Source: Verrucosispora sp. NA02020
Lineage (GTDB): Bacteria; Actinomycetota; Actinomycetes; Mycobacteriales; Micromonosporaceae
NCBI RefSeq assembly: GCF_013364215.1
Contig: NZ_CP054923.1
Span: forward strand, 2,852,001-2,916,000
DNA length: 64,000 bases
Direction: 5' to 3'
Shown here: positions 1 to 64,000 of the stretch, piece after piece
Numbering within the stretch: position 1 is the stretch's first letter
Layout: every line of letters begins with the position of its first letter
Program-made: the position numbers and the translations under genes
Notes under the pieces: generated by a model
The model's database searches: none
Told to the model about the DNA's origin: nothing
What the model saw: only the letters and a program-made list of their open reading frames with translations

Positions 1-341
1 GCGAACTCGACGCGATCATCGCCGAGTGGTCGGGCCGGCACGACACCGAACACCTGATGGCCGTCATGATCAAACACGACGTCCCGGTCGGCCGCGTCTA
101 CCGCGCCCCGGAGATGCTCGACGACGAGCACTTCGCCGCCCGCGAAGCCATCGTCCGAGTCGACCACCCCGAATTCGGCGAGTTCCCGATGCAGAACGTC
201 GTGCCGCGACTGTCGAGGACACCCGGCCGGGTCAAATGGACCGGCCCCCGCCTCGGCGAACACACCGACCAGGTGCTGACCGACATCGTCGGCCTGGCCA
301 AGGCCGAGATCAACGAACTGCGTGCCAGCGGCGTCATCTAG
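1..341 (+). CDS. CaiB/BaiF family III CoA-transferase, C-terminal part (5' end outside window)
   Basis: Open from the left edge in the frame that begins at base 3; the stop is TAG at 339-341. The visible ~112 residues are the C-terminal part of a family III CoA-transferase: an ELDAIIAEW helix, DVPVGRVYRAPEMLDDEHF and a closing helix near VLTDIVGLAKAEINELR. Family members move CoA between acyl-CoA and a carboxylic acid through an aspartyl-CoA intermediate; the catalytic Asp lies in the missing N-terminal part. The cysteine hydrolase starts 11 bases downstream, so this is probably the same operon as the transporter. HMG-CoA lyase at 5.6 kb suggests a dicarboxylate such as 3-hydroxy-3-methylglutarate as acceptor, which is inference. 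Confidence 0.85.
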   Translation, partial: ELDAIIAEWSGRHDTEHLMAVMIKHDVPVGRVYRAPEMLDDEHFAAREAIVRVDHPEFGEFPMQNVVPRLSRTPGRVKWTGPRLGEHTDQVLTDIVGLAKAEINELRASGVI

Positions 342-352
342 AGGCGGACACG

Positions 353-988
353 GTGAATGACCTCCACGCGGACTACCGCGACGCCGGCTTCGGCGGCGAC
401 CTGGGCCACGGCACCCGCCGCGCGCTCCTCATCGTCGACCTGGTGCGCGCCTACCTCGACCCGGCCTCCCCCCTCTATGCCGGCGACGAGAACCCGCCGG
501 CCCTGCGGGCCTGCACGGTCCTGCTCGACGCCGCCCGACGCCACGGCGTCCCGGTGATCCACACCCGGGTCGAGCTCGCCCCCGGCGGGATCGACGGCGG
601 CCTGTTCGCCCGCAAGGTGCCCGCCCTGCGGGTCTTCGAACGCGGCAGCGAACTCGCCGACGCGCCGCCGGCCCTGGCACCCGCCGCCGGCGAGGCGGTC
701 GTGACCAAGCAGTACGCCAGCGCCTTCTTCGGCACCAGCCTCGCCAGCACCCTGCGCGTCATGGGAGTGGACGCCCTGCTCATCGCGGGCGCCTCGACCA
801 GCGGCTGCGTCCGGGCGAGCGCCGTGGACGCGCTGCAACACGGCTACGTGCCACTCGTCGTCGCCGACGCCTGCCTCGACCGGGACCCACGCCCGCACGA
901 GGCCGCCCTGTTCGACCTCGGCGCCAAGTACGCACAGGTCCTGACCCTGGACGAGGCGACCACCCTGCTCGAACCGGGAGGTGCGTGA
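353..988 (+). CDS. isochorismatase-like cysteine hydrolase
   Basis: A 211-residue cytoplasmic hydrolase of the isochorismatase/nicotinamidase/N-carbamoylsarcosine amidase superfamily. The Asp-Lys-Cys triad is clear: Asp29 in ALLIVDLVRAYLD, Lys119 in VVTKQYASAFFGT and Cys152 in AGASTSGCVRAS. FFGTSLASTLR and the TSGCV loop fit the amidase branch better than true isochorismatases. The GTG start at 353 was chosen because it follows the CoA-transferase stop and gives normal family length; the frame is open further upstream only as read-through over that gene. The stop overlaps the permease start, so translation is probably coupled. Likely role is hydrolysis of an amide or carbamoyl group on the imported substrate; the substrate is unknown. 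Confidence 0.8.
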   Translation: MNDLHADYRDAGFGGDLGHGTRRALLIVDLVRAYLDPASPLYAGDENPPALRACTVLLDAARRHGVPVIHTRVELAPGGIDGGLFARKVPALRVFERGSELADAPPALAPAAGEAVVTKQYASAFFGTSLASTLRVMGVDALLIAGASTSGCVRASAVDALQHGYVPLVVADACLDRDPRPHEAALFDLGAKYAQVLTLDEATTLLEPGGA

Positions 989-2001
989 TGCGGGTCCTCA
1001 GATACGCCCGCCGACGGATCCTCTTCCTCCCGGTCGGCCTGCTCTCCGTCATCGTGCTGGCATTCCTGCTGGTCAACGCGCTGCCCGGCAACCCGGCCGG
1101 CGTCATCGCCGGACCGGCCGCCTCCCCGACGGAACTGGCCGAGATCGAACGCCGACTCGGCCTGGACCAGCCCCTGTGGGAACGCTTCGTCACCTACCTC
1201 GGCAACCTGGTCCAAGGCGACCTCGGCTCGTCCTACTACACCGACCGGCCCATCCTCGACGAGATCCTGCGGTTCGCCCCGGCGACCCTGGAACTGGTGT
1301 TCCTCTCGCTGACCCTCGCCGCACTCCTCGGCATCGGCCTCGGCACACTGGGCGCCTACCGCAAGGGCACGGTCGCCGACCGCACCTCCCGCTTCATCGT
1401 CACCACCTTCCAGTCCATCCCCGACTTCTTCCTGGCGCTGCTCCTGATCTACCTGCTCTTCTATCTCGCCGGGTGGGCGCCGGCACCGGTCGGACGACTC
1501 GGTCTGATGGACGAACCACCGCCGACCGTGACCGGGGCGCTGCTGCTGGACTCCCTGCTCGCCGGTGACATGGGCACCTTCCGATCGGCGGTGGCGCACT
1601 CCGTGCTGCCCGTCCTCACGCTCGGCATCTACTACTCCGCGTACTTCGCCCGCAGCACGTACGCCTCCCTGGTGCCGGCCCTGGAGTCCAAACAGGTCGA
1701 ATTCGCCCGCGCCAGCGGCCTGCGCGAGCGCACCGTCCTCGCGTACGCCTTCCGCCAGGCCCGGACCCCGATCCTGACCTACGGCGGCATCCTCCTCGCC
1801 GCGCTGCTCGGCGGCGCGGCCATCATCGAGACCATCTTCTCCTGGGGTGGCTTCGGCGAGTGGGCGATCGACTCGATCCTCCAGCTCGACATCCCGGCCG
1901 TGCAGGGCTTCATCCTGGCCGCCGGACTCGGGACCCTGTTGGCCTTCACCGCGCTGGACATCCTGGTCGCGGCGCTCGACCCGAGGGTGCGCTATGACTG
2001 A
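985..2001 (+). CDS. ABC transporter permease, DppB/OppB type
   Basis: Inner-membrane permease of 338 residues in the peptide/opine/nickel importer family. It has an N-terminal membrane anchor (FLPVGLLSVIVLAFLLVNAL), the family signature NALPGNPAG, an extracytoplasmic loop and about five more transmembrane helices. The cytoplasmic coupling loop is EFARASGLRERTVLAYAFRQA. It pairs with the next gene to form the channel. GTG 985 and ATG 988 are both possible starts, each overlapping the previous stop. No solute-binding protein gene is visible in the window; it probably lies upstream of base 1. The substrate class (peptide, opine or other amine-containing compound) cannot be fixed from the sequence. 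Confidence 0.9.
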   Translation: MMRVLRYARRRILFLPVGLLSVIVLAFLLVNALPGNPAGVIAGPAASPTELAEIERRLGLDQPLWERFVTYLGNLVQGDLGSSYYTDRPILDEILRFAPATLELVFLSLTLAALLGIGLGTLGAYRKGTVADRTSRFIVTTFQSIPDFFLALLLIYLLFYLAGWAPAPVGRLGLMDEPPPTVTGALLLDSLLAGDMGTFRSAVAHSVLPVLTLGIYYSAYFARSTYASLVPALESKQVEFARASGLRERTVLAYAFRQARTPILTYGGILLAALLGGAAIIETIFSWGGFGEWAIDSILQLDIPAVQGFILAAGLGTLLAFTALDILVAALDPRVRYD

Positions 2002-2860
2002 GACCCTGGCCGCCGACCCCACCACGGTCACCGCCCCGACGACCAAGAAACGACCCCGGGGCCACCGACGGTGGCGACTGTGGGTGCCCGGCACCATCCT
2101 GACCAGCATGCTCGCCGCGGCCTATCTCGCTCCACTGCCGCACGACCCGGCGGAACCCTCCACCAACACCCTCACCGCCCCCGACGGCGAGCACTGGATG
2201 GGCACCGACAAGTTCGGCCTCGACGTGTTCAGCCGCCTGGTGGCCTCCGCCGGGGTGGACATCCCGTTGGCCCTCGCCGGCATGCTGATCTCACTCGTGA
2301 TCGGCGTGCTGCTCGGGCTCGCCGCCCTGCACCGCGGACCGTGGGGCGAACGGGTCGTCCGGGCCCTCGACGTCTTCCAGGCGTTCCCGCTGCTGATCCT
2401 GGCCATCGCCCTGGTCGCGCTGATGGGCAACAACATCGAGAACGTCGTCGTCGCCATCGCCATCATCAACGTCCCCCGCTTCGTCCGACTGGTCCGCAGC
2501 GAGGGACTGACCATCCGGGAGAGCCGCTACATCGAGGCGGCCCACGCCATCGGCGCGACCGGGCCGCGCGTGATGTTCCGGCACGTCCTGCCGAACATGA
2601 CCGGCATCATCCTGGCCCAGGCGTCACTGGCGGTCGCGCACTCGATCGTCGTGATCGCCTCCCTCTCCTTCCTCGGCATCGGCATCAACGCCGCCGACGC
2701 GAGCTGGGGCGCGATGATCCAGACAGGAGCGCAGAACATGACGACCGGCCAGTGGTGGGTCTCGGTCTTCCCCGGACTCGCCATCTTCCTCACCGTGCTC
2801 TGCTTCAACGCCATCAGCGACGAACTGCAGGACACCTTCGGCCGGGCGAGGCAACGATGA
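1994..2860 (+). CDS. ABC transporter permease, DppC/OppC type
   Basis: Second permease subunit, 288 residues, with an N-terminal TM helix (WVPGTILTSMLAAAYLAPLP). It carries the DppC hallmark HWMGTDKFGLDVFSRLV just before the conserved permease domain and the EAAHAIGATGPRVMFRHVLPN coupling helix that docks on the ATPases. The ATG at 1994 overlaps the dppB-like stop by 8 bases and gives the normal DppC length; a longer in-frame reading to the left is only shadow of the upstream gene. It assembles with the 985-2001 permease and the two ATPases that follow. Expression is probably coupled throughout, since all junctions in this operon overlap. Confidence 0.9.
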   Translation: MTETLAADPTTVTAPTTKKRPRGHRRWRLWVPGTILTSMLAAAYLAPLPHDPAEPSTNTLTAPDGEHWMGTDKFGLDVFSRLVASAGVDIPLALAGMLISLVIGVLLGLAALHRGPWGERVVRALDVFQAFPLLILAIALVALMGNNIENVVVAIAIINVPRFVRLVRSEGLTIRESRYIEAAHAIGATGPRVMFRHVLPNMTGIILAQASLAVAHSIVVIASLSFLGIGINAADASWGAMIQTGAQNMTTGQWWVSVFPGLAIFLTVLCFNAISDELQDTFGRARQR

Positions 2861-3894
2861 GCCTGCTCAACGCGCGACGACGACCCGACAGTCGACCCAC
2901 CCCGCCGCCGTCCGACGGCTCCGCCGGACGCCTGCTGGAGGTCAACGGCCTGACCACCCGGTTCGACACACCCGACGGCCTGGTCCACGCGGTCAACGGC
3001 GTCGACTTCCACGTCGACCGGGCCGAGATCGTCGGCGTCGTCGGCGAGAGCGGATGCGGCAAGTCGGTGACCATCCGGTCCATCCTCGGCCTGGTCCGGC
3101 CCCCCGGTCGGGTGGTCGAGGGCACCGCCCGCTTCGACGGGGTCGACCTGCTCGGCCTGCGCCGCACCGAGCTGCGCCGACTACGCGGCAAGGAGATCGG
3201 CTTCATCGCCCAGAACCCGTTCAGCGCCCTGAACCCGGTGATGCGCATCCACCGGCAGTTCGCCACCATCATGGCCGCGCACGGGGTCAAGGCCGACGGC
3301 GAGGTCCGGGACCGGGCCCGTACCGCCCTCACCGACGTCGGCATCGCCGGACCGGACCGGGTCCTCGACGGCTACGCCCACCAGTTGAGCGGCGGCATGG
3401 CCCAACGCGTGGTGATCGCCATGGCCATGTTGCTCAACCCGACCTTCGTGATCGCCGACGAACCGACCACCGGCCTGGACCTGACCGTGCAACGGCAGAT
3501 CCTGGACCTCATCCGCCGACTGGTCCGCGAACACGACCGCTCGATGCTCCTGGTCACCCACGATCTCGGCGTCGTCGCGCAGTACTGCGACCGGGTCGTC
3601 GTCATGTACGCCGGCAAGGTCATCGAACACGGCACCGTCCGGGAGGTCCTCAAGGACCCCCGCCACCCGTACACCCAGGCGCTCATCCGCGCCATTCCCC
3701 GGCCCGGTCAGCCGCTGGTGCACCTCACCGGTCGACTGCCCGACCTGATCGACTACCCGTCCGGATGCCCCTTCCGGGACCGCTGCCCGCACGCCTTCGA
3801 ACCGTGCGCCCAGGTGGTCCCGGCCGCGGTGACCCAGACCTCCGGCCGGACGTACTGGTGTCACCTGCCCCAGGAGAAGGAGGCAGCGCAGTGA
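2857..3894 (+). CDS. ABC transporter ATP-binding protein, DppD/OppD type
   Basis: 345-residue ATPase of an oligopeptide-type importer. Walker A GESGCGKS lies at residues 63-70, followed by the Q-loop (FIAQNPFSALNP), signature LSGGMAQRV, Walker B VIADEPTTGLD and the switch His in LLVTHDLG. The C-terminal OppD/DppD extension with a Cys-rich patch (CPFRDRCPHAFEPC) is present; in the family this region can bind an Fe-S cluster. The first ~27 residues are Arg/Pro-rich and unlike the domain. ATG 2857 overlaps the permease stop by four bases. It powers uptake together with the next gene product. Confidence 0.92.
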   Translation: MSLLNARRRPDSRPTPPPSDGSAGRLLEVNGLTTRFDTPDGLVHAVNGVDFHVDRAEIVGVVGESGCGKSVTIRSILGLVRPPGRVVEGTARFDGVDLLGLRRTELRRLRGKEIGFIAQNPFSALNPVMRIHRQFATIMAAHGVKADGEVRDRARTALTDVGIAGPDRVLDGYAHQLSGGMAQRVVIAMAMLLNPTFVIADEPTTGLDLTVQRQILDLIRRLVREHDRSMLLVTHDLGVVAQYCDRVVVMYAGKVIEHGTVREVLKDPRHPYTQALIRAIPRPGQPLVHLTGRLPDLIDYPSGCPFRDRCPHAFEPCAQVVPAAVTQTSGRTYWCHLPQEKEAAQ

Positions 3895-4850
3895 GTCTGC
3901 TGGAGTTGACCAACGTCAGCAAGGAGTTCCACGTCGGCGGCAGCACGCGGGTCTACGCGCTGGACGACGTGTCGCTCTCGGTGGACGCCGGAGAGACCGT
4001 GGCGGTCATCGGCGAGAGCGGATCCGGCAAGTCGACGCTGGGGCGGCTGGCACTGCGCCTGATCGAACCGACCCGGGGCTCGGTACGCTTCGACGGCACC
4101 GACATGCTCGCGCTGCCCGCCGCCGAGATGCGCAAGCTCCGCGCGAAGATACAGATCATCTTCCAGGAGCCGTTCGAGTCGCTGAACCCCCGGATGCGGG
4201 TGGCCGACATCATCGGCGAACCACTGGCCATCCACCGGCCTGCGATGACCACACCACAGCGCCGTGACCGGGTCGCGCAGATGATCGAACAGGTCGGACT
4301 CGCCCCCGACATGGCACGACGGTATCCCGGCGAACTCAGCGGCGGGCAGCAGCAGCGAGTCGGCATCGCCCGAGCCGTGGTGACCGAGCCGTCCCTGGTC
4401 GTGCTGGACGAACCCACGTCCTCCCTCGACCTGTCGGTCCGCGCCCAGATCCTGCGCCTGCTCGCCGACCTGCAGGCCGAACTCGGCATGGGCTACCTGT
4501 TCATCTCCCACGACATCCACACGGTCCGGTACGTCAGCGACCGCATCGCCGTCATGTACCGGGGGCGGGTCGTCGAGACCGGCCCGTCCGAGCTGGTGTT
4601 CTCCGATCCACAGCACCCGTACACCCGCGCCCTGCTGGCGGCGGCCCTGCCCGTCGATCCCGACCAGGAACTGGCCCCGGCCCGGCTGGTCGGTGACCCG
4701 CTGAGTCCGACCCAGCTCGTACCGGGATGTGTCCTGCACGGACGCTGCCCGGTCGGTGAGGACCGATGTGTACAGACCGAGGTGCGGCTGACGCCGATCG
4801 GCGCCGACCGGGAGGTGGCCTGCATCAAACCCGGAGCGCCCGGGAGCTGA
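3891..4850 (+). CDS. ABC transporter ATP-binding protein, DppF/OppF type
   Basis: 319-residue second ATPase of the importer, starting at GTG 3891 inside the previous stop. Motifs in order: Walker A GESGSGKS at residues 41-48, IFQEPFESLNPRM, LSGGQQQRVGIARAV, VVLDEPTSSLDLSV and FISHDIHTV. The C-terminal OppF tail contains a paired-Cys segment (PGCVLHGRCPVGEDRC). It is last in the transporter operon. The gap to the convergent GntR gene is only 43 bases, without an obvious strong hairpin. Confidence 0.92.
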   Translation: MSLLELTNVSKEFHVGGSTRVYALDDVSLSVDAGETVAVIGESGSGKSTLGRLALRLIEPTRGSVRFDGTDMLALPAAEMRKLRAKIQIIFQEPFESLNPRMRVADIIGEPLAIHRPAMTTPQRRDRVAQMIEQVGLAPDMARRYPGELSGGQQQRVGIARAVVTEPSLVVLDEPTSSLDLSVRAQILRLLADLQAELGMGYLFISHDIHTVRYVSDRIAVMYRGRVVETGPSELVFSDPQHPYTRALLAAALPVDPDQELAPARLVGDPLSPTQLVPGCVLHGRCPVGEDRCVQTEVRLTPIGADREVACIKPGAPGS

Positions 4851-4893
4851 CGCCCACGACGGCGGGGAGGCGGGTGCGGGCCCGGCGGACCGG

Positions 4894-5550
4894 TCACAGG
4901 TCGGGGCGGTCCACCATGCCGTCCAACAGCACCGTCCGGGCGGCCAGCACGTGGGCCCGCATCGTGCTCGACGCCCACTCTGCGTCCCTGGCCCGCAGCG
5001 CCGCCACCAGGTCCCGGTGGTGCGCCATGCTGCGGGCCAGGGCGTCCGGCGTGTAGAGGCGGAACGCCCGCACGACCAGCGGCACCTCCACGACCGCGGA
5101 CAGCAGCGAGGTGAGCCGAGGGCTGGCGGCGGCCTTCAGGACCGAGTTGTGCAACTCGGCGTTGAGGGTGGCGATCCGGTCCAGGTCCTGCGGACCCATC
5201 CGCCGGGCCAACTCCTCCATCTGGTCGCAGAGCGCGTCCAGCCGGTCCAGGACCTCGGCGTCGATGCGCTTGGCGGCCAGGGCCGCGCCGTAGCTCTCCA
5301 GCCGGGCGCGGATCTCGTAGATGTCCTGCAGATCGCCGAGCGACCATTCGGCGACCCGCGCCCCACGGTTGGGCTGGAAGACGACGAGGCCCTCCGCGGT
5401 GAGCCTGCGCAGTGCCTCCCGGATCGGCGTCCGGCTGACGCCGAACTGCCGGGACAACTCCATCTCGCCCAGGCGGGCGCGCGGGCCGATCGAGCCGTTC
5501 AGGATCGCGCTCCGCAGCGCCTCGTACGCGTCCTCCGCGGCATTCGTCAC
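4894..5550 (-). CDS. GntR-family transcriptional regulator, FadR/FCD subgroup
   Basis: Predicted 218-residue repressor. The N-terminal winged helix-turn-helix reads LGEMELSRQFGVSRTPIREALRRLTAEGLV, the classic GntR recognition region. It is followed by an all-helical FCD ligand-binding domain with probable metal-binding positions in LNAELHNSV and MAHHRDLV. GTG 5550 (VTNAAEDAYEAL) is the best start because it places the HTH at the usual distance; codons upstream lack GntR character. It is divergent from HMG-CoA lyase and convergent with the transporter. An 8-bp palindrome TGTATACA at 5616-5623 matches the FCD-GntR operator style (TnGTnnnACnA) and probably controls both genes. The ligand is likely an acid or acyl-CoA of this catabolic pathway (inference). 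Confidence 0.9.
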   Translation of the reverse strand: MTNAAEDAYEALRSAILNGSIGPRARLGEMELSRQFGVSRTPIREALRRLTAEGLVVFQPNRGARVAEWSLGDLQDIYEIRARLESYGAALAAKRIDAEVLDRLDALCDQMEELARRMGPQDLDRIATLNAELHNSVLKAAASPRLTSLLSAVVEVPLVVRAFRLYTPDALARSMAHHRDLVAALRARDAEWASSTMRAHVLAARTVLLDGMVDRPDL

Positions 5551-5611
5551 CCGTGCCTCCGTCGTGTGAGCCGCATGTCGTCGGCACCCTTGCCGCCGCT
5601 CTGACAGTCTG

Positions 5612-5627
5612 AGATTGTATACATATG
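5612..5627. promoter_or_regulatory. GntR-type operator and bidirectional -10 region
   Basis: The segment reads AGATTGTATACATATG. TGTATACA (5616-5623) is a perfect palindrome of the FCD-GntR type. Within it TATACA/TACAAT can act as -10 elements on both strands. Its edge is one base from the HMG-CoA lyase ATG at 5625, so either that gene is translated leaderless or very near its transcript start, or the true start is GTG 5628 or 5637. A repressor bound here would block both promoters. Confidence 0.6.
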
Positions 5628-6527
5628 GTGGTTCAGGTGGTGGAGGTGTCTCCACGGGACGGTCTGCAGAACGAGCCCGAGATCCTGTCGACAGCAAGCA
5701 AGATCGAGTTGATCCGGCGCTGTGTCGAGGCAGGAGCCCGACGGGTCGAGGCGGTCTCCTTTGTCCGCGCCGACCGGGTGCCGCAGATGGCCGACGCCGA
5801 AGCGGTGATGGCCGCAGTGCCACGACGCAGCGACGTATCGTACATCGGCCTAGTGCTCAACCGACGCGGGCTGGACCGTGCGCTGGCGGCAGGAGTGGAC
5901 GAGGTGAACTGCGTCGTGGTCGCCACCGAAACCTTCAGCCAGCGCAACCAGGGCGCCTCCGTCGACGCCATGCTCGGCGCCTGGACCGACATCGCCAAGG
6001 CCGCCCACGCCGCCGGAGTCCGGGCCAGCGTGACCGTGGCCGCCGCGTTCGGCTGCCCCTTCGAAGGCGACGTCTCCGCAGCGACCGTGGGTGACCTGGC
6101 GCGCCGCCTGGTCGAGGGCGAACCCGACGAGATCGCCCTCGCCGACACCATCGGTGTGGGCGTACCCGCCCAGGTGCGGGCCCTGGTCTCCGCCGTGACG
6201 GCGGCGGCGCCGGGCGTGCCGCTGCGCGCCCACTTCCACGACACCCGCAACACCGCCATCGCCAACGCGTTGGCGGCGGTCGAGGCCGGCGTGACCGTGC
6301 TCGACGCGAGCGTCGGTGGGATCGGCGGATGCCCCTTCGCCCCGGCCGCCACCGGCAACGTGGCCACCGAGGACCTCACGTACGCGCTGCACCGCTCCGG
6401 CCACCCCACCGGCCTCGACCCGACGAAGGTGATCGAGACGGCGGCGTGGATCGGCGACCAGCTCGGCAAGGACCGGCTACCCGGCGCCCTCGGTCGGGCC
6501 GGCTGGTTCCCGACCGACCCGCAGTAG
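5625..6527 (+). CDS. mvaB: hydroxymethylglutaryl-CoA lyase
   Basis: 300-residue TIM-barrel lyase of the HMG-CoA lyase/DRE-TIM family, cleaving HMG-CoA to acetoacetate and acetyl-CoA. Key residues are Arg11 in VSPRDGLQNEP, the metal ligands in RAHFHDTRNT (His203, His205) and catalytic Cys236 in the signature SVGGIGGCPFAPAATGNV. Length matches bacterial HMG-CoA lyases (~300). ATG 5625 sits directly on the operator palindrome; GTG 5628 is an equally good start and changes only one residue. It is divergent from the GntR regulator. With the CoA-transferase at the left edge it could form a two-step route, activation then lyase cleavage, for a 3-hydroxy-3-methyl dicarboxylate, or serve the end of leucine degradation. 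Confidence 0.92.
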   Translation: MVVQVVEVSPRDGLQNEPEILSTASKIELIRRCVEAGARRVEAVSFVRADRVPQMADAEAVMAAVPRRSDVSYIGLVLNRRGLDRALAAGVDEVNCVVVATETFSQRNQGASVDAMLGAWTDIAKAAHAAGVRASVTVAAAFGCPFEGDVSAATVGDLARRLVEGEPDEIALADTIGVGVPAQVRALVSAVTAAAPGVPLRAHFHDTRNTAIANALAAVEAGVTVLDASVGGIGGCPFAPAATGNVATEDLTYALHRSGHPTGLDPTKVIETAAWIGDQLGKDRLPGALGRAGWFPTDPQ

Positions 6528-6615
6528 CCGGACCGAACGCTCCGAACAGCGGCTTCTTGCAGAGCGGCGACGTGGCCCGCGACCGTGCCCTGCCGGTCGG
6601 CGTCGGCTGCCTCCT

Positions 6616-6720
6616 CGCAAGCACATCGGCAACATCTTCGGCAAACTCGACCTGCCAGCCACGACGGACGGCCACCGGCGGTACTCGCGGTGCTGGCCTA
6701 CCTGCGGCGTGGAGCCGCAC
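6616..6720 (+). pseudogene. relic of a NarL/LuxR-type response regulator C-terminus
   Basis: Reading 6616 onward gives RKHIGNIFGKLDLPATTDGHRR, then the frame shifts by one base near 6677-6680 and continues as VLAVLAYLRRGAA. Joined, this matches the end of a NarL-type HTH, where the recognition helix leads to KHxxxIFxKLxL...RRVLAVLAYL. The intact regulator at 51785-52429 ends VKHVSSIFTKLGLYLSTSDNRRVLAVLAYLDS, so the match can be checked within this window. Nothing recognisable of the receiver or first HTH helices remains upstream. The rest of the 267-base gap (6528-6794) holds nothing else I can support. Confidence 0.7.
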
Positions 6721-6794
6721 CGGAACCGACCGCGGCGTGGCTGCCCAGGTGCCAGATCGCAGAATCCGCCGTCGGCCTGGTATGCGTGCGCCGG

Positions 6795-7673
6795 TCACCG
6801 CAGCAGCAGGTCGATCGTGCCCGTCAGGTCCTCTTCGCCGCTGCCCTCGGCGAGGCGGCGACGCATCAGCGCGAAGTAGGGGCTGAGCAGTTCCGGGCTG
6901 ACGCCCTGCTGCTCAGCGGTGCGCAGGAAGGTCGGCATGCCGGCCACCTGCATGGCGAGGGTCGAGACGACACCCGTGGTGTAGTCGCCGCTGCGCAGCT
7001 GATCGGCGGTCTGGTGAACCGCCGGGGCCATCGCCACGAGCCAGTCGGCGAGCAACGGGGCCAGCGACGTGGGATCGATGTCCTCCCTGCGGATCAGCGC
7101 GAAGGCGTGCGCGGCTCCCGCGAACATCCCGTACATCGCGCTGAGCAGGGCCACGTCGTGCAGGGCCGCGAAGCCTGCGTCCTCGCCGACATAGGTGGTG
7201 CCCGCCGGAACGCTCAGGGTCTCCTGATGCCGCTCGAACAGCTGCCGTGAGCCGCTGTAGAAGGCGTACCCGCCGGCCTCCGGAACGCCGATCATCGGAG
7301 GGACGGCCATGATGCCGCCGTCCAGGTAGCGAGCACCGCGCTCGCGGGTCCACTCGGCGCGGGCACGGGCCTGCACAGGGGTGCTGGTGGTGAGGTTGAC
7401 CAGGTCCTTGCCGGTAAGGTCGGTGCCGGCCAGCACCTCCTCGACAGCGGCGTCGTCCAGCAGGCAGACGACGACCAGGGTGTTCGCGGCGACCGCCTTG
7501 GCCGCGCTGTCCGTGACCCGTACGCCCTCGGCATCGAACGCCGCGGCACGGGCTGGGGTGCGGTTCCAGACGGTCAGTGGGTGGCCGGCGGCCATCCAGG
7601 CACGGGCCAGAGCGGTGCCCATCGCGCCGAGGCCCAGCATCGTGACGGAGGTTCCAGCAGTGTTCGGTGCCAT
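6795..7673 (-). CDS. NADP-dependent 6PGDH-fold reductase, imine-reductase-like
   Basis: Predicted 292-residue cytosolic oxidoreductase. The N-terminal Rossmann fold has GLGAMG at residues 14-19 and TVWNRT, where the Arg suggests NADP preference. Features recalling imine reductases are DGGIMAVPPMIGVPEAGGYAFYSGS and the C-terminal helix VALLSAMYGMFAGAAHAFAL, rather than the Ser-Gly-Gly/Lys pattern of true hydroxyisobutyrate dehydrogenases. ATG 7673 puts the dinucleotide motif at the usual position; an in-frame ATG at 7709 would add 12 atypical residues and overlap the promoter. It is divergent from an HxlR regulator, an arrangement common for redox or electrophile-responsive enzymes. The natural substrate is unknown. 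Confidence 0.8.
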   Translation of the reverse strand: MAPNTAGTSVTMLGLGAMGTALARAWMAAGHPLTVWNRTPARAAAFDAEGVRVTDSAAKAVAANTLVVVCLLDDAAVEEVLAGTDLTGKDLVNLTTSTPVQARARAEWTRERGARYLDGGIMAVPPMIGVPEAGGYAFYSGSRQLFERHQETLSVPAGTTYVGEDAGFAALHDVALLSAMYGMFAGAAHAFALIRREDIDPTSLAPLLADWLVAMAPAVHQTADQLRSGDYTTGVVSTLAMQVAGMPTFLRTAEQQGVSPELLSPYFALMRRRLAEGSGEEDLTGTIDLLLR

Positions 7674-7710
7674 ACGGGTGAGCCTGGCCAGGGACCCGAT
7701 GATGAACAAG

Positions 7711-7740
7711 TACGCACTTCGGAGTGGGTGGTTACCCCGG
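7711..7740. promoter_or_regulatory. candidate HxlR operator
   Basis: The 96-base divergent gap holds CACT-TCGG-AGTG (7715-7726), preceded by AGTAC and followed by GGGTGGTTACCC (7725-7738), two short overlapping dyads. Their position between the divergent starts is where an HxlR dimer would act on both genes. Arms are only 4 bp, so this is tentative. Confidence 0.35.
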
Positions 7741-7769
7741 GGTGCGCGAGCAGGTCAGAAGGTGGGGGC

Positions 7770-8108
7770 ATGACGACGCTGAACCGGCCGGGCACACCGG
7801 ATGGACATGTGTGCGGGATCGATGCCGCGATGGAGGTGATCGGCGGCAAGTGGAAGGTGCTGATCCTCTGGGCTCTTGACGAGCACCCCTGCCGGCGGTT
7901 CGGCGAACTGCGTCGACTGCTTCCGGGGATCACCGAGAAGGTCCTGGCCTCACACCTGAGGGAGATGGAGGCGGACGGCGTCGTACGTCGTGTCTCCTTC
8001 GACGAGGTGCCGCCTCGCGTCGAGTATTCGCTGACCGAGAGCGGCGCGCGCCTCAACGACGCACTCGAGCCGCTGGCAGCGTGGGGGCGTGAGCGCTCGA
8101 CGGCGTGA
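7770..8108 (+). CDS. HxlR-family winged-helix transcriptional regulator
   Basis: 112-residue DNA-binding protein. It has the HxlR hallmarks: CGIDAAMEVIGGKWKVLILWAL with a conserved Cys at the start of helix 1, FGELRRLLPGITEKVLASHLREMEADGVV as the recognition helix, and the wing VPPRVEYSLTESG. Length is normal for the family. ATG 7770 gives the expected N-terminus. It is divergent from the imine-reductase-like gene and is its likely regulator. The cysteine at position 15 corresponds to the redox- or electrophile-sensing cysteine known in some HxlR members, so a thiol-reactive signal is possible. It ends before the terminator at 8174-8207. Confidence 0.93.
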   Translation: MTTLNRPGTPDGHVCGIDAAMEVIGGKWKVLILWALDEHPCRRFGELRRLLPGITEKVLASHLREMEADGVVRRVSFDEVPPRVEYSLTESGARLNDALEPLAAWGRERSTA

Positions 8109-8173
8109 TCAGTCCCAGGAGAGGGCTGGCCAGTGGGGGAGACGGCGGTCCCCGGGATGGGGCGGCGCGCGAA

Positions 8174-8207
8174 CAGGGGCCCGGCAGCGTGTGCTGCCAG
8201 GCCCCTG
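8174..8207. terminator. strong bidirectional hairpin terminator
   Basis: CAGGGGCCCGGCAGC (8174-8188), loop GTGT, then GCTGCCAGGCCCCTG (8193-8207): a 15-bp stem with a single mismatch. It lies between convergent genes ending at 8108 (+) and 8220 (-). There is no long T-run, as is usual in high-GC actinobacteria. Confidence 0.85.
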
Positions 8208-8219
8208 GTGCGTGATCGG

Positions 8220-9722
8220 TCAGGCGCAGGTGTTGCCGTTGAGGGTGAACGGTGCCGGCGTGTTCGGCGTGCCGGTGGCGTTGAAGCCGAAGGTGACGGC
8301 CCCGCCGTTCGGGATGCTGGCGTTGTAGGCCAGGTTCGACGCCGTGACCGCGGTGCCGTTCTGGGTGACCGCGGCGTTCCACGGGGTGGTGACGGTGCTG
8401 CCGGCCGGCAGGTTCCAGGTCAACTGCCAGCCGTTGACGGCGGCGGCCGAGTTGTAGACGGTCACGTTCGCGGTGTACCCGCCCGACCAGGTGGTGACCT
8501 GGTAGGACACCTGGCAGGTGGCCGGACCGGCGGTGGCGGTCACCGGGACGATGTCGCCGAAGTCGTCGCGGACGGTGGCGAAGTCCTGGAAACCGATGCC
8601 GGTGCCGGCGCCGCTGGTGTGGGTGCCGGCGGCCAACACGGAGCCGTTCGGGTTCACCTGGTAGAGCGGGCCGCCGCTGTCGCCGCCGTAACCGGTCTCC
8701 CCGCCGTCCAACTGGGTGGCCTCGACCAGGTCCTGCTCGTCGGTGTAGTGGAACTGCACCTCGAGGTTGCAGATCGGGGCGCCGTGGATCTCGGCGGTGG
8801 TCTGCCCGGACTGGCAGAGGATCTGGCCGGGGAAGACCTGGGTCCAGCCCGCCACCGGCACCGTCGTCGACTCGTGCAGGCCGCCGACGTACACGTCACT
8901 GCCGGCCGACGCCGCGCTGAGCAGGGCGATGTCGTGCGGCTCGTGGCGCTCGACGATGAACCCGATCGGGTCGCCGACGCCGTCGAACCACTCACCGCCG
9001 AGCGGCCCGCAGTGCGCGGCGGTCAGCACGTACGGGGTGTCGTCGGCGAGATCGCGCACCCCGAAGCCGGACGTGCAGAGGGCGCCGCCGCCGTTCCAGA
9101 TGCGTGCGCCACCCTTCCACGGGGCCGCGTCGTCGAAGCGGGTGGCGTGCTGCTCCAGCTTCTCCGCCGCGACGGTGCTGGTCTTGACGCCGGTGGCGGG
9201 CAGCGCCGGGACCTTCGCACCGCCGGTGGTGTCGACGGCGACCTCCAGCCCGCTGCCGTCGGTCTTGATCCGCACGGCGTGCGCGGCATCCGCACGATCC
9301 TTCGCCACGACCGGGCGCAGCTTCGCCGCCGCGGCCTGTAACTCTCTCCCGCTGTACCGGGCCGGCTCCACCCGTACCTCGGCGAGCTTCTCGACGCTTC
9401 TGACGGCGGTGGCGATGTCGGCCGGTACGGCTCCCTTCCACCAGAGCGTGACGTGGCCGTCGACCAGGCCGAGGCCGGCGTAACCACGCGGGGCACCTGC
9501 CTCCACGGCGGATCGGATGACGCTGGCGGCGTCGACGAGCGCCACCTGCCCGGCCATCCGCTCCTGTACGGCGGGTGACAGTCTCTCGAACAGATTCGCG
9601 GCGGGTACGCCGGATGGCGCGGCCGGCGGGGCGGCGGCGACACCGCCCGTGGTCAGGCCGACAGTGGACAGCGCGAGCGTGGTGGCAGCGGCCACTCGCA
9701 GGGCGGTTCGGAAGGTCTGCAT
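8220..9722 (-). CDS. secreted S1-family serine protease with C-terminal family 2 cellulose-binding domain
   Basis: 500-residue exported protease. A Sec signal peptide covers residues 1-31 (ends GVAAAPPA). Residues ~45-180 form the alpha-lytic/streptogrisin-type pro-region, containing LVDGHVTLWWKG and two short alpha/beta subrepeats. The catalytic triad is His237 (TAAHCG), Asp264 (HDIALL) and Ser349 (GGDSGGP); Cys pairs around 216/238 and 303/318 fit S1 disulfides. Residues 403-499 form a CBM2-like domain bounded by Cys403 and Cys499, with Trp residues in TTWSGGYTANV and VNGWQLTWNLP for carbohydrate binding. The combination suggests a protease anchored to plant or fungal polysaccharide. It is monocistronic, ending at the hairpin. 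Confidence 0.93.
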   Translation of the reverse strand: MQTFRTALRVAAATTLALSTVGLTTGGVAAAPPAAPSGVPAANLFERLSPAVQERMAGQVALVDAASVIRSAVEAGAPRGYAGLGLVDGHVTLWWKGAVPADIATAVRSVEKLAEVRVEPARYSGRELQAAAAKLRPVVAKDRADAAHAVRIKTDGSGLEVAVDTTGGAKVPALPATGVKTSTVAAEKLEQHATRFDDAAPWKGGARIWNGGGALCTSGFGVRDLADDTPYVLTAAHCGPLGGEWFDGVGDPIGFIVERHEPHDIALLSAASAGSDVYVGGLHESTTVPVAGWTQVFPGQILCQSGQTTAEIHGAPICNLEVQFHYTDEQDLVEATQLDGGETGYGGDSGGPLYQVNPNGSVLAAGTHTSGAGTGIGFQDFATVRDDFGDIVPVTATAGPATCQVSYQVTTWSGGYTANVTVYNSAAAVNGWQLTWNLPAGSTVTTPWNAAVTQNGTAVTASNLAYNASIPNGGAVTFGFNATGTPNTPAPFTLNGNTCA

Positions 9723-9881
9723 GGCCCAGAGTCAACCGAGAGTGACGACGCAGAACCATGCAGAAAGACCGGCAACTTCACCGTGAGCATGTGGCCAGTA
9801 ACACAACGCCAGCGCTGCTCCTACCGGAGCGTAATCACTAGCGTCGCTGGGGACGGCCGAACACACACCGGGGACGGGGCT

Positions 9882-11027
9882 GTGAGTGACGACGGACGAC
9901 TCGCCGGCGGTTCCGCGCTGAGGGCGCTGCGTACCGCCGCCGGACTGACCATCGACGACCTGGCCGCACGATCGGGCGTCAGCCTGCGCACCATCGGCGG
10001 CATCGAGCGGGGACGCATCCGCCGCCCGCACGAGGGCACCCTCACGGCGCTGGCCGAGGCCCTGCGCCTCGGGCCGGACGACGGTGATCGGCTGCGCGCC
10101 GCGGTCCGGATCGAGCCGGCGGTGATCGGCCTACCCAGACTGACACCCTGCTTCACCGGGCGCGACGACGACCTCGACCGGCTGACCGGCGCCGTGTCCC
10201 GACACCGGGTGATCGAACTGGCCGGGCTACCGGGCATCGGCAAGAGCGCCCTGGCGGCACAGGCCGCCACCAGACTGAGCGGCGACTTCCCCGACGGGGT
10301 GCGCTTCGTTGCGCTGCGCGGCTCGTCCGCCCCGCACCCCGCCGCGCTGGCCCGGGACCTGGCCCGCTCGCTCGGCGCTGACCTGCCCGACGACGACGCT
10401 GGTGCGGTCGTGGCGTGGCGGCGGCTGCTCGACGAGCGGCGCGTGCTCCTGATCCTCGACGATGCGACCGACGCGGTCCGGCTGGCACCGCTGCTGCCGC
10501 ACCGGGGGGAGTCGGTGGCGGTCGTGACCACGTCCGGGCCGCTGAGCCTGCCACCGAGGCGCGCCCGGCGGGTCCTCACACCGTTGCCCGTGCCGGACGC
10601 CGAACTGGCGCTGCACCGGATGATCGGACCGGCGGTCCCGGACGCCGGCATAGCCGAGCTGGCGCGGCACTGCCACGGCCTTCCGCTGGCGCTGCGCATC
10701 GTGGCGAACCGGGTCCGTACCCGGCACGGATGGTCGATCGCGCGCCTCACCGCGCAACTCGCCCGGCCGGGACGGCACCTGGAGGCCCTCACCGCCGGAG
10801 ACCTGTCGGTGGGCGCGGCCCTCGACCGCGGTTACCGGCAGATGCCGGAGTCGCTGCGCGCGGCGGTCCGCGCGCTGGCCGCGCCGACGCCACCGGCGGC
10901 AGCGCTCGCCGACCTGGCCGGCTGCGGATGGATCGCTCCCCACCACGAGGTCAATCCGATCCTGCACGCGTTCGCGGTCGCCCGCACCCGGGACGTTCGT
11001 CCGGCGGTGCCGTCCACCGCAGCCTGA
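9882..11027 (+). CDS. XRE-type HTH fused to a STAND/NB-ARC ATPase (short form)
   Basis: Predicted 381-residue regulator. Residues ~10-65 are an XRE helix-turn-helix (ALRTAAGLTIDDLAARSGVS). Then CFTGRDDDLDRL leads into an NB-ARC module with P-loop GLPGIGKS (115-122), Walker B-like VLLILDDATDAV, and GLPLAL near the winged-helix end. GTG 9882 is preferred because it places the HTH at the N-terminus; in-frame GTG 9783 would add 33 unlikely residues. It ends without the TPR region of its 769-residue neighbour, so it is either a genuinely short form or a truncated copy. It is convergent with that neighbour, with only 72 bases between. Target genes are unknown. Confidence 0.75.
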   Translation: MSDDGRLAGGSALRALRTAAGLTIDDLAARSGVSLRTIGGIERGRIRRPHEGTLTALAEALRLGPDDGDRLRAAVRIEPAVIGLPRLTPCFTGRDDDLDRLTGAVSRHRVIELAGLPGIGKSALAAQAATRLSGDFPDGVRFVALRGSSAPHPAALARDLARSLGADLPDDDAGAVVAWRRLLDERRVLLILDDATDAVRLAPLLPHRGESVAVVTTSGPLSLPPRRARRVLTPLPVPDAELALHRMIGPAVPDAGIAELARHCHGLPLALRIVANRVRTRHGWSIARLTAQLARPGRHLEALTAGDLSVGAALDRGYRQMPESLRAAVRALAAPTPPAAALADLAGCGWIAPHHEVNPILHAFAVARTRDVRPAVPSTAA

Positions 11028-11099
11028 CCCGGCTGCGGCCCACCGGTCCGCACGCACCCTGCGGCTCTGCACACCTGCGCCACACCGGGCCGCCGTAGC

Positions 11100-13409
11100 T
11101 TAACCCCTTTCCGCACCGGCCTTCAGTTCGGCCTGCGCCGCACCGGCCTTCAGTTCGGCCTGCGCCGCACCGGCCTTCAGTTCGGCCTGCGCCGCACGGG
11201 CGTTCAGTTCGGCCTGCGCCGCACGGGCGCGAGCGACGCTCTCGGCATCACCGAGGACCCCGGCCAGCTCGATCGCCACCGCCAGGTGCTCACCCGCCTC
11301 CGCGCTGCGGCCGGTCCGGCGCAGCGCCTCGGCCAGCTCGATCAGCGCCCCCAGCTCCTGGGTCCGTAGCCCGCAGGCGCGCGCGCCCGCCACCGCCTCG
11401 CCGAGGATGCCGACCGCCTCACCCCAGCGCCCCAGATCCGCCAGGTTCAACCCGATCCACCGGCAGGTGATCGCGTCCGAGTAGGCGCGCGGCACCGCAG
11501 CGATCGGAAAACTCGTGTCGCGCAGGAGCCGCAGCGTCCGCCGGTGCACCCGCAGCGCGTCCGGCGTGCGGCCGAGCGCCCGCAGCGCGATGCCGAGCAT
11601 CGACATGGCCTGCGCCGTGCCCTCGTGGTCCCCGGCCGCGCGCAGCACGCCGCCTCCCCGCCGTAGCAGCCGCTGGGCCGCGTCGAAGTCGCGCAGCCGT
11701 AGTTGCGCCGAGGCGGCGTACAGCAGCGCCCAGCCCTGCTGGGCACGGTCACCGGCGCGCCTTGCCGACCGCAGCGCCGCCTGGGCGGTGGCCAGGCCGG
11801 CGGAGGCGTCGTTCAGACAGAGCGTCTGCGCCCAGGAGAGATAGTTCAGGTGCGTGGCCTGCCGGGCCAGGTCGCCGGTGCGGGTCGCCGCCTCGGCGGC
11901 CAGCCGGAAGACCTCCGGCCAGATGTCCAGATAGATCCGCTGGTCGGAGAACCAGTGCAACGCGTCGGAGACCGCCACGACGAGATCGTCCTGCCCGCTC
12001 TCGGCCGCGATCCGCAGCGCCGGGAGCCAGTTCGCCCGCTCGGCGTCGAGCCAGTCACGGGCCCGGTCCGCGTCCGAGTCGTCATCCGCCGCCGGCCCAC
12101 CGGGCTCGAAGTGCCGCCCGGCTCGCACGGTCGCCTCCAACAGCCAGGTCACCAGGCTCTCCCGCAGCGCCGGCACGGCCGACGGTTCGTCCCGCTCCAG
12201 ACAGGTCGCGGCGAAGTCACGGACCAGGTCGTGCAGGCCGTAACGGTCCGGTGGTCGGAGCCCGAGCAGCCCGGACTCGACCAGCCCGTCGAGCCGATCC
12301 TCGGCCTCGGCCAACTCGACCCCACACACGGCGGCGGCGGCGTCCGCCGTGAAGTCCGGACCCGGAATCAGCGCCAGTCGCCGCAGCGTCGCGCGCCCGG
12401 TCACCGGGAGCCAGCGGTACGACAACGCGAGCGCCGCAGACAGGCCGGAGTCGTCACCCTCGATGACGGCGACGCGGTCCCGGGCCTGTGCGAGCCGAGC
12501 GTTCAGGTCGGAGACGGTGAGCGTCGGGTCGTCGCGTAGCCGCTGCCCGGCGATCCGCATCGCGAGCGGCAGGTGCCCACAGTGCCCGGCCAGTGCGGTG
12601 ATCCGCTCCGGCGCGACGCCCTCGACCCGGCCGATGGTCCGCAGCAGCACCGTCGACTCGGCCGGAGACAGCGGCTCCTGCGGCAGCCAGTGCACCGCCT
12701 CCAACCCGCTGAGCCACCGCCGACAGGTGAGCAGCACAAGGGCCGGGCCGTCGCCGGGCAACAACGGCCGTACCTGCTCCTCGGAGGCCGCATTGTCCAG
12801 CACCAGCAGCGCTCGCCGGTGTCGCAGCAGCCCACGGTAGATCCGGGCCCGGTCGTCGACGTCGGTCGGTATCCGCGACTCGCTCAAGCCGAGTGCCAGC
12901 AGCAGCCGTTGCAACACCTCACCGGCGGTCGCCGGGTGCTGATGCGTGCCGCGCAGGTCGACGAAGAACCGCCCGTCCGGGTACCGGTCGGCGAGGTCGT
13001 GGGCCGCGCGCAGCGCCAGCGCCGTCTTGCCCACGCCGGGCTGGCCGGTCAGCACCGCGACGACGGCCGAGGGCTGTGCCGACTCGGCGAGGTCACCGAG
13101 CCTGCCGAGTGCCTCCGCCCGACCGGTGAAGTCTGCGGGCGGTGCCGGCATCGGGCACGGTCCGGGCGACAGGCGGCCGGCGTCGGCGGTCTGCTCGATC
13201 AGGGCGCGGTCGGCGGAGGGCGGCGCCAACACGTCGAGGACTGCGGTCAGGGTCCGGCGCTGCGGCCGGCGGACCAGGTCACGCTCCAGGTTGCTCAGCG
13301 CCCGGGTGCTCACGCCCGATCGGTCGGCGAGTTCCTCGATCGTCAGCCCGGCCGCCACCCGATGGTGCCGCAACAGCCGCCCCAGACTGGTGTCCTCGCC
13401 CACCCGCAC
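11100..13409 (-). CDS. XRE-HTH/NB-ARC/TPR STAND regulator with repeat-encoded C-terminal tail
   Basis: 769-residue AfsR-like regulator without the SARP domain. Order: XRE HTH (~10-60, LTIEELADRSGVSTRALSNLERD), NB-ARC ATPase with P-loop GQPGVGKT (122-129), Walker B ALLVLDNAASEEQV and GHLPLAMRIAG, a winged-helix segment (GLHDLVRDFAA), then ~300 residues of TPR-like helices. The last ~40 residues are copies of a 9-residue unit, AGAAQAELK, encoded by a 27-bp DNA repeat. Start is GTG 13409 (or GTG 13403). It could be co-transcribed with the DUF4260 gene 51 bases upstream. STAND proteins of this layout act as ATP-dependent signalling switches or transcription factors; the ligand is not evident. Confidence 0.85.
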   Translation of the reverse strand: MRVGEDTSLGRLLRHHRVAAGLTIEELADRSGVSTRALSNLERDLVRRPQRRTLTAVLDVLAPPSADRALIEQTADAGRLSPGPCPMPAPPADFTGRAEALGRLGDLAESAQPSAVVAVLTGQPGVGKTALALRAAHDLADRYPDGRFFVDLRGTHQHPATAGEVLQRLLLALGLSESRIPTDVDDRARIYRGLLRHRRALLVLDNAASEEQVRPLLPGDGPALVLLTCRRWLSGLEAVHWLPQEPLSPAESTVLLRTIGRVEGVAPERITALAGHCGHLPLAMRIAGQRLRDDPTLTVSDLNARLAQARDRVAVIEGDDSGLSAALALSYRWLPVTGRATLRRLALIPGPDFTADAAAAVCGVELAEAEDRLDGLVESGLLGLRPPDRYGLHDLVRDFAATCLERDEPSAVPALRESLVTWLLEATVRAGRHFEPGGPAADDDSDADRARDWLDAERANWLPALRIAAESGQDDLVVAVSDALHWFSDQRIYLDIWPEVFRLAAEAATRTGDLARQATHLNYLSWAQTLCLNDASAGLATAQAALRSARRAGDRAQQGWALLYAASAQLRLRDFDAAQRLLRRGGGVLRAAGDHEGTAQAMSMLGIALRALGRTPDALRVHRRTLRLLRDTSFPIAAVPRAYSDAITCRWIGLNLADLGRWGEAVGILGEAVAGARACGLRTQELGALIELAEALRRTGRSAEAGEHLAVAIELAGVLGDAESVARARAAQAELNARAAQAELKAGAAQAELKAGAAQAELKAGAERG
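11116..11223. repeat. 27-bp tandem repeat, four units, in coding sequence
   Basis: Four adjacent 27-base units: three identical (11116-11142, 11143-11169, 11170-11196) and one with two substitutions (11197-11223), followed by the start of a fifth that diverges. The unit begins CCGGCCTTCAGTTCGG and is an exact multiple of three, so copy changes keep the frame. On the minus strand it encodes an Ala/Glu/Leu/Lys heptad-like helix at the C-terminus of the STAND protein. Near-perfect identity indicates recent slippage expansion. Confidence 0.95.
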
Positions 13410-13460
13410 CCCGATCCCCGTGTCCGTACTACGTGGACGGTGCCATCGTATCGACGGGTC

Positions 13461-13892
13461 TCATGATCTTGTGTTATCCCGTTCCTGTCGGCGGGTCAGC
13501 GCGGCCTGTCGAGCTTTCCCGATCAGACCGAGATGGGTGTGTTCGAAGCCCTCTGCCGTCTTGAGTCCGTAGCCGACGGCGCGGTCGACGGCGATGTGGA
13601 ACGCCCACGCCACGGCCAGGATGCCGATCCAGTCGATCCGGTCACCGAACCCGGCCGCGACCACGGCCACCACGCCCAGCGCGGCGGGCACCAGATAGGA
13701 GTGCGCCAGGTTGTAGCAGGCGGCGCCGAGACGCGGGCCGCGCAGGTAGCCGAGCATGGACAGGTCGAAGACGAGGAAGAGCGCGAGCAGTGACCACCAC
13801 GGGTACCCCACGGCGACGGTCACCACGACGGCGAGGGCCGCCACGGCAGCGGCCTCGACACGCTGCACGACGACCGGGCTCAGGTACGCCAT
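13461..13892 (-). CDS. DUF4260-like small integral membrane protein
   Basis: 143 residues with four predicted transmembrane helices (VEAAAVAALAVVVTVAVG, WWSLLALFLVFDLSMLGYL, LVPAALGVVAVVAAGF and WIGILAVAWAFHIAVDRAVG). The motif HIAVDRAVGYGLK followed by F.HTHLG near the C-terminus is typical of DUF4260 proteins; function is unknown. ATG 13892 is chosen because an upstream extension would be polar and unlike the family. It is divergent from the LAL regulator gene. Confidence 0.8.
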   Translation of the reverse strand: MAYLSPVVVQRVEAAAVAALAVVVTVAVGYPWWSLLALFLVFDLSMLGYLRGPRLGAACYNLAHSYLVPAALGVVAVVAAGFGDRIDWIGILAVAWAFHIAVDRAVGYGLKTAEGFEHTHLGLIGKARQAALTRRQERDNTRS

Positions 13893-14038
13893 CTCACACC
13901 TCGATGTCGATGTCGGTCGGAAGGTCGGGTGGACGTTACCGTCGTCGGAGGCGACCAGGTGCCCGTACACCCCTGACCGCACCTCGGGAAGTTGTGTACT
14001 CAGAGCGTTGAATCGCTCACCCAGCGTAGATCATCGAT

Positions 14039-14055
14039 TACAATCTATTTCTGTG
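14039..14055 (+). promoter_or_regulatory. -10 element with probable leaderless GTG start of the LAL regulator
   Basis: TACAAT (14039-14044) is followed eight bases later by the GTG at 14053, the distance expected if transcription starts at or next to the start codon. No Shine-Dalgarno sequence precedes the GTG. No convincing -35 is present at 17-18 bases, so the promoter may need an activator. Confidence 0.5.
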
Positions 14056-17000
14056 GTGGGTGGGGAAGCCGACGGCGTGTCCAACGCGTCACACGGTCGG
14101 ACGACGATCGGGAGGCAACCAGGTCGAGCGAGCGACCCCCTGGTCGGCCGGGACGGCGAACTCCACCGCCTGGACCAGGCGATCGGGCGCCTCACCGACG
14201 GGGCCCAACTGATAGAGATCAGCGGCGACCCCGGCATCGGCAAGTCCCACCTGCTCGCGGAGCTGACGCACCGGTGCCAGCGTCGCAGCCTTCCGGTGCT
14301 CACCGGCCGGGTCCCACCGGGCGGAGCGGTCTTCCCGTTCGGCGCCCTCATCGACGCCCTGGACGACCGGCTCCGTACGGTGCGGGCAGACGCCTGGGGC
14401 GCCCTGCCGACCCACGACGCCCGGGTACTGGCCGACATCTTCCCGAGTTTCCCGTATCGCACCGAGAACGGACCCGCGCCGCCGACGGTGCCGCACTTCC
14501 GACGTCTGCGCGCCATCCGGTCCATGCTGGAGGTCCTGGCATCGACGGGACCTCTGGTGGTGATCCTCGACGACCTGCACCGCGCCGACGACGACACCAT
14601 CGACGCACTCTGCTACCTGGTGCAGTCCCCGCCGCAGGCGGCGACGCTGCTGGCGTTCGGCTACCGCACCCGTCAGGCACCACCGAGACTGCGCGGCGCG
14701 GCGGCCAGAACGGGCACCTCGCTGGTGCGGCTACCGCTCACACCCCTGTCGCCGACCGCCGTACGCACCCTGCTCGCCGACTGTGTCTCGGACGCCGAGA
14801 GTGACGAACTGTACCGATGCAGCGGCGGCAATCCCCGCTACCTGTGGGCACTGCTCGACGGCGCGCGCGCCTCGACGCACGACCTGACGCCCGCGCGGGG
14901 GACCGCTTTCCCCGTCACGGGGACGGCACCGGAACCCGCCACCGCGCAGCCCGGCCGGACCTACTCGGCAGCGGAGACCGCGATCGCCGCCGAGCTGGAC
15001 GAACTCTCCAGCCAGAGTCGGCTCGCCGCAGCGGGAGCAGCGGTGGTCGGTGAGGTCTTCGACCTGCCGGCCGTCGGGGTGGTCGCCGAACTCGTCGAGG
15101 AGACCGTCCGTCGCACGATCGACGAGTTGGCCGGCGCCGACATCGTCCGGCACGTGCCGGACACGACCCGGTTCAGGTTCCGCCATCCTCTCGTCCGCCA
15201 CGTGGTGTACCACGGCAGCCAACCCGGATGGCGGCTCGGCGCCCATGCCCGGGCCGCCGCCGCGCTGGCCGGTACCCCGGACGAGGAGGTCGCCCGGGCG
15301 CCGCACCTGGCACTGGTGGCCACCCCCGACGACGCCACCGCACCCGGCACGCTCCGCCGCGCCGCCGCAGCCGTCGAGCGCGACTCCCCGGAGACGGCCG
15401 CCCGGTGGCGTCAGGCAGCGCTGCGGCTGACGTCGGTCGCCGGCAGCCCACCGGCCGACCGGCACCTCCTCCTGCGCCAGGTCGCCACGGCCTACGCCGC
15501 CGCCGGACGGCCCCGGCACGCCCGGGACATGCTGCTGGCCGCGTTACGGCAGCCGGTCGCGACACCGCCCGCCGAACGGGCCGATCTGGTCATCCGATGC
15601 GTACGGCTGTGCCTGTCGCTCGGCGAGCCCGCGCCCGCCCGCGACCTGCTCGCGGAAGAGGTCACCCCGCCGGATCCGTCCTGCCGGTCCAGCCGGGTGA
15701 ACCTGCTGCTGGAGCAGGCGTTCCTGGAACTGGCCGACGGATCGGCCGTGGCGGCTCGGGCAGCCGCCATCACGGCACTGCGGCTGGCACAGGACGACCG
15801 GCCGAGGACGACGGAGCACATCCGCGTCAAGGCGGTGCTCGCCGCCGCCGACGGGCTGACCGGCGCCTTCGTGTCGGCGGCGGCGACGCTGACCGACGTG
15901 GTGCCCCTGCTGGACGCCACGGGCGACGCAGAACTGGCCGCCCACCCCGACGCGATCTACTGGATCGGCTGGAGCGAGTTCGCGCTGGAGCGCTACCCCG
16001 ACGCGCTGCGGCACCTGGAGCGGGTCAGGGCGAGTCCGACCGATCGCCCGGCCCGGGCAGCCCGGCCGGGACCCGATGTGGTGACGCTCTGCGACGCGCT
16101 GCTGGCGCGTACCTGGATCCTCGCCATCACCGGCCGCCACACCGTGGCCGTCGGTACCGCGGCCATGGCCGCCGACGTCGCCTACCGCTCCGGCAGCCCG
16201 CATCTGCGGCAACGGGCGGCGATCCTGCGCCGCTGGGTGGCGGCGGAGCGGGCCGGCAACCGTCCCGGCCCACGCGGCCCCGGCCCGGCGGACTCGGCCC
16301 CCGGTCGCTCGACCCGATGGTGTGCCGGGGGCTGTGCGGCCGGCACGTCGGGCCGCCCCGGGGACGCGATCGGCGGCTGCACGGACCTCTCCTGCTCCCC
16401 GTCGGCCGCCGACTCCGGTGGCTGGTCGGCCATGCTGACCCGCCTGATGCTCGCCGAACTGCGACTCGCCGGGGGCGATCCCCGGGGCTGCCTGGACCTG
16501 CTGACGACCGTGCCCGCGCTGACCTCGCTGCGCGGAGTCGACCCGGGAACCCGGATGGTCCACCAGGAACTGGTGGTGCGGGCGGCGGTCGCCGCCGGTG
16601 ACGTCACCGCAGTCACCGCGGCGGCCGTCGACGAGGTCGCCCCGGCCACGGGAACCACCCGCCAGCACGTCCCCGCCGAGCCGTTGAGCGGCCCGACCAC
16701 GGCGACGCGACCCCACGGGGCGGTCGGTCTCGCTCTCCTCGCCCGCGCACAGCTGCTCGTCACCGAGGAGCCGACCGCCGCTGCCGAGATGGCCGCTGCC
16801 GCCGCTGCCGAACTGGCCGCCGCCGGCCTGACCCCGGCGGCGAATCGGGCCCGCACCCTCGCCCGTCCCGCCGACCGGCAGGGCAGCCGGCGCGGCGGTG
16901 CGTCGGAGACCCGGCACCGGAACGGCCGTGCGGCACTGGCCGGTATGACGCGCCGGGAGCGGCAGGTCGCCGAACTGGTCCGCGAGGGCCTGACGAACCG

Positions 17001-17184
17001 GGAGATCGCCGCCGTGCTGGTGGTCACCGAGAAGACGGTCGAGATGCACCTGTCCCACGTGTTCGTCAAACTCGGTGTCCGCAACCGGGTGCGGCTCGCT
17101 CGACGCCTGGATGCGATGGCGTCGAGCGGCCTGCCCTCCGCCGATGCGCTACCGGACCCGCCCCACCCCACGGGCGAGGACTGA
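14053..17184 (+). CDS. LAL-family (large ATP-binding LuxR) transcriptional regulator
   Basis: Predicted 1043-residue regulator. PLVGRDGELHRL leads into an AAA-type ATPase with Walker A GDPGIGKS (58-65) and Walker B LVVILDDLHRADDDT. A long TPR-like helical middle follows, and a C-terminal LuxR HTH (LAGMTRRERQVAELVREGLTNREIAAVL...KTVEMHLSHVFVKLGVRNRVRLARRL). LAL proteins are usual pathway-specific activators of actinobacterial secondary-metabolite clusters, and this gene sits at the edge of one. A Gly/Pro/Ser/Cys-rich stretch around residues 735-795 (bases ~16255-16425) breaks the helical pattern. Alternative starts are GTG 14056 and GTG 14077. It is convergent with acpS, 10 bases apart. Confidence 0.9.
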   Translation: MVGGEADGVSNASHGRTTIGRQPGRASDPLVGRDGELHRLDQAIGRLTDGAQLIEISGDPGIGKSHLLAELTHRCQRRSLPVLTGRVPPGGAVFPFGALIDALDDRLRTVRADAWGALPTHDARVLADIFPSFPYRTENGPAPPTVPHFRRLRAIRSMLEVLASTGPLVVILDDLHRADDDTIDALCYLVQSPPQAATLLAFGYRTRQAPPRLRGAAARTGTSLVRLPLTPLSPTAVRTLLADCVSDAESDELYRCSGGNPRYLWALLDGARASTHDLTPARGTAFPVTGTAPEPATAQPGRTYSAAETAIAAELDELSSQSRLAAAGAAVVGEVFDLPAVGVVAELVEETVRRTIDELAGADIVRHVPDTTRFRFRHPLVRHVVYHGSQPGWRLGAHARAAAALAGTPDEEVARAPHLALVATPDDATAPGTLRRAAAAVERDSPETAARWRQAALRLTSVAGSPPADRHLLLRQVATAYAAAGRPRHARDMLLAALRQPVATPPAERADLVIRCVRLCLSLGEPAPARDLLAEEVTPPDPSCRSSRVNLLLEQAFLELADGSAVAARAAAITALRLAQDDRPRTTEHIRVKAVLAAADGLTGAFVSAAATLTDVVPLLDATGDAELAAHPDAIYWIGWSEFALERYPDALRHLERVRASPTDRPARAARPGPDVVTLCDALLARTWILAITGRHTVAVGTAAMAADVAYRSGSPHLRQRAAILRRWVAAERAGNRPGPRGPGPADSAPGRSTRWCAGGCAAGTSGRPGDAIGGCTDLSCSPSAADSGGWSAMLTRLMLAELRLAGGDPRGCLDLLTTVPALTSLRGVDPGTRMVHQELVVRAAVAAGDVTAVTAAAVDEVAPATGTTRQHVPAEPLSGPTTATRPHGAVGLALLARAQLLVTEEPTAAAEMAAAAAAELAAAGLTPAANRARTLARPADRQGSRRGGASETRHRNGRAALAGMTRRERQVAELVREGLTNREIAAVLVVTEKTVEMHLSHVFVKLGVRNRVRLARRLDAMASSGLPSADALPDPPHPTGED

Positions 17185-17194
17185 GCCGCCCCGC

Positions 17195-17563
17195 TCACCA
17201 ACCGGCGGCCACCGCCGCCACCATGTCGTCGGAGTGCGTGATCGAGACGGTCAGGCCGGAGACACCCGCCTGCGCCGCCATCCGGGCGGCGGCCCCGGCC
17301 AGGGTGACCTGGGGTGCGCCACCGGGCGCCCGGGCCACCACGATCTCGGACGGTGCCACTCCTTCGAACAGGCCCGTCCCGAGCACCTTGAACACCGCTT
17401 CCTTGGCCGCGAACCGACCCGCGAGGAACTCGCGCCGCCGCCCGGGAGCCAACGTCGTGGCGTACTCGATCTCGGCGGCGGCGAAGGCGTACCGGGTGAA
17501 CCAGGCCCGGTCGCAGAGACGATCCAGCGCACCGAGCGGCAACAGGTCGATGCCGAGGCGCAT
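17195..17563 (-). CDS. acpS: holo-[acyl-carrier-protein] synthase (AcpS-type phosphopantetheinyl transferase)
   Basis: 122-residue enzyme that moves 4'-phosphopantetheine from CoA to an ACP serine. Diagnostic residues are Asp6 in GIDLLPL (Mg ligand), Glu55 in RFAAKEAVFKVLG (the W/F-xxKEAxxK motif) and the C-terminal SITHSDDMVAAVAA. Length is normal for AcpS. ATG 17563 overlaps the upstream acyl-CoA dehydrogenase stop (ATGA), so it is the last gene of the leftward biosynthetic operon. Its placement implies a dedicated activator of the ACP at 20353-20610, although it may also serve other carrier proteins. Confidence 0.93.
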   Translation of the reverse strand: MRLGIDLLPLGALDRLCDRAWFTRYAFAAAEIEYATTLAPGRRREFLAGRFAAKEAVFKVLGTGLFEGVAPSEIVVARAPGGAPQVTLAGAAARMAAQAGVSGLTVSITHSDDMVAAVAAGW

Positions 17564-18780
17564 CAGCGCACACCCTCCGGCCCGACGGCACCGGCGCCGC
17601 TCCCCTTCAGCAGTCCCTGGAAGACCGACAACAGGTGTACGTTGCCGGCGCCCTCCATGAACTCGAAGGCACGCACATCCCGATAGACCTTCTCCAGCCA
17701 GGGATCGTCGAGCAACGACGCCGGTCCCAGCAGTTCGGCGGCGAGCACCGTGGCGTCCTCGGCGACCCGGGCGGCCCCGGCCTTCGCCGCGGCGATGCGA
17801 TGGGGATCGATCAGGCCACCGTCGATGTCGGCGGCGATCCGGTGGATGAGTCGACGGATCGCCGCGATCCGGTCCTCGACGGCCGCCAACCGGTCCCCAC
17901 CGGCCCCACCGTCGCGTACCCCCTGCCCGCGTACGTGGTCGCAGACCGCCTGGGCGCAGCCCACCGCCATCGCGGCGATCCCGGGACGGGCGCGGTAGAA
18001 CACCTGTCGGGCCCCGTGCAGGCCACGCTGGGTGGGCCGCCGATGCTGACCCAGCAGGTTGCGGTCGGGAATCCGGACGTCCTCGAAACGCATCCGACTG
18101 ATCCGGGCACCACGCAGGCCGACCGACGGCAGAAGCTCGGCGCTGAAACCGGGGGACGAGGCCTCCACCAGCGCCGCCTCGATGCCCCACGGACCGGGCG
18201 CGCGCCGGCAGAACACCAGCCCCACCTGGCCCCGTGCGCCGTTGCCCACGTAGGTCTTCTCCCCGTTGAGCACCCAGCCGTCGCCGTCCGTCGCCGGCCG
18301 CAGCGTCGTCGTCAACTCGGTGGCGGCCGAACCCTTGGCCGGCTCGGTGACCGCGAAGAAGGTGTGGTCCGGCCGTGCGGCGAACCGACGGAACCAGCGG
18401 TCGGTCTGTTCCTCGTCGGCGAGCGCGTGGATGGCGTCGCTGGACAGCGCCGGTCCGGGACCGGCGAGCAGCACGTTCGGGTCGGCGTAGGAGAACCGTT
18501 CCCAGACGACGGCCTGCGCCAGCGACGTACCGCACACCGCCGCGACCTGCGGCGGCACGTCCAGTGCGGGCCAGTACCGGCGGGGAATGGAGAAGAACCG
18601 GTAGAGCAGGACACCGGGCAGATCGAGGTGGTCGTCGATGGCGTCCGGATCCTGGTCGAGCAGTTCGCCGAGCTTGCGGAACTCGCCCGACACCGACCAG
18701 CAGTGGCGGTCGAGCGCCCGCATCCGGTCGTCGCGCAGATCCGATCCGACCAGCGGGCCGCCGCGGTTCACCTCAGCCAT
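17563..18780 (-). CDS. acyl-CoA/acyl-ACP dehydrogenase (flavoprotein)
   Basis: Predicted 405-residue dehydrogenase. FAD/substrate motifs are FFAVTEPAKGSAATELTT and WVLNGEKTYVGNGARG in the middle beta domain. The catalytic base is Glu376 in FEFMEGAGNVH, matching the YEGT position of the family. Family members remove hydrogens across the alpha-beta bond of a thioester. ATG 18780 gives normal length. The next gene upstream ends inside this start and encodes a protein resembling only the C-terminal helical domain, so a mixed-subunit enzyme is likely. Context suggests an ACP-bound amino-acyl substrate rather than ordinary fatty acyl-CoA (inference). Confidence 0.88.
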   Translation of the reverse strand: MAEVNRGGPLVGSDLRDDRMRALDRHCWSVSGEFRKLGELLDQDPDAIDDHLDLPGVLLYRFFSIPRRYWPALDVPPQVAAVCGTSLAQAVVWERFSYADPNVLLAGPGPALSSDAIHALADEEQTDRWFRRFAARPDHTFFAVTEPAKGSAATELTTTLRPATDGDGWVLNGEKTYVGNGARGQVGLVFCRRAPGPWGIEAALVEASSPGFSAELLPSVGLRGARISRMRFEDVRIPDRNLLGQHRRPTQRGLHGARQVFYRARPGIAAMAVGCAQAVCDHVRGQGVRDGGAGGDRLAAVEDRIAAIRRLIHRIAADIDGGLIDPHRIAAAKAGAARVAEDATVLAAELLGPASLLDDPWLEKVYRDVRAFEFMEGAGNVHLLSVFQGLLKGSGAGAVGPEGVR

Positions 18781-19471
18781 CGCCCTGTCTCCTTCCCGAG
18801 TGCAGGTAGACGTTGCCGGCGACCTCGGCCAGATGCAGGTCCCCGGCCGGTCCGTCGACGAGGAAGCCACTGGCGCCGAGCAGCCGAAGCAGGTCGCGAC
18901 CGACGCCGACCAGACGGCGGTGGGTACGCCACCGGGCCGCCACGTCCTGGTCCCGACGCGCCGGCGGCGTCGCGTCCACCTCGGCGAGCCGGATCGCCAC
19001 CTCGGCGAGTTGGGCCTGCACGAGTTGTCTGGCCAGCAGGGTGGTGCCGGCGGAGGTGCGGGCACCCAGATGACGCAGGGTGTGCCGGAGCACCTCGTGC
19101 AGCAGCCGTCGGTGCAGGTCGAGAAGGCCGGTGGCGAACGCCTCGGCGACCGCCTGCGGCACCGGGACGATCGTCGTCGACCGCCCGTCGCCGACGGGGT
19201 CGGGGACCGTGGGGTGCGCCGACGGTGTGGCAGCACCGGAAGCGGCGCGGGACACCACGACACCGAACCGGGCCAGTGCACCGGGCGCAGCGGCGGGTAG
19301 CGCCGCCGGGGAGGCCACCACGTGCCCGGTGGGGGAGGGCACCGGGCCGGTCGGGGAGAGCCGGTGGTGCAACTCGTCCAGCGCGTCGGCGTACCACCGT
19401 GCGGGGGCAGGGGGCAGCGTGGTGTCCGGCACCACGGACCCGACATCGGCGGGTGCCCGGGGCGGTGTCAT
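18773..19471 (-). CDS. C-terminal-domain-only acyl-CoA dehydrogenase-like protein
   Basis: 232 residues. After a Pro/Ala-rich N-terminus (~1-90) comes a helical bundle (LLDLHRRLLHEVLRHTLRHLG...LVQAQLAEVAIRLAEVD). It ends in GASGFLVDGPAGDLHLAEVAGNVYLHSG, which aligns with the C-terminal end FEFMEGAGNVHLLS of its neighbour, including the Glu and the AGNV turn. The N-terminal and FAD-contacting beta domains of the family are missing. Start and stop overlap both neighbours (ATGA at 19468-19471; 8 bases at 18773-18780), so the two dehydrogenase genes are translationally coupled. Likely role: partner subunit in a heteromeric dehydrogenase. Independent catalysis seems unlikely. Confidence 0.65.
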   Translation of the reverse strand: MTPPRAPADVGSVVPDTTLPPAPARWYADALDELHHRLSPTGPVPSPTGHVVASPAALPAAAPGALARFGVVVSRAASGAATPSAHPTVPDPVGDGRSTTIVPVPQAVAEAFATGLLDLHRRLLHEVLRHTLRHLGARTSAGTTLLARQLVQAQLAEVAIRLAEVDATPPARRDQDVAARWRTHRRLVGVGRDLLRLLGASGFLVDGPAGDLHLAEVAGNVYLHSGRRQGDG

Positions 19472-20340
19472 GGTGCCTGCTCTCGGGTCGATGCGGAAAC
19501 GGATACGGCGGTCGCGTACTCCGGCGCGGTGCTCGCTCGTCGGCGCAGCAGACCGGCCTGGCTACGCCCGGTACGCGGGTCGGTGTCGCAGAGCACGAGC
19601 GTGCGGTACTCGTCGGCCCAGGCGCGATGCGACCGGGCCAACTCCCGCCAGACGCCGGTGCAGTAACTGCCGGCGTCGACCCGGTGGACCGGCAGCCCGA
19701 GGGCGGCCAGTGTGCCCGCGTCGACCCACGGGCCCGCCACCACCAGCGTCGAGTCCACGCCCGACCCGGTGGTCATCGCCCCGATCAGGCGTCCCAGCCC
19801 GGACGTGCTCGACACCGGCGCGGTACCCACGAACTCCCATCCGCCACCACCGCCGAAGACGAGCAGGGCACCGGAGTTGGTCAGCTCGTGGTCCGTCACG
19901 AAGGGATCGTGGTACGGCAGGCTGTTCTGCTCGCAGACGAAGAGCGCGAGGCTGGCGCACCGCCCCGACCGGGCGTACGCGTCCGCCACCTTCAACGCCG
20001 TGTACGGGGCACGTAACCCCTGCTCGGAAATGGCGAAGCTGTGGCTGCGATCGCCGAGCAGGTGGTTCACGTACGGGGTCACGTGCTTGAGCGACGACGG
20101 ATCCGGGATGCCGTAGGCGAAGATCAACAGGTCGGGGCTGTCGATCGGCAGCTCCCGCAGCAGGTCCTCGGCCAACTCGGTGAACCCGACGTTGGCCGCC
20201 TGCGCCAACCGCCCCGGATCCGGCCGTACCCCGAACGGGCGCAGGATGTCCCGCTGGATGGCGTCACGGTCGTCGTCGGTGGCCGGCGGCAGCCGGTCGC
20301 GGCGCACCAACGCGGTGGCCGAGGTCAGGGACAGCGGCAT
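19468..20340 (-). CDS. thiolase-fold (KAS III-like) protein lacking the catalytic cysteine
   Basis: Predicted 290 residues. The first thiolase half is readable: DSPDLLIFAYGIPDP corresponds to the strand and loop before the active site, and SFAISEQGLRAPYTALKVADAY occupies the place of the FabH-type motif SxxCxGxxxAL. Gly108 stands where the nucleophilic Cys should be. The second half (SYCTGVWRELARSHRAW) has no clear His or Asn motif and is shorter than in active KAS III (~330). It probably acts as a non-catalytic partner of the KAS III at 23349-24530, as PqsB does for PqsC. ATG 20340 is preferred (GGGAG six bases upstream); GTG 20352 is possible. Confidence 0.65.
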   Translation of the reverse strand: MPLSLTSATALVRRDRLPPATDDDRDAIQRDILRPFGVRPDPGRLAQAANVGFTELAEDLLRELPIDSPDLLIFAYGIPDPSSLKHVTPYVNHLLGDRSHSFAISEQGLRAPYTALKVADAYARSGRCASLALFVCEQNSLPYHDPFVTDHELTNSGALLVFGGGGGWEFVGTAPVSSTSGLGRLIGAMTTGSGVDSTLVVAGPWVDAGTLAALGLPVHRVDAGSYCTGVWRELARSHRAWADEYRTLVLCDTDPRTGRSQAGLLRRRASTAPEYATAVSVSASTREQAP

Positions 20341-20352
20341 GCTCACTCCCAC

Positions 20353-20610
20353 TCAGGCGTGATCGTCCAGGTTCGCGACCACGTAGTCGGCCACCGTGCC
20401 GATGGTCTTGAAGTCGGCGATCTCCAGCCGCTCCGGGTCGACGTCGATGCCGACGCCGTCCTCCAACGCCATCAGCAGTTCGAGCACGGAGGTCGAGTCG
20501 ACGTGCAGGTCCTCGAAGAGCCTCGTCTCCTCGGGCAGCCCGGAGATCGGGCGTTGCAGCACGTCACTGAGAGACTGCTCGATCTGCGAGACGACCTTGC
20601 TGCGGTCCAT
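20353..20610 (-). CDS. acyl carrier protein
   Basis: 85-residue acidic free-standing carrier protein. Helix 2 begins LHVDSTSVLELLMALEDGVGIDVD; the Ser of DST is the expected phosphopantetheine site (DSx, with Thr in place of the common Leu). The remaining helices (FKTIGTVADYVVANL) are normal. An AAAGGA Shine-Dalgarno lies six bases before ATG 20610. It lies between the decarboxylase and the thiolase-fold gene, with acpS in the same operon. It is the likely carrier on which an amino acid is loaded by the ATP-grasp enzyme, decarboxylated and modified, as BtrI does in butirosin biosynthesis. Confidence 0.92.
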   Translation of the reverse strand: MDRSKVVSQIEQSLSDVLQRPISGLPEETRLFEDLHVDSTSVLELLMALEDGVGIDVDPERLEIADFKTIGTVADYVVANLDDHA

Positions 20611-20658
20611 GACGGGTCCTTTCGGGTAGGCCGACCGGGGATGGCGGCAACGGGCGGA

Positions 20659-21957
20659 TCAGGAGGCGGGGAAGGACACCAGACGCTGCGATCGCAGCAG
20701 ATCGTCGACGGTGTCGCGGCTACGCACCAGGTGACCGACCCCGTCCACCACGAGCACCTCGGCCGGGTGCCCGTGACTGAGGAACAGCACCGGTGAGGCG
20801 CTGGGACCGTACGCGCCGGAGCGGCTGACCCCGAGCAGGTCACCGGGGCGTACCTCGGGCAGCCGGACCCGCTTGGCGATCACGTCGTTGGGGGTGCAGA
20901 GCGGCCCGGTGACGGTGTACACCTCGCTCGCGGAGGTGTCCGGCCGGGTCAACGACCGCACGGGGAAGTTCCGTTTGACGAAGCTGCCGAGGCCGACCGC
21001 CGCCATGTGGTGGTTGGTGCCGCCGTCGGCGACCACGAACCACTCACCACGGGACTGCTTGACGTAGCGGGCCCGCAGTACGTACGTCCCGGACCAGCCG
21101 ACCAGGTAACGCCCGAGTTCGGTGATGATCCGGGTGTCCGGGTACCGCGCCAGGAACTCGTCCACCGCCCGGTTCACCCCCTCGGCGGCGGCGGTCGCGT
21201 CGAGGTCGCTCTCGTTGTCGAAGTACGGAACGCCCCAGCCGCCGCCGATGTCCACCGTCTCCAGCGGTACGCCGAGTTCCCCGGCGAGGGACTCGGCCAC
21301 GCCCAGGACGCCCCGGGTGTTGTGCACGACGGTCTCCACGTCCAGGATCCGGGTTCCCAGATAGGCGTGTACCCCGATGACGCGTACCCGGTTCAGCGCG
21401 GTCACGGCGGCCTTCGCACCCCGCAGGATCTCCTCGTCGATGCCGAACTGGCGGGGCTTGCCGCCCATCGCCAGCCGCGAGCCGTGCGTCTCGAACTCCG
21501 GGTTGACCCGCAGGATCACCCGCGTCCCGGCGGCCTCCGGCAGGGCATCCAGCGCGGCCAGTTCGGCGAGGGACTCCACGACCACCGCGTGTGTCCCGCC
21601 CTCGGCGCAGCAGGCCCGCAACTCGTCGTCGGACTTGCCCGGTCCGAGGAAGATGAGGTCGTCCGCGCCGACCCCGGCCCGCCGGGCGGTGGTCAACTCG
21701 GCCAGGGAGGAGACCTCCAGCCCCGCGCCGAGCGACCGCAACAGGGCACACAGGCTGATGTTGGGGTTGGCCTTCATGGAGTAGAAGATGTCGATGCGCG
21801 GATCCAGGTCGGCACGCAGCCGCTCGAAGCGGCGCCGCAGGTGATCACCGTCGTAGACGTAGAGCGGTGTGCCGTACCGCTGCGCCAACTCGGCGATCAG
21901 GGCGGGATCGGTGACGATCTCGCCGGTGGCGTCGGCCGGTTCTGCTCCGTTGCTCAC
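20659..21957 (-). CDS. PLP-dependent decarboxylase, alanine-racemase fold (LysA/BtrK type)
   Basis: 432 residues. The N-terminal barrel carries the PLP Lys62 in FYSMKANPN, phosphate-binding VDIGGGWGVPY, and FGIDEEILRG. The C-terminal beta domain has VADGGTNHHMA, the catalytic-Cys motif TGPLCTPNDV and the closing SRSGAYGPSASP. This is the fold-type III family of diaminopimelate, ornithine and carboxynorspermidine decarboxylases. The GTNHHMA segment and the gene order with an ATP-grasp ligase and ACP point to the BtrK branch, which decarboxylates gamma-glutamyl-ACP to GABA-ACP. That substrate assignment is inference. GTG 21957 overlaps the ATP-grasp stop by four bases. Confidence 0.85.
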   Translation of the reverse strand: MSNGAEPADATGEIVTDPALIAELAQRYGTPLYVYDGDHLRRRFERLRADLDPRIDIFYSMKANPNISLCALLRSLGAGLEVSSLAELTTARRAGVGADDLIFLGPGKSDDELRACCAEGGTHAVVVESLAELAALDALPEAAGTRVILRVNPEFETHGSRLAMGGKPRQFGIDEEILRGAKAAVTALNRVRVIGVHAYLGTRILDVETVVHNTRGVLGVAESLAGELGVPLETVDIGGGWGVPYFDNESDLDATAAAEGVNRAVDEFLARYPDTRIITELGRYLVGWSGTYVLRARYVKQSRGEWFVVADGGTNHHMAAVGLGSFVKRNFPVRSLTRPDTSASEVYTVTGPLCTPNDVIAKRVRLPEVRPGDLLGVSRSGAYGPSASPVLFLSHGHPAEVLVVDGVGHLVRSRDTVDDLLRSQRLVSFPAS

Positions 21958-23339
21958 GGGGAGACCTCCTGGCTGGGGCGGGTGGCGGTGAGTCGGGTGG
22001 CGAGCGCCCCGCGCAGGGCATCGTCCAGGGCCCTCAGACGATCGGCGTCCGTGGTGACGAGCAGGGCGTACAACCGGCCGTGGAACGGTGGCGGCCGGTC
22101 GGCGTCGGCGTTGACGGTGCCGAAGCAGGTGACGACGACCCGGTCGGGACCGGCCGGGTCGACCAGCGTGGCGAGCGTCCGGTCGACGTCGGCGAACGAC
22201 ACCGGCGCGGTGAGCGTCAGCGGGTACTGCCGGGCCAGCGCGACCTGCCCGGGTGCCTGGCACAGCTCGGCCAGGCTGCCCTGGTAGGTCGACATGTTGA
22301 GCCGGGCGTTGATCTCCAGCACCGGGTACACCACGCCGTCGAGGTCGACGATGGCGTCCACCCCGACCACTCCGGTGTAACCGTCGTCGCGGAGCCGGGC
22401 ACCGACCAGCCGGGCGGCGCGGTCGATCTCGGCATGCTGGGCGTCGGTCAGCGTGGCGGGCATGATGTGTCCCTGGTGGACGCCACCGTCGGTGAGCGCC
22501 TGCTTGACGAAGTCGAGCCGGATCCCGCCGTCCCGGGCCACGGTCACCTGGTAGTTGAGGTCGTACCGTTTCGGCAACCATTCCTCGACCACGACGTGCA
22601 GCCGGTCGTCTCCGCTGTGTTCGGCCCGCCGGCGCACCATCCGCAGGATCCGGTCCGCCTTGCGGGGCGAGTCCAGGACCAGCAGTCCCTTGCCGGACAC
22701 CCCGTAGGAGTCCTTCACGACGATCCGCCGGCCCGCCGCGAGGGCGGGACGGTACCGCTCCAGGACCGTGGCCAGCTCGTCGCAGGTCTCGCACTCGTCG
22801 CCCGGCACGACGCGCAGCCCGGCGGCGGCGGTCAGCCGGCGCCCGTAGATCTTGCCGTTGACCCGTTCGAAGGTCGCCGCGTCCGGCACCGCCAGCGGCA
22901 CACCGCAGCTCTCGGCCAGCTTCTGTTCCAGGTCCGTGGTGGCCATCGGAAGCAGCCGCGCGCCGGCGGCACCGAGCGCCGCGAGCCGGGCCAGCAGCAC
23001 CGGCGAGTCGAGAACGTCCTCAGTGGTGGAACGGTCGGCGGAGACGTTCTCCGGCACGACGATCTCGGGCACCGGCAGACCGGTCCGGTCCAGGTAGGCG
23101 CGGTACTGCGGATCCAGCGGGTACTTGCAGACGAGCACGTCGTCGGCGCCGGCGAGCAGGACGCCCAGTTCCTCCATCCGCCGCACCACGTTCGTGCCGG
23201 TGGCGAATCCCGGGTTCGGCAGCCCGACGTGCTGGCGGGCCCAGCGGTGCTCGGCCTCGAAGTTGCAGATCAGGATCAGCCGGCCGGCGGGATCGCCGAG
23301 CAGGCGCTGTTTCAGCGAGCGAAGGTAGCCCGTGTCCAC
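21954..23339 (-). CDS. ATP-grasp ligase, probable amino acid:ACP ligase (BtrJ-like)
   Basis: 461 residues starting at GTG 23339. A pre-ATP-grasp domain (LILICNFEAEHRWARQ, FATGTNVVRRM) leads into the ATP-grasp fold: RIVVKDSYGVSGKGLLVLD for the nucleotide-binding lysine and loop, VVVEEWLPKRYDLNYQV for the adenine-contacting acid, and VYPVLEINARLNMSTYQG with the Mg-binding Glu-Asn pair. Such enzymes join a carboxylate to an amine or thiol through an acyl phosphate. Next to an ACP and a BtrK-type decarboxylase the likely reaction is loading of glutamate, or another amino acid, onto the ACP thiol. ADP-forming peptide ligation is the alternative, since BtrJ does both. Confidence 0.82.
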   Translation of the reverse strand: MDTGYLRSLKQRLLGDPAGRLILICNFEAEHRWARQHVGLPNPGFATGTNVVRRMEELGVLLAGADDVLVCKYPLDPQYRAYLDRTGLPVPEIVVPENVSADRSTTEDVLDSPVLLARLAALGAAGARLLPMATTDLEQKLAESCGVPLAVPDAATFERVNGKIYGRRLTAAAGLRVVPGDECETCDELATVLERYRPALAAGRRIVVKDSYGVSGKGLLVLDSPRKADRILRMVRRRAEHSGDDRLHVVVEEWLPKRYDLNYQVTVARDGGIRLDFVKQALTDGGVHQGHIMPATLTDAQHAEIDRAARLVGARLRDDGYTGVVGVDAIVDLDGVVYPVLEINARLNMSTYQGSLAELCQAPGQVALARQYPLTLTAPVSFADVDRTLATLVDPAGPDRVVVTCFGTVNADADRPPPFHGRLYALLVTTDADRLRALDDALRGALATRLTATRPSQEVSP

Positions 23340-23348
23340 GTCGTCCTC

Positions 23349-24530
23349 TCAGTACTCGATGACCATGGCGGCGTAGCTGGAGCCGATCCCGACCGAGGTG
23401 AGCAGGTACGACTCGCCCTCGCGGAGCAGGCCGCGCTCGCGCATCGAGACCAGGTTCAGGAAGGGGTCGGAGCAGTTGCAGTGGCCGTAGCGGGGGATGT
23501 TGTCCAGGAACACCCGCCGCCGGTCCAGGCCCACCTGGGCGCAGAGTCGCAGCCAGAGCGAGGCGTTGACGTTGTGCGGGATCACCATGGCGATGTCCGA
23601 CAGCTCCTTTCCGGCCTGCGCGAGCGCGTCCGACATCGCGGTCCAGAGGTGGGTGTTGTAGGTGTCGCCGAAACGACGGAGCTGCTCGGCGGACATCCGG
23701 AACCCGTCGGCGAACTCGCCCTCGGTGCGGGCCGCGTAGGAGAGCACCCGGCTGCCCGCGCCGTCGGGTGACCGGCCGGGACCGGCGGCGAGCCCACCGG
23801 AGCGGTACCCGTCCGGCGTGTCCAGGCCGACCAGCAGGGCCGTCGACGCCTCGCCGGTGATCGATACGTGCAGGACGTACCGCAGCACACTGTTGAACGC
23901 CTTCTCGCCGGTGACCACGAGGGCCTTGGCCATCGGATCGCCGTCGGCACGCAGCAGCTCACCGGCGATGTCGACGGCGGCGAGTCCACTGGCACAGAAC
24001 TGCTGGGTCACCGCGAACGCGTCGGTTCCGGACAGGCCGAGCCGTTTCCGGAGCTCGTCGGCGGCGAGGACGTGCGACGGAGCGGGATCGGGCAGGGTGT
24101 GCGCGTAGAGCAGGTAACGGACGACGGTGGGATCGGGCAGCTCGCGCAGCGCCGCGCCGGCTGCCGGTACGAGCAGGTCGAACAGGTCACCGTCGGGGTC
24201 CGCCCGGACCTCCGCCATGCCTCGGATCCGACGTAGCACCTTCGTCTGGTAGCGGTTGAGCCCGCAGGCCGCCCCGATCTCCTCGACCGTCCACGACCGG
24301 GCGGGCGTGAACGCCTCGACCCGGTGCAGGACGGTGGCCGCCCGCACGAGGTCGGACGGCGGTGCGATCGCGCCACGCCGGCCCTCGTCCCGCGCCCGAT
24401 CGACGGTGTCGCCCCGCAGGACCGTCGCCTGCGGGGTCGGGGGCACCCCAGGTGCCCCGACGGCACGTGTCGTGACGGGACCCGACCGGACCAGGTCCGG
24501 CCGGTGCGTACGGGAGAAGGTGTCGGCCAC
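23349..24530 (-). CDS. KAS III-like condensing enzyme with a Cys/His active site and Asn replaced by His
   Basis: Predicted 393 residues from GTG 24530, which has an excellent GGAGG five bases upstream (24536-24540). Nucleophile Cys179 is in FAVTQQFCASGLAAVD and His319 in MVIPHNVNASLW. The third residue, Asn in YGNTSxAS of FabH, is replaced: the motif reads IPRYGHCNCSDPF, with His350 at that position. The first ~60 residues are a Pro/Arg-rich extension absent from FabH. Loss of the Asn usually weakens malonyl decarboxylation, as in PqsC, so the enzyme may acylate a non-malonyl nucleophile. First gene of the leftward biosynthetic operon; the ATP-grasp gene starts nine bases on. Confidence 0.82.
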   Translation of the reverse strand: MADTFSRTHRPDLVRSGPVTTRAVGAPGVPPTPQATVLRGDTVDRARDEGRRGAIAPPSDLVRAATVLHRVEAFTPARSWTVEEIGAACGLNRYQTKVLRRIRGMAEVRADPDGDLFDLLVPAAGAALRELPDPTVVRYLLYAHTLPDPAPSHVLAADELRKRLGLSGTDAFAVTQQFCASGLAAVDIAGELLRADGDPMAKALVVTGEKAFNSVLRYVLHVSITGEASTALLVGLDTPDGYRSGGLAAGPGRSPDGAGSRVLSYAARTEGEFADGFRMSAEQLRRFGDTYNTHLWTAMSDALAQAGKELSDIAMVIPHNVNASLWLRLCAQVGLDRRRVFLDNIPRYGHCNCSDPFLNLVSMRERGLLREGESYLLTSVGIGSSYAAMVIEY

Positions 24531-24907
24531 TCGTTCCTCCGGATTCGCGGGGCGGCCCGCCCGGGCGGCGTCGACGAGGCGGTGCACCGTTGGCGCGCGA
24601 TGTCGGCGCGGATGCCTGGACCGAGGCGACTCGCTGGAGGGTCCGGCCCGCCGGTCGGCAGCGCCGGCCGCCCGGCCACACGGCAGACGATAGGCAGATC
24701 CAGATGCTTCGGTGAATTGGGGAAACCCCTGTAATGATCTGATAAACGTCAATGCCGAAGGTGGGGATTTCCCGAAGTGACTCCAGGGTCCGGGCGGATC
24801 TAGCGTTGGCCGTTAGGTGCCATCCGGATATTGGCTTATGGCGGTTACCTGCCATTTCGTCGACCGGGCCGGGAATGGGGTGGCGGCCGGTCCAAAGGAG
24901 AGAAACG
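24531..24907. promoter_or_regulatory. divergent promoter region of the biosynthetic cluster with GGGGA-type palindromes
   Basis: This 377-base gap separates the two divergent biosynthetic operons and contains no supported gene. Its right half is markedly less GC-rich than the surroundings. Two symmetric elements are visible: GGGGAAACCCC (24719-24729) and GGGATTTCCC (24764-24773, extended GTGGGGATTTCCCGAA at 24761-24776). The second matches the GGGAWWTCCC core of the PAS-LuxR (PimM-type) operator as I remember it, with 14 of 16 positions overall. Farther right are imperfect direct repeats GTTAGGTGCCAT (24812-24823) and GTTACCTGCCAT (24844-24855), 32 bases apart. These are candidate sites for the cluster's LuxR-type LAL regulator. 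AAAGGAGA at 24895-24902 is the ribosome binding site for the rightward operon. Confidence 0.55.
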
Positions 24908-26704
24908 ATGGGAATCCGACCTATCGACCTGGTGCCCCCACCCGAGGACGCGCCGCCTGCGGTGAGGCTGACGCACGTGGACCAGCTGCGCGTCCGGTTC
25001 ACCGGTGAGCGGGACGGCGAAGGACCGATCACCCTCGGACAGGCGAACATGCTCAGCTGGATCGCCAAGGAGAAGCCGTACGGGCGGTTCGCCGCCGGCC
25101 CCCTGGAACTGCCACCCGGTGCCTCGATGGTCGACGTCACGGCCGCCGTCGAGGTGCTGATGGCCCGGCACGAGGCACTGCGCACCCTCTTCCCCGCCGA
25201 CGGGCGGACCCAGCAGGTGCTGCGCTCCGGCGAACTGGCCGTCGACGTGTTCACCGCCGACGAGGAAGCCGACACGCAGGTGCTCGTGAACGAACTGATC
25301 CGCATCCTGCGCAGCGAGGAGTTCGACCTGTCCCAGGAGCTGCCGATCCGGGTCGCGGTGACCGCCGTGGACGGCGTACCCACCGCCGCGGCCGTGGTCT
25401 ACTCGCATGTCGTGGTCGACCTGCCCAGCATGGTGATGCTGGCCAGACAGTTCACCGAACTCGCCGCCGAGCCCACCCGCCGACAGGTCGGCCCGCACGG
25501 GCACCAGCCCCTCGACCAGGCCGCAGCCGAGCGCTCCGAGCGGGGACGACGCCGGGCCGAGGAGGCGCTCCGCTACTGGGAACGGATCTTCACCACCATC
25601 CCGCAGAACCTCTACGCGGTGCCACCGGCACCCGACGGGCCGGGTGGATCCTCATCCTCCTGGCTCTGGTCACGCGCCGCCGCCCTGGCCCTGCCGCACA
25701 TCGCCGCCCGCACCGGTGCCAGCACGTCGATGGCGGTGCTGGCCGCCGTCTGCGCGGTCCTGAGCCACCGCACCGGCCACCGCCAGATCGCGATGCCGAC
25801 CCTGTGCAGCAACCGTTACGAGCGCCGGCTGCACGACTACATCGGCCCGCTGGCCACCGACAGCCTGGTGTCGGTGGAGGTCACCTGCGCCGGCTTCGAC
25901 GAACTCATCCACCGGGCCGGCACCGCCGTCCTGCGCGCCAACCGGTATCCGGCGGGCCAACCCCAGGAGATGGACCGGCTGGCCCGGATCACCGACGAGC
26001 GCGGCATCCACGTCGCCCGCCGCTGCACCTTCAACGACTCCAGCGCCGCCATGGGGTCCGGACCCCCGACACCGGCCGTGACCGACACGACGGCGACGGA
26101 CCCGACCGAGGCGCGCCGGGCACTGACCGAGTCGACCGTGGTGCCACGGTCGTGGGGGGAGATCCGCGCGCTGCTCGCCTTCCGCCTGCTGGACAAAGAG
26201 GGGCAGATGATCCTCGGCGTGCTGACCGCCGACCGCCACCGCATCACCGACGCCGAGAGCGCACTGCTGCTGACGGCCGTCGAGCGGCTGCTCGTCGAAG
26301 CGGCGGCGGGTGACGTCGACCTGGACCGGCTCGGCGAGGTGACCGCAGTGGCACCCCTGACCCGGGATGCCGACTGGCGCTTCGTCGACTCCAACTGGAT
26401 CCAACTCTCCCAGACCCAGCACCTGCTCGACGACGCGCTGCCCACCGCCGGCGCCCGGGTCTTCGCCGTACCCGACGACCACGGCCGTCCGGAACTGGTG
26501 GCGTACCTGGCCAACGGCGACGCGACCACGCCGGGCCGAGCCCACCGGGCCTGCCTCGAACGGCTACCCGGCCGGGACACCGCGATGGCCCCGCGACGGT
26601 ACGTCGTCTGCGCCCGCGCGCCGCACGATCCGGCCGACCTGTCGCAGTGGCGACGCATGCCGGTGCGGCACACCGGAGACGGGCGGGAAGGTACGCCACA
26701 GTGA
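24908..26704 (+). CDS. stand-alone NRPS condensation-domain protein with degenerate adenylation C-subdomain
   Basis: 598 residues from ATG 24908 with a strong AAAGGAGA. Residues ~35-480 are a condensation-domain fold: LGQANMLSWIAKEKP at the N-terminus, RHEALRTLFPADG, and the active-site motif reading SHVVVDL (Ser166-His167...Asp171) instead of HHxxxDG, so the general-base His and structural Asp remain. Residues ~515-585 (ARVFAVPDDHGRPELVAYL...LERLPGRD...RRYVVCARAPHDP) look like the small C-terminal subdomain of an adenylation domain whose catalytic Lys region (NGK) is absent. No adenylation core or carrier domain is present. It probably forms an amide or ester between a carrier-bound acyl group and a free acceptor. 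Confidence 0.82.
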   Translation: MGIRPIDLVPPPEDAPPAVRLTHVDQLRVRFTGERDGEGPITLGQANMLSWIAKEKPYGRFAAGPLELPPGASMVDVTAAVEVLMARHEALRTLFPADGRTQQVLRSGELAVDVFTADEEADTQVLVNELIRILRSEEFDLSQELPIRVAVTAVDGVPTAAAVVYSHVVVDLPSMVMLARQFTELAAEPTRRQVGPHGHQPLDQAAAERSERGRRRAEEALRYWERIFTTIPQNLYAVPPAPDGPGGSSSSWLWSRAAALALPHIAARTGASTSMAVLAAVCAVLSHRTGHRQIAMPTLCSNRYERRLHDYIGPLATDSLVSVEVTCAGFDELIHRAGTAVLRANRYPAGQPQEMDRLARITDERGIHVARRCTFNDSSAAMGSGPPTPAVTDTTATDPTEARRALTESTVVPRSWGEIRALLAFRLLDKEGQMILGVLTADRHRITDAESALLLTAVERLLVEAAAGDVDLDRLGEVTAVAPLTRDADWRFVDSNWIQLSQTQHLLDDALPTAGARVFAVPDDHGRPELVAYLANGDATTPGRAHRACLERLPGRDTAMAPRRYVVCARAPHDPADLSQWRRMPVRHTGDGREGTPQ

Positions 26705-27609
26705 CCACCTCCCACGACGGGGACGCGATCGTGCTGTCCGGGCTGCGCAAGTCCTACCACGGACGACCGGCGGTCGACGGGATCGACTTCACCGTCCGTC
26801 GAGGCGAGGTCTTCGCCCTGCTCGGACCGAACGGCGCCGGCAAGACCACCACCGTGGAGATCCTGGCCGGGCACCGCCGCCGCGACGGCGGTGAGGTCCG
26901 GGTACTCGGCGCCGACCCCGCCGACGGTAGACCGGAGTGGAAGGCCCGGATCGGCGTCGTCCTGCAACGCGCCGACGACCTCACCTACTCCAGCGTCCTC
27001 TCGGTACGCGACTGGGTCCGATCGGTCGCCGCCTACTACCCGACGCCCCGCCCCCCGGACGAGGTGATCGAGCTGGTCGGGCTCTCCCGCCAGGCGCGGG
27101 TACGCGCCTCCGCGCTCTCCGGCGGTCAACGTCGCCGGCTCGACGTGGCCCTCGGCATCGTCGGCCGACCCGAGCTGCTCTTCCTGGACGAACCCACCAC
27201 CGGATTCGACCCGGAGGCCCGGGTCCGCTTCTGGTCACTGCTGACCCAGCTCGCCCACGACGGCACCACGATCCTGCTCACCACCCACTACCTGGAGGAA
27301 GCCGAACGCCTCGCGGACCGGGTCGCGGTGGTGGCCGCAGGACGCATCGTCGCGATCGCCACGCCACAGACCCTCGGCGGACGGGCCAGTGCCACCGCCA
27401 CGGTGCGGTGGACCGGACCCGACGGAACACAGAGCCGGCGTACCGGTGATCCGACCGCGGTCGTGCGCGAACTCGCCCAGCGCTTCGGCGGCGCCGTCCC
27501 CGATCTGGTCGTCCAGCGCCCCAGCCTCGAGGACGTGTACCTGGAGATGATCGGGCAGTCGCCGACGCGCGCGGACACCCGCCAACCGGTGACCGGAGGA
27601 CCGGCATGA
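26701..27609 (+). CDS. ABC exporter ATP-binding protein, DrrA type
   Basis: 302-residue ATPase with Walker A LGPNGAGKTTT, Q-loop VLQRADD, signature LSGGQRRRLDVALGI, Walker B LLFLDEPTTGFD and switch LLTTHYLEEAERLADRV. The C-terminal extension with PSLEDVYLEMIG is typical of drug and polyketide exporters (DrrA/CcmA-like). GTG 26701 lies within the condensation-protein stop, and its own stop overlaps the permease ATG. It couples production to export of, or self-resistance to, the cluster product. Confidence 0.93.
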   Translation: MTTSHDGDAIVLSGLRKSYHGRPAVDGIDFTVRRGEVFALLGPNGAGKTTTVEILAGHRRRDGGEVRVLGADPADGRPEWKARIGVVLQRADDLTYSSVLSVRDWVRSVAAYYPTPRPPDEVIELVGLSRQARVRASALSGGQRRRLDVALGIVGRPELLFLDEPTTGFDPEARVRFWSLLTQLAHDGTTILLTTHYLEEAERLADRVAVVAAGRIVAIATPQTLGGRASATATVRWTGPDGTQSRRTGDPTAVVRELAQRFGGAVPDLVVQRPSLEDVYLEMIGQSPTRADTRQPVTGGPA

Positions 27610-28493
27610 CCACCGTCAGCGAGGGCGCCCGCCCGACACCCGAACACCCGGCCATGACCGCGCCGACCGGCGGACACCGTGCACCGGCCCCCCGCATGCC
27701 GAGACTGCTCCGGGTGGTGGCCGCCCGCACCCGCGTCGAGTTCCTCTCCCTCGTCCGCGAACGCTCGGCGATGGTCTTCACCTTCGCCTTCCCGCTCACC
27801 CTGCTGGTCATCTTCGGCTCGGCGCTGCACGGCCAACCGATCGCCGCCGGGGTCGTCTACGAGCAGTACTTCGTCGCCGGCATGATCGCCGCCGGACTGT
27901 TCGGATGCAGCTTCCAGAACCTCGCCATCGTCATCCCCCTGGAACGGGACATCGGCGGCCTGAAACGACTGGCCGGCACACCCATGCCGAAGTCCGCCTA
28001 CTTCGCCGGCAAGATCGTGATAGTGGCGTTCACCGCGCTGGTGCAGAGCGTGCTGCTGATCGGGATCGGCGTGATCTTCTACGACCTGACCCTGCCCACC
28101 ACCGTCGGCCCCTGGCTCACCTTCCTCTGGGTGGCCGCACTCGGCACGATCGCCTGCACCCTGCTCGGCATCGGCGTGGCCGGAATCGTGAAGAACGGCC
28201 GGACCGCTCCGGCGATCGTGTCGCCCCTGGCGACCGTCCTCCAGTTCGTCTCCGGGGTGTTCTTCGTCTTCGCCTCCCTCCCCACCTGGATGCAGAGCAT
28301 CGGCACGATCTTCCCGCTCAAGTGGATGACACAAGGGATGAGATCGGTCTTCCTGCCCGACTCCTTCGCCGCGCACGAGGTGGCCGGCGACTGGGAACAC
28401 GGGCGGATCGCGCTGGTGCTCGGCGCCTGGTGCCTGATCGGACTCGTGGTGGCGGTACGCACCTTCCGCTGGCGCAACCGCGCCGACGGCTGA
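27606..28493 (+). CDS. ABC-2 type exporter permease, DrrB type
   Basis: 295 residues. A ~30-residue cytoplasmic tail is followed by VEFLSLVRERSAMVFTFAFPLTLLVIFG and about six transmembrane helices of the ABC-2 fold, including FVAGMIAAGLFGCSFQNLAI and KRLAGTPMPKSAYFAGKIVIV, the usual cytoplasmic motif region. The late hydrophobic block LQFVSGVFFVFASLPTWMQ is characteristic of DrrB proteins. It overlaps the ATPase gene by four bases and precedes the carbamoyltransferase by 28 bases. The two gene products form the exporter. Confidence 0.92.
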   Translation: MTTVSEGARPTPEHPAMTAPTGGHRAPAPRMPRLLRVVAARTRVEFLSLVRERSAMVFTFAFPLTLLVIFGSALHGQPIAAGVVYEQYFVAGMIAAGLFGCSFQNLAIVIPLERDIGGLKRLAGTPMPKSAYFAGKIVIVAFTALVQSVLLIGIGVIFYDLTLPTTVGPWLTFLWVAALGTIACTLLGIGVAGIVKNGRTAPAIVSPLATVLQFVSGVFFVFASLPTWMQSIGTIFPLKWMTQGMRSVFLPDSFAAHEVAGDWEHGRIALVLGAWCLIGLVVAVRTFRWRNRADG

Positions 28494-28521
28494 CCATGAA
28501 CTGCACCCCTGAGGAGAAGAG

Positions 28522-30339
28522 ATGACGGGTCAGCGGCGGGCGGTCGTGCTCGGCTACAGCGGGCTGCACGGATCGGCGGAACTCAAACAGTCCTGCTTCC
28601 CGGGCCTCGACGAGCGGGAGGCGCGCCTGTTCCAGGGACTGGACTCCGCCGCCGCCCTCGTCGTCGACGGCGAACTGGTCGCCGCGGTGCAGCAGGAGCG
28701 GTACTCCGGGATCAAGTTCGACCACGCGTTCCCGGCCGACGCGATGGCGAGCTGCCTGACGATCGCCGGTCTGGACGCCACCGACGTCGACGCGGTGGCC
28801 CACAACTTCGACCACTCCCACATGCGGGTCTTCGCCGAGGGCGAGGAGTACGCGCGACGCCGCTACCGCGAGATCCTCGACCCGGCCCGACAGACCGAGC
28901 TGCTGCACCGGTTCATGCCCGCCCTGGCCCGGCACCGGGTGACACCGGTGTCCCACCACCACGCGCACGCCCTCACCGCCGCCGTCCCCTCCGGCTACGA
29001 CGACGCACTGGTCGTGGTCGTCGACGGCATGGGGGAGTTGTACGCCATCAGCGTCTACGCATGGCGGCACGGACAGCTGACCCGCCTGGCCGCACTGGAC
29101 TACCGCGCCAGCCTCGGCCTCCTCTACGCGATCCTCACCATGCACCTGGGCTACTGGCCCAACAGCGACGAGTACAAGGTGATGGCACTCGCCGCGATGG
29201 GCGACCCGGCGCGGTACCGCGACGTGCTGGCCGACGCGGTGCACTGCCAACCGGACGGACGGCTGGACGTGCCGCTGCTGCGACTCAACCGGGAGCCGTG
29301 GGCCCGGGAGACCTTCGCGACCTCGCGGGACTGGCTCACCGAGCGGGCCTGCCCGCAACGACGCGCCGGCGAGGAACTCACCCGGGAGCACATCGACCTC
29401 GCCAGCGCCGCCCAGGAACGCGTGGAACAGGCCCTGACCCACCTGCTGTCGTACTGGGTACGGCGGACCGGGCTGCGGCGGGTGGCGTTCGCCGGCGGCG
29501 TCGCGCTGAACTGCGTCGCGATCGGCAAACTGGCCGCCTCCGGCCTGGTCGACTCCGTGTACGTGCAACCGGCCGCCGGCGACGAGGGAACGGCGGTCGG
29601 CGCCGCACTCGCCCTGGCCGGTCCGGCCGCCACCGCCGCCCACTACCCGTCGATGACCTACCTCGGCCCGGACGTCACCGAGGACGGACCGCCGGCCGAC
29701 CAACCGTACTGGTCCGTGCCGGTGGGCGAGGGCGTCGCCGAGGTGGCGGTCGCACGGCTGCTGACGGAGGGCAGGATCGTCGGCTGGGCCCAGGGTCGGC
29801 TGGAGTTCGGCCCGAGAGCACTGGGCAACCGCAGCATCCTGGCCGACCCGAGGGACCGTGGCGCGCGGGAGCGGGTCAACGCCGCGGTGAAGTTCCGCGA
29901 GGAGTTCCGCCCGCTCGCCCCGGCGGTCAAGGCGGAGCGAGCCGACGACTGGTTCGTCATACCGCCGGGGACGAACATGCGGCACATGACGGTGGCCGTG
30001 CCGGTACGACCACCGATGGCGCAGCGGATCGCGGCGGTCGTGCACGACGACGGCACCGCTCGGGTGCAGGCCGTCCATCAGACGGACAACCCACGGTTCT
30101 GGCGGATCCTGGACGAGTTCGAGCGGCTGACCGGGACACCGGTGCTGATGAACACGTCGCTGAACGTGAAGGGCCAGCCCACCGCCCGGGCGGGCGCGGA
30201 GGCGTACCGCACCTTCGACTCGTCGAGACTGGACGTCCTCGTCCTCGGCGACCGGCTCTACGCCAAACCCGACGCGGTGGCGGCGGTCGAACGGGCGGTG
30301 ACCCACGCCGCGCGACACACCGTGCTCAAGGTGCGATAG
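28522..30339 (+). CDS. O-carbamoyltransferase, NodU/CmcH/TobZ family
   Basis: 605 residues with a GAGGAGA ribosome site upstream of ATG 28522. The N-terminal YrdC/Kae1-like domain has the metal/ATP motifs SHHHAHALTAAVPSG and VVVVDGMGE, with GGVALNCVAIGKLAASG and PAAGDEGTAVGAALAL further on. The C-terminal carbamoyltransferase part shows EFGPRALGNRSILADPRD, KFREEFRPLAPAV and LMNTSLNVKGQP. These enzymes make carbamoyl-adenylate from carbamoyl phosphate and ATP and transfer the carbamoyl group to a hydroxyl (sometimes an amine). Last gene of the rightward operon; it predicts a carbamate on the final product, or an early carbamoylated intermediate. Confidence 0.93.
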   Translation: MTGQRRAVVLGYSGLHGSAELKQSCFPGLDEREARLFQGLDSAAALVVDGELVAAVQQERYSGIKFDHAFPADAMASCLTIAGLDATDVDAVAHNFDHSHMRVFAEGEEYARRRYREILDPARQTELLHRFMPALARHRVTPVSHHHAHALTAAVPSGYDDALVVVVDGMGELYAISVYAWRHGQLTRLAALDYRASLGLLYAILTMHLGYWPNSDEYKVMALAAMGDPARYRDVLADAVHCQPDGRLDVPLLRLNREPWARETFATSRDWLTERACPQRRAGEELTREHIDLASAAQERVEQALTHLLSYWVRRTGLRRVAFAGGVALNCVAIGKLAASGLVDSVYVQPAAGDEGTAVGAALALAGPAATAAHYPSMTYLGPDVTEDGPPADQPYWSVPVGEGVAEVAVARLLTEGRIVGWAQGRLEFGPRALGNRSILADPRDRGARERVNAAVKFREEFRPLAPAVKAERADDWFVIPPGTNMRHMTVAVPVRPPMAQRIAAVVHDDGTARVQAVHQTDNPRFWRILDEFERLTGTPVLMNTSLNVKGQPTARAGAEAYRTFDSSRLDVLVLGDRLYAKPDAVAAVERAVTHAARHTVLKVR

Positions 30340-30605
30340 GCGAGCCGGAGAACACCCCGGCCGCTGCTTTCCCTGTTCGCCGTAGTCAGCGCCTCCGTTC
30401 AGCCTGGTGCGCGACGAACAACCGGTCACCGTCGTCGGCGCGGCGACAGAACCAACGAGCTCGGCCGGCGTGGTGAGCGTCGTCGGTGGGTACATCGGGC
30501 CCGTACGCGGCCGGACGAGATGTCCTGTCACGTACGGGTTTCAGTGGAAGGTGGGTCCACACAGGTGGGAGCCGCCCTTCCTCGAATCGAGCGGAAAGAA
30601 GGACC

Positions 30606-31262
30606 ATGGCCGACAGCCGTGACATGTACGTCGTGCACAGCCTCTTCAGGCGCGAGTTCCCGGCCGCTGCGGCCCTGGTCCGGACAGTGGCTGCGGATGA
30701 CGCGCCGACCACCGCCCGTGTCGCCGACCACGTGCTGCTGCTCACCGGCGCGTTGCACACGCATCACACCGGTGAGGACACGCATGTCTGGCCGAAGTTG
30801 CTGCAACGCGGTCCGGACGAGATCGCGCCGCTGGTCCAGACCATGGAGAGTCAGCACGAGAGCCTGCACGCGGCACTGGCCGACGTGGAGGAGCGGGCGA
30901 CCGTGTGGCGCTCGACCGCGACTGAGGCTGACCGGGAAGCGCTGGCCGCAGCCCTCGACGCGTTGATCGCGCCGATGTCGGCACACCTGGACGCCGAGGA
31001 GGCCCACGTGCTGACGTTGATCGACAAACACCTGACCGACGAGGAGTGGGCCGAAGCCGGGAAACACGGGCTGGCCTCGGCGCGGAAGAGCCAGCTGCCG
31101 ATGATCTTCGGCATGCTGCTGCACGACGCCAGGCCCGAGCACACCGAGAGCCTCAGAGCGGTGATCCCGGGCCCGGTCTGGTTCGTGCTCTCCCGCCTGG
31201 GCCCGGTGGCCTACGGCAGGTACGCCCGGCGGCTGGGCCTCGACCGGGTGGGCGCCGCCTGA
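30606..31262 (+). CDS. hemerythrin HHE-domain protein
   Basis: 218 residues. Four-helix hemerythrin-like cation-binding domain with ligands in VVHSLFRREF, LHTHHTGEDTHVWP (HxxxE), ESQHESLH and SAHLDAEEAHVL, sufficient for a di-iron site. The ~70-residue C-terminal tail (PMIFGMLLHDARPEHTESLRAVIPGPVWFVL) is common in actinobacterial members. ATG 30606 follows an AAGAAGGA site. Family proteins sense or store oxygen, NO or peroxide; no partner gene indicates which. The 266-base gap before it holds only its promoter region, with nothing I can name. Confidence 0.9.
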   Translation: MADSRDMYVVHSLFRREFPAAAALVRTVAADDAPTTARVADHVLLLTGALHTHHTGEDTHVWPKLLQRGPDEIAPLVQTMESQHESLHAALADVEERATVWRSTATEADREALAAALDALIAPMSAHLDAEEAHVLTLIDKHLTDEEWAEAGKHGLASARKSQLPMIFGMLLHDARPEHTESLRAVIPGPVWFVLSRLGPVAYGRYARRLGLDRVGAA

Positions 31263-31269
31263 CCGCGTG

Positions 31270-31298
31270 GGGCGGTCGGCCCGGGGTCGGCCGCCCCC
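31270..31298. terminator. possible hairpin terminator after the hemerythrin gene
   Basis: GGGGCGG (31270-31276) pairs with CCGCCCC (31292-31298) across a 15-base loop, starting eight bases after the hemerythrin stop. The stem is short but all G-C. Confidence 0.4.
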
Positions 31299-31337
31299 TG
31301 GCCTGCCGTGTGAGAGGCGGCGGAGCCGGTCGTGGCG

Positions 31338-31352
31338 GATAATTGCCCGATG
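31338..31352 (+). promoter_or_regulatory. -10 box with leaderless ATG
   Basis: GATAAT (31338-31343) is followed after six bases by ATG 31350. That spacing places the transcript 5' end on or within a base or two of the start codon, the pattern of leaderless actinobacterial mRNAs. Confidence 0.55.
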
Positions 31353-31520
31353 ACAAATCCTGACCTCGATCCGGACGTCTATCCGCCCCTCGACCCTCGT
31401 GAGCCCGTGCCGGACGACGTCGGTGAGCTTCTTCCCGACACGCCCGGCGAGCTACCGGAGGCGCCGGTCGAGCCGTCGCCCGACGACGGTGAGCCGGGAG
31501 GCGTACCCGAGCCGGCATGA
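31350..31520 (+). CDS. small acidic proline-rich hypothetical protein
   Basis: 56 residues, almost entirely Asp, Glu and Pro (starts MTNPDLDPDVYPPLDPREP, ends EPGGVPEPA), with no Lys or Cys and no hydrophobic core, so intrinsically disordered and strongly acidic. Support for a real gene is the canonical -10 GATAAT at leaderless spacing. I do not recognise a family. An in-frame GTG at 31332 would add six residues but overlaps the -10. The following 235 bases to 31755 contain no supportable gene. Confidence 0.5.
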   Translation: MTNPDLDPDVYPPLDPREPVPDDVGELLPDTPGELPEAPVEPSPDDGEPGGVPEPA

Positions 31521-31755
31521 CGGCGGTCGCGAGCGGCGCCGATCAGCAGTCCCGGTCGGCCGGGGACCAGCGCCATGAGGCGCCAGGTGGACCGCCGCGA
31601 TCGCCCAGGCCGCCCCCGGCCTCTGCGCCGTCGCCGTCGGCGAGTTCACGCCGGACCGACAGGTGTCGCCCAGTCCGTCATCGCGGACCGGGCGACGCTG
31701 TCATCCGTGCGGTGTTCCTCGACGGTGTGCGAGGGGAGCGACGACGCCGGGTTTG

Positions 31756-32043
31756 CTAGTCCTGCCAGACGTTGAGGGCCCAGGCGAGGACGTACCAGAC
31801 GCAGACGTACTCCCGCCCGGAGGCGATTCCGGCGATGTGGCAGGTGATCGGGTCGGGGAAGACACCCTGGAGCAGCCAGGCGCCCGCCGCGGCCTGCGTG
31901 ACCGGCGCGGCACTCACCGCCGCGGTGACGGCGGTGACGGGAGCGGCCTGGGCGGCCCCGGCCGTCGTTCCCAGGCCGGTGGCGACCAGGGTGACCACCA
32001 GGGTCGTCGTAGCCAGTCTCTGCCGCAATGACTGTTTGCGCAT
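31756..32043 (-). CDS. small secreted protein of unknown function
   Basis: 95 residues with a GGAGGAGAA ribosome site before ATG 32043. A clear Sec signal peptide (RKQSLRQRLATTTLVVTLVATGLGTTAGAAQA) is followed by an Ala/Val-rich linker and a ~35-residue domain containing the only two cysteines (DPITCHIAG and EYVCVWYV), which probably form one disulfide. The aromatic end VWYVLAWALNVWQD is unusual for a soluble secreted protein and may insert in or lie on a membrane. I do not recognise a family. The 252 bases upstream hold nothing identifiable. Confidence 0.75.
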   Translation of the reverse strand: MRKQSLRQRLATTTLVVTLVATGLGTTAGAAQAAPVTAVTAAVSAAPVTQAAAGAWLLQGVFPDPITCHIAGIASGREYVCVWYVLAWALNVWQD

Positions 32044-32295
32044 CGGGTTCTCCTCCCACGCGCCCCGGGCCGGATGTCCGGCCCAGGGCGTCCGTCGACG
32101 ATCGATGCGTTACATGCTGCGCGGAGAACGGGCTCGGGTCGTCGGCCCACGACCTGACCCGTCGCGTACGCCAGGCGGGTGAGTCCGACCGTCCGCGTCC
32201 CCCGACAGGTGGACCCGCCGCGCGAGCCGGTGCCATGCCCCGGGTGCCGATACCGAATCCCGGCGCATGGACGATGCTGCTCGGTCCGTCGGTGT

Positions 32296-32877
32296 TCAGG
32301 CGCGGCCACGTACGAGGGGCAGGAAGACCTCGTCGACGATGTCGAGGAGCACGTCGTCGGGGACCGAGGGGACGCCGCGCATCGCGTACTCGGCTCGTAG
32401 CAGCATCATGGGCGTTGTCGCGACGCGCGGATGGGCGGCCCTCGGCGGTGCCTCGCCGCGTGCCACGGCACGTTCGAGCATGCTCAGCCAGACGCGGTCC
32501 ATGGTGTCCGCGCCCGAGCGTTCGCGCATGAGGTCGAGCAGCGCCGGGTCGTCCGCCGCCGCCGCCAGCAGGGCGCGGAGGACCGTTCCGTGCGGAGAGG
32601 ACCACGTCTCGTTCGCCCGCCGCAGCATGTCGAGTGCGTCGCCCCGCAGGCTGCCGGTGTCGGGGTTCGGCATCACGGCGTCGGAGAGGTAGCGGTATGC
32701 CGCGATCCCCAGTGCTGCCCGATGTGGCCACCGGCGGTAGATGGCGTTCTTGTTGGTCCCGGCCCGGGCGGCGACGCGGTCCATGGTCAGCCCTGCGTAG
32801 CCGGACTCGCGCAGTTCCTCCGCCGCCGCGTGAAGGATGGCCTGTTCCAGCTCCGCGCCCCGGCGCCTGGTGCCCAT
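32296..32877 (-). CDS. TetR/AcrR-family transcriptional regulator
   Basis: 193 residues. N-terminal TetR HTH: AILHAAAEELRESGYAGLTMDRVAARAGTNKNAIYRRWPHRAAL, with the invariant YRRW segment. The rest is a helical ligand domain of the TetR_C_11-like type. ATG 32877 is standard. It is divergent from the TIM-barrel gene at 32944, and the double dyad at 32887-32922 lies between them. It therefore probably represses both itself and that gene. The ligand is unknown. Confidence 0.92.
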   Translation of the reverse strand: MGTRRRGAELEQAILHAAAEELRESGYAGLTMDRVAARAGTNKNAIYRRWPHRAALGIAAYRYLSDAVMPNPDTGSLRGDALDMLRRANETWSSPHGTVLRALLAAAADDPALLDLMRERSGADTMDRVWLSMLERAVARGEAPPRAAHPRVATTPMMLLRAEYAMRGVPSVPDDVLLDIVDEVFLPLVRGRA

Positions 32878-32886
32878 GTCTTGCAG

Positions 32887-32922
32887 GGTACTGGAAGTAC
32901 CTTATAAGGTACTCGGCGTACC
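32887..32922. promoter_or_regulatory. double-dyad TetR operator
   Basis: Two 15-bp dyads, GGTACTGGAAGTACC (32887-32901) and GGTACTCGGCGTACC (32908-32922), flank TTATAA. The centre AGTACCTTATAAGGTACT (32896-32913) is an 18-bp perfect palindrome. This would bind two TetR dimers side by side. It covers the divergent promoters; a -10-like TTAGAT for the rightward gene lies at 32923-32928. Confidence 0.85.
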
Positions 32923-32943
32923 TTAGATGTGAAGGGGTCCCCG

Positions 32944-33954
32944 ATGCGCGTCTTCGGCATGAACTACGACACCGGCTTCGTCAGTGCCGGATCCACCACC
33001 CACGAACCGTTCGCCCCCGAGACCGTGCGGCGCGACCTCCGCGTCATCCGCCAGGAACTGCACTGCGACGCGGTCCGCGTCACCGGCGGTGTCCAGGAGC
33101 GGCTGGACCTGACCGCGCACATCGCCGCCGAGACGGGACTCGAGGTCTGGTACTGCCCGTTCACCAACGGTCTCGACCGCAAGGAGCTCATGGCGTTCGT
33201 GCTCGACGGCGCCGAACGGGCCGAGCGGCTGAGGCGCAGCGGCGCCTCGGTGGTGTACCTTGCCGGCTCCGAGATCTCGTTGGTCACCAACGGCTTTCTA
33301 CCCGGCCGTGACCTTGCCGAACGCATGGCGCTGTTGACCGAACCGATGAGGATGCGGGAAGCGATTCCTGCCGCGCGCGCCGCCGTGCGCGACTTCCTCG
33401 CCGAGGCGGTGCCCGCGGTGCGGGACCGGTTCGGCGGTGCCGTCGGCTACGCCTCGATCCCGTTCGAGGACGTCGACTGGGCCTCGTTCGACATCATCGC
33501 CAGCGACGCCGGTTACCGCGACGCGACCAATGCCGCAGCGTTCCCGCAGACCCTGGCGGCGGCGGTGGGCCAGGGCAAGCCGTACGCCGTGACCGAGTTT
33601 GGCTGCTGCACGTATCGCGGCGCGGCCGATGTCGCGGGAGGAACGGAACCTGTGGCGTACGACGAGCACGGCCGTGCGGCGAAACTGACCGCGGAGTTGG
33701 AGCGTGACGAGGAGGGCCAGGCTCGCTACGTGCTGGATCTGCTGCGCGACTACGAAGCCGGCGGGGTGGAGGCGGCGTTCGTGTACACCTTCGCGAACCG
33801 GCACCTACCGACCACCGGTGACCCGGCGCACGACTACGACCTGGCCGCGCGAGGGATCGTGCGGGTGTTGCCGGACGGCTCGTGGACGCCGAAGGCCGCG
33901 TTCCACGCACTGGCCGAGTACGGCCGCACGCGCACTCGGACGGGGCCCCGGTGA
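32944..33954 (+). CDS. TIM-barrel glycosidase-like protein of unknown substrate
   Basis: 336 residues from ATG 32944. It starts FGMNYDTGF with an HCDAVRVTGG strand, then ETGLEVWYCPF, VVYLAGSEISLVTNGFLPG and KPYAVTEFGCCTYRGA. The paired acidic residues at the ends of strands 4 (GSEIS) and 7 (TEFG) resemble the acid/base and nucleophile of clan GH-A glycoside hydrolases, and YTFAN(R)HLPTTGDPAHDYDLAARGIV is the barrel end. It is cytoplasmic, with no signal peptide. Relatives are often labelled 'abortive phage infection protein' in databases as I recall; I see no basis for that here. Probably controlled by the adjacent TetR. Confidence 0.75.
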   Translation: MRVFGMNYDTGFVSAGSTTHEPFAPETVRRDLRVIRQELHCDAVRVTGGVQERLDLTAHIAAETGLEVWYCPFTNGLDRKELMAFVLDGAERAERLRRSGASVVYLAGSEISLVTNGFLPGRDLAERMALLTEPMRMREAIPAARAAVRDFLAEAVPAVRDRFGGAVGYASIPFEDVDWASFDIIASDAGYRDATNAAAFPQTLAAAVGQGKPYAVTEFGCCTYRGAADVAGGTEPVAYDEHGRAAKLTAELERDEEGQARYVLDLLRDYEAGGVEAAFVYTFANRHLPTTGDPAHDYDLAARGIVRVLPDGSWTPKAAFHALAEYGRTRTRTGPR

Positions 33955-34047
33955 TCCTGGTCGGCACCCTGCGCGTGTGCGCGATGCTGCGAGCCGACCC
34001 GACCGCCCGGGCGATCGGCAGGGGATTCAGCCGACGAGCCCGGATCC

Positions 34048-34470
34048 TCAGGAGGTGGACGGCGCCGCCACCGTGCTCAGGTATTTGGTGAGGCGGAGCA
34101 GCACGTGACCGGGGTCCGCGTCGAGGAAGGCGGCGGTATCGGCGAGGGCGCCGATCAGAGGCAGTCCACGACCACCGACAGTCAGCGGATCCGGCAACTC
34201 GGCGGCGAGCTGCGTGTCGTCGGGGGTGTCGCCGCGATTGCCGACCTCGATCAGGCAGTCGTGACCGTCGATGAGGATCGTCACGTCGACGGTGCTGCCA
34301 CTGTCCGCGTGCAGCACCGCGTTCGCGCAGGCCTCGGACATCATCACCGCGAGGTGATCCCGTGCCTCCTCACCGACGTCGGTGAGGCTGAGCAGAGTGG
34401 TCAGGACGTGGCGGGCGCGGGTCACCGAAGAGGGCTGTCGTGGCAGTGACAGTGTCATGGTCACGCGCAT
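34048..34470 (-). CDS. RsbW-like anti-sigma factor / serine kinase (HATPase_c)
   Basis: 140 residues from ATG 34470. GHKL ATPase core: N-box SEACANAVLHADSGS and G-boxes IEVGNRGDTP and GGRGLPLIGALAD. Such proteins bind a sigma factor and phosphorylate the STAS antagonist. An in-frame start at 34539 would add 23 basic residues. It is divergent from the STAS gene (34656) and close to a SpoIIE-type phosphatase (35024), giving a complete partner-switch set apart from the sigma factor, which is not visible nearby. Confidence 0.85.
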   Translation of the reverse strand: MRVTMTLSLPRQPSSVTRARHVLTTLLSLTDVGEEARDHLAVMMSEACANAVLHADSGSTVDVTILIDGHDCLIEVGNRGDTPDDTQLAAELPDPLTVGGRGLPLIGALADTAAFLDADPGHVLLRLTKYLSTVAAPSTS

Positions 34471-34655
34471 TCCCGCAGCTCCCTCTCGGCCGTTCCGTGG
34501 CCGCGTCGGTTTCCCGGTGCCGTACCGACTGTGATCCACCGTACCCGGGCCTGATCCGCTGAAACGGCCACAGTGCCGCCGTGCGGTGTGCCCGTTCGCG
34601 GTGGTTTCGCCGCCGCGCGCATAGGCTGGTGTGCGGCACGCGTGAGGAGGCTGTT

Positions 34656-35009
34656 GTGGATCTGCAGGTGTCGGCCCGTCCCGGCCGGGGGTGCACGGTG
34701 GTGGAGGTGCAGGGTGACCTCGACATGGCCACCTCCCCGCGGTTGCGGGGCACCCTGCAGAAGCTCGTCGACGCCGGTGACCGACAGGTGGTGGTGGACC
34801 TGGCCGGGGTGGCGTTCATGGACTCCAGCGCACTGGGTGCGTTGGTGGTGATGTTCAAGTCGTCGCGCGAGGCCGGCGGACGGCTCAGCCTGGCCGGCGT
34901 GCGGCCCGCGGTGCGCCGCGTGCTGAACATCACCTCGGTGGATCGGGTGATCGACATCTACGACGACGTCCCGGGAGCCGAAGCGACATATCGCCCTTCG
35001 GCGGTGTGA
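34656..35009 (+). CDS. STAS-domain anti-sigma factor antagonist
   Basis: 117 residues from GTG 34656 with a GAGGAGG site. STAS fold with VVEVQGDLDMATSPRLRG and the phosphorylation motif FMDSSALGALV; Ser58 corresponds to the SpoIIAA/RsbV phospho-serine. Unphosphorylated antagonist releases the sigma factor from the RsbW-like kinase. The phosphatase that would reactivate it is encoded convergently 14 bases downstream. Confidence 0.93.
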   Translation: MDLQVSARPGRGCTVVEVQGDLDMATSPRLRGTLQKLVDAGDRQVVVDLAGVAFMDSSALGALVVMFKSSREAGGRLSLAGVRPAVRRVLNITSVDRVIDIYDDVPGAEATYRPSAV

Positions 35010-35023
35010 CCGGCAGGAGTCGG

Positions 35024-36280
35024 TCAGTCGGGCAGCGCCGCGCTGGCGCGTTCCGCATCGGCGCCGGCGTTGGCGAGCCGACCGCGCTCGTGCCCTCCGT
35101 ACCAGTCGAGGATCAACAGCGTCGCGTCGTCGGCCAGGGTGGGTCCGGCCACCTCGAGCACGGCGTCGGCCAACGCCCGGACGGCCTCGCGCGGGTGCAG
35201 GTCACGCAGCGTCGGCAACACCGCCGGAAGGTCCAGGCCGGCGGCGTTGCGTTCCAACATGCCGTCGGTGACCACGACCAGGCGATCGCCGGGCTGCAGC
35301 GTGACCTCCTCGTGCTGGTACTCGGCATCGGCGAACATGCCCAGCGGGAGGTTCCCCGGCAGCCGTACCGGCTGCGTCTTCCCGCCGCGCACCAGTAGCG
35401 GCGGCACGTGCCCGGCGTTGAGCAGCGCGCAGACCCCGGTGCGGAGGTCGAGGCGACCCAGGACCGCGGTGACGTAGCTGCCGCGCACCACGGCGTGTTC
35501 GGCCACCGCGGCGTTCGCGACGTCGGCCTGCTCGACCAGGCCGGCGGGGAGGCGGCGGGTGTTGCGCAGGCTCCCGACTCCCAGGGTGGCAGTCAGCGCG
35601 CTGGACACGCCGTGACCCATCGCGTCGGTGACGCTGAAGTGCAGGACGTCGCGGCCCAGGCTGTAGTCGAAGGTGTCGCCGCCGATGCTGGCAGCCGGCT
35701 CCAGCCACCCGGAGAGCGTGAACGCGCTCGCCTCACAGGTGAACGACCCCGGCAGCAGGCGACGTTGGATCTCCGCGGACAGCGTGAACGGGGTGGTGCG
35801 TTGACCCCACTCGAACAGGTCGGTGTGTCTCCGGTTGGCGATCACCACGAAGGCCAACGCGTGCGCCGTGCGGGCGATCTCCCCCAGCGCCTGCGCGGTC
35901 GGCTCGGTGGGTAGCGTCATCTCCAGCAGACCGATCGCCTCACCACGGTCGGTGACCGGCGCCAACACCGTCCAGCCGTGGGCCTGCTTGGTCACCTGCA
36001 CCGTCTGGGTCCGCAACGCCTGCTCTGCGGGACCCTGATCGAACGGCTGCACGGTGGCGACCTCGTCACCGTGGCGGCGGGTGCCACCCGCATCGTCGAA
36101 CGGCACGTGCGCCAACCGCACCAATGCCCGACCACTGAGATCGACGATCAGGAACGAGACGTCCGACGCGCCGAGCGCGGCACCGACCTCACGGGTGACC
36201 GCCTCGACCGCCTCGACCGGTGAGGCGTCCTCCGCCGCGTCCAACAGGCCGGCCAGCACACGCCCTTGACTGCTTTCCAC
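35024..36280 (-). CDS. GAF-domain PP2C (SpoIIE/RsbU-type) serine phosphatase
   Basis: 418 residues from GTG 36280 (an in-frame ATG at 36349 would add 23 Arg-rich residues and overlap the next gene). An N-terminal GAF-like sensor (~10-160, ASDVSFLIVDLSGRALVRL...VLAPVTDRGEAIGLLEMTL) is followed by a SpoIIE phosphatase domain: GGDTFDY, VTDAMGHGVSSALTA, ALLNAGHVPPLLV, VVTDGMLERN and ADDATLLILDW, giving the metal-binding Asp residues. Expected to dephosphorylate the STAS protein encoded next to it, switching on an alternative sigma factor in response to the GAF ligand. Confidence 0.92.
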   Translation of the reverse strand: MESSQGRVLAGLLDAAEDASPVEAVEAVTREVGAALGASDVSFLIVDLSGRALVRLAHVPFDDAGGTRRHGDEVATVQPFDQGPAEQALRTQTVQVTKQAHGWTVLAPVTDRGEAIGLLEMTLPTEPTAQALGEIARTAHALAFVVIANRRHTDLFEWGQRTTPFTLSAEIQRRLLPGSFTCEASAFTLSGWLEPAASIGGDTFDYSLGRDVLHFSVTDAMGHGVSSALTATLGVGSLRNTRRLPAGLVEQADVANAAVAEHAVVRGSYVTAVLGRLDLRTGVCALLNAGHVPPLLVRGGKTQPVRLPGNLPLGMFADAEYQHEEVTLQPGDRLVVVTDGMLERNAAGLDLPAVLPTLRDLHPREAVRALADAVLEVAGPTLADDATLLILDWYGGHERGRLANAGADAERASAALPD

Positions 36281-36345
36281 CCCCGGGTCTATGGAACCAC
36301 CCCGCCGACCAGCACCACGCGCGAAGGCGGGCACCGGGCGACGCC

Positions 36346-37338
36346 TCACAGGGTGATGACCACCTTGCCGCGCGCGTGTTCGTCGGCGAGGTAGCGGAAC
36401 GCCTCGGCGGTCCGTCCGAGTGGAAAGGTGCGGTCGACGACCGGCGTGAGGCGGCCCGCGTCGACGAGCTGGGTGAGCGCCAGCAGGTCACTCTTGCGGC
36501 CGATCGACGAGAGTGGTCGCACCGGACGCTGCCGCATGAAGGGCGCGGTCAGCATCGTGATGAGGTTGCGTTCGAACCCACCCAGCAGCCGGCCACCCTT
36601 CTCCACGCCGACCAGGACGAGCGTTCCGGTCGGGGCGAGGAGCTGACGGAGCCGGTTCACCGGGCGGTCACCGATCAGGTCGATGATGACGTCGAAGCGG
36701 TGGGGGCTCCGGGTCACGTCCTCGCGGGTGTAGTCGACGACGTGCTCGGCGCCGAGCGACCGGATCAGGTCGACCTTGGTGGAGCTGCCGACGCCGGTCA
36801 CCTCGGCGCCGTACGCCCTGGCTATCTGGACGGCGAAGGTGCCGACCCCGCCGGCGGCGCCGATGACGAGGACCCGCTGTCCGGGGCGGGGGCGGGTCCG
36901 GCCGTCGAGGGCCTGGAGGGCGGTCATGCCGGAGACCGGCATGGCGGCGGCCTGCGCGAACGTGAGCGCCGCCGGCTTCGGTACGAGGTTCTTCGCCGGG
37001 ATCGAGGCGAATTCGGCATAGAGGCCGGTGCCCCAACCGAGCACCTCGTCACCGGGTGCGAACTCGGTGACGGCGCTGCCGACGGAAAGCACCTCACCGG
37101 CGCCCTCGGTCCCCGCGATGCGGTGCCTCGGGGCACGGGGTCCGACGATGCGGACCGCGTACGGCCGTCCCGCGAGCAGGATCCGGTCTCCCCGGTGGAT
37201 GCCGGCGGCCCGGACCCGTATCAGGACGTGGCCCTTCCTGGGTTCGGGCCGCGCGACCTCACGCAGCGTCAGCGTGTCCGGTGTGCCGTAGCGGTCCTGG
37301 GTGATGGCCGTCATCGTGTCCGCCGCCGAGCCGGTCAT
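36346..37338 (-). CDS. NAD(P)H quinone oxidoreductase-like MDR alcohol dehydrogenase
   Basis: 330 residues. Zinc-independent medium-chain dehydrogenase: PEPRKGHVLIRVRAAGIHRGD at the N-terminus, GTEGAGEV, the Rossmann motif VLVIGAAGGVGTFAVQIARAYGA, SLGAEHVVDYTRED, and FPLGRTAEAFRYLADEHARGKVVITL at the C-terminus. No catalytic or structural zinc cysteines are present, as in the quinone oxidoreductase group. ATG 37338 overlaps the stop of the small membrane gene; M9 is a second possible start. Third gene of the ArsR operon, so likely induced together with its regulator. Confidence 0.9.
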   Translation of the reverse strand: MTGSAADTMTAITQDRYGTPDTLTLREVARPEPRKGHVLIRVRAAGIHRGDRILLAGRPYAVRIVGPRAPRHRIAGTEGAGEVLSVGSAVTEFAPGDEVLGWGTGLYAEFASIPAKNLVPKPAALTFAQAAAMPVSGMTALQALDGRTRPRPGQRVLVIGAAGGVGTFAVQIARAYGAEVTGVGSSTKVDLIRSLGAEHVVDYTREDVTRSPHRFDVIIDLIGDRPVNRLRQLLAPTGTLVLVGVEKGGRLLGGFERNLITMLTAPFMRQRPVRPLSSIGRKSDLLALTQLVDAGRLTPVVDRTFPLGRTAEAFRYLADEHARGKVVITL

Positions 37339-37601
37339 TCGACGGTTCGCAGGATCTGCTCGATGGAGGCGGTGCGGGTCCGCAGCTCGGCGACGTCGGC
37401 GGCCACCCGCTGCTGAGCGTCCAGCGTGTTCTCGGCCAGTTTCTCGTAGCGGCCCACGAGCTGCCGTAGCTCCTCGTCACGCTGGGCGTCGATCCGGTTC
37501 TTGCGGAACTCCAGGACGGTGGCGGCGGTACCGCCGAGGATCAGGAAGGCGAACAGCAGCAGACCGAGTACGAGGACCGTCTCGGGCCAGGTCTGTGTCA
37601 T
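37335..37601 (-). CDS. small single-pass membrane protein with coiled coil
   Basis: 88 residues. One transmembrane helix (VLVLGLLLFAFLILGGTAATVL, ~9-30) is followed by a charged coiled coil (DAQRDEELRQLVGRYEKLAENTLDAQQRVAADVAELRTRTASIEQIL). It overlaps both neighbours by four bases (ArsR stop and dehydrogenase start), so it is an operon member despite its size. Function unknown; it might anchor or multimerise a partner. Confidence 0.8.
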   Translation of the reverse strand: MTQTWPETVLVLGLLLFAFLILGGTAATVLEFRKNRIDAQRDEELRQLVGRYEKLAENTLDAQQRVAADVAELRTRTASIEQILRTVE

Positions 37602-37954
37602 GGGGAGCGCTCCTTCGGTGCCGGACCCGTCGCGGGTTCGGAGCTGGTGAGGGTCTGTGCGGCGGCGACGAGGGCCGACGCGGTCAGGTGCAGGTCGAAC
37701 TCGGCGACCTCGTAGTACTTCATGGCCTTGCCGTCGTCGGACAGCTCGAGGCTGCCGATGATCAGGCCGGCGGCTTCCAGTCGTTGCAGGTGCATGTGCA
37801 GCAGGGGTCGGCTCACGCCGATCTCGCGGGCCAGGTGGCTCACGTAGTCGCGGCCACCGGCGAGCTTCGCCATGATCCGCAGCCGGAGCGGATTGGCCAG
37901 TGCGGCCAGCATCTCGACCAGCTCGTCGCCGGTCGGCTGGGCCACTGTCATCAT
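37598..37954 (-). CDS. ArsR-family winged-helix regulator
   Basis: 118 residues. ArsR/SmtB HTH: LVEMLAALANPLRLRIMAKLAGGRDYVSHLAREIGVSRPLLHMHLQRLEAAGLI, then a wing with DDGKAMKYYEV. No Cys-containing metal site is present in the recognition helix, so it probably senses something other than thiolate-bound metals. ATG 37954 is preceded in-frame by nothing longer. First gene of a three-gene operon with overlapping stops and starts; the palindrome 12 bases upstream of its start suggests autoregulation. Confidence 0.9.
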   Translation of the reverse strand: MMTVAQPTGDELVEMLAALANPLRLRIMAKLAGGRDYVSHLAREIGVSRPLLHMHLQRLEAAGLIIGSLELSDDGKAMKYYEVAEFDLHLTASALVAAAQTLTSSEPATGPAPKERSP

Positions 37955-37965
37955 CCGCCTCCATG

Positions 37966-37983
37966 TGTAAGAGAAACCTTACA
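37966..37983. promoter_or_regulatory. ArsR operator dyad
   Basis: TGTAAG-AGAAAC-CTTACA: a perfect 6-6-6 inverted repeat, extended imperfectly by CATG on both sides (37963-37986), 12 bases upstream of the ArsR start. Size and position fit ArsR-family autorepression. Confidence 0.75.
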
Positions 37984-38151
37984 TGTGAAAAGCTAGCAGG
38001 GCGGGTGGGGCTTGACAAGCCTGGGACCTGTCAAGCCTGTGGATCCGGCAACCCGCGGTCGTCACCACGCAGAGGACACCTGGGGGTAGCTCGCGCGGGG
38101 GACGGGCCCCGCGCCACCGTCCCGCCCGGCACGGGCCGGTCGGCGGCGACG

Positions 38152-40608
38152 TCAGGCCGGCTGTGGATCGACGCCGGTGCGCCCCCGTCGGCTGGCGAGC
38201 ATCTCGATCGCCGCGAACACGATCCCGAGGCCGGCCAGCAGCACCAGGTTCCACAGCACCGACAGCGGCGCGGTCAGGGGCGCGAGCACGGTGAGCAGCA
38301 CCGCACCGCCGATCCTGGAGCCGCTGACCCGCCTCCACACCCGCCACCAGAACGCCTGGTTCGCCGCGATGTAGGCGACCGCACCGAGGTAGAGCGCGTA
38401 GTGACCCAGAGCGTGCGTGTGGGCGCCCAGGGGGCTGCCGTGCAGGATCAGGGTCTCGCGCAGGCCGAACGCGAACAGGATCAACCCGGCGACCATCGGC
38501 AGGTGCAGGTACGTGTAGGCGTCCCGGGCCAGGTGGACCCGCTCCTCGCCCCGGGCGGCCTGCAGGGCGTCGTGCGCGAGCCCGGCGTCGGTGTGGAAGT
38601 AGGACCACCAGATGGTGCAGATGGCGATCGAGGCGGCGACCAGGAGCAGGACCAGCAGCAGCGACGTCGCTTCCTGCGCGCCGGAGAACCCGAGGGCGAT
38701 GATGGTCTCACCGAACGCGATCAGCATGATCAACGCGTAGCGGTCGGTCCAGTGCCGCACGGTGCGGATCCGCCACCTGCGCAGCCCGCTCCGGTAGCTC
38801 CCGAGGATCTCGGTCACCACCGCGACCAGCCACATCATCGTGATGATCAGGTCGATCGGTGGCGCGTCGCCGAAGGTCACCTCCACCACGATGCTGCCGG
38901 TCAGCAGCGCCAGCGCCACCGCACTGGGCCACGCCGACTGCCGGACCACGGCCGGCAGGTCCGGTTGGTCCCGCGCGGCATACCAGACCAACGCGGCCTG
39001 GACGATCCAACCGGTGAGGTACGCGGCCACCACGACGCTGGCACCGGGGAGTCCACCGGGAGTCGACTCGAAGGTGTGTGGCAGCGCGATGCCCAGAATC
39101 AGCGTCAACGCCATGACGCCGATCATCGCCAGACGCACCGGGACGGTCTCGTGCCGGATCGCGTTGGTCACCCAGGAGAAGCTCGCCCACGCCCACCACA
39201 GCAGTGCCAGCAGGATCAGCCCCTGCACCACCCCGAAGACCGAGTTCTCCCGCACCATGAGGACAGTGACCTGGATGAACGCGAACACGAAGACGAGGTC
39301 GACGAGGAGTTCCTTCGGGGTGGCTCCCGGGATCTTGGCGACTTCGGGGTCGACCCGCGCGTGCAGTTGCCGGTGGCGTCGCCGGAACACGGTGCGGTCG
39401 GCGACGACCATCGCCGTGACCCCGAGCAGGAGCAACGCGAGCGCACCCAGAGGTGGGGTACGGGCCGCCAGTGGCAACAGCGCCAGCAACGTTACGCTGC
39501 CCACCACCGGGCTGCGCCCGAGCATGCCGAGGGCGCGACGCTGAAAGGCGATCAGTCCGCCGAGATAGACGATGACGCCCCCGAACAACAGAACGGCGCT
39601 CGCGGCGTGCCAGGGATGGTCGGCGGTGCCGGTGGCGGAGGAGACGGCGTGCTTCAGGCCGAGCGCGAGCACGATGAGTCCGCAGATCATCGGCAGGTGC
39701 AGGCCGCTGTAGGCGTCCCGGGCGATCCGGGACTGCTCGGCGCGGGGGAGAGCCTGCATCGCGTGTTCCGCGACGACCTTCGCGACGTCGAAGTAGGTCC
39801 ACCAGAGCACGGAGATCACGGCGATGCTGAGTGCGGCTCCGGCCAGAAGCTGCCAGGTGACGGGCTCGTCGCCGCCCAGACCCTGGCTGACCCCGACCGA
39901 GATGACCGTCTCGCCGAGTGCGACGAGGATGATCAGGCCGTGCCGCTCGGCGAGGTGTCTGCTGGACACCACCTGCGCATTGCCGCTGCTGACCACCCGC
40001 AGCGCACTGAAGTTGATCACGATGACCAGGGCGAACAACACGGTCCGCAGGTGCCGGTCGTCGATCGGCAGGTCGAGCCGGGGCGGCAGCCAGATCGCGC
40101 AGGCCAGGATCACCCCGGCCGGCAGGTAGGTCAGCCAGGACGCGATCACCGGACGTCGCCCGGCCGGGCCCTGCGACCAGTGCAGATAACTGAGCACCGC
40201 CAGCACGGAATAGATGATCAACAGGTAGCCGGACGCGACGAGCAGCGGTTCGAAGACGCCGCCGGACTCGGCGGTGAAGGTGCCCGGAATGGCGACGCCC
40301 ATGATCAGCAGCGTCGTGGCGATGCCGAAGACGACCAGGGGCAACAGGCCCTTGTCCAGGTACACGACGTTGCCGAGCCAGGCGCAGGAGTTCCAGCAGT
40401 GCCACAGCATCAGCACCACGATGGTGCCCTCGGCGACCCCCAACCATTCGAGGTGGCTGGCCATCAGGTTGGTGACCCGCAGGAACGCGAACACGAAGAA
40501 CAGGTCGATGAAGAGTTCCATCCAGCTCACCTCGCCGGTGGACCCCTCGGTGCGAAGGACGAGGAACCGACGCCGGAGCGCGGCCGGTGTCGAGCCCCCG
40601 TCCCTCAT
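38152..40608 (-). CDS. ltrA: tandem low-temperature-requirement A (LtrA) membrane protein
   Basis: Predicted 818 residues from ATG 40608; the frame is open farther upstream but that part is Arg/Pro-rich noise. It contains two consecutive LtrA units. Unit 1 (~30-400) has VSWMELFIDLFFVFAFLRVT, VALGETVISVGVSQG and ARDAYSGLHLPMICGLIVLALGLKH. Unit 2 (~400-790) has PKELLVDLVFVFAFIQVT, IAFGETIIALGFSGAQE and ARDAYTYLHLPMVAGLILFAFGLRE. Each has about ten membrane helices, so ~20 in total. Ordinary LtrA proteins have one unit (~370-400 residues). Biochemical function is unknown; the acidic-aromatic GET motifs are conserved in both halves. Confidence 0.9.
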   Translation of the reverse strand: MRDGGSTPAALRRRFLVLRTEGSTGEVSWMELFIDLFFVFAFLRVTNLMASHLEWLGVAEGTIVVLMLWHCWNSCAWLGNVVYLDKGLLPLVVFGIATTLLIMGVAIPGTFTAESGGVFEPLLVASGYLLIIYSVLAVLSYLHWSQGPAGRRPVIASWLTYLPAGVILACAIWLPPRLDLPIDDRHLRTVLFALVIVINFSALRVVSSGNAQVVSSRHLAERHGLIILVALGETVISVGVSQGLGGDEPVTWQLLAGAALSIAVISVLWWTYFDVAKVVAEHAMQALPRAEQSRIARDAYSGLHLPMICGLIVLALGLKHAVSSATGTADHPWHAASAVLLFGGVIVYLGGLIAFQRRALGMLGRSPVVGSVTLLALLPLAARTPPLGALALLLLGVTAMVVADRTVFRRRHRQLHARVDPEVAKIPGATPKELLVDLVFVFAFIQVTVLMVRENSVFGVVQGLILLALLWWAWASFSWVTNAIRHETVPVRLAMIGVMALTLILGIALPHTFESTPGGLPGASVVVAAYLTGWIVQAALVWYAARDQPDLPAVVRQSAWPSAVALALLTGSIVVEVTFGDAPPIDLIITMMWLVAVVTEILGSYRSGLRRWRIRTVRHWTDRYALIMLIAFGETIIALGFSGAQEATSLLLVLLLVAASIAICTIWWSYFHTDAGLAHDALQAARGEERVHLARDAYTYLHLPMVAGLILFAFGLRETLILHGSPLGAHTHALGHYALYLGAVAYIAANQAFWWRVWRRVSGSRIGGAVLLTVLAPLTAPLSVLWNLVLLAGLGIVFAAIEMLASRRGRTGVDPQPA

Positions 40609-40741
40609 GCCCCTACTGTGCCGATCGGGCCGGGGCGCGGCGGCCACAACGGGGAATTCACGCGCCGCCGACGGCACCGTCCGAGCGCTGGCCACCGCCG
40701 CTCGACCCGCGGTGCCGGAGCCGGGACGGCAGGTGGGCGGA

Positions 40742-42379
40742 TCAGCCGGTCGGCAGGCACACCTTCCCGGTGAAGGCGGGGTCGGGTTGCTGGAAGCGGG
40801 ACCAGGCGGGATTCGCGGCGATCGGCAGCGGAGGCGCCTGCCAGGCCGCACCGAGACGCTGCAGCAGGGGGTACTCGTCGCGTTCGTGCCGGATCGGTTC
40901 GCCGGAGAGGAAGGCGAGCAGCCGGTCAGCGACCAGGCTTCGGTTGAGGAGGCCACCGTGCACGCCCGGCATCTCGAAGACGGGGATGCGGCTGTACTCG
41001 CCCGGTGGTGCCTCGGCGGCGGTGGTGGTGGGGATGAAGGCCACCATCCGGATCCCGGGTACGGGGCACATGAGTTGGTTGCGATAGAACGGCGCGTCGT
41101 CGACCAGGGACCGGATGAACGGTTCGTCGGGACCGGTGTGCGGGCCACCGACCAGACGCATCGCGCCGAACGCCAGCCGCAGTTGCCACCCGGTGACCAC
41201 GCCGAAGCCCCGGTTCTCGTGGGGCGGGGGATAGTAGGCGCGTCCCGCGTTGATCAGGGGGCTGAACATGGCCAGGGTGTCGACGGCGGGATGCGCCCCC
41301 TGCTGCAGGTAGCTGCGGGCGACCATGGCGCCCTCGCTCTCGCCGATGAGGGCGATCGGTCGTCCGGTGCGCTGGTGCAGCCGTCGCACCTGCTCGTCGA
41401 GCAGTCGGACACTGTCGGCCACCGAGATCGCGGTGTCGCGCGATCCGTAGGGCAGGGGAGCGCCGTGCGAGCTCAGCCCCCGGTAGGAGAAGCGTTCGAC
41501 CCGCTCGTCGGGAGGCTGCTCGCCCCCGTAGGACGAGCCGTAACCGGCCAGGACGATGACCGCCTGCGGCACGTCGGGTGGCAGCGGGTGGTCCAGGACC
41601 ACCGCCTCGGCCCGCAGGTCCTTGCCCGGTACGGCGTCGACCAGCACCGGGATGAGCATCGGCACCGCGAGGGCCAGCACCACCGCGACGGGGGTCGCCG
41701 GCACCCACGCCCACCGCGTCGACGGATTGATCAGCGCGGTACGGATGATCCGGTTCCACAACAGCCCGTTGACCACCCCTGCCACGGTGGCCACCGGCAC
41801 CGTCCACCATCCCGGCAGACTCCAACACAACGCGCCGGCCATGGTCAGCACCACGAAGTTCAGCAGTGACCAGCCCACCAGCGAGATCGACGGCAGCCCC
41901 CGCCACCACGGCGCCAGCACCGCAGCCCGTTGCAGGAACGGCGCCAGCAGGAACATCGGCACCACCGAGGCCAGCAACACCCAGGACAGCGCCACCACCG
42001 ACGCGGCCACCGAGATCAGCGCCCACGGCGCGACGAAGACCGCCACCAGCGCGGCGAGCCCGAGATTGCGTCGCAGCAGCCACCGCACCGGCGGTCGTGG
42101 CACCTCGCCCGGCCACGCCAACACCACCAGCAGCGTGTGGAACAGACCCCGAGCCACCACCAGCATGCCGAGCCAGAGCGCGAACGAGGGCCAGGAGTCG
42201 TGGTAGACGTACAGCCATCGCAGGTCGTGGTAGGTGTCGTACGGCCACACCGCCGCTGTCTGCGGCGCCAGACCCTGCGCCGCGACGAATCCCAGTGAGA
42301 CCACGACGGCGGCCTCGATGGTCGGGGACACCGAGGTGAGCAGCAGCAGCGCAGCCAGTCTGCGGTCCGCCGCCAGCAC
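40742..42379 (-). CDS. membrane-anchored alpha/beta hydrolase (lipase/esterase-like)
   Basis: 545 residues from GTG 42379 with a GAGGAGG site. The N-terminal ~250 residues contain roughly six transmembrane helices. The C-terminal half is an alpha/beta hydrolase with LDHPLPPDVPQAVIVLAGYGSSYGG, SYRGLSSHG, nucleophile Ser348 in LIGESEGAMVARSYL, and a late His in EMPGVHGGLLNRSLV. The active site would lie on the outer face or in the membrane plane depending on topology. I do not recognise a named family with this membrane domain. Substrate could be a lipid or ester (inference). It is separated from the LtrA gene by 133 bases. The 266 bases before it hold no supported gene. Confidence 0.8.
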   Translation of the reverse strand: MLAADRRLAALLLLTSVSPTIEAAVVVSLGFVAAQGLAPQTAAVWPYDTYHDLRWLYVYHDSWPSFALWLGMLVVARGLFHTLLVVLAWPGEVPRPPVRWLLRRNLGLAALVAVFVAPWALISVAASVVALSWVLLASVVPMFLLAPFLQRAAVLAPWWRGLPSISLVGWSLLNFVVLTMAGALCWSLPGWWTVPVATVAGVVNGLLWNRIIRTALINPSTRWAWVPATPVAVVLALAVPMLIPVLVDAVPGKDLRAEAVVLDHPLPPDVPQAVIVLAGYGSSYGGEQPPDERVERFSYRGLSSHGAPLPYGSRDTAISVADSVRLLDEQVRRLHQRTGRPIALIGESEGAMVARSYLQQGAHPAVDTLAMFSPLINAGRAYYPPPHENRGFGVVTGWQLRLAFGAMRLVGGPHTGPDEPFIRSLVDDAPFYRNQLMCPVPGIRMVAFIPTTTAAEAPPGEYSRIPVFEMPGVHGGLLNRSLVADRLLAFLSGEPIRHERDEYPLLQRLGAAWQAPPLPIAANPAWSRFQQPDPAFTGKVCLPTG

Positions 42380-42645
42380 CCCGCCTCCTCACCGTCGCCC
42401 CGTCCTGCACCGACGGGGTGGATCGCCGTCGCCGCCGGTGCCGAGGTCTTCATGATGCGCTGGCTGGTCGTCGCGAGCGGCGCAAACGGCGTAGCCGGGC
42501 CGTCTGTCCGTGGCCCACCAGATCGACGTGCTCACCGTGCTGCGCCGCTGTTCGTACCCGCCGACACGCGAGACCCGGCCGCCGGCTGACCTCCGCCACC
42601 CGCCTCTGCGTCGGACGCGCGGCCGGGCCGGGCCGCGTCGCACGC

Positions 42646-43224
42646 TCAGTTCGCCGCGTCGCCGAGGGCGACGCAGACGTTCTCCTGCCGGCCGACGGCG
42701 AGTGCCAGTCCACGGGTGCCGGTCGCGTCGATCGAGATGACGTGCAGGCCGTCGAGGATGTAGTAGCCACGCGGGTGGAGATCGCCCGGCCGGAACCCGA
42801 ACCCGGCCGGCCCTACGATGGTGTAACGCAGCCAGCCGCCGTCCGGCCGGTACTCCAGCAGCCCGGAGCCGCCCGCGTCCCGGCGTACGGCCTGCCCGGT
42901 GTCGGTGTTGACGAAGTCCACGGTCAGCGGTCCCGCGAACTCCTCATGTTTGACGGTGCCGTCGGGATACCGGGCGAGCACCCGGACCCGGATGTCCTGC
43001 GAGACGACGCGGACGCCGAGCGGGAACGAGCAGTAACGGCCGGCCGGGCCGGTCCATTCCTGCTGGACGTAGGGGCGCCAGGGCTCGGGGTGGGGGCCGC
43101 GTCCGGCCTGACGATCCGATGCCGTCGACGGTGTGCCGGTGCCCCGAGCGGCCACCGGGCCGGCGGGAGCGAGCAGCAGGGCCGTGGCCGTGAGGGCGGC
43201 GAGCACTGTCCTTGCCAGGTGCAT
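42646..43224 (-). CDS. secreted protein of unknown function
   Basis: 192 residues from ATG 43224 (GTG 43233 would add three). The signal peptide HLARTVLAALTATALLLAPAGPVAA is followed by a short Pro-rich linker and a ~140-residue beta-rich domain (FPLGVRVVSQDIRVRVLARYPDGTVKHEEFAG, LEYRPDGGWLRYTIVGPAGFGFRPGD) with two Cys (RYCSF and ENVCVALG). No catalytic motif recognised. It is divergent from a CGNR regulator with a multi-site operator between them, so expression is probably controlled by that regulator. Confidence 0.8.
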   Translation of the reverse strand: MHLARTVLAALTATALLLAPAGPVAARGTGTPSTASDRQAGRGPHPEPWRPYVQQEWTGPAGRYCSFPLGVRVVSQDIRVRVLARYPDGTVKHEEFAGPLTVDFVNTDTGQAVRRDAGGSGLLEYRPDGGWLRYTIVGPAGFGFRPGDLHPRGYYILDGLHVISIDATGTRGLALAVGRQENVCVALGDAAN

Positions 43225-43230
43225 GTCATC

Positions 43231-43284
43231 CACCTAACCAGTTCTCAAGTATTAACCGGTGTTGATGAGATTACTGGTTAGGTG
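43231..43284. promoter_or_regulatory. inverted-repeat operator between the CGNR regulator and secreted-protein gene
   Basis: CACCTAACCAGT (43231-43242) and ACTGGTTAGGTG (43273-43284) are perfect 12-bp inverted repeats 30 bases apart. A third copy of the core, TAACCGGT, lies between them at 43253-43260. Three TAACCrGT half-sites in a 125-base divergent gap strongly suggest regulator binding; pairing as an RNA hairpin is possible but less likely, as both flanking starts read away from it. Confidence 0.75.
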
Positions 43285-43309
43285 GGCGGAGTCAAGGCAC
43301 ACTGTCGGG

Positions 43310-43921
43310 ATGCACTGGGTGAACGTCGAGGGCTATCCGATGCCCATCCCGATCGGCGGGCATCCCGCCCTCGAACTCTGCAACACCTGGGCCGGCTGGA
43401 GCGCCCCACCCAGCCCGGAACGCGAATGGCTGCGCGACTTCGACCGCCTCGCGGTATGGACCGGGCACGTCAGGCTCCTCACCCCGACCAGCGTCGCCCG
43501 ACTCCGCGAGCAGGGCCGCCGCGACCCCACCGCCGCCCACGAGGTGCTCGCGGCGACTCGCCAGCTGCGTACCGCACTGCACGACATCCTGCTCGACCCG
43601 CACGACACCGACGCGTTCCGGCACGTCGCCGAAGAGGCACAACGCGCCGCCGCCGCCGCGACCCTGGAGACCGACCGCACCGGGCTCGCCCACTGGTCAC
43701 TCCCCGACGACCTCGGCCTGCGACTCCCGCTCCTGGCCGGTGCCCGCGCCGCCGCCGACCTGCTCACCACCCCCGCCCGCACCGAGGTACGCGCCTGCCC
43801 CGCCGACGACTGCGGATGGCTCTTCCTCGACCCCCGGGGCCGACGCCGCTGGTGCAGCATGGCCACCTGCGGCAACCGCGCCAAGGTCCGGGCCTGGGCC
43901 GCCCGCCGACAACCGCTCTGA
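43310..43921 (+). CDS. CGNR zinc-finger transcriptional regulator (ABATE domain)
   Basis: 203 residues from ATG 43310. N-terminal ABATE-like domain: GGHPALELCNTWAGW at the start, helices to ~160. The C-terminal zinc finger is CPADDCGWLFLDPRGRRRWCSMATCGNRAKVRAWAARR, with Cys pairs around the CGNR signature. Such proteins are predicted stress or metabolite-responsive regulators. It probably binds the TAACCrGT sites in its own promoter and controls the divergent secreted protein. Confidence 0.92.
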   Translation: MHWVNVEGYPMPIPIGGHPALELCNTWAGWSAPPSPEREWLRDFDRLAVWTGHVRLLTPTSVARLREQGRRDPTAAHEVLAATRQLRTALHDILLDPHDTDAFRHVAEEAQRAAAAATLETDRTGLAHWSLPDDLGLRLPLLAGARAAADLLTTPARTEVRACPADDCGWLFLDPRGRRRWCSMATCGNRAKVRAWAARRQPL

Positions 43922-44135
43922 TCCCCGCCCTGACGAGCCCGACGGTGAAGAGGCCGGCACGTGTCCACGCCGTCGACAGCGTGAGCACGTGCCGCCGAAT
44001 CACATCCCGGCCCACCAACAGCCTCCGGACGGGCTGCACCGGTGTGACGGTCCTGCCGCGACCGTGGTCGGTCGATCAGGCTTGCCGCAGTCCGTTCCGA
44101 GGTGGGACGGATAGGTCTGACGGTAGCGGTGTGCC

Positions 44136-44951
44136 TCAGTCGCCCGGCATGCCCCGGTCGCGGGGCGGGATCCGATCCTCGTAGGCCCCGGGCGGCCCGG
44201 AGTGACGTCTGCCGTCGAGGTACGGCAGGCCGTTGGCGGTGCAGCCGTGCAACCCCAGTGTCTGCTGCTGCATCACCGGAGCCGGTCTGCCACGTCCCGG
44301 GCACAGTTCGTGGCCCATGCCGAGGCGGTGACCGACCTCGTGGTTGACCACGTACTGGCGGTAGCGGTCGATGTTCTTGCCGAAGCCGGGTGCTCCTTTG
44401 ACCCACCGGGCGACGTTGAGGACGACCCGATCACCGTTGCGGCAGGAGGTGTAGCCGTCCGGCGTGTCCTGGCACAGCACGTCCCGGGTGACCGGGGTGG
44501 CCAGGTAGACGGTGAAGTCGGGCCGGCGGCCGGGGCCGACCCGGTGCAGTTGCCACCGTCCGCCGGCGGTCCAGCCCTGCGGGTGGGCGAGGGCCGCGGT
44601 GACCTGGTCGGCGAACTCGGCAAGCGGAATGCCCTGGATGCCGCGTTCCATCGCGACCTGGTAGCGCAGCAACTGCCCGGCGCCCCGCCGCCCCGAGCCT
44701 GGCTCGCCGGGCGCGATGTCCCACGTGTTGTCGCCCGTCGCCGGATAGCTGACCGGCGGCGGAGGCGGTTGCGCGAGGGGATCGGCGGTCACCGCCGGTG
44801 CGGCGGTCACCGCAGGCCCGGGGGGTGCGGCGGCCCGCGCGTCCGCGTCGGCGGTCGGGGCGCATCCGGCCAGCAGCACGGCGATCAGCGGTGCGACCAA
44901 CGGCGGAAACGCATCCCGGGCGGTCCGCACCCCGGTGTCGAACGAGCTCAT
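44136..44951 (-). CDS. DUF3152 lipoprotein with metzincin-type zinc site
   Basis: 271 residues from ATG 44951. Lipobox LLAGC with lipidated Cys30, then a Pro/Ala-rich linker to ~90 and a DUF3152 domain. The zinc motif HEVGHRLGMGH (His204, Glu205, His208, Gly211, His214) is a full HExxHxxGxxH metzincin signature. APVMQQQ (Met227) sits where a Met-turn would follow, and four Cys may form disulfides. Likely an extracytoplasmic metalloprotease, substrate unknown. It is divergent from a SigE-family sigma factor gene 131 bases away. Confidence 0.88.
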   Translation of the reverse strand: MSSFDTGVRTARDAFPPLVAPLIAVLLAGCAPTADADARAAAPPGPAVTAAPAVTADPLAQPPPPPVSYPATGDNTWDIAPGEPGSGRRGAGQLLRYQVAMERGIQGIPLAEFADQVTAALAHPQGWTAGGRWQLHRVGPGRRPDFTVYLATPVTRDVLCQDTPDGYTSCRNGDRVVLNVARWVKGAPGFGKNIDRYRQYVVNHEVGHRLGMGHELCPGRGRPAPVMQQQTLGLHGCTANGLPYLDGRRHSGPPGAYEDRIPPRDRGMPGD

Positions 44952-45015
44952 GGTCCTCCGTCCATGGGGCCTGCCGCTGGTCGTGGCAGGTGGGAGAAGG
45001 ACGGCCGACGATTCC

Positions 45016-45048
45016 GGAAAGTTGATCCGTTGGCGGCTCAACCTTTTC
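45016..45048. promoter_or_regulatory. imperfect dyad upstream of the sigma factor gene
   Basis: GGAAAGTTGATCC (45016-45028) and GGCTCAACCTTTTC (45035-45048) are imperfect inverted repeats 34 bases before the sigma gene start. GGAAAGTT resembles an ECF-type -35, so an autoregulated promoter is possible. Weak evidence. Confidence 0.3.
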
Positions 45049-45082
45049 GCGGTCCCGCCCGTCAGAGACGTCGTGAGGCAGC

Positions 45083-45586
45083 ATGGCCAGGGGTGACGCG
45101 GAGTTCGTCGAGTTCGTCCGGGCGGCATCGGGACGGCTGGCACACGCCGCGTACCTGATGACCGGCGACCATCACCAGGCCGAGGACGCCGCGCAGGCCG
45201 CTCTGGTCCGGACGTACGCCTCCTGGTCGAGAGTCAGACGCGACGACCCCTACGCCTACACCCGACGGGTGATGACCAACTACATCGTGGACGGTTGGCG
45301 GCGTCCGATCCGGGAGCATCCCACCGACGAGGTGCCGCACCGGCATCGGGATGACGTCGCGGACGAGGTCGCCGCCAGACGGACGTTGCAGCACGCTCTC
45401 GGCACGCTCACTGCTCGTGAACGGGCGATCGTGGTGTTGCGCTACTTCTTCGACCTGCCGGAACTGCAGGTGGCCCGCGAGCTGGAGGTCTCGGTGGGCA
45501 CGGTGAAGAGCACGAGTTCCCGTGCGCTGGAGAAGCTGCGTCAGACCCTTGTCGAGTTTCCGGACACGCGGGGAGGGGATCGATGA
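45083..45586 (+). CDS. SigE-family ECF RNA polymerase sigma factor
   Basis: 167 residues. Region 2 reads EFVRAASGRLAHAAYLMTGDHHQAEDAAQAALVRTYASWSRVRRDDPYAYTRRVMTNYIVDGWRR. Region 4 reads ALGTLTARERAIVVLRYFFDLPELQVARELEVSVGTVKSTSSRALEKLR, with the HTH at the end. This is the actinobacterial SigE family (sigma-70-like, short). Its stop overlaps the next gene start (ATGA), so the membrane protein downstream is the likely anti-sigma factor. Confidence 0.95.
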   Translation: MARGDAEFVEFVRAASGRLAHAAYLMTGDHHQAEDAAQAALVRTYASWSRVRRDDPYAYTRRVMTNYIVDGWRRPIREHPTDEVPHRHRDDVADEVAARRTLQHALGTLTARERAIVVLRYFFDLPELQVARELEVSVGTVKSTSSRALEKLRQTLVEFPDTRGGDR

Positions 45587-46311
45587 CCGAGGCAGACCGT
45601 CTCCGTGCGGCGATGCAGGCGACGGAACACGCCGAGTGGGGCCGGTTCGACGTCGAGGCCATCATGCGCGACGGCCGTCGGCTGCGCCGTCGCCGCTGGG
45701 CGGTCCAGGGTGGCACCATCGTGCTCGCGATCGTGCTGGTCGTCGGCGTCGCGGTCGCGTGGGACCGACCTCGCCCCCCGGAACCGGCCGCGCCACCGCA
45801 CCCGGCACCCACCGCGACCGCCACCGCATCGACTGAGCAGACACCCACCGGCGTCGCGACACCCCCACCGGTGATCGGCGACGTCGTGCGGACCGGCATC
45901 TGGTATGGCGACGAGGAGCGGGTGTTCTACGTCGTCCCGGTCAGCGTGCCCCGCGCGCCCGGGGTGACGATCGGGTTGGCCGCCGGCCGGCGTGCCCCCA
46001 CCCAGCAATTGACCTTGGACTTCCTGGTCAACGACGTCGAGGGTGCCGACCGCCGGCCCGGTTTCCACCAGATCGGGTACGAGCCGTCGGGTGAGGTGCT
46101 GCCGGACGACCCAGTGCCCACCTTCGGATACTTCGTCGGGCCCGCCGCAGGGATCGTCGGCACGGTCGGCGGCCAGACGGTCACGGCGCGGTTGGCTCGT
46201 TGGAGTGCGGACACCGATGTGGTGATCTTCTGGTTCCCTCCGCAGGCACTCCGGCCGGGGCAGCGCTTGGACGGCATCCGCGCCTGGGATGCGCGGAACC
46301 GGGAGCTCTGA
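45583..46311 (+). CDS. single-pass membrane protein, candidate anti-sigma factor
   Basis: 242 residues. A cytoplasmic N-terminus of ~45 residues (HAEWGRFDVEAIMRDGRRLRRRR) is followed by one transmembrane helix (GGTIVLAIVLVVGVAVAW), a Pro/Thr-rich spacer and an extracytoplasmic beta domain of ~140 residues. The topology and the four-base overlap with the sigma gene fit a membrane anti-sigma factor. The cytoplasmic part lacks a zinc-binding HxxxCxxC motif, so binding to the sigma factor is inferred from context only. Confidence 0.75.
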   Translation: MTEADRLRAAMQATEHAEWGRFDVEAIMRDGRRLRRRRWAVQGGTIVLAIVLVVGVAVAWDRPRPPEPAAPPHPAPTATATASTEQTPTGVATPPPVIGDVVRTGIWYGDEERVFYVVPVSVPRAPGVTIGLAAGRRAPTQQLTLDFLVNDVEGADRRPGFHQIGYEPSGEVLPDDPVPTFGYFVGPAAGIVGTVGGQTVTARLARWSADTDVVIFWFPPQALRPGQRLDGIRAWDARNREL

Positions 46312-46358
46312 GCACGTTCACGCCGACGCCCTCATCTGTCCGCTTGCGTTGTAGTGTC

Positions 46359-46370
46359 GACCAAATGGTC
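46359..46370. promoter_or_regulatory. TetR operator, site 1 (autoregulation)
   Basis: GACCA-AA-TGGTC, a perfect 5-2-5 palindrome upstream of the TetR gene. A related site (GACCATCTGGAC) precedes the MFS gene at 47120-47131. Confidence 0.6.
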
Positions 46371-46398
46371 CGTAGCGGAGTCGAGGGTGGGTGCGCCG

Positions 46399-46980
46399 GT
46401 GACTGAGGGGCGGCAGACGCGCAACGCGGAGCGCACTCGGCGTGCCGTGCTCGATGCGGCCACCCCGATGATCCTGGAGAGAGGCGACGGCATCACCCTG
46501 GCCCAGGTCGCCACCGCCGCCGGGGTGTCGAAGAGCGGCTTGATCCACCACTTCGGCAGCCGGGAGCAGCTCGTGATGGCCGTGGTGGAGGATGCGTACG
46601 AACGCTTCCAGGAGGCGGTCCTCAGCCATCTCGACCTGTCGGAGAACTACCCCGGCAAGATGCTCCGCGCCTACGTTCGCGCCCTCTGCGCGGGAAGCAC
46701 CGACGTCGTGGCGGCGCGCGACGTCGCGTCGGTGCCGATCTGGAACGGCCTGTACGCGGTCCCCGGGATTGCCGCTGTGGTGCGGGAGCGCAGTGAGTGG
46801 TGGAGCGAGCAGCTCGCCGCCGACGGGCTGAGTGCCGAGCGCGTCCAGCTCGTGCGCCGCGCCGCCGAGGGGGTCGCCATCGCGGTCCTGCACGGGGAGG
46901 AGGACGAGGCGAGCATCGCGACCGCGCGCCGGCTCCTGCTCGACCTCGCTACGGACGGCACCTTCCCCGCGCCCATCTGA
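46399..46980 (+). CDS. TetR-family regulator of the adjacent MFS exporter
   Basis: 193 residues from GTG 46399. HTH: RRAVLDAATPMILERGDGITLAQVATAAGVSKSGLIHHFGSREQLVMAVV, followed by a helical ligand domain. An in-frame GTG at 46354 would place the start within the operator, so 46399 is preferred. Followed by a strong terminator and then an MFS drug exporter in the same direction. Matching palindromes before both genes support co-regulation. Confidence 0.9.
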   Translation: MTEGRQTRNAERTRRAVLDAATPMILERGDGITLAQVATAAGVSKSGLIHHFGSREQLVMAVVEDAYERFQEAVLSHLDLSENYPGKMLRAYVRALCAGSTDVVAARDVASVPIWNGLYAVPGIAAVVRERSEWWSEQLAADGLSAERVQLVRRAAEGVAIAVLHGEEDEASIATARRLLLDLATDGTFPAPI

Positions 46981-46998
46981 CCTCTCCCGCGGCCTTTG

Positions 46999-47034
46999 GG
47001 GCCTGCTGTGCCGTTCGGCGCAGCAGGCCCTTTT
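46999..47034 (+). terminator. intrinsic terminator after the TetR gene
   Basis: GGGCCTGCTGTGCC (46999-47012), loop GTTC, GGCGCAGCAGGCCC (47017-47030), then TTTT. A 14-bp stem with one G-T pair, 18 bases past the stop codon. Confidence 0.9.
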
Positions 47035-47119
47035 GCGTGCGGGGGTCCTGGTAGGGCCCGTCCGAAGGAGCGTGGCCGCACGCTCGTCCGCCACAACAAA
47101 CCATCTGTGTTGTCTAACC

Positions 47120-47137
47120 GACCATCTGGACGGTAGC
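47120..47137. promoter_or_regulatory. TetR operator, site 2 (MFS promoter)
   Basis: ACCGACCATCTGGACGGT (47117-47134) is a near-palindrome whose core GACCATCTGGAC matches the site at 46359-46370. A partial copy, ACCATCTG, lies just upstream at 47099-47106. It is located 46 bases before the MFS start, within or next to its promoter. Confidence 0.55.
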
Positions 47138-47179
47138 TTGGCGACGTCGCCGCCCCGCCGACTGCCGACAGGAGTCTCG

Positions 47180-48724
47180 ATGAATGACGCCCCTCCCAAG
47201 GCCACCGCCAGAACCTGGATCGGTCTCGCCGTCCTCGTCCTGCCCCTGCTGCTGATCACGATCGACGGCACCGTCCTGATCCTGGGCCTACCGGCGATCT
47301 CCGCCGAGCTGAGCCCCACCGGCATCGAGCAGCTGTGGATGATCGACATCTACTCGCTCGTTCTCGCCGGCCTGCTCGTGGCGATGAGCACCGTGGGCGA
47401 CCGCTTCGGTCGACGACGTAACCTGCTCATCGGCGCAGTCGTCTTCGCGATCGCCTCCGTGGCCGGCGCGCTGGCCACCTCGCCGTGGATGCTGATCGGC
47501 GCCCGGGCCCTCCTGGGCATCGGCGGAGCGATCATGATGCCCTCGACGCTGTCCCTGGTGCGCAACATGTTCCTCGACCGGCAGCAGCGCCGCTACGCGA
47601 TGGCCGTGTGGGGCGCGATGGCGTCGGTGGGCGCGGCGGTCGGGCCGATCCTCGGTGGCTGGGTCATCGAGGCATTCAGCTGGCAGGCCGCGTTCCTGAT
47701 GAACATCCCCGTGATGCTGCTTCTCGTGATCGTCGGTCCGCTGCTGCTGCCCGAGAGCCGCAACCCCGAGCTGCACCGGATCGACCTGCTCAGTGTCGTG
47801 CTCTCCCTGGTGGGCATGATCGGTGTGGTCTACGCCCTCAAGACCCTGGCCGGTGGCAAGGACACCGGTCTCGCGGTGGCGGCCCTCGTCGTCGGCCTGA
47901 TCGCAGTCGCCCACTTCGTCCGCAGGCAACTCACCCTGCCGACGCCGCTCATGGAGGTCCGGCTGTTCACGGTGCGGCACTTCCGGGGCGCCGTGATCGG
48001 AGACCTGCTGTCGATCTTCGCGATGGTCGGCGCGCTGGTCGCCCTCATCCAGCACCTCCAACTCGTGCTCGGCCTCAACCCGCTCCAGGCCTCCGTCTGG
48101 CTCATACCTCAGGCGGTTCTCGCCGGCACCGCCGGATTCGTCGCGGCGACCCTGGTCAAGCGCGTCCTGCCCGCGTACGTCATCGCGGCCGGCCTCCTGG
48201 TCGCCGCCGCAGGCTTCGGGTTGACCACGTTCCTGGCGCCGACGTCGAGCCCGGCCCTGGTCGCGACCGCCCTCGCGCTGGTCTCGCTCGGCGCGGGCAT
48301 CGGCCTGACCCTGAGCAACGACATCATCATGAGCTCCGTCAAGCCCGAACGAGCCGGTCAGGCCGCCGCGACCTCGGAGACCGCCTACGAGATCGGCACG
48401 ACGCTGGGCACCGCCGTCCTGGGCGGGATGCTCGTCGCCTGGTACACCAGGGCCTTCACCGCCGGAACCGAGACGCTGCACCTGCCGGAGTCCCTGGCCG
48501 AACGGGCATCCTCGACGATGGCCGAGGCCCTGCTGGTCGCCGACGAGGTCGACAGCGGCACCGGAGCCTCGATCCTCGGTGTCGCGACGACCGCGTTCAC
48601 CGACGCGATCACCGTCACCGGCGCGATCGGCGCAGGGATCATGGTCCTCGCCGCGATCTGGTCCCTCGTCACACTTCGAGGTGCGGCCGCCAACGCGGAC
48701 CTCGCCGCGGAGCACGAGCACTGA
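47180..48724 (+). CDS. MFS drug exporter, DHA2 (EmrB/QacA) type, 14 TM
   Basis: 514 residues from ATG 47180 (AGGAG site). DHA2 signatures are LLITIDGTVLILGLPAIS in helix 1, VAMSTVGDRFGRRRNLLIGA (motif A), ARALLGIGGAIMMPSTLSL (motif B), and VWGAMASVGAAVGPILGGWVIEAFSWQAAFLMNIPV (motif C region). About 14 helices are predicted. Proton-driven efflux of cationic or hydrophobic drugs is the family role; the substrate is unknown. Probably repressed by the TetR encoded upstream. Confidence 0.95.
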   Translation: MNDAPPKATARTWIGLAVLVLPLLLITIDGTVLILGLPAISAELSPTGIEQLWMIDIYSLVLAGLLVAMSTVGDRFGRRRNLLIGAVVFAIASVAGALATSPWMLIGARALLGIGGAIMMPSTLSLVRNMFLDRQQRRYAMAVWGAMASVGAAVGPILGGWVIEAFSWQAAFLMNIPVMLLLVIVGPLLLPESRNPELHRIDLLSVVLSLVGMIGVVYALKTLAGGKDTGLAVAALVVGLIAVAHFVRRQLTLPTPLMEVRLFTVRHFRGAVIGDLLSIFAMVGALVALIQHLQLVLGLNPLQASVWLIPQAVLAGTAGFVAATLVKRVLPAYVIAAGLLVAAAGFGLTTFLAPTSSPALVATALALVSLGAGIGLTLSNDIIMSSVKPERAGQAAATSETAYEIGTTLGTAVLGGMLVAWYTRAFTAGTETLHLPESLAERASSTMAEALLVADEVDSGTGASILGVATTAFTDAITVTGAIGAGIMVLAAIWSLVTLRGAAANADLAAEHEH

Positions 48725-48909
48725 CCCGTGCCGCCCACCACCAACTCATCGATGTACGTCGACACTCGGCGGGCTGACTGCCACACTGGATGCGCCTCTG
48801 ACCACGGTCGGCGTACCCACCACCTCACCTGGTCCCCGAACCGTCCGGCAGCCCCGCCGGACGTGCCCGCTCCCCGGCGGGCATCGCATCCTCCCCGTGA
48901 AGGAGCGCC

Positions 48910-50013
48910 ATGAAACGGTCCCTCCGGGCCGCCCTGGCGGTGGTCGTCCTCGCCGCCCCGCTGGCCCTGACCGCCCCCGCGCAGGCGGCCACCACCCTCA
49001 CCATGCGCGGCGCCGACGTCTCGTCCCTGCAACGCAGCCTCGACCTCGGGGCGCGCTACTACAACGCCTCCGGCGCCCAGGCCGACCCCTACGACATCCT
49101 CGCCGCCAAAGGCGTCAACTACCTGCGGCTACGCGTCTGGAACAACCCGATCAGCGGCTACAACAACAAGGCGAAGGTGCTCCAGCAGGCCAGGACGATC
49201 AAGGCGAAGGGCTTCAAACTCCTGATCGACTTTCACTACTCGGACACCTGGGCCGACCCGGGCAAGCAGTATCCGCCCGCGGCCTGGGCCACCCACTCCC
49301 TGAGCCAGTTGCAGAACGATGTCTATACCTACACCCACGACGTGTGCAGCGCCCTGAAGGCACAGGGCACCACCCCGGACGCGGTGCAGATCGGCAACGA
49401 GATCAACGTGGGCATGCTGTGGCCGACCGGTCGGGTCGTCAACGACGACTTCGCCCCGCTGGCCAGCCTGCTCAAGCAGGGCCACCGCGCCACCAAGGCG
49501 TGCAACGGCGGCACCCAGGTATGGATCCACACCGCCAACGCCGACAGCCTCGCCAACGCCCGCTGGTTCTACGACGGCATCCGGTCCCAGGGCGTCACCT
49601 GGGACGTCGCCGCACTGTCCTACTACTGCATGTGGCACGGTTCGCTGGCGAACCTGTACAACGTGATCGCCGACGTGAAGTCCCGCTACGGCAAGCCGGT
49701 GGTGCTCGCCGAGACCGCGTACCAGTTCACCACGGCGAACGCCGACCACCAGGGGAACGCGATCCCCGGCACCGTGCTGTGCGACAACATCCCGGCCACC
49801 TGGGCCGGGCAGGCACAACAGTTCAGCTGGGTCCAGAACACCGTGCGCAACGCCGGCGGCGTCGGCGTCTTCTACTGGGAGCCGACCTGGTACGCGATCC
49901 GGGGCAACGGCTGGGACCCGGCGGACATCAACGGCAGCGGCAACGGCTGGGACAACATGGCCGTCTTCGACTGGAGCGGACGCGTCAACCCGCACGTGGT
50001 CTGGACCCCGTGA
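48910..50013 (+). CDS. secreted arabinogalactan endo-beta-1,4-galactanase (GH53)
   Basis: 367 residues from ATG 48910. The signal peptide ends APAQAATTL. The GH53 TIM barrel starts MRGADVSSLQ, with VNYLRLRVWNNP. The acid/base is Glu164 in VQIGNEINVGMLWP and the nucleophile Glu268 in PVVLAETAYQFT. The C-terminal GVFYWEPTWYA...NGWDNMAVFDWSGRVNP is typical. It hydrolyses type I arabinogalactan of plant cell walls outside the cell, consistent with a saprophytic or plant-associated lifestyle. No transporter or regulator of galactan use lies beside it. The 185-base gap before it shows no clear regulator site. Confidence 0.95.
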   Translation: MKRSLRAALAVVVLAAPLALTAPAQAATTLTMRGADVSSLQRSLDLGARYYNASGAQADPYDILAAKGVNYLRLRVWNNPISGYNNKAKVLQQARTIKAKGFKLLIDFHYSDTWADPGKQYPPAAWATHSLSQLQNDVYTYTHDVCSALKAQGTTPDAVQIGNEINVGMLWPTGRVVNDDFAPLASLLKQGHRATKACNGGTQVWIHTANADSLANARWFYDGIRSQGVTWDVAALSYYCMWHGSLANLYNVIADVKSRYGKPVVLAETAYQFTTANADHQGNAIPGTVLCDNIPATWAGQAQQFSWVQNTVRNAGGVGVFYWEPTWYAIRGNGWDPADINGSGNGWDNMAVFDWSGRVNPHVVWTP

Positions 50014-50101
50014 CCCGCCACCCCTGGTCCGGCGGTTGAGCCGACCGCCTCGATCTGGCCGCCGGGGAGGTCGGCGACGCACAGCAGCGACTGCGGGGCG
50101 G

Positions 50102-51652
50102 TCACCGGTGGCCGGGACCGCTTCGCGGTCGTACCGCGTAGAGGCCGCGCCACGGTGCACCGCCGCTCCACACAGCAAAGGCACCGACCAGCGTCAGGGC
50201 GTACACACTGCTGGTCGGTCCGGTCAGGAACCAGGCGATCCCCGCCAGTACGGCCAGCGCCACCACGACCCCGAGGTGCCGTGCCGCCGATTCGGGATGG
50301 CCGAAAGCACCCGGCATGACCGGGTCGAGCTGATAGTTGCCGGGCGGGCGACCCCGGGCGGTGCTCGCCGGCCAGAGCCGCCCCACTCCGGCGACGTCGA
50401 CCAGGTACATGCGCCGTAGGCCGGGGCATCGGCGAAGGTGGACCGGCAGCGGTCGGCGGGCCTGCGACACCGGGACGTGGTCGGCTCCCCACTGGTAGCC
50501 GTCCAGCCAGCGCACCAGTCGACGGTCCCAGATGACGCGCTGATACCAGATCCGGCCGCCGCTGTGCAGTTCGAGCCAGAAGGCGGTCGGTTCGGTGCCC
50601 CAGAGCAGGTGTGCGGCATGGACGCGCGCGATGCCCGGCGCAGGCCGTCGCACCGTGCCGAGGGCCCAGCGACCGAGCCGCCAGGCCCACGCATCGAGCA
50701 GCAGGAAGCCCGGTGCCAGAGCCAGGCCGGCCATGACGTTCCGGTCGCGGGACCCGAGTGCGAAGAGTTCGGGCTGCACCGGTGTCACCTGCTCCGGATG
50801 CGACGGGTCGTACCGCAGCGGGACCCGACTGCCCGCCGGCAGCCGTCCGGCGTCCAGGGGAGTCAACCGCACCAGCCGGTCGGTGCCGTCGCCGTCGCGG
50901 TAGGCCACCTCGATCCGGTCGTCGGCGCCGAGCCGGTCGGCGGTGACCGTGCCCACCGCGACTGCGCTCATGGCCGCGTCCAGATCGCGGTTCCAGGCCG
51001 CCAGCTGCCACAGCACACCGCCGGTGGACAGTGCGAGCAGCAGCCAACTCGCCACCACCCGCCAGATCGCGACGTTGGCCCGCGTCCGCTCGGCGGCCAC
51101 CGGCGGTGCCACCGCCGTACCGTCGGTAGGTGCCGGCAGGAGGTCCCACTCCCGGGCGAACTGTCGCAGCCGCGCCACCGTGTCGGGATCGGCTGACGAC
51201 ACCCCCTGGGGCGTGACAGCGGTCGTCCTCAGCTGCACCACAAGGATCCGGCCGCCACCGCCGAGGAGGAGGACCGCGACGAGTGCTCCCCAGATCCCAC
51301 CGGTCGTGTCGGGCTGATGGGCACGCCGTGCCGACGGGCCGGTGACCGAAGCCGGAACCTCGTCACCGTAGGCGGGTGGCTCCGCGAACAGCGAGGTGAG
51401 CGAGACCGCGTCGAGACGGATCGTGCCGTCGTCGGAGACGAACGGTCCCGAGCACCGCCATCCCCGGCCCCCGCCGTCCTCCTGCTCGTGGCAGTCCTCC
51501 ACGACGACGACTCCCGGGACACCGACATGTTCCGCGCGAATGGAATCGACCGCCAGCCCGGCCACGAACATCCCGGCGAGGACGGGCACGATCCCGTACC
51601 CGACCAGAAAGGCCCACTCACGCAGCGACAGTTCACGTATGCGATGCCACAT
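50102..51652 (-). CDS. multi-pass membrane protein of unknown function
   Basis: 516 residues. Helices: ~12-35 (WAFLVGYGIVPVLAGMFVAGL), ~118-138, ~195-215, ~305-325 and two near the C-terminus (VVVALAVLAGIAWFL, VYALTLVGAFAVW). An N-terminal extracytoplasmic segment has a Cys pair (EDCHEQ...WRCSGPF). The middle contains a DUF3592-like soluble part (RIEVAYRDGDGTDRLVRL...VPLRYDPSHPEQVTP). No catalytic motif seen. The two-component regulator starts 132 bases away on the other strand. Confidence 0.7.
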   Translation of the reverse strand: MWHRIRELSLREWAFLVGYGIVPVLAGMFVAGLAVDSIRAEHVGVPGVVVVEDCHEQEDGGGRGWRCSGPFVSDDGTIRLDAVSLTSLFAEPPAYGDEVPASVTGPSARRAHQPDTTGGIWGALVAVLLLGGGGRILVVQLRTTAVTPQGVSSADPDTVARLRQFAREWDLLPAPTDGTAVAPPVAAERTRANVAIWRVVASWLLLALSTGGVLWQLAAWNRDLDAAMSAVAVGTVTADRLGADDRIEVAYRDGDGTDRLVRLTPLDAGRLPAGSRVPLRYDPSHPEQVTPVQPELFALGSRDRNVMAGLALAPGFLLLDAWAWRLGRWALGTVRRPAPGIARVHAAHLLWGTEPTAFWLELHSGGRIWYQRVIWDRRLVRWLDGYQWGADHVPVSQARRPLPVHLRRCPGLRRMYLVDVAGVGRLWPASTARGRPPGNYQLDPVMPGAFGHPESAARHLGVVVALAVLAGIAWFLTGPTSSVYALTLVGAFAVWSGGAPWRGLYAVRPRSGPGHR

Positions 51653-51784
51653 GCCCGCTCCCGTACGCCGTCACGTGACTCCCGGAACGAGTCGGGCCGG
51701 CGTTACCACTGTAGACACATCCACGAGCGACCCGATGTGTGCGAAGATGCGCCGACCGATTTCCACCGATGACGGGGTGCAGGC

Positions 51785-52429
51785 GTGCGGGTCGTACTGG
51801 CGGAGGACCTTGCCCTGCTGCGGGACGGTCTCCACCGGTTGCTGACGGCCTCCGGCTTCGACGTCGTCGCCGCCGTGAACAACGGGCCCGATCTGAGGGC
51901 GGCGCTGATCGAACAGCGGCCGGACGTCGCCGTCGTCGACGTCCGGATGCCACCGCACCACACCGACGACGGGTTGCGGGCGGCCATCGAGGCCCGTGCG
52001 GTGGTGCCTCGGCTGCCGGTGCTCGTGCTCTCGCAGTTCGTCGAGCCGCTCTACGCGCGTGAGCTGCTCGTTGACGGCGCGGGCGCGGTCGGCTATCTGC
52101 TCAAGGACCGGGTACTCGACGTCGGTCAGTTCATCGAGTCCGTCCGGCGGGTGGCCGCGGGCGGCACCGTGATGGATCCGGAGGTCATCGCCGAGCTACT
52201 CGCCGGCCGGGCACGGGGTCGGTCCCTCGAGTCGTTGAGCCCACGGGAGCGGGACGTTCTCGCGCTGATGGCCGAAGGACGGTCCAACGGTGCCATCGCC
52301 GCCCGGATGTTCGTCTCCGAGAAGGCAGTGGTCAAGCACGTCAGTAGCATCTTCACCAAACTGGGGTTGTACCTCTCGACCAGCGACAACCGACGGGTGC
52401 TCGCCGTGCTCGCCTACCTCGACAGCTGA
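51785..52429 (+). CDS. NarL/FixJ-family response regulator
   Basis: 214 residues. Receiver domain with acidic pocket Glu7/Asp8, phospho-acceptor Asp52 (VVDVRMPPHH) and Lys in YLLKDR. LuxR HTH: LSPRERDVLALMAEGRSNGAIAARMFVSEKAVVKHVSSIFTKLGL. It begins at GTG 51785. The cognate kinase is the convergent gene at 52496-53839. The C-terminal sequence is also the reference for the pseudogene fragment at 6616-6720. Confidence 0.95.
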   Translation: MRVVLAEDLALLRDGLHRLLTASGFDVVAAVNNGPDLRAALIEQRPDVAVVDVRMPPHHTDDGLRAAIEARAVVPRLPVLVLSQFVEPLYARELLVDGAGAVGYLLKDRVLDVGQFIESVRRVAAGGTVMDPEVIAELLAGRARGRSLESLSPRERDVLALMAEGRSNGAIAARMFVSEKAVVKHVSSIFTKLGLYLSTSDNRRVLAVLAYLDS

Positions 52430-52495
52430 CGGAGCGGCACCCGGACCACCCGGAGCGCCGGCCCGGGGTGGTCGACGTGCGGGCCGGACCCGGAG

Positions 52496-53839
52496 TTACC
52501 GCTCCGCGCCGCCCACCGGGCTGCCGGGGCCCGGCGGCGTCGAGAACTCGGCATCGGCTCCGCCGGGCAGCGGATCCGCGACGACGGACGCGCCGGCGGT
52601 GGGCAGCGCGATCGTCAGCATGGTCCCACCGGTGGCCGGTCCGCCGATCTCCAGCGTGCCGTCGAACACGGCCAGACGCTGCCGTACGCCCTCCAGACCG
52701 CCCCCCGGCACGAACACCGCGCCGCCCCGGCCGTCGTCACCGACCTCCAGGAGCAGCCGGTCGTGCTCCCGGCGGCCACGCACCCATGCCCGGCGTGCCC
52801 CGCTGTGCTTCACCGTGTTGGCCAGCGCCTCGGAGATCGTGAAGTAGGCAGCCGCCTCGACCGAGTCGCTGAGCCGGCCCGCACCGTCGATGTCGACGTC
52901 GATCTGCAGGGGCATCCGGATCGCTAGGGACTCCACGGCACCGACCAGGCCCCGGTCGCTGAGCACCGGCGGACGGATGCCCTTGATCAGCGCGCGGAGC
53001 TCCGCGATCGCCTGCGCGTTGTGCGTGCGGGCCTCGGCCAGCAACGGCCGTACGGTCGGATCGTCGCCGATCAGGTTCTCCACCATGCCGAGGCTCATGC
53101 CGAGTGCGACCAGATGTGCCTGCGTGCCGTCGTGCAGGTCGCGTTCGATCCGCCGCAGTTCCTGCGCCTGGGCGTCGACGGTCTGGGTGCGGGTCGTGGT
53201 GAGCTGGTCGACGCGCTCGGCGAGCAGGGCCCGTGGGCCGGGGCGCAACATGACGGCTGTCAGTTCGCCGTACCAGCGCATGATCACCGGGGTGATCAGC
53301 CAGCAGAACCACAGATAGAAGATCCCCCACGGGATGCCGTTGGCGGCGGCACTGCGAGTGTCGTGGATCGTCGTGCCGAACGGAAAGTCGAGACTCGCAC
53401 CGGCGGGCAGCGTGCTCCACACCAGCGGTAGGAGCAGACCGAGCACGCCGGCGAGGAAGGCCGCGACCGGCACCGTCAACAACGCCACCCCGGCGGTCGT
53501 GTCCACGAACAGCCAGCGGGTGTCGCGCCAGGTCGCTGGATCGCGTAACACCGTGCTGAATCGGGCCCACCACCCGGCGGAGGGCAGCGGACGGTACTGC
53601 CGCCCGACGGTGATTCCCAGCTCCCGATGCACGAGGAGGCGCCGGCTGTCGGCCATCGCCCGAGCGGCGAGGACCGCACCGGTGAACAGCGGCAGAGTGA
53701 CCCACAGCGCGGCGAGCGTCAGGGTGGTCAGCACCCAGGCCAGCACCAGCACCTCGGCGAACGCCAGTCCGATCAGGACGCACGCCCAGCCCAGCAACCG
53801 CCGACGGGCAGCGAACGAATACACCGGATGAGTCGTCAT
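52496..53839 (-). CDS. HisKA_3-type sensor histidine kinase
   Basis: 447 residues. An N-terminal sensor module with about five membrane helices (LLGWACVLIGLAFAEVLVLAWVL, VALLTVPVAAFLAGVLGLLLPL, WGIFYLWFCWLITPVIM) precedes the dimerisation/phosphoacceptor helix AQELRRIERDLHDGTQAHL with His236, and a HATPase_c domain with N-box SEALANTVKHSGA and GDDGRGG/GGGLEGVRQRL. Partner of the response regulator 66 bases away, convergent. The signal cannot be read from the sequence. Confidence 0.93.
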   Translation of the reverse strand: MTTHPVYSFAARRRLLGWACVLIGLAFAEVLVLAWVLTTLTLAALWVTLPLFTGAVLAARAMADSRRLLVHRELGITVGRQYRPLPSAGWWARFSTVLRDPATWRDTRWLFVDTTAGVALLTVPVAAFLAGVLGLLLPLVWSTLPAGASLDFPFGTTIHDTRSAAANGIPWGIFYLWFCWLITPVIMRWYGELTAVMLRPGPRALLAERVDQLTTTRTQTVDAQAQELRRIERDLHDGTQAHLVALGMSLGMVENLIGDDPTVRPLLAEARTHNAQAIAELRALIKGIRPPVLSDRGLVGAVESLAIRMPLQIDVDIDGAGRLSDSVEAAAYFTISEALANTVKHSGARRAWVRGRREHDRLLLEVGDDGRGGAVFVPGGGLEGVRQRLAVFDGTLEIGGPATGGTMLTIALPTAGASVVADPLPGGADAEFSTPPGPGSPVGGAER

Positions 53840-53964
53840 GGGGTTGATTATTCGTCCGTCCCGGCGCGGGCGAAGTGGACTTGAGTCTACCTTCGAACGG
53901 GGCGTGCCCTACCCGCACGGTCGACGCCGCGTCCGGTACCGACCGTGCCGGAGGGTGGGACTGG

Positions 53965-55137
53965 TCAACGGAACGCGGCGGTACCGGTGAGCGCCTGACC
54001 GATGACCAGTTGGTGCACCTCCGACGTGCCCTCGTAGGTGAGCACCGACTCCAGGTTGTTGGCGTGCCGCAGCACCGGATACTCCAGGCTGATCCCGTTC
54101 GCGCCGAGCACCGTCCGGGACTCGCGGGCGATCCGGATCGCCTCGCGGACGTTGTTGAGCTTGCCGGCGCTGATCTGGTGCGGTTGCAGCAACCCCTGCG
54201 TCTTGAGCGTGGCAAGGTGCAGTGCCAGCAGCATCGCCTTGCCCAGTTCCACGCCCATGTCGGCGAGCTTGAGCTGCGTGGCCTGGAAGGCCGCGAGCTT
54301 GCGGTCGAAGATCTCCCGCTCCCGGGCGTACGCGATCGCGGTGTCCAGACAGTCGCGGGCCGCGCCGACGGCACCGAAGACGATGCCGAACCGGGCCTCG
54401 TTGAGGCAGGAGAGCGGCGCGGACAGCCCCGCCGCGTCCGGCAGCATCGCGTCGGCGGGCAGCCGGACGTCGTCCAGGATCAGCTCGCTGGTGACCGAGG
54501 CGCGCAGCGAGAGCTTGCGGGTGATCTCCGGTGCGGTGAAGCCGGGTGTACCGGCCGGCACGAGGAAGCCCCGGATGCCGTCGTCGGTGCGGGCCCAGAC
54601 CACGGCTACGTCGGCCACCGAACCGTTGGTGATCCACATCTTCGTGCCGGCGAGGACCCAGTCACCGCCGTCGCGCCGGGCGTGGGTTCGCATGCCTGCG
54701 GGGTTGGAGCCGAAGTCGGGCTCGGTCAGCCCGAAGCAACCGATCGCCTCGCCGGTCGCCATCGCCGGGAGCCAGCGTTGCTTCTGCTCCTCGCCGCCGT
54801 AGCGATGGATCGCGTACATCGCCAGCGAGCCCTGCACCGAGACGAGGCTGCGGAGGCCGGAGTCGCCGGCCTCGAGTTCGAGGCAGGCCAGGCCGTACGC
54901 GGTGGCGGTCGCCCCCGCGCAGCCGTAGCCCTCCAGGTGCATCCCGAGCAGTCCGAGACCTCCGAGAGTCCGGGCGATCTCGCGGACCGGTAGCGCCCCG
55001 GCTTCGTACCAGTCGGCGAGGTGCGGGCGCAGCTCGCGGTCGACGAACCGGCGCGTGGTGTCGCGGATCGCGACGGCCTCGTCGTCCAGTCCCCGGTGTA
55101 GGTCGAGCAGATCCACTGCGGATTCGAGCAACGGCAT
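53965..55137 (-). CDS. gcdH: glutaryl-CoA dehydrogenase
   Basis: 390 residues from ATG 55137 (GAAAGG just upstream; ATG 55155 is an alternative). Acyl-CoA dehydrogenase with CFGLTEPDFGSNPAGMRT, WVLAGTKMWITNG and catalytic Glu369 in SVLTYEGTSEVHQL. The C-terminus GQALTGTAAF matches the glutaryl-CoA dehydrogenase ending (GxAxTGxxAF), and the length is that of the family. It oxidises and decarboxylates glutaryl-CoA to crotonyl-CoA. Divergent from an IclR regulator and adjacent to a CoA-transferase and thiolase, which fits glutarate catabolism. Confidence 0.88.
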   Translation of the reverse strand: MPLLESAVDLLDLHRGLDDEAVAIRDTTRRFVDRELRPHLADWYEAGALPVREIARTLGGLGLLGMHLEGYGCAGATATAYGLACLELEAGDSGLRSLVSVQGSLAMYAIHRYGGEEQKQRWLPAMATGEAIGCFGLTEPDFGSNPAGMRTHARRDGGDWVLAGTKMWITNGSVADVAVVWARTDDGIRGFLVPAGTPGFTAPEITRKLSLRASVTSELILDDVRLPADAMLPDAAGLSAPLSCLNEARFGIVFGAVGAARDCLDTAIAYAREREIFDRKLAAFQATQLKLADMGVELGKAMLLALHLATLKTQGLLQPHQISAGKLNNVREAIRIARESRTVLGANGISLEYPVLRHANNLESVLTYEGTSEVHQLVIGQALTGTAAFR

Positions 55138-55183
55138 GGGCCTTTCGTACGCCATGTTGCACAGGCGGGTCAAGAGTTTGTCG

Positions 55184-55300
55184 ACAGCGCTGTGACCTGC
55201 TGTTTCATCAGAGAATCTTTAACGGTCAGTGTCTTGACTTGTACGAAAGCCGATGCCTATGGTGTCGCCCAACGGGACAGATGGCCGTTCAGCGGGACAG
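55184..55300. promoter_or_regulatory. divergent gcdH/IclR control region
   Basis: ACAGCGCTGT (55184-55193) is a 10-bp palindrome. TTGACT (55234-55239) and TATGGT (55258-55263), 18 bases apart, form a promoter for the IclR gene. GTACGAAAG (55241-55249), within its spacer, recurs inverted as CTTTCGTAC (55142-55150) in the gcdH leader. CGGGACAG occurs twice exactly 20 bases apart (55273-55280, 55293-55300), the second next to the ribosome site. These are candidate IclR contacts. Confidence 0.5.
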
Positions 55301-55308
55301 GAGCGATC

Positions 55309-56076
55309 ATGGTTCGTGGTGACGAGACGCTCGACTCGGTGGACCGGGTCGCCGCAGTGCTACGGGCCTGCGCGGCCCATCAGGGCGGCAAGAGCGTCCG
55401 CGACCTGGCCGCCGATCTCACCCTCAGCAAGAGCGCGGTGCACCGGCTGCTGGTCTCCCTCGAACACGTCGGTTTCCTGCACTACGACTCGCCGTCCGGC
55501 CGCTACTCCATCGGCGAGGGGATCCTCGAACTCGCCGCCACCTATCCGCGACGCAGTGACCTGGTCGGCGAATCCCGTCCGATGCTCAGCGACCTCTGGT
55601 CCGAGGTCGGCGAGACGGTCTGCCTGCACATGGCAGTCGGCTGGCAACGCATGACGATCTTCCAGTACGAGTCGCCGCACGACCTCCGGTTCGCCACCTC
55701 GATCGGGGAGCTGTATCCGCTCTACGCCGGTGCGGCCGGACGCGCGCTGCTCTCCCTGTTCCCCGACGGCGAGATCGAGCAGTACCTGGACGACGTCGAC
55801 CTCAAGCCCGTCACCGGGCGCACCATCGTCGGCAAGGACGACCTGCTCGACGGCATCGCCCGTACCCGCACCGACGGGTACGCGTTCAGCCACGGTGAGC
55901 GGGTGACCGGCGCGATCGGCATCGCGGCACCGATCGCGGTGCCCGGCCGCCCGCCCTTGTGCGTCTCGGTCTACGGCCCGGCCGAACGCATCCGCGCCGC
56001 GCAGACCTCCGCTCTGGCCAAGGCCGTCGTCCGGACCGCGCAGGCCTGCGCCGCAGCACTGGGCGGCGGCCGATGA
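55309..56076 (+). CDS. IclR-family transcriptional regulator
   Basis: 255 residues from ATG 55309 (AGGAG site). N-terminal winged HTH: SVDRVAAVLRACAAHQGGKSVRDLAADLTLSKSAVHRLLVSLEHVGFL. The C-terminal IclR effector domain has ELYPLYAGAAGRALLSLFP and GVTGAIGIAAPI-like segments (ERVTGAIGIAAPIAVPG). Its stop overlaps the CoA-transferase start, so the regulator heads the degradation operon and is divergent from gcdH. The likely effector is a pathway acid or acyl-CoA. Confidence 0.95.
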   Translation: MVRGDETLDSVDRVAAVLRACAAHQGGKSVRDLAADLTLSKSAVHRLLVSLEHVGFLHYDSPSGRYSIGEGILELAATYPRRSDLVGESRPMLSDLWSEVGETVCLHMAVGWQRMTIFQYESPHDLRFATSIGELYPLYAGAAGRALLSLFPDGEIEQYLDDVDLKPVTGRTIVGKDDLLDGIARTRTDGYAFSHGERVTGAIGIAAPIAVPGRPPLCVSVYGPAERIRAAQTSALAKAVVRTAQACAAALGGGR

Positions 56077-57311
56077 CGGCCCGCCCACTGGACGGGGTCC
56101 GCGTCCTCGACCTCACCATCTTCCTGTCTGGCCCACTGGCCACGATGTATCTCGCCGGGCTCGGCGCAGAGGTGGTGAAGATCGAGCGTCCCGGCGCCGG
56201 CGACCCGGCACGCGGCAATCCGCCGTACCTCGGCAGCGACGGGATCAGCTTCGGCCGCCCGGACGGCGACCAGATGTCACTGTCCATGCTCAAACGCGGT
56301 CGAGGCAAACGCAGCCTCGCGATCGACCTCAAGCAGGATCGCGGTCGGCAGACCTTCCTCGACCTCCTCGCGGTCTCCGACGTCGTGGTGGAGAACTTCC
56401 GTCCGGGCACGATGGCTGCCCTCGGGCTGGCGCCGGCAACCCTGTTGGCGGCCAACCCCCGCGCGGTGGTCTGCTCGATCTCCGGATTCGGTCAGACCGG
56501 CCCGAACGCGGCCCTGCCCGCGATGGACCTGGTCGCGCAGGCGCTGTCCGGGATGATGTCGTTGACCGGCAGAGCGGATGATCCGCCGTTACGCACCGGA
56601 ATCGCCTCCGGCGACGTGATCGCCGGACTGACCGCCACCATCGCGATCCTCGCCGCGCTGCGGCACCGGGACCGCACCGGAGAGGGACAACTGCTCGACA
56701 TCTCGATGCAGGACGCACTCCTGGCATCGGTGTTCGACGAAGCGCCCGACCTCTACACCCGACGCGGGATCCCGGTGCGCACCGGTAACCAACGCACCCG
56801 CCTCACCCCGTTCAACAGTTACCGGGCCGCCGACGGCTGGCTCGTCATCACCTGCGGCAACGACGGACACTGGCGGTCGCTGCTCACCGCGATGGGCCGC
56901 GCCGACCTGGTCACCTCCGGCTTCTTCGCCGCACAGGAACAACGGATGGCCGAGGCGGCGGAGGTCGACGCGTTCGTCGAGCAGTGGACATCCGCCCGCT
57001 CCCAACACACCGTGATCGAGACACTGCGGGAGCACGGCGTGCCGTGCGCACCGGTGCTCGAGGTCCTGCAGATCGTCGACGACGCCCATGTGCGTTTCCG
57101 TGGCGTGCTGCGGCCGGTCGAGCATCCGCTCGCCGGGCCCGTCAACGGGATCGCGGCGCCGGAGCTGCCGATGGCCTTCTCCGCCACCCCGGCCGGATTC
57201 GACCGGGCCGCACCGACGCTCGGACAGGACACCGACGTCGTCCTGTCCGGGCTGCTCGGCCTCGACACCGGCACCATCGCCGAACTCCGCGAGCAGGGGG
57301 TAGTGGGATGA
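56073..57311 (+). CDS. family III CoA-transferase (CaiB/BaiF; candidate glutarate CoA-transferase)
   Basis: 412 residues. N-terminal GVRVLDLTIFLSGPLATMYLAGLGAEVVKIERP, VVENFRPGTMAALGL, and catalytic Asp152 in PAMDLVAQALSGMMSLTG. It forms thioesters by CoA exchange. Relatives include the succinate-hydroxymethylglutarate/glutarate CoA-transferase SUGCT, and its place next to gcdH makes glutarate to glutaryl-CoA a reasonable reaction; other carboxylates cannot be excluded. Overlaps both neighbours by four bases. Confidence 0.9.
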   Translation: MTARPLDGVRVLDLTIFLSGPLATMYLAGLGAEVVKIERPGAGDPARGNPPYLGSDGISFGRPDGDQMSLSMLKRGRGKRSLAIDLKQDRGRQTFLDLLAVSDVVVENFRPGTMAALGLAPATLLAANPRAVVCSISGFGQTGPNAALPAMDLVAQALSGMMSLTGRADDPPLRTGIASGDVIAGLTATIAILAALRHRDRTGEGQLLDISMQDALLASVFDEAPDLYTRRGIPVRTGNQRTRLTPFNSYRAADGWLVITCGNDGHWRSLLTAMGRADLVTSGFFAAQEQRMAEAAEVDAFVEQWTSARSQHTVIETLREHGVPCAPVLEVLQIVDDAHVRFRGVLRPVEHPLAGPVNGIAAPELPMAFSATPAGFDRAAPTLGQDTDVVLSGLLGLDTGTIAELREQGVVG

Positions 57312-58531
57312 CATCCGAGGACGCGACCCTGGTGGTCTCCGCCGTCCGCACCCCGGTCGGCCGGTACGGCGGCAGCCTCCGCGACGTGCCGACGGTCGAC
57401 CTCGGCGCGCTCGTGGTCGGGGCGGCCGCCGAACGGGCCGCGGTGGCCCCCGACGAGGTGGGCTCGGTGGTTCTCGGCACCTGCCTACCCGGCCCGCCGA
57501 TGACCGCCGCCCGGGTCGCCGCCATGCTCGCCGGCCTTCCCGAATCGACACTGTCGCTGACCGTCGACCGGGCCTGCTGCTCGGCGATGACCGCCATCGG
57601 CGTCGCCGACGCCCAACTGCGGACCGGCCTCACCGACCTGATCGTGGCCGGCGGCATGGAGAACATGAGCGCGACGCCGCACCAGTTGCCCCGACGCTGG
57701 GGCAACCGCCCGGCCGACGTGGTGGCCGAGGATCCGTTGATCATCCGCAACCCGGTGCTCGGCGCCCCGGTGGCCCGGTACACCGGCGAGGTCGGCCTGG
57801 AGTTCGGATACGGTCGCGAAGCCCAGGACGAATGGGCGCTGACGAGCCAGCGACGGTGGGGTGCCGCCCACGAGGCCGGCCGCTTCGACGCGGAACTGCT
57901 GCCGGTGGCCCGGCCGGACGGCAGCGTCGTCGACCGGGACGAGCCGCCGCGCCCCGCCGTGACCCCCGAGCAGTTGGCCAAGCTCAAGACGGTCTACGGC
58001 AGCCCGACCGTCACCGCGGGCAACGCGCCCGGCCTCAACGACGGCGCCGCGGCCGTGCTGCTCGCGACACCACGGACGGCCGCCGAACGGGAACTGCGCC
58101 CGCTGGCGCGGATCCTCGGCTTCGCCTCGGTCTCCGGCAATCCGCGGTACGCCGCGGCACTGCCCGCCGATGCGATCGAGCTGGTGCTGAAGAACGCCGG
58201 AGCGACGCTCGCCGACGTCGACCTCCTGGAGGTCAACGAGGCGTTCGCGGCCACGGCGCTGGTCACCACCCACAAGTTGGGGGAGACCTACGGGATGGAC
58301 GTGGCCGGGCTGCGTGCCCGGACCAACGTGGACGGGGGAGCGGTGGCGATCGGTCATCCGGTGGGCGCGTCCGGCGCCCGGATCGTGGTCCACCTCATTC
58401 ATGAGATGCGGCGACGGGGCGGTGGCCTGGCCATCGCCTCGATCTGCGGCGGTGTCGGCCAGGCCGATGCGATCTACCTCGAGGTGTTCCCGCCGTCGAA
58501 CAAGGAGAACGGCAATGGCTTTCCGCAATAG
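57308..58531 (+). CDS. thiolase (acetyl-CoA acetyltransferase type)
   Basis: 407 residues. Catalytic Cys90 in LTVDRACCSAMTAIG, NEAFAATALV in the second half, His in GGAVAIGHPVGASGARI and the second catalytic Cys in IASICGGVGQADAI. The full degradative/biosynthetic thiolase set is present, so it can cleave a 3-ketoacyl-CoA such as acetoacetyl-CoA. The intervening enoyl-CoA hydratase and hydroxyacyl-CoA dehydrogenase are not in the window. Its end overlaps the binding-protein gene by 17 bases. Confidence 0.93.
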   Translation: MTSEDATLVVSAVRTPVGRYGGSLRDVPTVDLGALVVGAAAERAAVAPDEVGSVVLGTCLPGPPMTAARVAAMLAGLPESTLSLTVDRACCSAMTAIGVADAQLRTGLTDLIVAGGMENMSATPHQLPRRWGNRPADVVAEDPLIIRNPVLGAPVARYTGEVGLEFGYGREAQDEWALTSQRRWGAAHEAGRFDAELLPVARPDGSVVDRDEPPRPAVTPEQLAKLKTVYGSPTVTAGNAPGLNDGAAAVLLATPRTAAERELRPLARILGFASVSGNPRYAAALPADAIELVLKNAGATLADVDLLEVNEAFAATALVTTHKLGETYGMDVAGLRARTNVDGGAVAIGHPVGASGARIVVHLIHEMRRRGGGLAIASICGGVGQADAIYLEVFPPSNKENGNGFPQ

Positions 58532-59798
58532 ATTCCTCATTCCCCTCGTGATTCTCGGGCTCGTCGCGACCTCCGCGTGCGGCGACGACTCCTCCGCCGA
58601 CGGCGGTGACAGCGGCCCGGTCCGGCTGGGCGCGCTGTTCCCGCTCACCGGCCCCAACGCGGTGCTGGGCACGGAGACCTTCCAGGGCGCCGAGATCGCC
58701 CGACAGATGTTCAACGAGCGCGGCGGTCTCGACGGCCGCCAGATCGAGTTCGCCCAGGCCGATGCGCCCGACGCGAACGCCGCCACCAGCGAGGCGACCC
58801 GCCTGATCAACCAACAGCGGGTGCCGATCATCATCGGCACCCAGTCGAGCGCGCTGAGCCTGCCCGCCACTCAGGTCGCCGAGCGCGCCGGGAAGATCTA
58901 CTGGGAGACCGTCGCCACCTCCGACCAGATCACCAAACGCGGGTTCAAGAACGTCTTCCAGTACAACGCCACCGGCACCGCGATCGGCACCATGCAGGCC
59001 AGCGCGGTCGCCGAGTTCCTGGCACCGGCGCTGAACACCACACCCGGCGCGCTGCGGGTCGCGGTGGTCGCCGAGGACAGCGCGTACGGCGCGACGATCG
59101 GAGCGGCCGCGCTCGCCAAGGCAGAGGAACTCGGCCTGAACGTGGTGGCCAACGAGAGCTACAACGCGGCACAGACCCGGGACTTCTCGTCGCTGGTGCT
59201 CAAGCTCAACCAGCAGCGGGTCGACGTGATGATCGGCGCCCTGCTGGTCGACGACACGGTGCTGTTCTTCCGGCAGGCCGCACAGACCGGTTTCGCCCCC
59301 AAGGCCGTCCTGGTCACCGGTGGCGTCTCCAACCCCGCCTTCCTCAACACCTTCAAGGAGAAGACCAACGGGATCCTGGTCGGCGACACCCCCGCGTCGG
59401 CCTCGCTGCCGGACTCCGCACTGACCCCGGACGCGGTGGCCGTCCGCGACGAATACCGCAAGCGCTACATCGAGGCGTACGGCGAGGAGAAGCTCTCCAC
59501 CAACTCCGACCTCGGCTTCTCCGGCACCTGGGTACTGCTCAACGAGGTCCTGCCGAAGGCTGCCTCACTCTCCACCGACGACATCCGGGCCGCCGCGCAG
59601 AGCCTCGACCTTCCGCTCGGCTCGACCCTGCTGGGCTACGGCATCAAGTACTCGACCGACGAGGCGAACGCCGGCCTGAACACCCGGGCGCTGACCACTG
59701 TCACGCAGTGGCAGGACGGCAAGCTCGTGACGGTCTACCCCAAGGAGTTCACCACCGCCCAGCCCATCGACCTGCCACTGCCTGCCTGGGGCAACTGA
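58515..59798 (+). CDS. branched-chain-type ABC transporter solute-binding lipoprotein
   Basis: 427 residues from ATG 58515. Short lipoprotein signal (RFLIPLVILGLVATSACGD, lipid Cys22) and a periplasmic-binding type I fold: VRLGALFPLTGPNAVLGTETFQGAEIARQMFNERGGLDGR, IGTQSSALSLPATQVAERAG, VAVVAEDSAYGATIG and VTGGVSNPAFLNTF. Ligands in the family include amino acids, amides, urea and aromatic acids; here possibly the carboxylate degraded by the operon. It feeds the permeases at 60654-62557. Confidence 0.93.
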   Translation: MAFRNRFLIPLVILGLVATSACGDDSSADGGDSGPVRLGALFPLTGPNAVLGTETFQGAEIARQMFNERGGLDGRQIEFAQADAPDANAATSEATRLINQQRVPIIIGTQSSALSLPATQVAERAGKIYWETVATSDQITKRGFKNVFQYNATGTAIGTMQASAVAEFLAPALNTTPGALRVAVVAEDSAYGATIGAAALAKAEELGLNVVANESYNAAQTRDFSSLVLKLNQQRVDVMIGALLVDDTVLFFRQAAQTGFAPKAVLVTGGVSNPAFLNTFKEKTNGILVGDTPASASLPDSALTPDAVAVRDEYRKRYIEAYGEEKLSTNSDLGFSGTWVLLNEVLPKAASLSTDDIRAAAQSLDLPLGSTLLGYGIKYSTDEANAGLNTRALTTVTQWQDGKLVTVYPKEFTTAQPIDLPLPAWGN

Positions 59799-59817
59799 CT
59801 TTAGGAGACGCGAACCC

Positions 59818-60651
59818 ATGATCACGTTGCCGAACGGCACCGACGCATTCATCGTCGACGTGCACGCCCACGTGGGTGAGAGCCAGCTGGTCGCCAAGAC
59901 CTCCGACGTCCGATCCGGGGTGTTCGGACCCGACCTGGCGATCGAGTTCATGGACGAAGCCGGCGTCGACATGGCCTGCTTCTTCCCGACGTCCAACCCG
60001 ATCTCGGACTACTCCAAGGCCAGCATGGTGCTGGCCGAGGCGGGCCGGCAGCACCCGGACCGGATCATCGCCTTCGGCCGGATCAACCCGAACTACGGCG
60101 TGGAACACAACATAGCCCTGATCAACGACCTGGCCGACGCCGGTGTCAAAGGACTGAAGTTCCACCCGCTGCTCGACGGCGCCTACCCCATCAACGACGC
60201 CCGGCTGGTCAAGCCACTGATGGACACGATCGCCGAGCGGGAACTCGCGGTCATCGCGCACTGCGGCGAGGTCTGGACCGCCACCCCGGCGCTGATGGCC
60301 GACCTGGCGATGGACTTCCCGACCATCAACTTCATCGTCGGCCACATGGGCCTCTACGGGTTCCACCACGAGGCGTTCGCGTTCGGCAAGCGGCTGGACA
60401 ACCTCTACCTGGACACCACCGAGTTCTACCCGGCGTGGTGGATCTCCGAAGCGGTCCGAATCGTCGGCGCGCACAAGGTCCTGTGGGGATCGGACATCCC
60501 GTACCTCCCCTACGGCCAGGAACTCGACAAGATCACCAAATGGTCCGGTGTCGCCGAGGAGGACATGCCCGCGATCCTCGGCGGCAACCTGGCCCGCATC
60601 CTCGGCATCACCATCCCGTCCGAGTCCACACCCTCGCGGACGGCGGGATAG
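59818..60651 (+). CDS. amidohydrolase-family (PF04909-type) metal-dependent hydrolase/decarboxylase
   Basis: 277 residues with an AGGAG site. TIM-barrel amidohydrolase_2: HxH in IVDVHAHVGES, KGLKFHPL, VIAHCGEVW, FIVGHMG and metal Asp in WGSDIPYLPYG. Members hydrolyse lactones or decarboxylate aromatic and dicarboxylic acids. It is inserted between the binding protein and permease genes, so its substrate is probably the transported compound or a direct product of it. Exact reaction unknown. Confidence 0.88.
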   Translation: MITLPNGTDAFIVDVHAHVGESQLVAKTSDVRSGVFGPDLAIEFMDEAGVDMACFFPTSNPISDYSKASMVLAEAGRQHPDRIIAFGRINPNYGVEHNIALINDLADAGVKGLKFHPLLDGAYPINDARLVKPLMDTIAERELAVIAHCGEVWTATPALMADLAMDFPTINFIVGHMGLYGFHHEAFAFGKRLDNLYLDTTEFYPAWWISEAVRIVGAHKVLWGSDIPYLPYGQELDKITKWSGVAEEDMPAILGGNLARILGITIPSESTPSRTAG

Positions 60652-60653
60652 CC

Positions 60654-61535
60654 ATGCCCCTGGCCCAGCTGGTCGTCTCCGGCGTACTGATCGGCGCCCT
60701 CTACTCGCTGATCGCCGTCGGCCTCAACCTGGTCTTCGGAGTACTGCGGGTGGTGAACTTCGCGCACGGTGAGCTCGTCATGCTCTCGATGTTCGCCGCC
60801 TACTTCCTGCACCAGTGGTGGAACATCGACCCGTTCCTGTCGGTGCTGATCACCGCTCCGGCCGGATTCCTGCTCGGTGCCCTGGTGTACGTGGTCGTCC
60901 TTCGCCCGATCATGGGCAAGGGCTTCTTCGTCCAGGTCTTCGCCACGCTGGGCCTGTCACTCCTGCTGCTCAACGGCATGCTCTACCTGGTCAGCGGCAC
61001 CTATCGCACAGTGACGACCAGCTACACCGACAACACCGTCCGCATCTTCGGTACGGTCGTGTCCACGACCCGGCTGGCGGCGTTCGGGGTGGCGGTCGTC
61101 GTCGCGCTGGCGCTCTGGGCGTACCTGCACCACACGACGTGGGGCCGGGCCATCCGGGCGACCGCCCAGGACCCGGCCGCCGCGTCCACGCTCGGCATCA
61201 GCGTCGACCGCATCTACCTGCTCACCGTCGCGGTCAGCGCCGCCATCGCCGCCGTCGCGGGCAGCCTTTTGGTGCCGATCATTCCGATCTATCCGGGGGT
61301 CGGCGAGCAACTCGTGCTCGTCGGATTCGTCGTGGTGGTGCTGGGCGGGCTCGGCTCGTTCGGCGGCGCGCTCGCCGGCGGTCTGCTGATCGGTGTCATC
61401 GAGACCGTCAGCGGCTACTTCATCGGCGAAGCCGTCAAACAGGCGTGCTACTTCATCGCCCTGATCATCGTCCTGCTCCTGCGTCCGGCCGGCCTCTTCG
61501 GCACCCGTGGCGCCGAAGAGTTCCGGGTGGCCTGA
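60654..61535 (+). CDS. livH: branched-chain-type ABC transporter permease (LivH)
   Basis: 293 residues from ATG 60654, about eight membrane helices. Starts LAQLVVSGVLIGALYSLIAVGLNLVFGVLRVVNFAHGELVMLS, the LivH hallmark, with RAIRATAQDPAAASTLGISVDRIY as the cytoplasmic coupling loop and GGLGSFGGALAGGLLIGVIE near the end. Stop overlaps the LivM start. Confidence 0.95.
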   Translation: MPLAQLVVSGVLIGALYSLIAVGLNLVFGVLRVVNFAHGELVMLSMFAAYFLHQWWNIDPFLSVLITAPAGFLLGALVYVVVLRPIMGKGFFVQVFATLGLSLLLLNGMLYLVSGTYRTVTTSYTDNTVRIFGTVVSTTRLAAFGVAVVVALALWAYLHHTTWGRAIRATAQDPAAASTLGISVDRIYLLTVAVSAAIAAVAGSLLVPIIPIYPGVGEQLVLVGFVVVVLGGLGSFGGALAGGLLIGVIETVSGYFIGEAVKQACYFIALIIVLLLRPAGLFGTRGAEEFRVA

Positions 61536-62557
61536 TGCGACGAGCGATCCCCTACCTCGCCGCGGCACTGGTCGCGATAGCCCTCCCACTGGCGCTGACC
61601 AACGAGCCGTACTGGCTGGACATGCTGGCACTGCTCGGATTCTGGGCGGCACTGGCCGGTTCGTGGAACCTGCTCGCCGGATACACCGGCCAGGTCTCGC
61701 TCGGTCACGCCGCGTTCAGCGGGATCGGGGCGTACTCGACCGCGCTGGCCGCCACCAAACTGACCAGCAACGCGCTCGTCGGCCTGCTCCTCGGCGTGGT
61801 CCTGGCCGCGGCCATCGCGGCCATCGTCGGACTGCTGACGCTGCGCCTGCGCGGACCGTACTTCTCCATCGCCACCATCGCCTTCGCCCAGGTCGCCTCG
61901 ATCACCGCACTGAACTGGAAAGACGTCACCGGTGGGGCAGAGGGGATCTTCCTGCCGTTCGAACCCGGGCCCGCCAACCTCATGTTCGAATCACCCGCGA
62001 CCTACGCCATCATCTTCCTGCTCTGCGCGGTCCTGATCGCCGCCGCGACCGCCTGGATGGCCCCCTCACGCACCGGCCTCTTCCTGCGCGCGATCCGCGA
62101 CGACCCGGTCGCCGCCGCCTCGCTCGGCGTCCGGGTCACCGCGCTCAAACTCGCCGTCTTCGCGGTCTCGGCCGCCATCGCCGCCGCCATGGGCGCACTC
62201 AACGCCGCACGTATCGGCTACGTCGACCCGACCGGCACCATGACCCTGCAACTGTCCATCCAGGTCGCCCTCATCGCCGCGATCGGCGGCATGGGCAGCC
62301 CCGCCGGCCCGCTGATCGGCGCGATCGGCATCATCCCGCTGCAGTTCCTGCTGCGCGCCGAACTGGGCGGCCGGTTCGGCGCCCTCTACCTCGCCGTGTA
62401 CGGCCTCCTGCTGGTCATCGTGCTGCGGTACGCCCCCGGCGGCGTGGTCGACCTGGCCACCCGCGCGTACCGACGGATCCGACCCGGTCCGACACCACCG
62501 GCCATGCCCCCACCACCGGCCCCGGCCACCACCGCGCCCGAGGAGGTGCGCTCGTGA
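61535..62557 (+). CDS. livM: branched-chain-type ABC transporter permease (LivM)
   Basis: 340 residues from ATG 61535. Typical LivM segments are LLAGYTGQVSLGHAAFSGIGAYSTAL, LRLRGPYFSIATIAFAQV, FLRAIRDDPVAAASLGVRVTALKLAVFAVSA and GGMGSPAGPLIGAIGI. The last ~35 residues are an unusual Pro-rich cytoplasmic tail (RPGPTPPAMPPPPAPATTAP). It pairs with LivH to form the channel. Confidence 0.95.
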   Translation: MRRAIPYLAAALVAIALPLALTNEPYWLDMLALLGFWAALAGSWNLLAGYTGQVSLGHAAFSGIGAYSTALAATKLTSNALVGLLLGVVLAAAIAAIVGLLTLRLRGPYFSIATIAFAQVASITALNWKDVTGGAEGIFLPFEPGPANLMFESPATYAIIFLLCAVLIAAATAWMAPSRTGLFLRAIRDDPVAAASLGVRVTALKLAVFAVSAAIAAAMGALNAARIGYVDPTGTMTLQLSIQVALIAAIGGMGSPAGPLIGAIGIIPLQFLLRAELGGRFGALYLAVYGLLLVIVLRYAPGGVVDLATRAYRRIRPGPTPPAMPPPPAPATTAPEEVRS

Positions 62558-63273
62558 CCGCCCTGCTCGAACTCCGCCACGTGGACAAACGCTTCGGAGG
62601 CGTACACGCCACCCGCGACGTCAGCTTCACCGTCGACGAGGGCGAGATCCTCGGCGTGATCGGTCCGAACGGCGCCGGCAAGTCCACCCTGTTCGAACTC
62701 GTCTCCGGCTTCGTCAACCCGGACTCCGGCGAGATCCTGCACGCCGGCCGACCGATCCACCGCCTGTCCCCGTCCGCGGTGTCCCGCCGGGGCGTGGTCC
62801 GAACCTTCCAGAAGCTGCGGCCCTTCCCCGACCTGACCTGCCTCGAGAACGTGATGATCGGTGCGCTGGTCGGCGAGCGGCGAACGTCCCGGGCCCGACA
62901 GACGGCCGACGCGGCACTGCACCGGGTCGGCCTGGAACACCGCCGCGACGTGCACGCCCGTGGGCTCTCCACCGGACAGCGCAAGCGACTGGAGGTGGCG
63001 CGCGCCCTGGCCACCGGCGCCCGGCTGCTGCTGCTCGACGAGGTCACCGGCGGGGTCGACCCCGGCGCCCGCCAACAACTCGTCGACCTGGTCCGTGGAC
63101 TCAACGCCGAGGGGGTGAGCATCGTGCTGATCGAGCACGACATGCGGGTGATGGAGTCACTGGCCCACCGGGTGCTGGCCCTGCACCTCGGACGCGTACT
63201 CACCCTCGGCCCACCCGCCGACGTGATCGCCGACGAGCGCGTCCGCCAGGCATATCTGGGAGGGCAGGCATGA
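62554..63273 (+). CDS. livG: branched-chain-type ABC transporter ATPase (LivG)
   Basis: 239 residues from GTG 62554, overlapping livM by four bases. Walker A IGPNGAGKST, FQKLRPFPDLTCLENVMIG, signature LSTGQRKRLEVARAL (Thr in place of the second Ser/Gly), Walker B LLLLDEVTGGVD and LIEHDMRVMESLAHRV. Asp-Glu-Val replaces the usual DEP/DEV variants seen in the family. Slightly shorter than typical LivG (~255). Confidence 0.94.
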   Translation: MTALLELRHVDKRFGGVHATRDVSFTVDEGEILGVIGPNGAGKSTLFELVSGFVNPDSGEILHAGRPIHRLSPSAVSRRGVVRTFQKLRPFPDLTCLENVMIGALVGERRTSRARQTADAALHRVGLEHRRDVHARGLSTGQRKRLEVARALATGARLLLLDEVTGGVDPGARQQLVDLVRGLNAEGVSIVLIEHDMRVMESLAHRVLALHLGRVLTLGPPADVIADERVRQAYLGGQA

Positions 63274-64000
63274 CCACGCCCCTGCTGGAAGCCCGCGACA
63301 TCACCTCCGGTTTCGGTGACTACCAGGTGCTGTGGGGTGTCGACCTCACCCTCGAGGAACACGGCATCACCGCCATTCTCGGCCCGAACGGCTCCGGAAA
63401 ATCCACCATGATGGCCGCGCTGTCCGGGGTGCACCGCTCCTGGGGCGGCGAGGTCCTGCTCGCCGGCGAACCGGTGCAACACCTGCCCGCACACCAGCGG
63501 GTTCCGCTCGGCATCTGCCACGTGCTCGAACGCCGACGGCTCTTCGGCTATCTCTCGGTACGCGAGAACCTGCTCCTCGGCGCCACCCTCAAGCAGGCGC
63601 GCAAACACCGCGTGGCGTCCGAGGAGCACGCGTACTCGCTCTTCCCGATCCTGGCCGAACGCGGCAAGCAACTGGCGCACCAGCTCTCCGGTGGCGAACA
63701 ACAGATGCTGGCGATCGCCCGGGGTCTGATGGCCCGACCCCGGGTCCTGTTGCTCGACGAACCGCTGCTCGGACTCTCACCGGCCCAGGTCGAAGTGGTC
63801 GCGGACGTGATCCGGCGACTGCGCGCCGAGGGCGTGACCATCCTGCTGATCGAGCAGAACGTCCAGCTGGCCCTCGGCGTCGCCGACCGGTGCGTCCTGC
63901 TACGCGGCGGTCAGGCCGTGCTCGACGCACCCAGCGCGGACCTCACCGAGGACATCGTCATGTCGGTCTACGTCGGTGGCGACCCGGGCGAGGCCCTGCG
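63270..64000 (+). CDS. livF: branched-chain-type ABC transporter ATPase (LivF), 3' end outside window
   Basis: At least 243 residues from ATG 63270; the frame is still open at the right edge. Walker A ILGPNGSGKSTMM, VLERRRLFGYLSVRENLLLGA, signature LSGGEQQMLAIARGLM, Walker B VLLLDEPLLGLSP and LIEQNVQLALGVADR. Family length is ~235-245, so only a few residues are missing. It completes the five-component importer. Confidence 0.95.
   Translation, partial: MTTPLLEARDITSGFGDYQVLWGVDLTLEEHGITAILGPNGSGKSTMMAALSGVHRSWGGEVLLAGEPVQHLPAHQRVPLGICHVLERRRLFGYLSVRENLLLGATLKQARKHRVASEEHAYSLFPILAERGKQLAHQLSGGEQQMLAIARGLMARPRVLLLDEPLLGLSPAQVEVVADVIRRLRAEGVTILLIEQNVQLALGVADRCVLLRGGQAVLDAPSADLTEDIVMSVYVGGDPGEAL

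Follow-up and report, generated by a model that had tools for sequence, protein, structure and literature searches.

A gene cluster in the 64,000-nucleotide window (the whole stretch of DNA that was analysed) probably makes a small carbamoylated enamide by way of a dehydro-β-alanine (Dba, 3-aminoacrylate) cassette that works on an acyl carrier protein (ACP), a reading to which we assign a probability of roughly 0.6. The protein families, folds, active-site changes, synteny and co-occurrence described below were observed directly, and the earlier note on this DNA was right in outline.

Gene calls were checked by codon-position GC and domains were assigned by Pfam scans. The translations and domain matches confirmed two divergent operons, 17195–24530 on the minus strand and 24908–30339 on the plus strand, which encode every protein that the earlier note had named. 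The starts of the KAS III gene and of the condensation gene are most likely at 24530 and 24908, respectively. The claim that modular PKS and NRPS enzymes are missing also held, as the Pfam scans of the cluster genes returned one stand-alone condensation protein, one ACP and no multidomain NRPS or PKS modules. A LAL-type LuxR regulator (AAA_16 and GerE) was present as claimed, but at about 14077–17184 on the plus strand (start uncertain) it lies outside the range 17195–30339, at whose edge it had been placed. LAL matches were also found near the cassette in relatives with the full gene set, and the regulator may act through two palindromes in the shared divergent promoter region (24719–24774), the candidate operators GGGGAAACCCC at 24719 and GGGGATTTCCCG at 24763.

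A free-standing ACP of 85 aa (20353–20610, minus; PF00550, E 2e-9) and a fold-type III PLP decarboxylase (20659–21957, minus; PF02784 and PF00278) are both present, and the ACP serine was kept in all 38 rows of the family alignment. The solved structures nearest to the decarboxylase were two BtrK entries (E 5e-94 and 8e-94), compared to E 7e-49 for the best solved diaminopimelate decarboxylase. The ATP-grasp ligase (21954–23339, minus; PreAtp-grasp PF18604 and PF02786) is the predicted loader of an amino acid onto the ACP; its matches among solved ATP-grasp proteins were carboxylases only, and it stayed syntenic with the cassette in relatives. An adenylation-domain loader of the BolO/AfcQ type was not found in the cluster, where the ATP-grasp ligase takes that place. 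The ACP, the BtrK-like enzyme and the putative loader are in line with the carrier-bound amino acid and the BtrK-type decarboxylation that had been predicted from the letters. Of the butirosin precedent that the earlier note cited, glutamate converted to GABA on the ACP, decarboxylation on the carrier stood, whereas the closest published logic runs from aspartate to β-alanyl-ACP, and we infer that aspartate rather than glutamate is the substrate. An AcpS-type phosphopantetheinyl transferase is encoded at 17195–17563 (minus; PF01648, E 3e-12).

The KAS III-like acyltransferase (23349–24530, minus; KAS III C-terminal domain PF08541) carries a Cys-His-His active site. Its family has the cysteine in 49/49 rows, and the third position of the triad, asparagine in FabH, is histidine in every one of them; the middle histidine was absent in 10 of the 49. 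The neighbouring protein KSx (19468–20340, minus) gave no Pfam or NCBIfam match at E 0.01, and none of at least 113 relatives found among 7999 candidates has a precomputed Pfam domain. However, the AlphaFold2 model of KSx (mean pLDDT 90) matched structures of FabH and OleA (E 4e-12 and TM about 0.6 by Foldseek), and hhalign aligned its family profile with that of the adjacent KAS III at Prob 96 and E 2e-9, compared to 0.1–0.6% for three control pairs. Glycine occupied the cysteine position in 42/42 KSx rows, a few rows of the two alignments being copies of one contig. The model and the profile alignment therefore agree with the earlier description of a dead thiolase-fold protein, which is probably a pseudo-KAS III. 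Altered active sites in KAS III-like proteins have been published, but these alterations are unlike them. Since the asparagine position is histidine throughout the family and the partner has no cysteine, desaturation is favoured and extension disfavoured, where the earlier note had left both open.

The two dehydrogenase-type proteins differ in size. ACAD (17563–18780, minus; PF00441 and PF02770) is a full-size acyl-CoA dehydrogenase that keeps the MEG and TEP motifs and is a predicted N-acyl-β-alanyl-ACP desaturase. The other, ACADc (18773–19471, minus), turned out to be a half-protein of 232 aa with the C-terminal helical domain alone (PF00441, E 1e-5). Its AlphaFold2 model (pLDDT 84) had a short-chain acyl-CoA dehydrogenase as best Foldseek match, at an E of only 0.035 and with no match under E 0.001, and alignment of ACAD with ACADc by hhalign was not significant with an ACAD file that included unrelated large dehydrogenases. 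In related loci ACAD was called in only 24/44 and ACADc in 23/44. ACAD and ACADc may pair as subunits, as may KAS III and KSx.

The plus-strand operon opens with a free-standing condensation protein (24908–26704; PF00668, E 2e-21) that has no attached adenylation or thiolation domain. PF00668 was found in all 16 members scanned and SHxxxD was kept in 25/25 alignment rows, which supports the predicted condensation step; VibH is an amide synthase of this stand-alone type. Its C-terminal extension had by eye resembled a worn AMP-binding C-terminal domain, but no Pfam match to such a domain was found in the 16 members and the idea was discarded. Eight regions in which the condensation protein lies away from strong ATP-grasp matches were inspected: one (L127) holds a cassette, another (L123) combines an AMP-ligase-like protein and a BtrK-like decarboxylase, and nothing in the remaining six clearly pointed to the acceptor amine. 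Downstream lie an ABC exporter ATPase (26701–27609; PF00005), an ABC-2 exporter permease (27606–28493; PF01061) and a carbamoyltransferase (28522–30339; PF02543 and PF16861) with both Carbam_trans_N and Carbam_trans_C. The closest solved homologues of the last, over nearly its full length, were NovN, GdmN and TobZ, in support of the predicted carbamoylation; all three are O-carbamoyltransferases.

In the proposed pathway, AcpS would prime the ACP, the ATP-grasp ligase would couple L-aspartate to it via the side-chain carboxylate, and the BtrK-like enzyme would remove the α-carboxylate to give β-alanyl-ACP. The KAS III/KSx pair would take up the acyl group of a CoA or ACP thioester on its cysteine and pass it to the β-amine of β-alanyl-ACP, after which ACAD and the half-size ACADc would oxidise N-acyl-β-alanyl-ACP to the enamide N-acyl-Dba-ACP. 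Release would occur by transfer of the acyl group from the ACP to a soluble amine, catalysed by the condensation protein; the carbamoyltransferase would carbamoylate a hydroxyl, and the ABC transporter would export the product. The acyl donor, the amine, the order of steps, the carbamoylation site and the product are those that we infer.

Conserved synteny, which the earlier note had made its own refutation test, was found. Among the 44 related loci returned by one contig scan with the ATP-grasp protein, the ATP-grasp, PLP decarboxylase, ACP and KSx genes were contiguous in 32, so the grouping is not a chance assembly. Six further loci had the complete set. Of the 354 Micromonosporaceae genomes searched, the present one included, 49 encode a strong relative of the loader. 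Four related cassette types have no carbamoyltransferase, and some relatives carry acyl-activating genes or a second ACP. No acyl-activating enzyme was found in the window cluster, nor among seven flanking genes scanned (8220–9557, 9789–11027, 11100–13409, 30606–31262, 32296–32877, 32944–33954 and 35024–36259), which comprised a CBM2 protein, two NB-ARC/NACHT-type regulators, a hemerythrin, a TetR regulator, one without a match and a SpoIIE phosphatase; this weakens the idea of such a gene hidden nearby.

In 13 of the 44 loci, S. achromogenes and S. albireticuli among them, the cassette was accompanied by an AurF-like oxygenase and a second ACP, with an aaRS-like ligase in 12 and an LCM methyltransferase in 12; none of these four was found among the window cluster genes scanned. 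Three of these nitronate-type loci (L037, L042 and L043) were without ACAD and ACADc in the stretch examined, and locus L027 was cut by a contig end. The nitronate type formed one clade in the ATP-grasp tree (100/99), and a group of 21 rows held it together with three carbamoyltransferase-bearing loci, at a support of 94/95 that stays below the tool's star. The earlier note could name no product known to come from these genes. For the whole set this stood within the open-access literature, in which searches for the gene set listed no paper, but the core is common to clusters with nitronate enzymes of the enteromycin type. The other half of enteromycin is 3-aminoacrylic acid, which would link it to Dba. 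Against this link, the lists of natural Dba or 3-aminoacrylate products in the accessible text of two papers do not name enteromycin, and akazaoxime, termed enteromycin-class, is built from Gly, Leu and propionate. Papers that cite He and Ryan 2021 (doi 10.1038/s41557-021-00656-8) describe, for enteromycin carboxamide, carrier-bound glycine together with a diiron oxygenase and a methyltransferase, and the likeness of the cassette-bearing loci to it concerns these cited enzyme types alone.

The closest published logic that we found is that of bolagladin and AFC-BC11, and the window cassette appears to follow it with a different loader; because the ATP-grasp ligase replaces the adenylation-domain loader, the cluster would be a variant and not a plain member of that pathway. 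According to the accessible text on bolagladins (BolO/BolC/BolN/BolM/BolP/BolQ; PMC7756342), a free ACP, a BtrK-like decarboxylase, two KAS III homologues and an acyl-CoA dehydrogenase convert aspartate via β-alanyl-ACP to N-acyl-dehydro-β-alanine, with an N-acyl-Dba thioester intermediate as we propose here; deletion of bolN abolished production without rescue by β-alanine, and deletion of bolQ gave β-alanine analogues. That system uses the loader BolO, primes an NRPS with the unit and has Ser and Thr for Cys in BolM/BolP, in contrast to the ATP-grasp loader, Cys-His-His KAS III, half-size dehydrogenase, condensation protein and carbamoyltransferase of the window. AFC-BC11 (AfcQ/AfcK/AfcP/AfcL/AfcE; PMC12186527), as far as its accessible account goes, shares one carrier protein, no modular NRPS and a KAS III-like acyltransferase; aspartate loading, decarboxylation on the carrier (both proposed for the window) and transfer by AfcL were demonstrated in vitro, and unprotected dehydro-β-alanine was argued to be unstable. 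It differs in its iterative adenylation-domain loader, its fatty acyl-AMP ligase, its lack of condensation domains and the Cys/His/Asp triad of AfcL/O.

Counted for the Dba cassette were its conservation, the nearness to BtrK, the active-site changes in KAS III and KSx, the two precedents, and its co-occurrence with enteromycin-type enzymes together with the tree grouping. Counted against it were that BtrK acts on glutamyl-ACP and that sequence decides neither for aspartate nor for glutamate, that many loci are without ACAD and ACADc, that the cluster has no acyl-activating enzyme, that published KAS III homologues have other residues than Cys-His-His, the weak Foldseek and hhalign results for ACADc, and the evidence given above against a link of enteromycin to Dba. 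The nearness to BtrK, a glutamyl-ACP decarboxylase, would fit a route as in butirosin, in which BtrI, BtrJ and BtrK make GABA-ACP for an aminoglycoside, likewise with a PLP enzyme that decarboxylates an amino acid on an ACP. Glutamate would then be loaded by its γ-carboxylate and, once N-acylated, the GABA-ACP would be desaturated to give a 4-aminocrotonyl unit. We consider this rather unlikely, as the published pathways that likewise combine KAS III with an acyl-CoA dehydrogenase use aspartate in their accessible descriptions, and the bolagladin decarboxylase is itself called BtrK-like there.

Iterative loading, in which the ATP-grasp ligase adds several aspartates to build an oligo-β-alanine or oligo-Dba that the condensation protein caps and releases, would make an acyl-activating gene unnecessary. 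ATP-grasp ligases form amide bonds, and AfcQ is described as working iteratively with a single carrier protein. However, the sequence gives no evidence of iteration and the acyl-activating genes and second ACPs of relatives seem to provide a different acyl group, which makes this reading unlikely. Quite improbable is a carbon–carbon extension in which KAS III adds a malonyl unit to the aminoacyl-ACP and the dehydrogenases then oxidise a short amino-polyketide; this is the usual reaction of the fold, but the histidine in place of the FabH asparagine, the single ACP and the absence of a ketoreductase among the cluster genes scanned weaken it. We hold it equally doubtful that the carbamoyltransferase acts on an amine to give a ureidoacrylate or ureidopropionate. 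No gene of the cluster obviously supplies a hydroxylated partner, but the nearest solved enzymes are O-carbamoyltransferases and the four cassette types mentioned above do without the enzyme.

The Dba cassette remains the preferred reading. More tentatively, and with the odds somewhat against it, the cluster may represent an undescribed NRPS-free class of carbamoylated N-acyl-Dba amides, with a single ACP, an ATP-grasp loader, an obligate KAS III/KSx pair and a two-part dehydrogenase. The cassette would then be a mobile enamide module that also serves nitronate, lipid, NRPS and condensation/carbamoyl products, with two versions in this genome. Genome mining for peptides and polyketides usually relies on their modular enzymes, which clusters of this kind do not have. 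If the Dba reading is true, the ATP-grasp ligase, BtrK-like decarboxylase, ACP and pseudo-KAS III would form one signature for such clusters and would predict that their products contain a rare enamide unit, and the roles of the Cys-His-His KAS III, of its inactive twin and of the half-size dehydrogenase partner would become testable.

All the cluster genes named in the earlier note were present in the window (C1:2852001-2916000 of a 7.28-Mb genome), as divergent minus-strand (24530-17195) and plus-strand (24908-30339) sets. In transcription order, the minus-strand set encodes a KAS III-like protein (24530-23349), an ATP-grasp protein (23339-21954), a PLP decarboxylase (21957-20659), an ACP (20610-20353), the pseudo-KAS III KSx (20340-19468), ACADc, a likely half-size dehydrogenase partner (19471-18773), the acyl-CoA dehydrogenase ACAD (18780-17563) and AcpS (17563-17195). 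The plus strand carries a condensation protein (24908-26704), an ABC ATPase (26701-27609), a permease (27606-28493) and a carbamoyltransferase (28522-30339). Most adjacent genes overlap or are separated by a few dozen bases. The LAL regulator gene (about 14077-17184) is convergent with the AcpS gene, and beside it, at 9789-13409 just outside the cluster, two genes encode HTH regulators that have NB-ARC/NACHT-type ATPase domains, in one case together with TPR repeats.

The divergent promoter region contains two G-run/C-run palindromes, GGGGAAACCCC at 24719 and GGGGATTTCCCG at 24763 (the pair spanning 24719-24774), as candidate operators. The divergent KAS III-condensation arrangement was found in 19 of 30 loci examined, and 13 of these 19 gaps had at least one such box: the window, L010, L101, L103, L011-L014, L016, L044, L108, L018 and L033, seven of the 13 being close relatives. 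The pattern was absent from the gap in L017, L020, L021, L024, L028 and L111. The three boxes across the whole window matched the mean of 3.1 from 30 first-order Markov shuffles, so only their position and recurrence are notable; that LAL binds them is a guess.

Among solved structures, BtrK was nearest to the PLP enzyme (5e-94 and 8e-94), compared to 7e-49 for the best diaminopimelate decarboxylase. The FabH active-site triad, which includes an Asn, served as reference for the KAS III family of 49 rows (two of them second KAS III rows, and with three loci that repeat a contig also counted). The Cys, and a His at the Asn position, were present in 49/49. The middle His was present in 39; Paenibacillaceae rows have N (6), S (1) or T (1) instead, and L022 and L023 have Y (2). 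KSx had no match in the Pfam search. Its profile is homologous to that of KAS III, its model is FabH/OleA-like (pLDDT 90; Foldseek E 4e-12, TM about 0.6), and Gly occupies the Cys position in 42/42 rows. The ACADc model is mainly a helical bundle (pLDDT 84); its best structural matches were acyl-CoA dehydrogenases, with probability 1.00 but E 0.035, which makes a relationship likely but does not prove it. The condensation protein retains SHxxxD in 25/25 rows; its C-terminal extension is conserved, and a Pfam scan of 16 members matched nothing there. The carbamoyltransferase was nearest to NovN, GdmN and TobZ.

One scan of genome contigs with the ATP-grasp protein as query gave 44 related loci. 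By gene calls, which miss cut-off or mis-called genes, and with families built by label propagation, ATP-grasp was found in 43, PLP in 42, KAS III in 39, KSx in 34, ACP in 32, AcpS in 28, ACAD in 24, ACADc in 23, condensation in 14, AurF-like and LAL in 13 each and carbamoyltransferase in four. The ATP-grasp-PLP-ACP-KSx run was unbroken in 32/44. Within the Micromonosporaceae, 49/354 genomes gave ATP-grasp hits with E values of 1e-60 or lower. By tblastn, six further loci contained the whole window gene set. In L010 (Plantactinospora alkalitolerans) and in L101 and L103, which carry that genus label, the carbamoyltransferase was 77-78% and the ATP-grasp 70-71% identical to those of the window; in L020 (Catenulispora) and in L021 and L024 (both Actinacidiphila) the carbamoyltransferase lies downstream of AcpS. 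In the gene strings, the window has no flanking family in common with L010, L020, L021 or L024.

Several cluster types share the cassette. Besides this window type, a second has two condensation proteins and no carbamoyltransferase (L011-L014, L016, L044, L108). A nitronate type combines an AurF-like oxygenase (PF11583) with a second ACP in 13/44 loci, with a class II aaRS-like protein in 12 and an LCM methyltransferase in 12; L043 has neither of these two. It comes from the proteobacterium Telmatospirillum siberiense, and the presence there of cassette, oxygenase and second ACP suggests transfer between phyla. A lipid type (L066/L067 of the window's own genome, L119, L120) carries a fatty acyl-AMP ligase, large dehydrogenases, a second ACP and a P450. 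L066 (C1:262001-282000) and L067 (C1:411601-431600) lie about 149.6 kb apart and are 100% identical over 19,987 aligned bases, either a recent duplication or an assembly artefact, and their ATP-grasp is 46% identical to that of the window. In Streptomyces decoyicus (L009) the cassette lies beside an NRPS, and other loci lack ACAD and ACADc (e.g. L022, L023, L029, L038, L039). No ATP-grasp was among the matches listed for L123 (Micromonosporaceae), where a condensation-protein relative is accompanied by a BtrK-like decarboxylase (41%), an AMP-ligase-like protein, a 94-residue frame and an ABC ATPase; this locus perhaps performs the same chemistry with another loader. In Paenibacillaceae (L046-L051, L053), ATP-grasp, PLP enzyme and KAS III have distant homologues within an extended gene row. 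As read from the L047 translations, this row also encodes small proteins resembling ACPs, together with acyl-AMP ligase-like, methyltransferase-like and KAS II-like proteins, and would serve a different pathway.

A tree was built from 63 ATP-grasp rows, with L052 omitted as distant and partial, L067, L068 and L070 as copies, and L102, L104-L107 and L109 as copies of included loci; no gene was called in L040. In this tree the nitronate type was a single clade (100/99) and the window grouped with three Plantactinospora-type rows (100/98); the tool warned of long branches, chiefly one L069 row and Bacillota rows. The carbamoyltransferase-bearing loci were not monophyletic: L020, L021 and L024 sat in a 21-row group (94/95) together with the nitronate type and further rows, and this split counts against a simple story.

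Enteromycin contains a 3-aminoacrylic acid half and is made by S. albireticuli, the source of L036; L035 is from S. achromogenes. The 3-aminoacrylic acid half would link enteromycin to dehydro-beta-alanine (Dba). Against such a link, enamidonins are the only other Dba products named in the bolagladin paper (PMC7756342), enteromycin is not named in a review's passages on Dba products (PMC10880069), and akazaoxime, described as enteromycin-class, derives from Gly, Leu and propionate. Papers citing He and Ryan 2021 describe enteromycin (carboxamide) biosynthesis as involving glycine together with a diiron oxygenase and a methyltransferase (PMC9967187, PMC11035981, PMC12183544). Olenamidonins contain Dba (PMC11204786).

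For bolagladins, the proposed route begins with Asp attached to a free ACP; a BtrK-like enzyme then decarboxylates it, a KAS III homologue N-acylates the resulting amine and an acyl-CoA dehydrogenase introduces the double bond. The same study deleted the decarboxylase and dehydrogenase genes (PMC7756342). For AFC-BC11, three steps were demonstrated in vitro: the loading of Asp, its decarboxylation and a transfer of the KAS III-like type (PMC12186527). In the window cluster, Asp and ATP would give isoaspartyl-ACP, then beta-alanyl-ACP, N-acyl-beta-alanyl-ACP and N-acyl-Dba-ACP, which would react with a soluble amine to an amide that may then be O-carbamoylated and exported. Acylation was placed ahead of desaturation because a free Dba thioester is argued to be unstable (PMC12186527). 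The acyl donor is the weakest point of this mechanism; neither the cluster genes nor those common to its full-set relatives include an acyl-activating enzyme, and AFC-BC11-like iteration would be one possible way round the gap. The earlier outline, a carrier-bound amino acid that is decarboxylated, desaturated or extended, condensed and carbamoylated, was broadly right and is sharpened here: we infer that the cluster encodes a dehydro-beta-alanine pathway, a variant of a known pathway kind.
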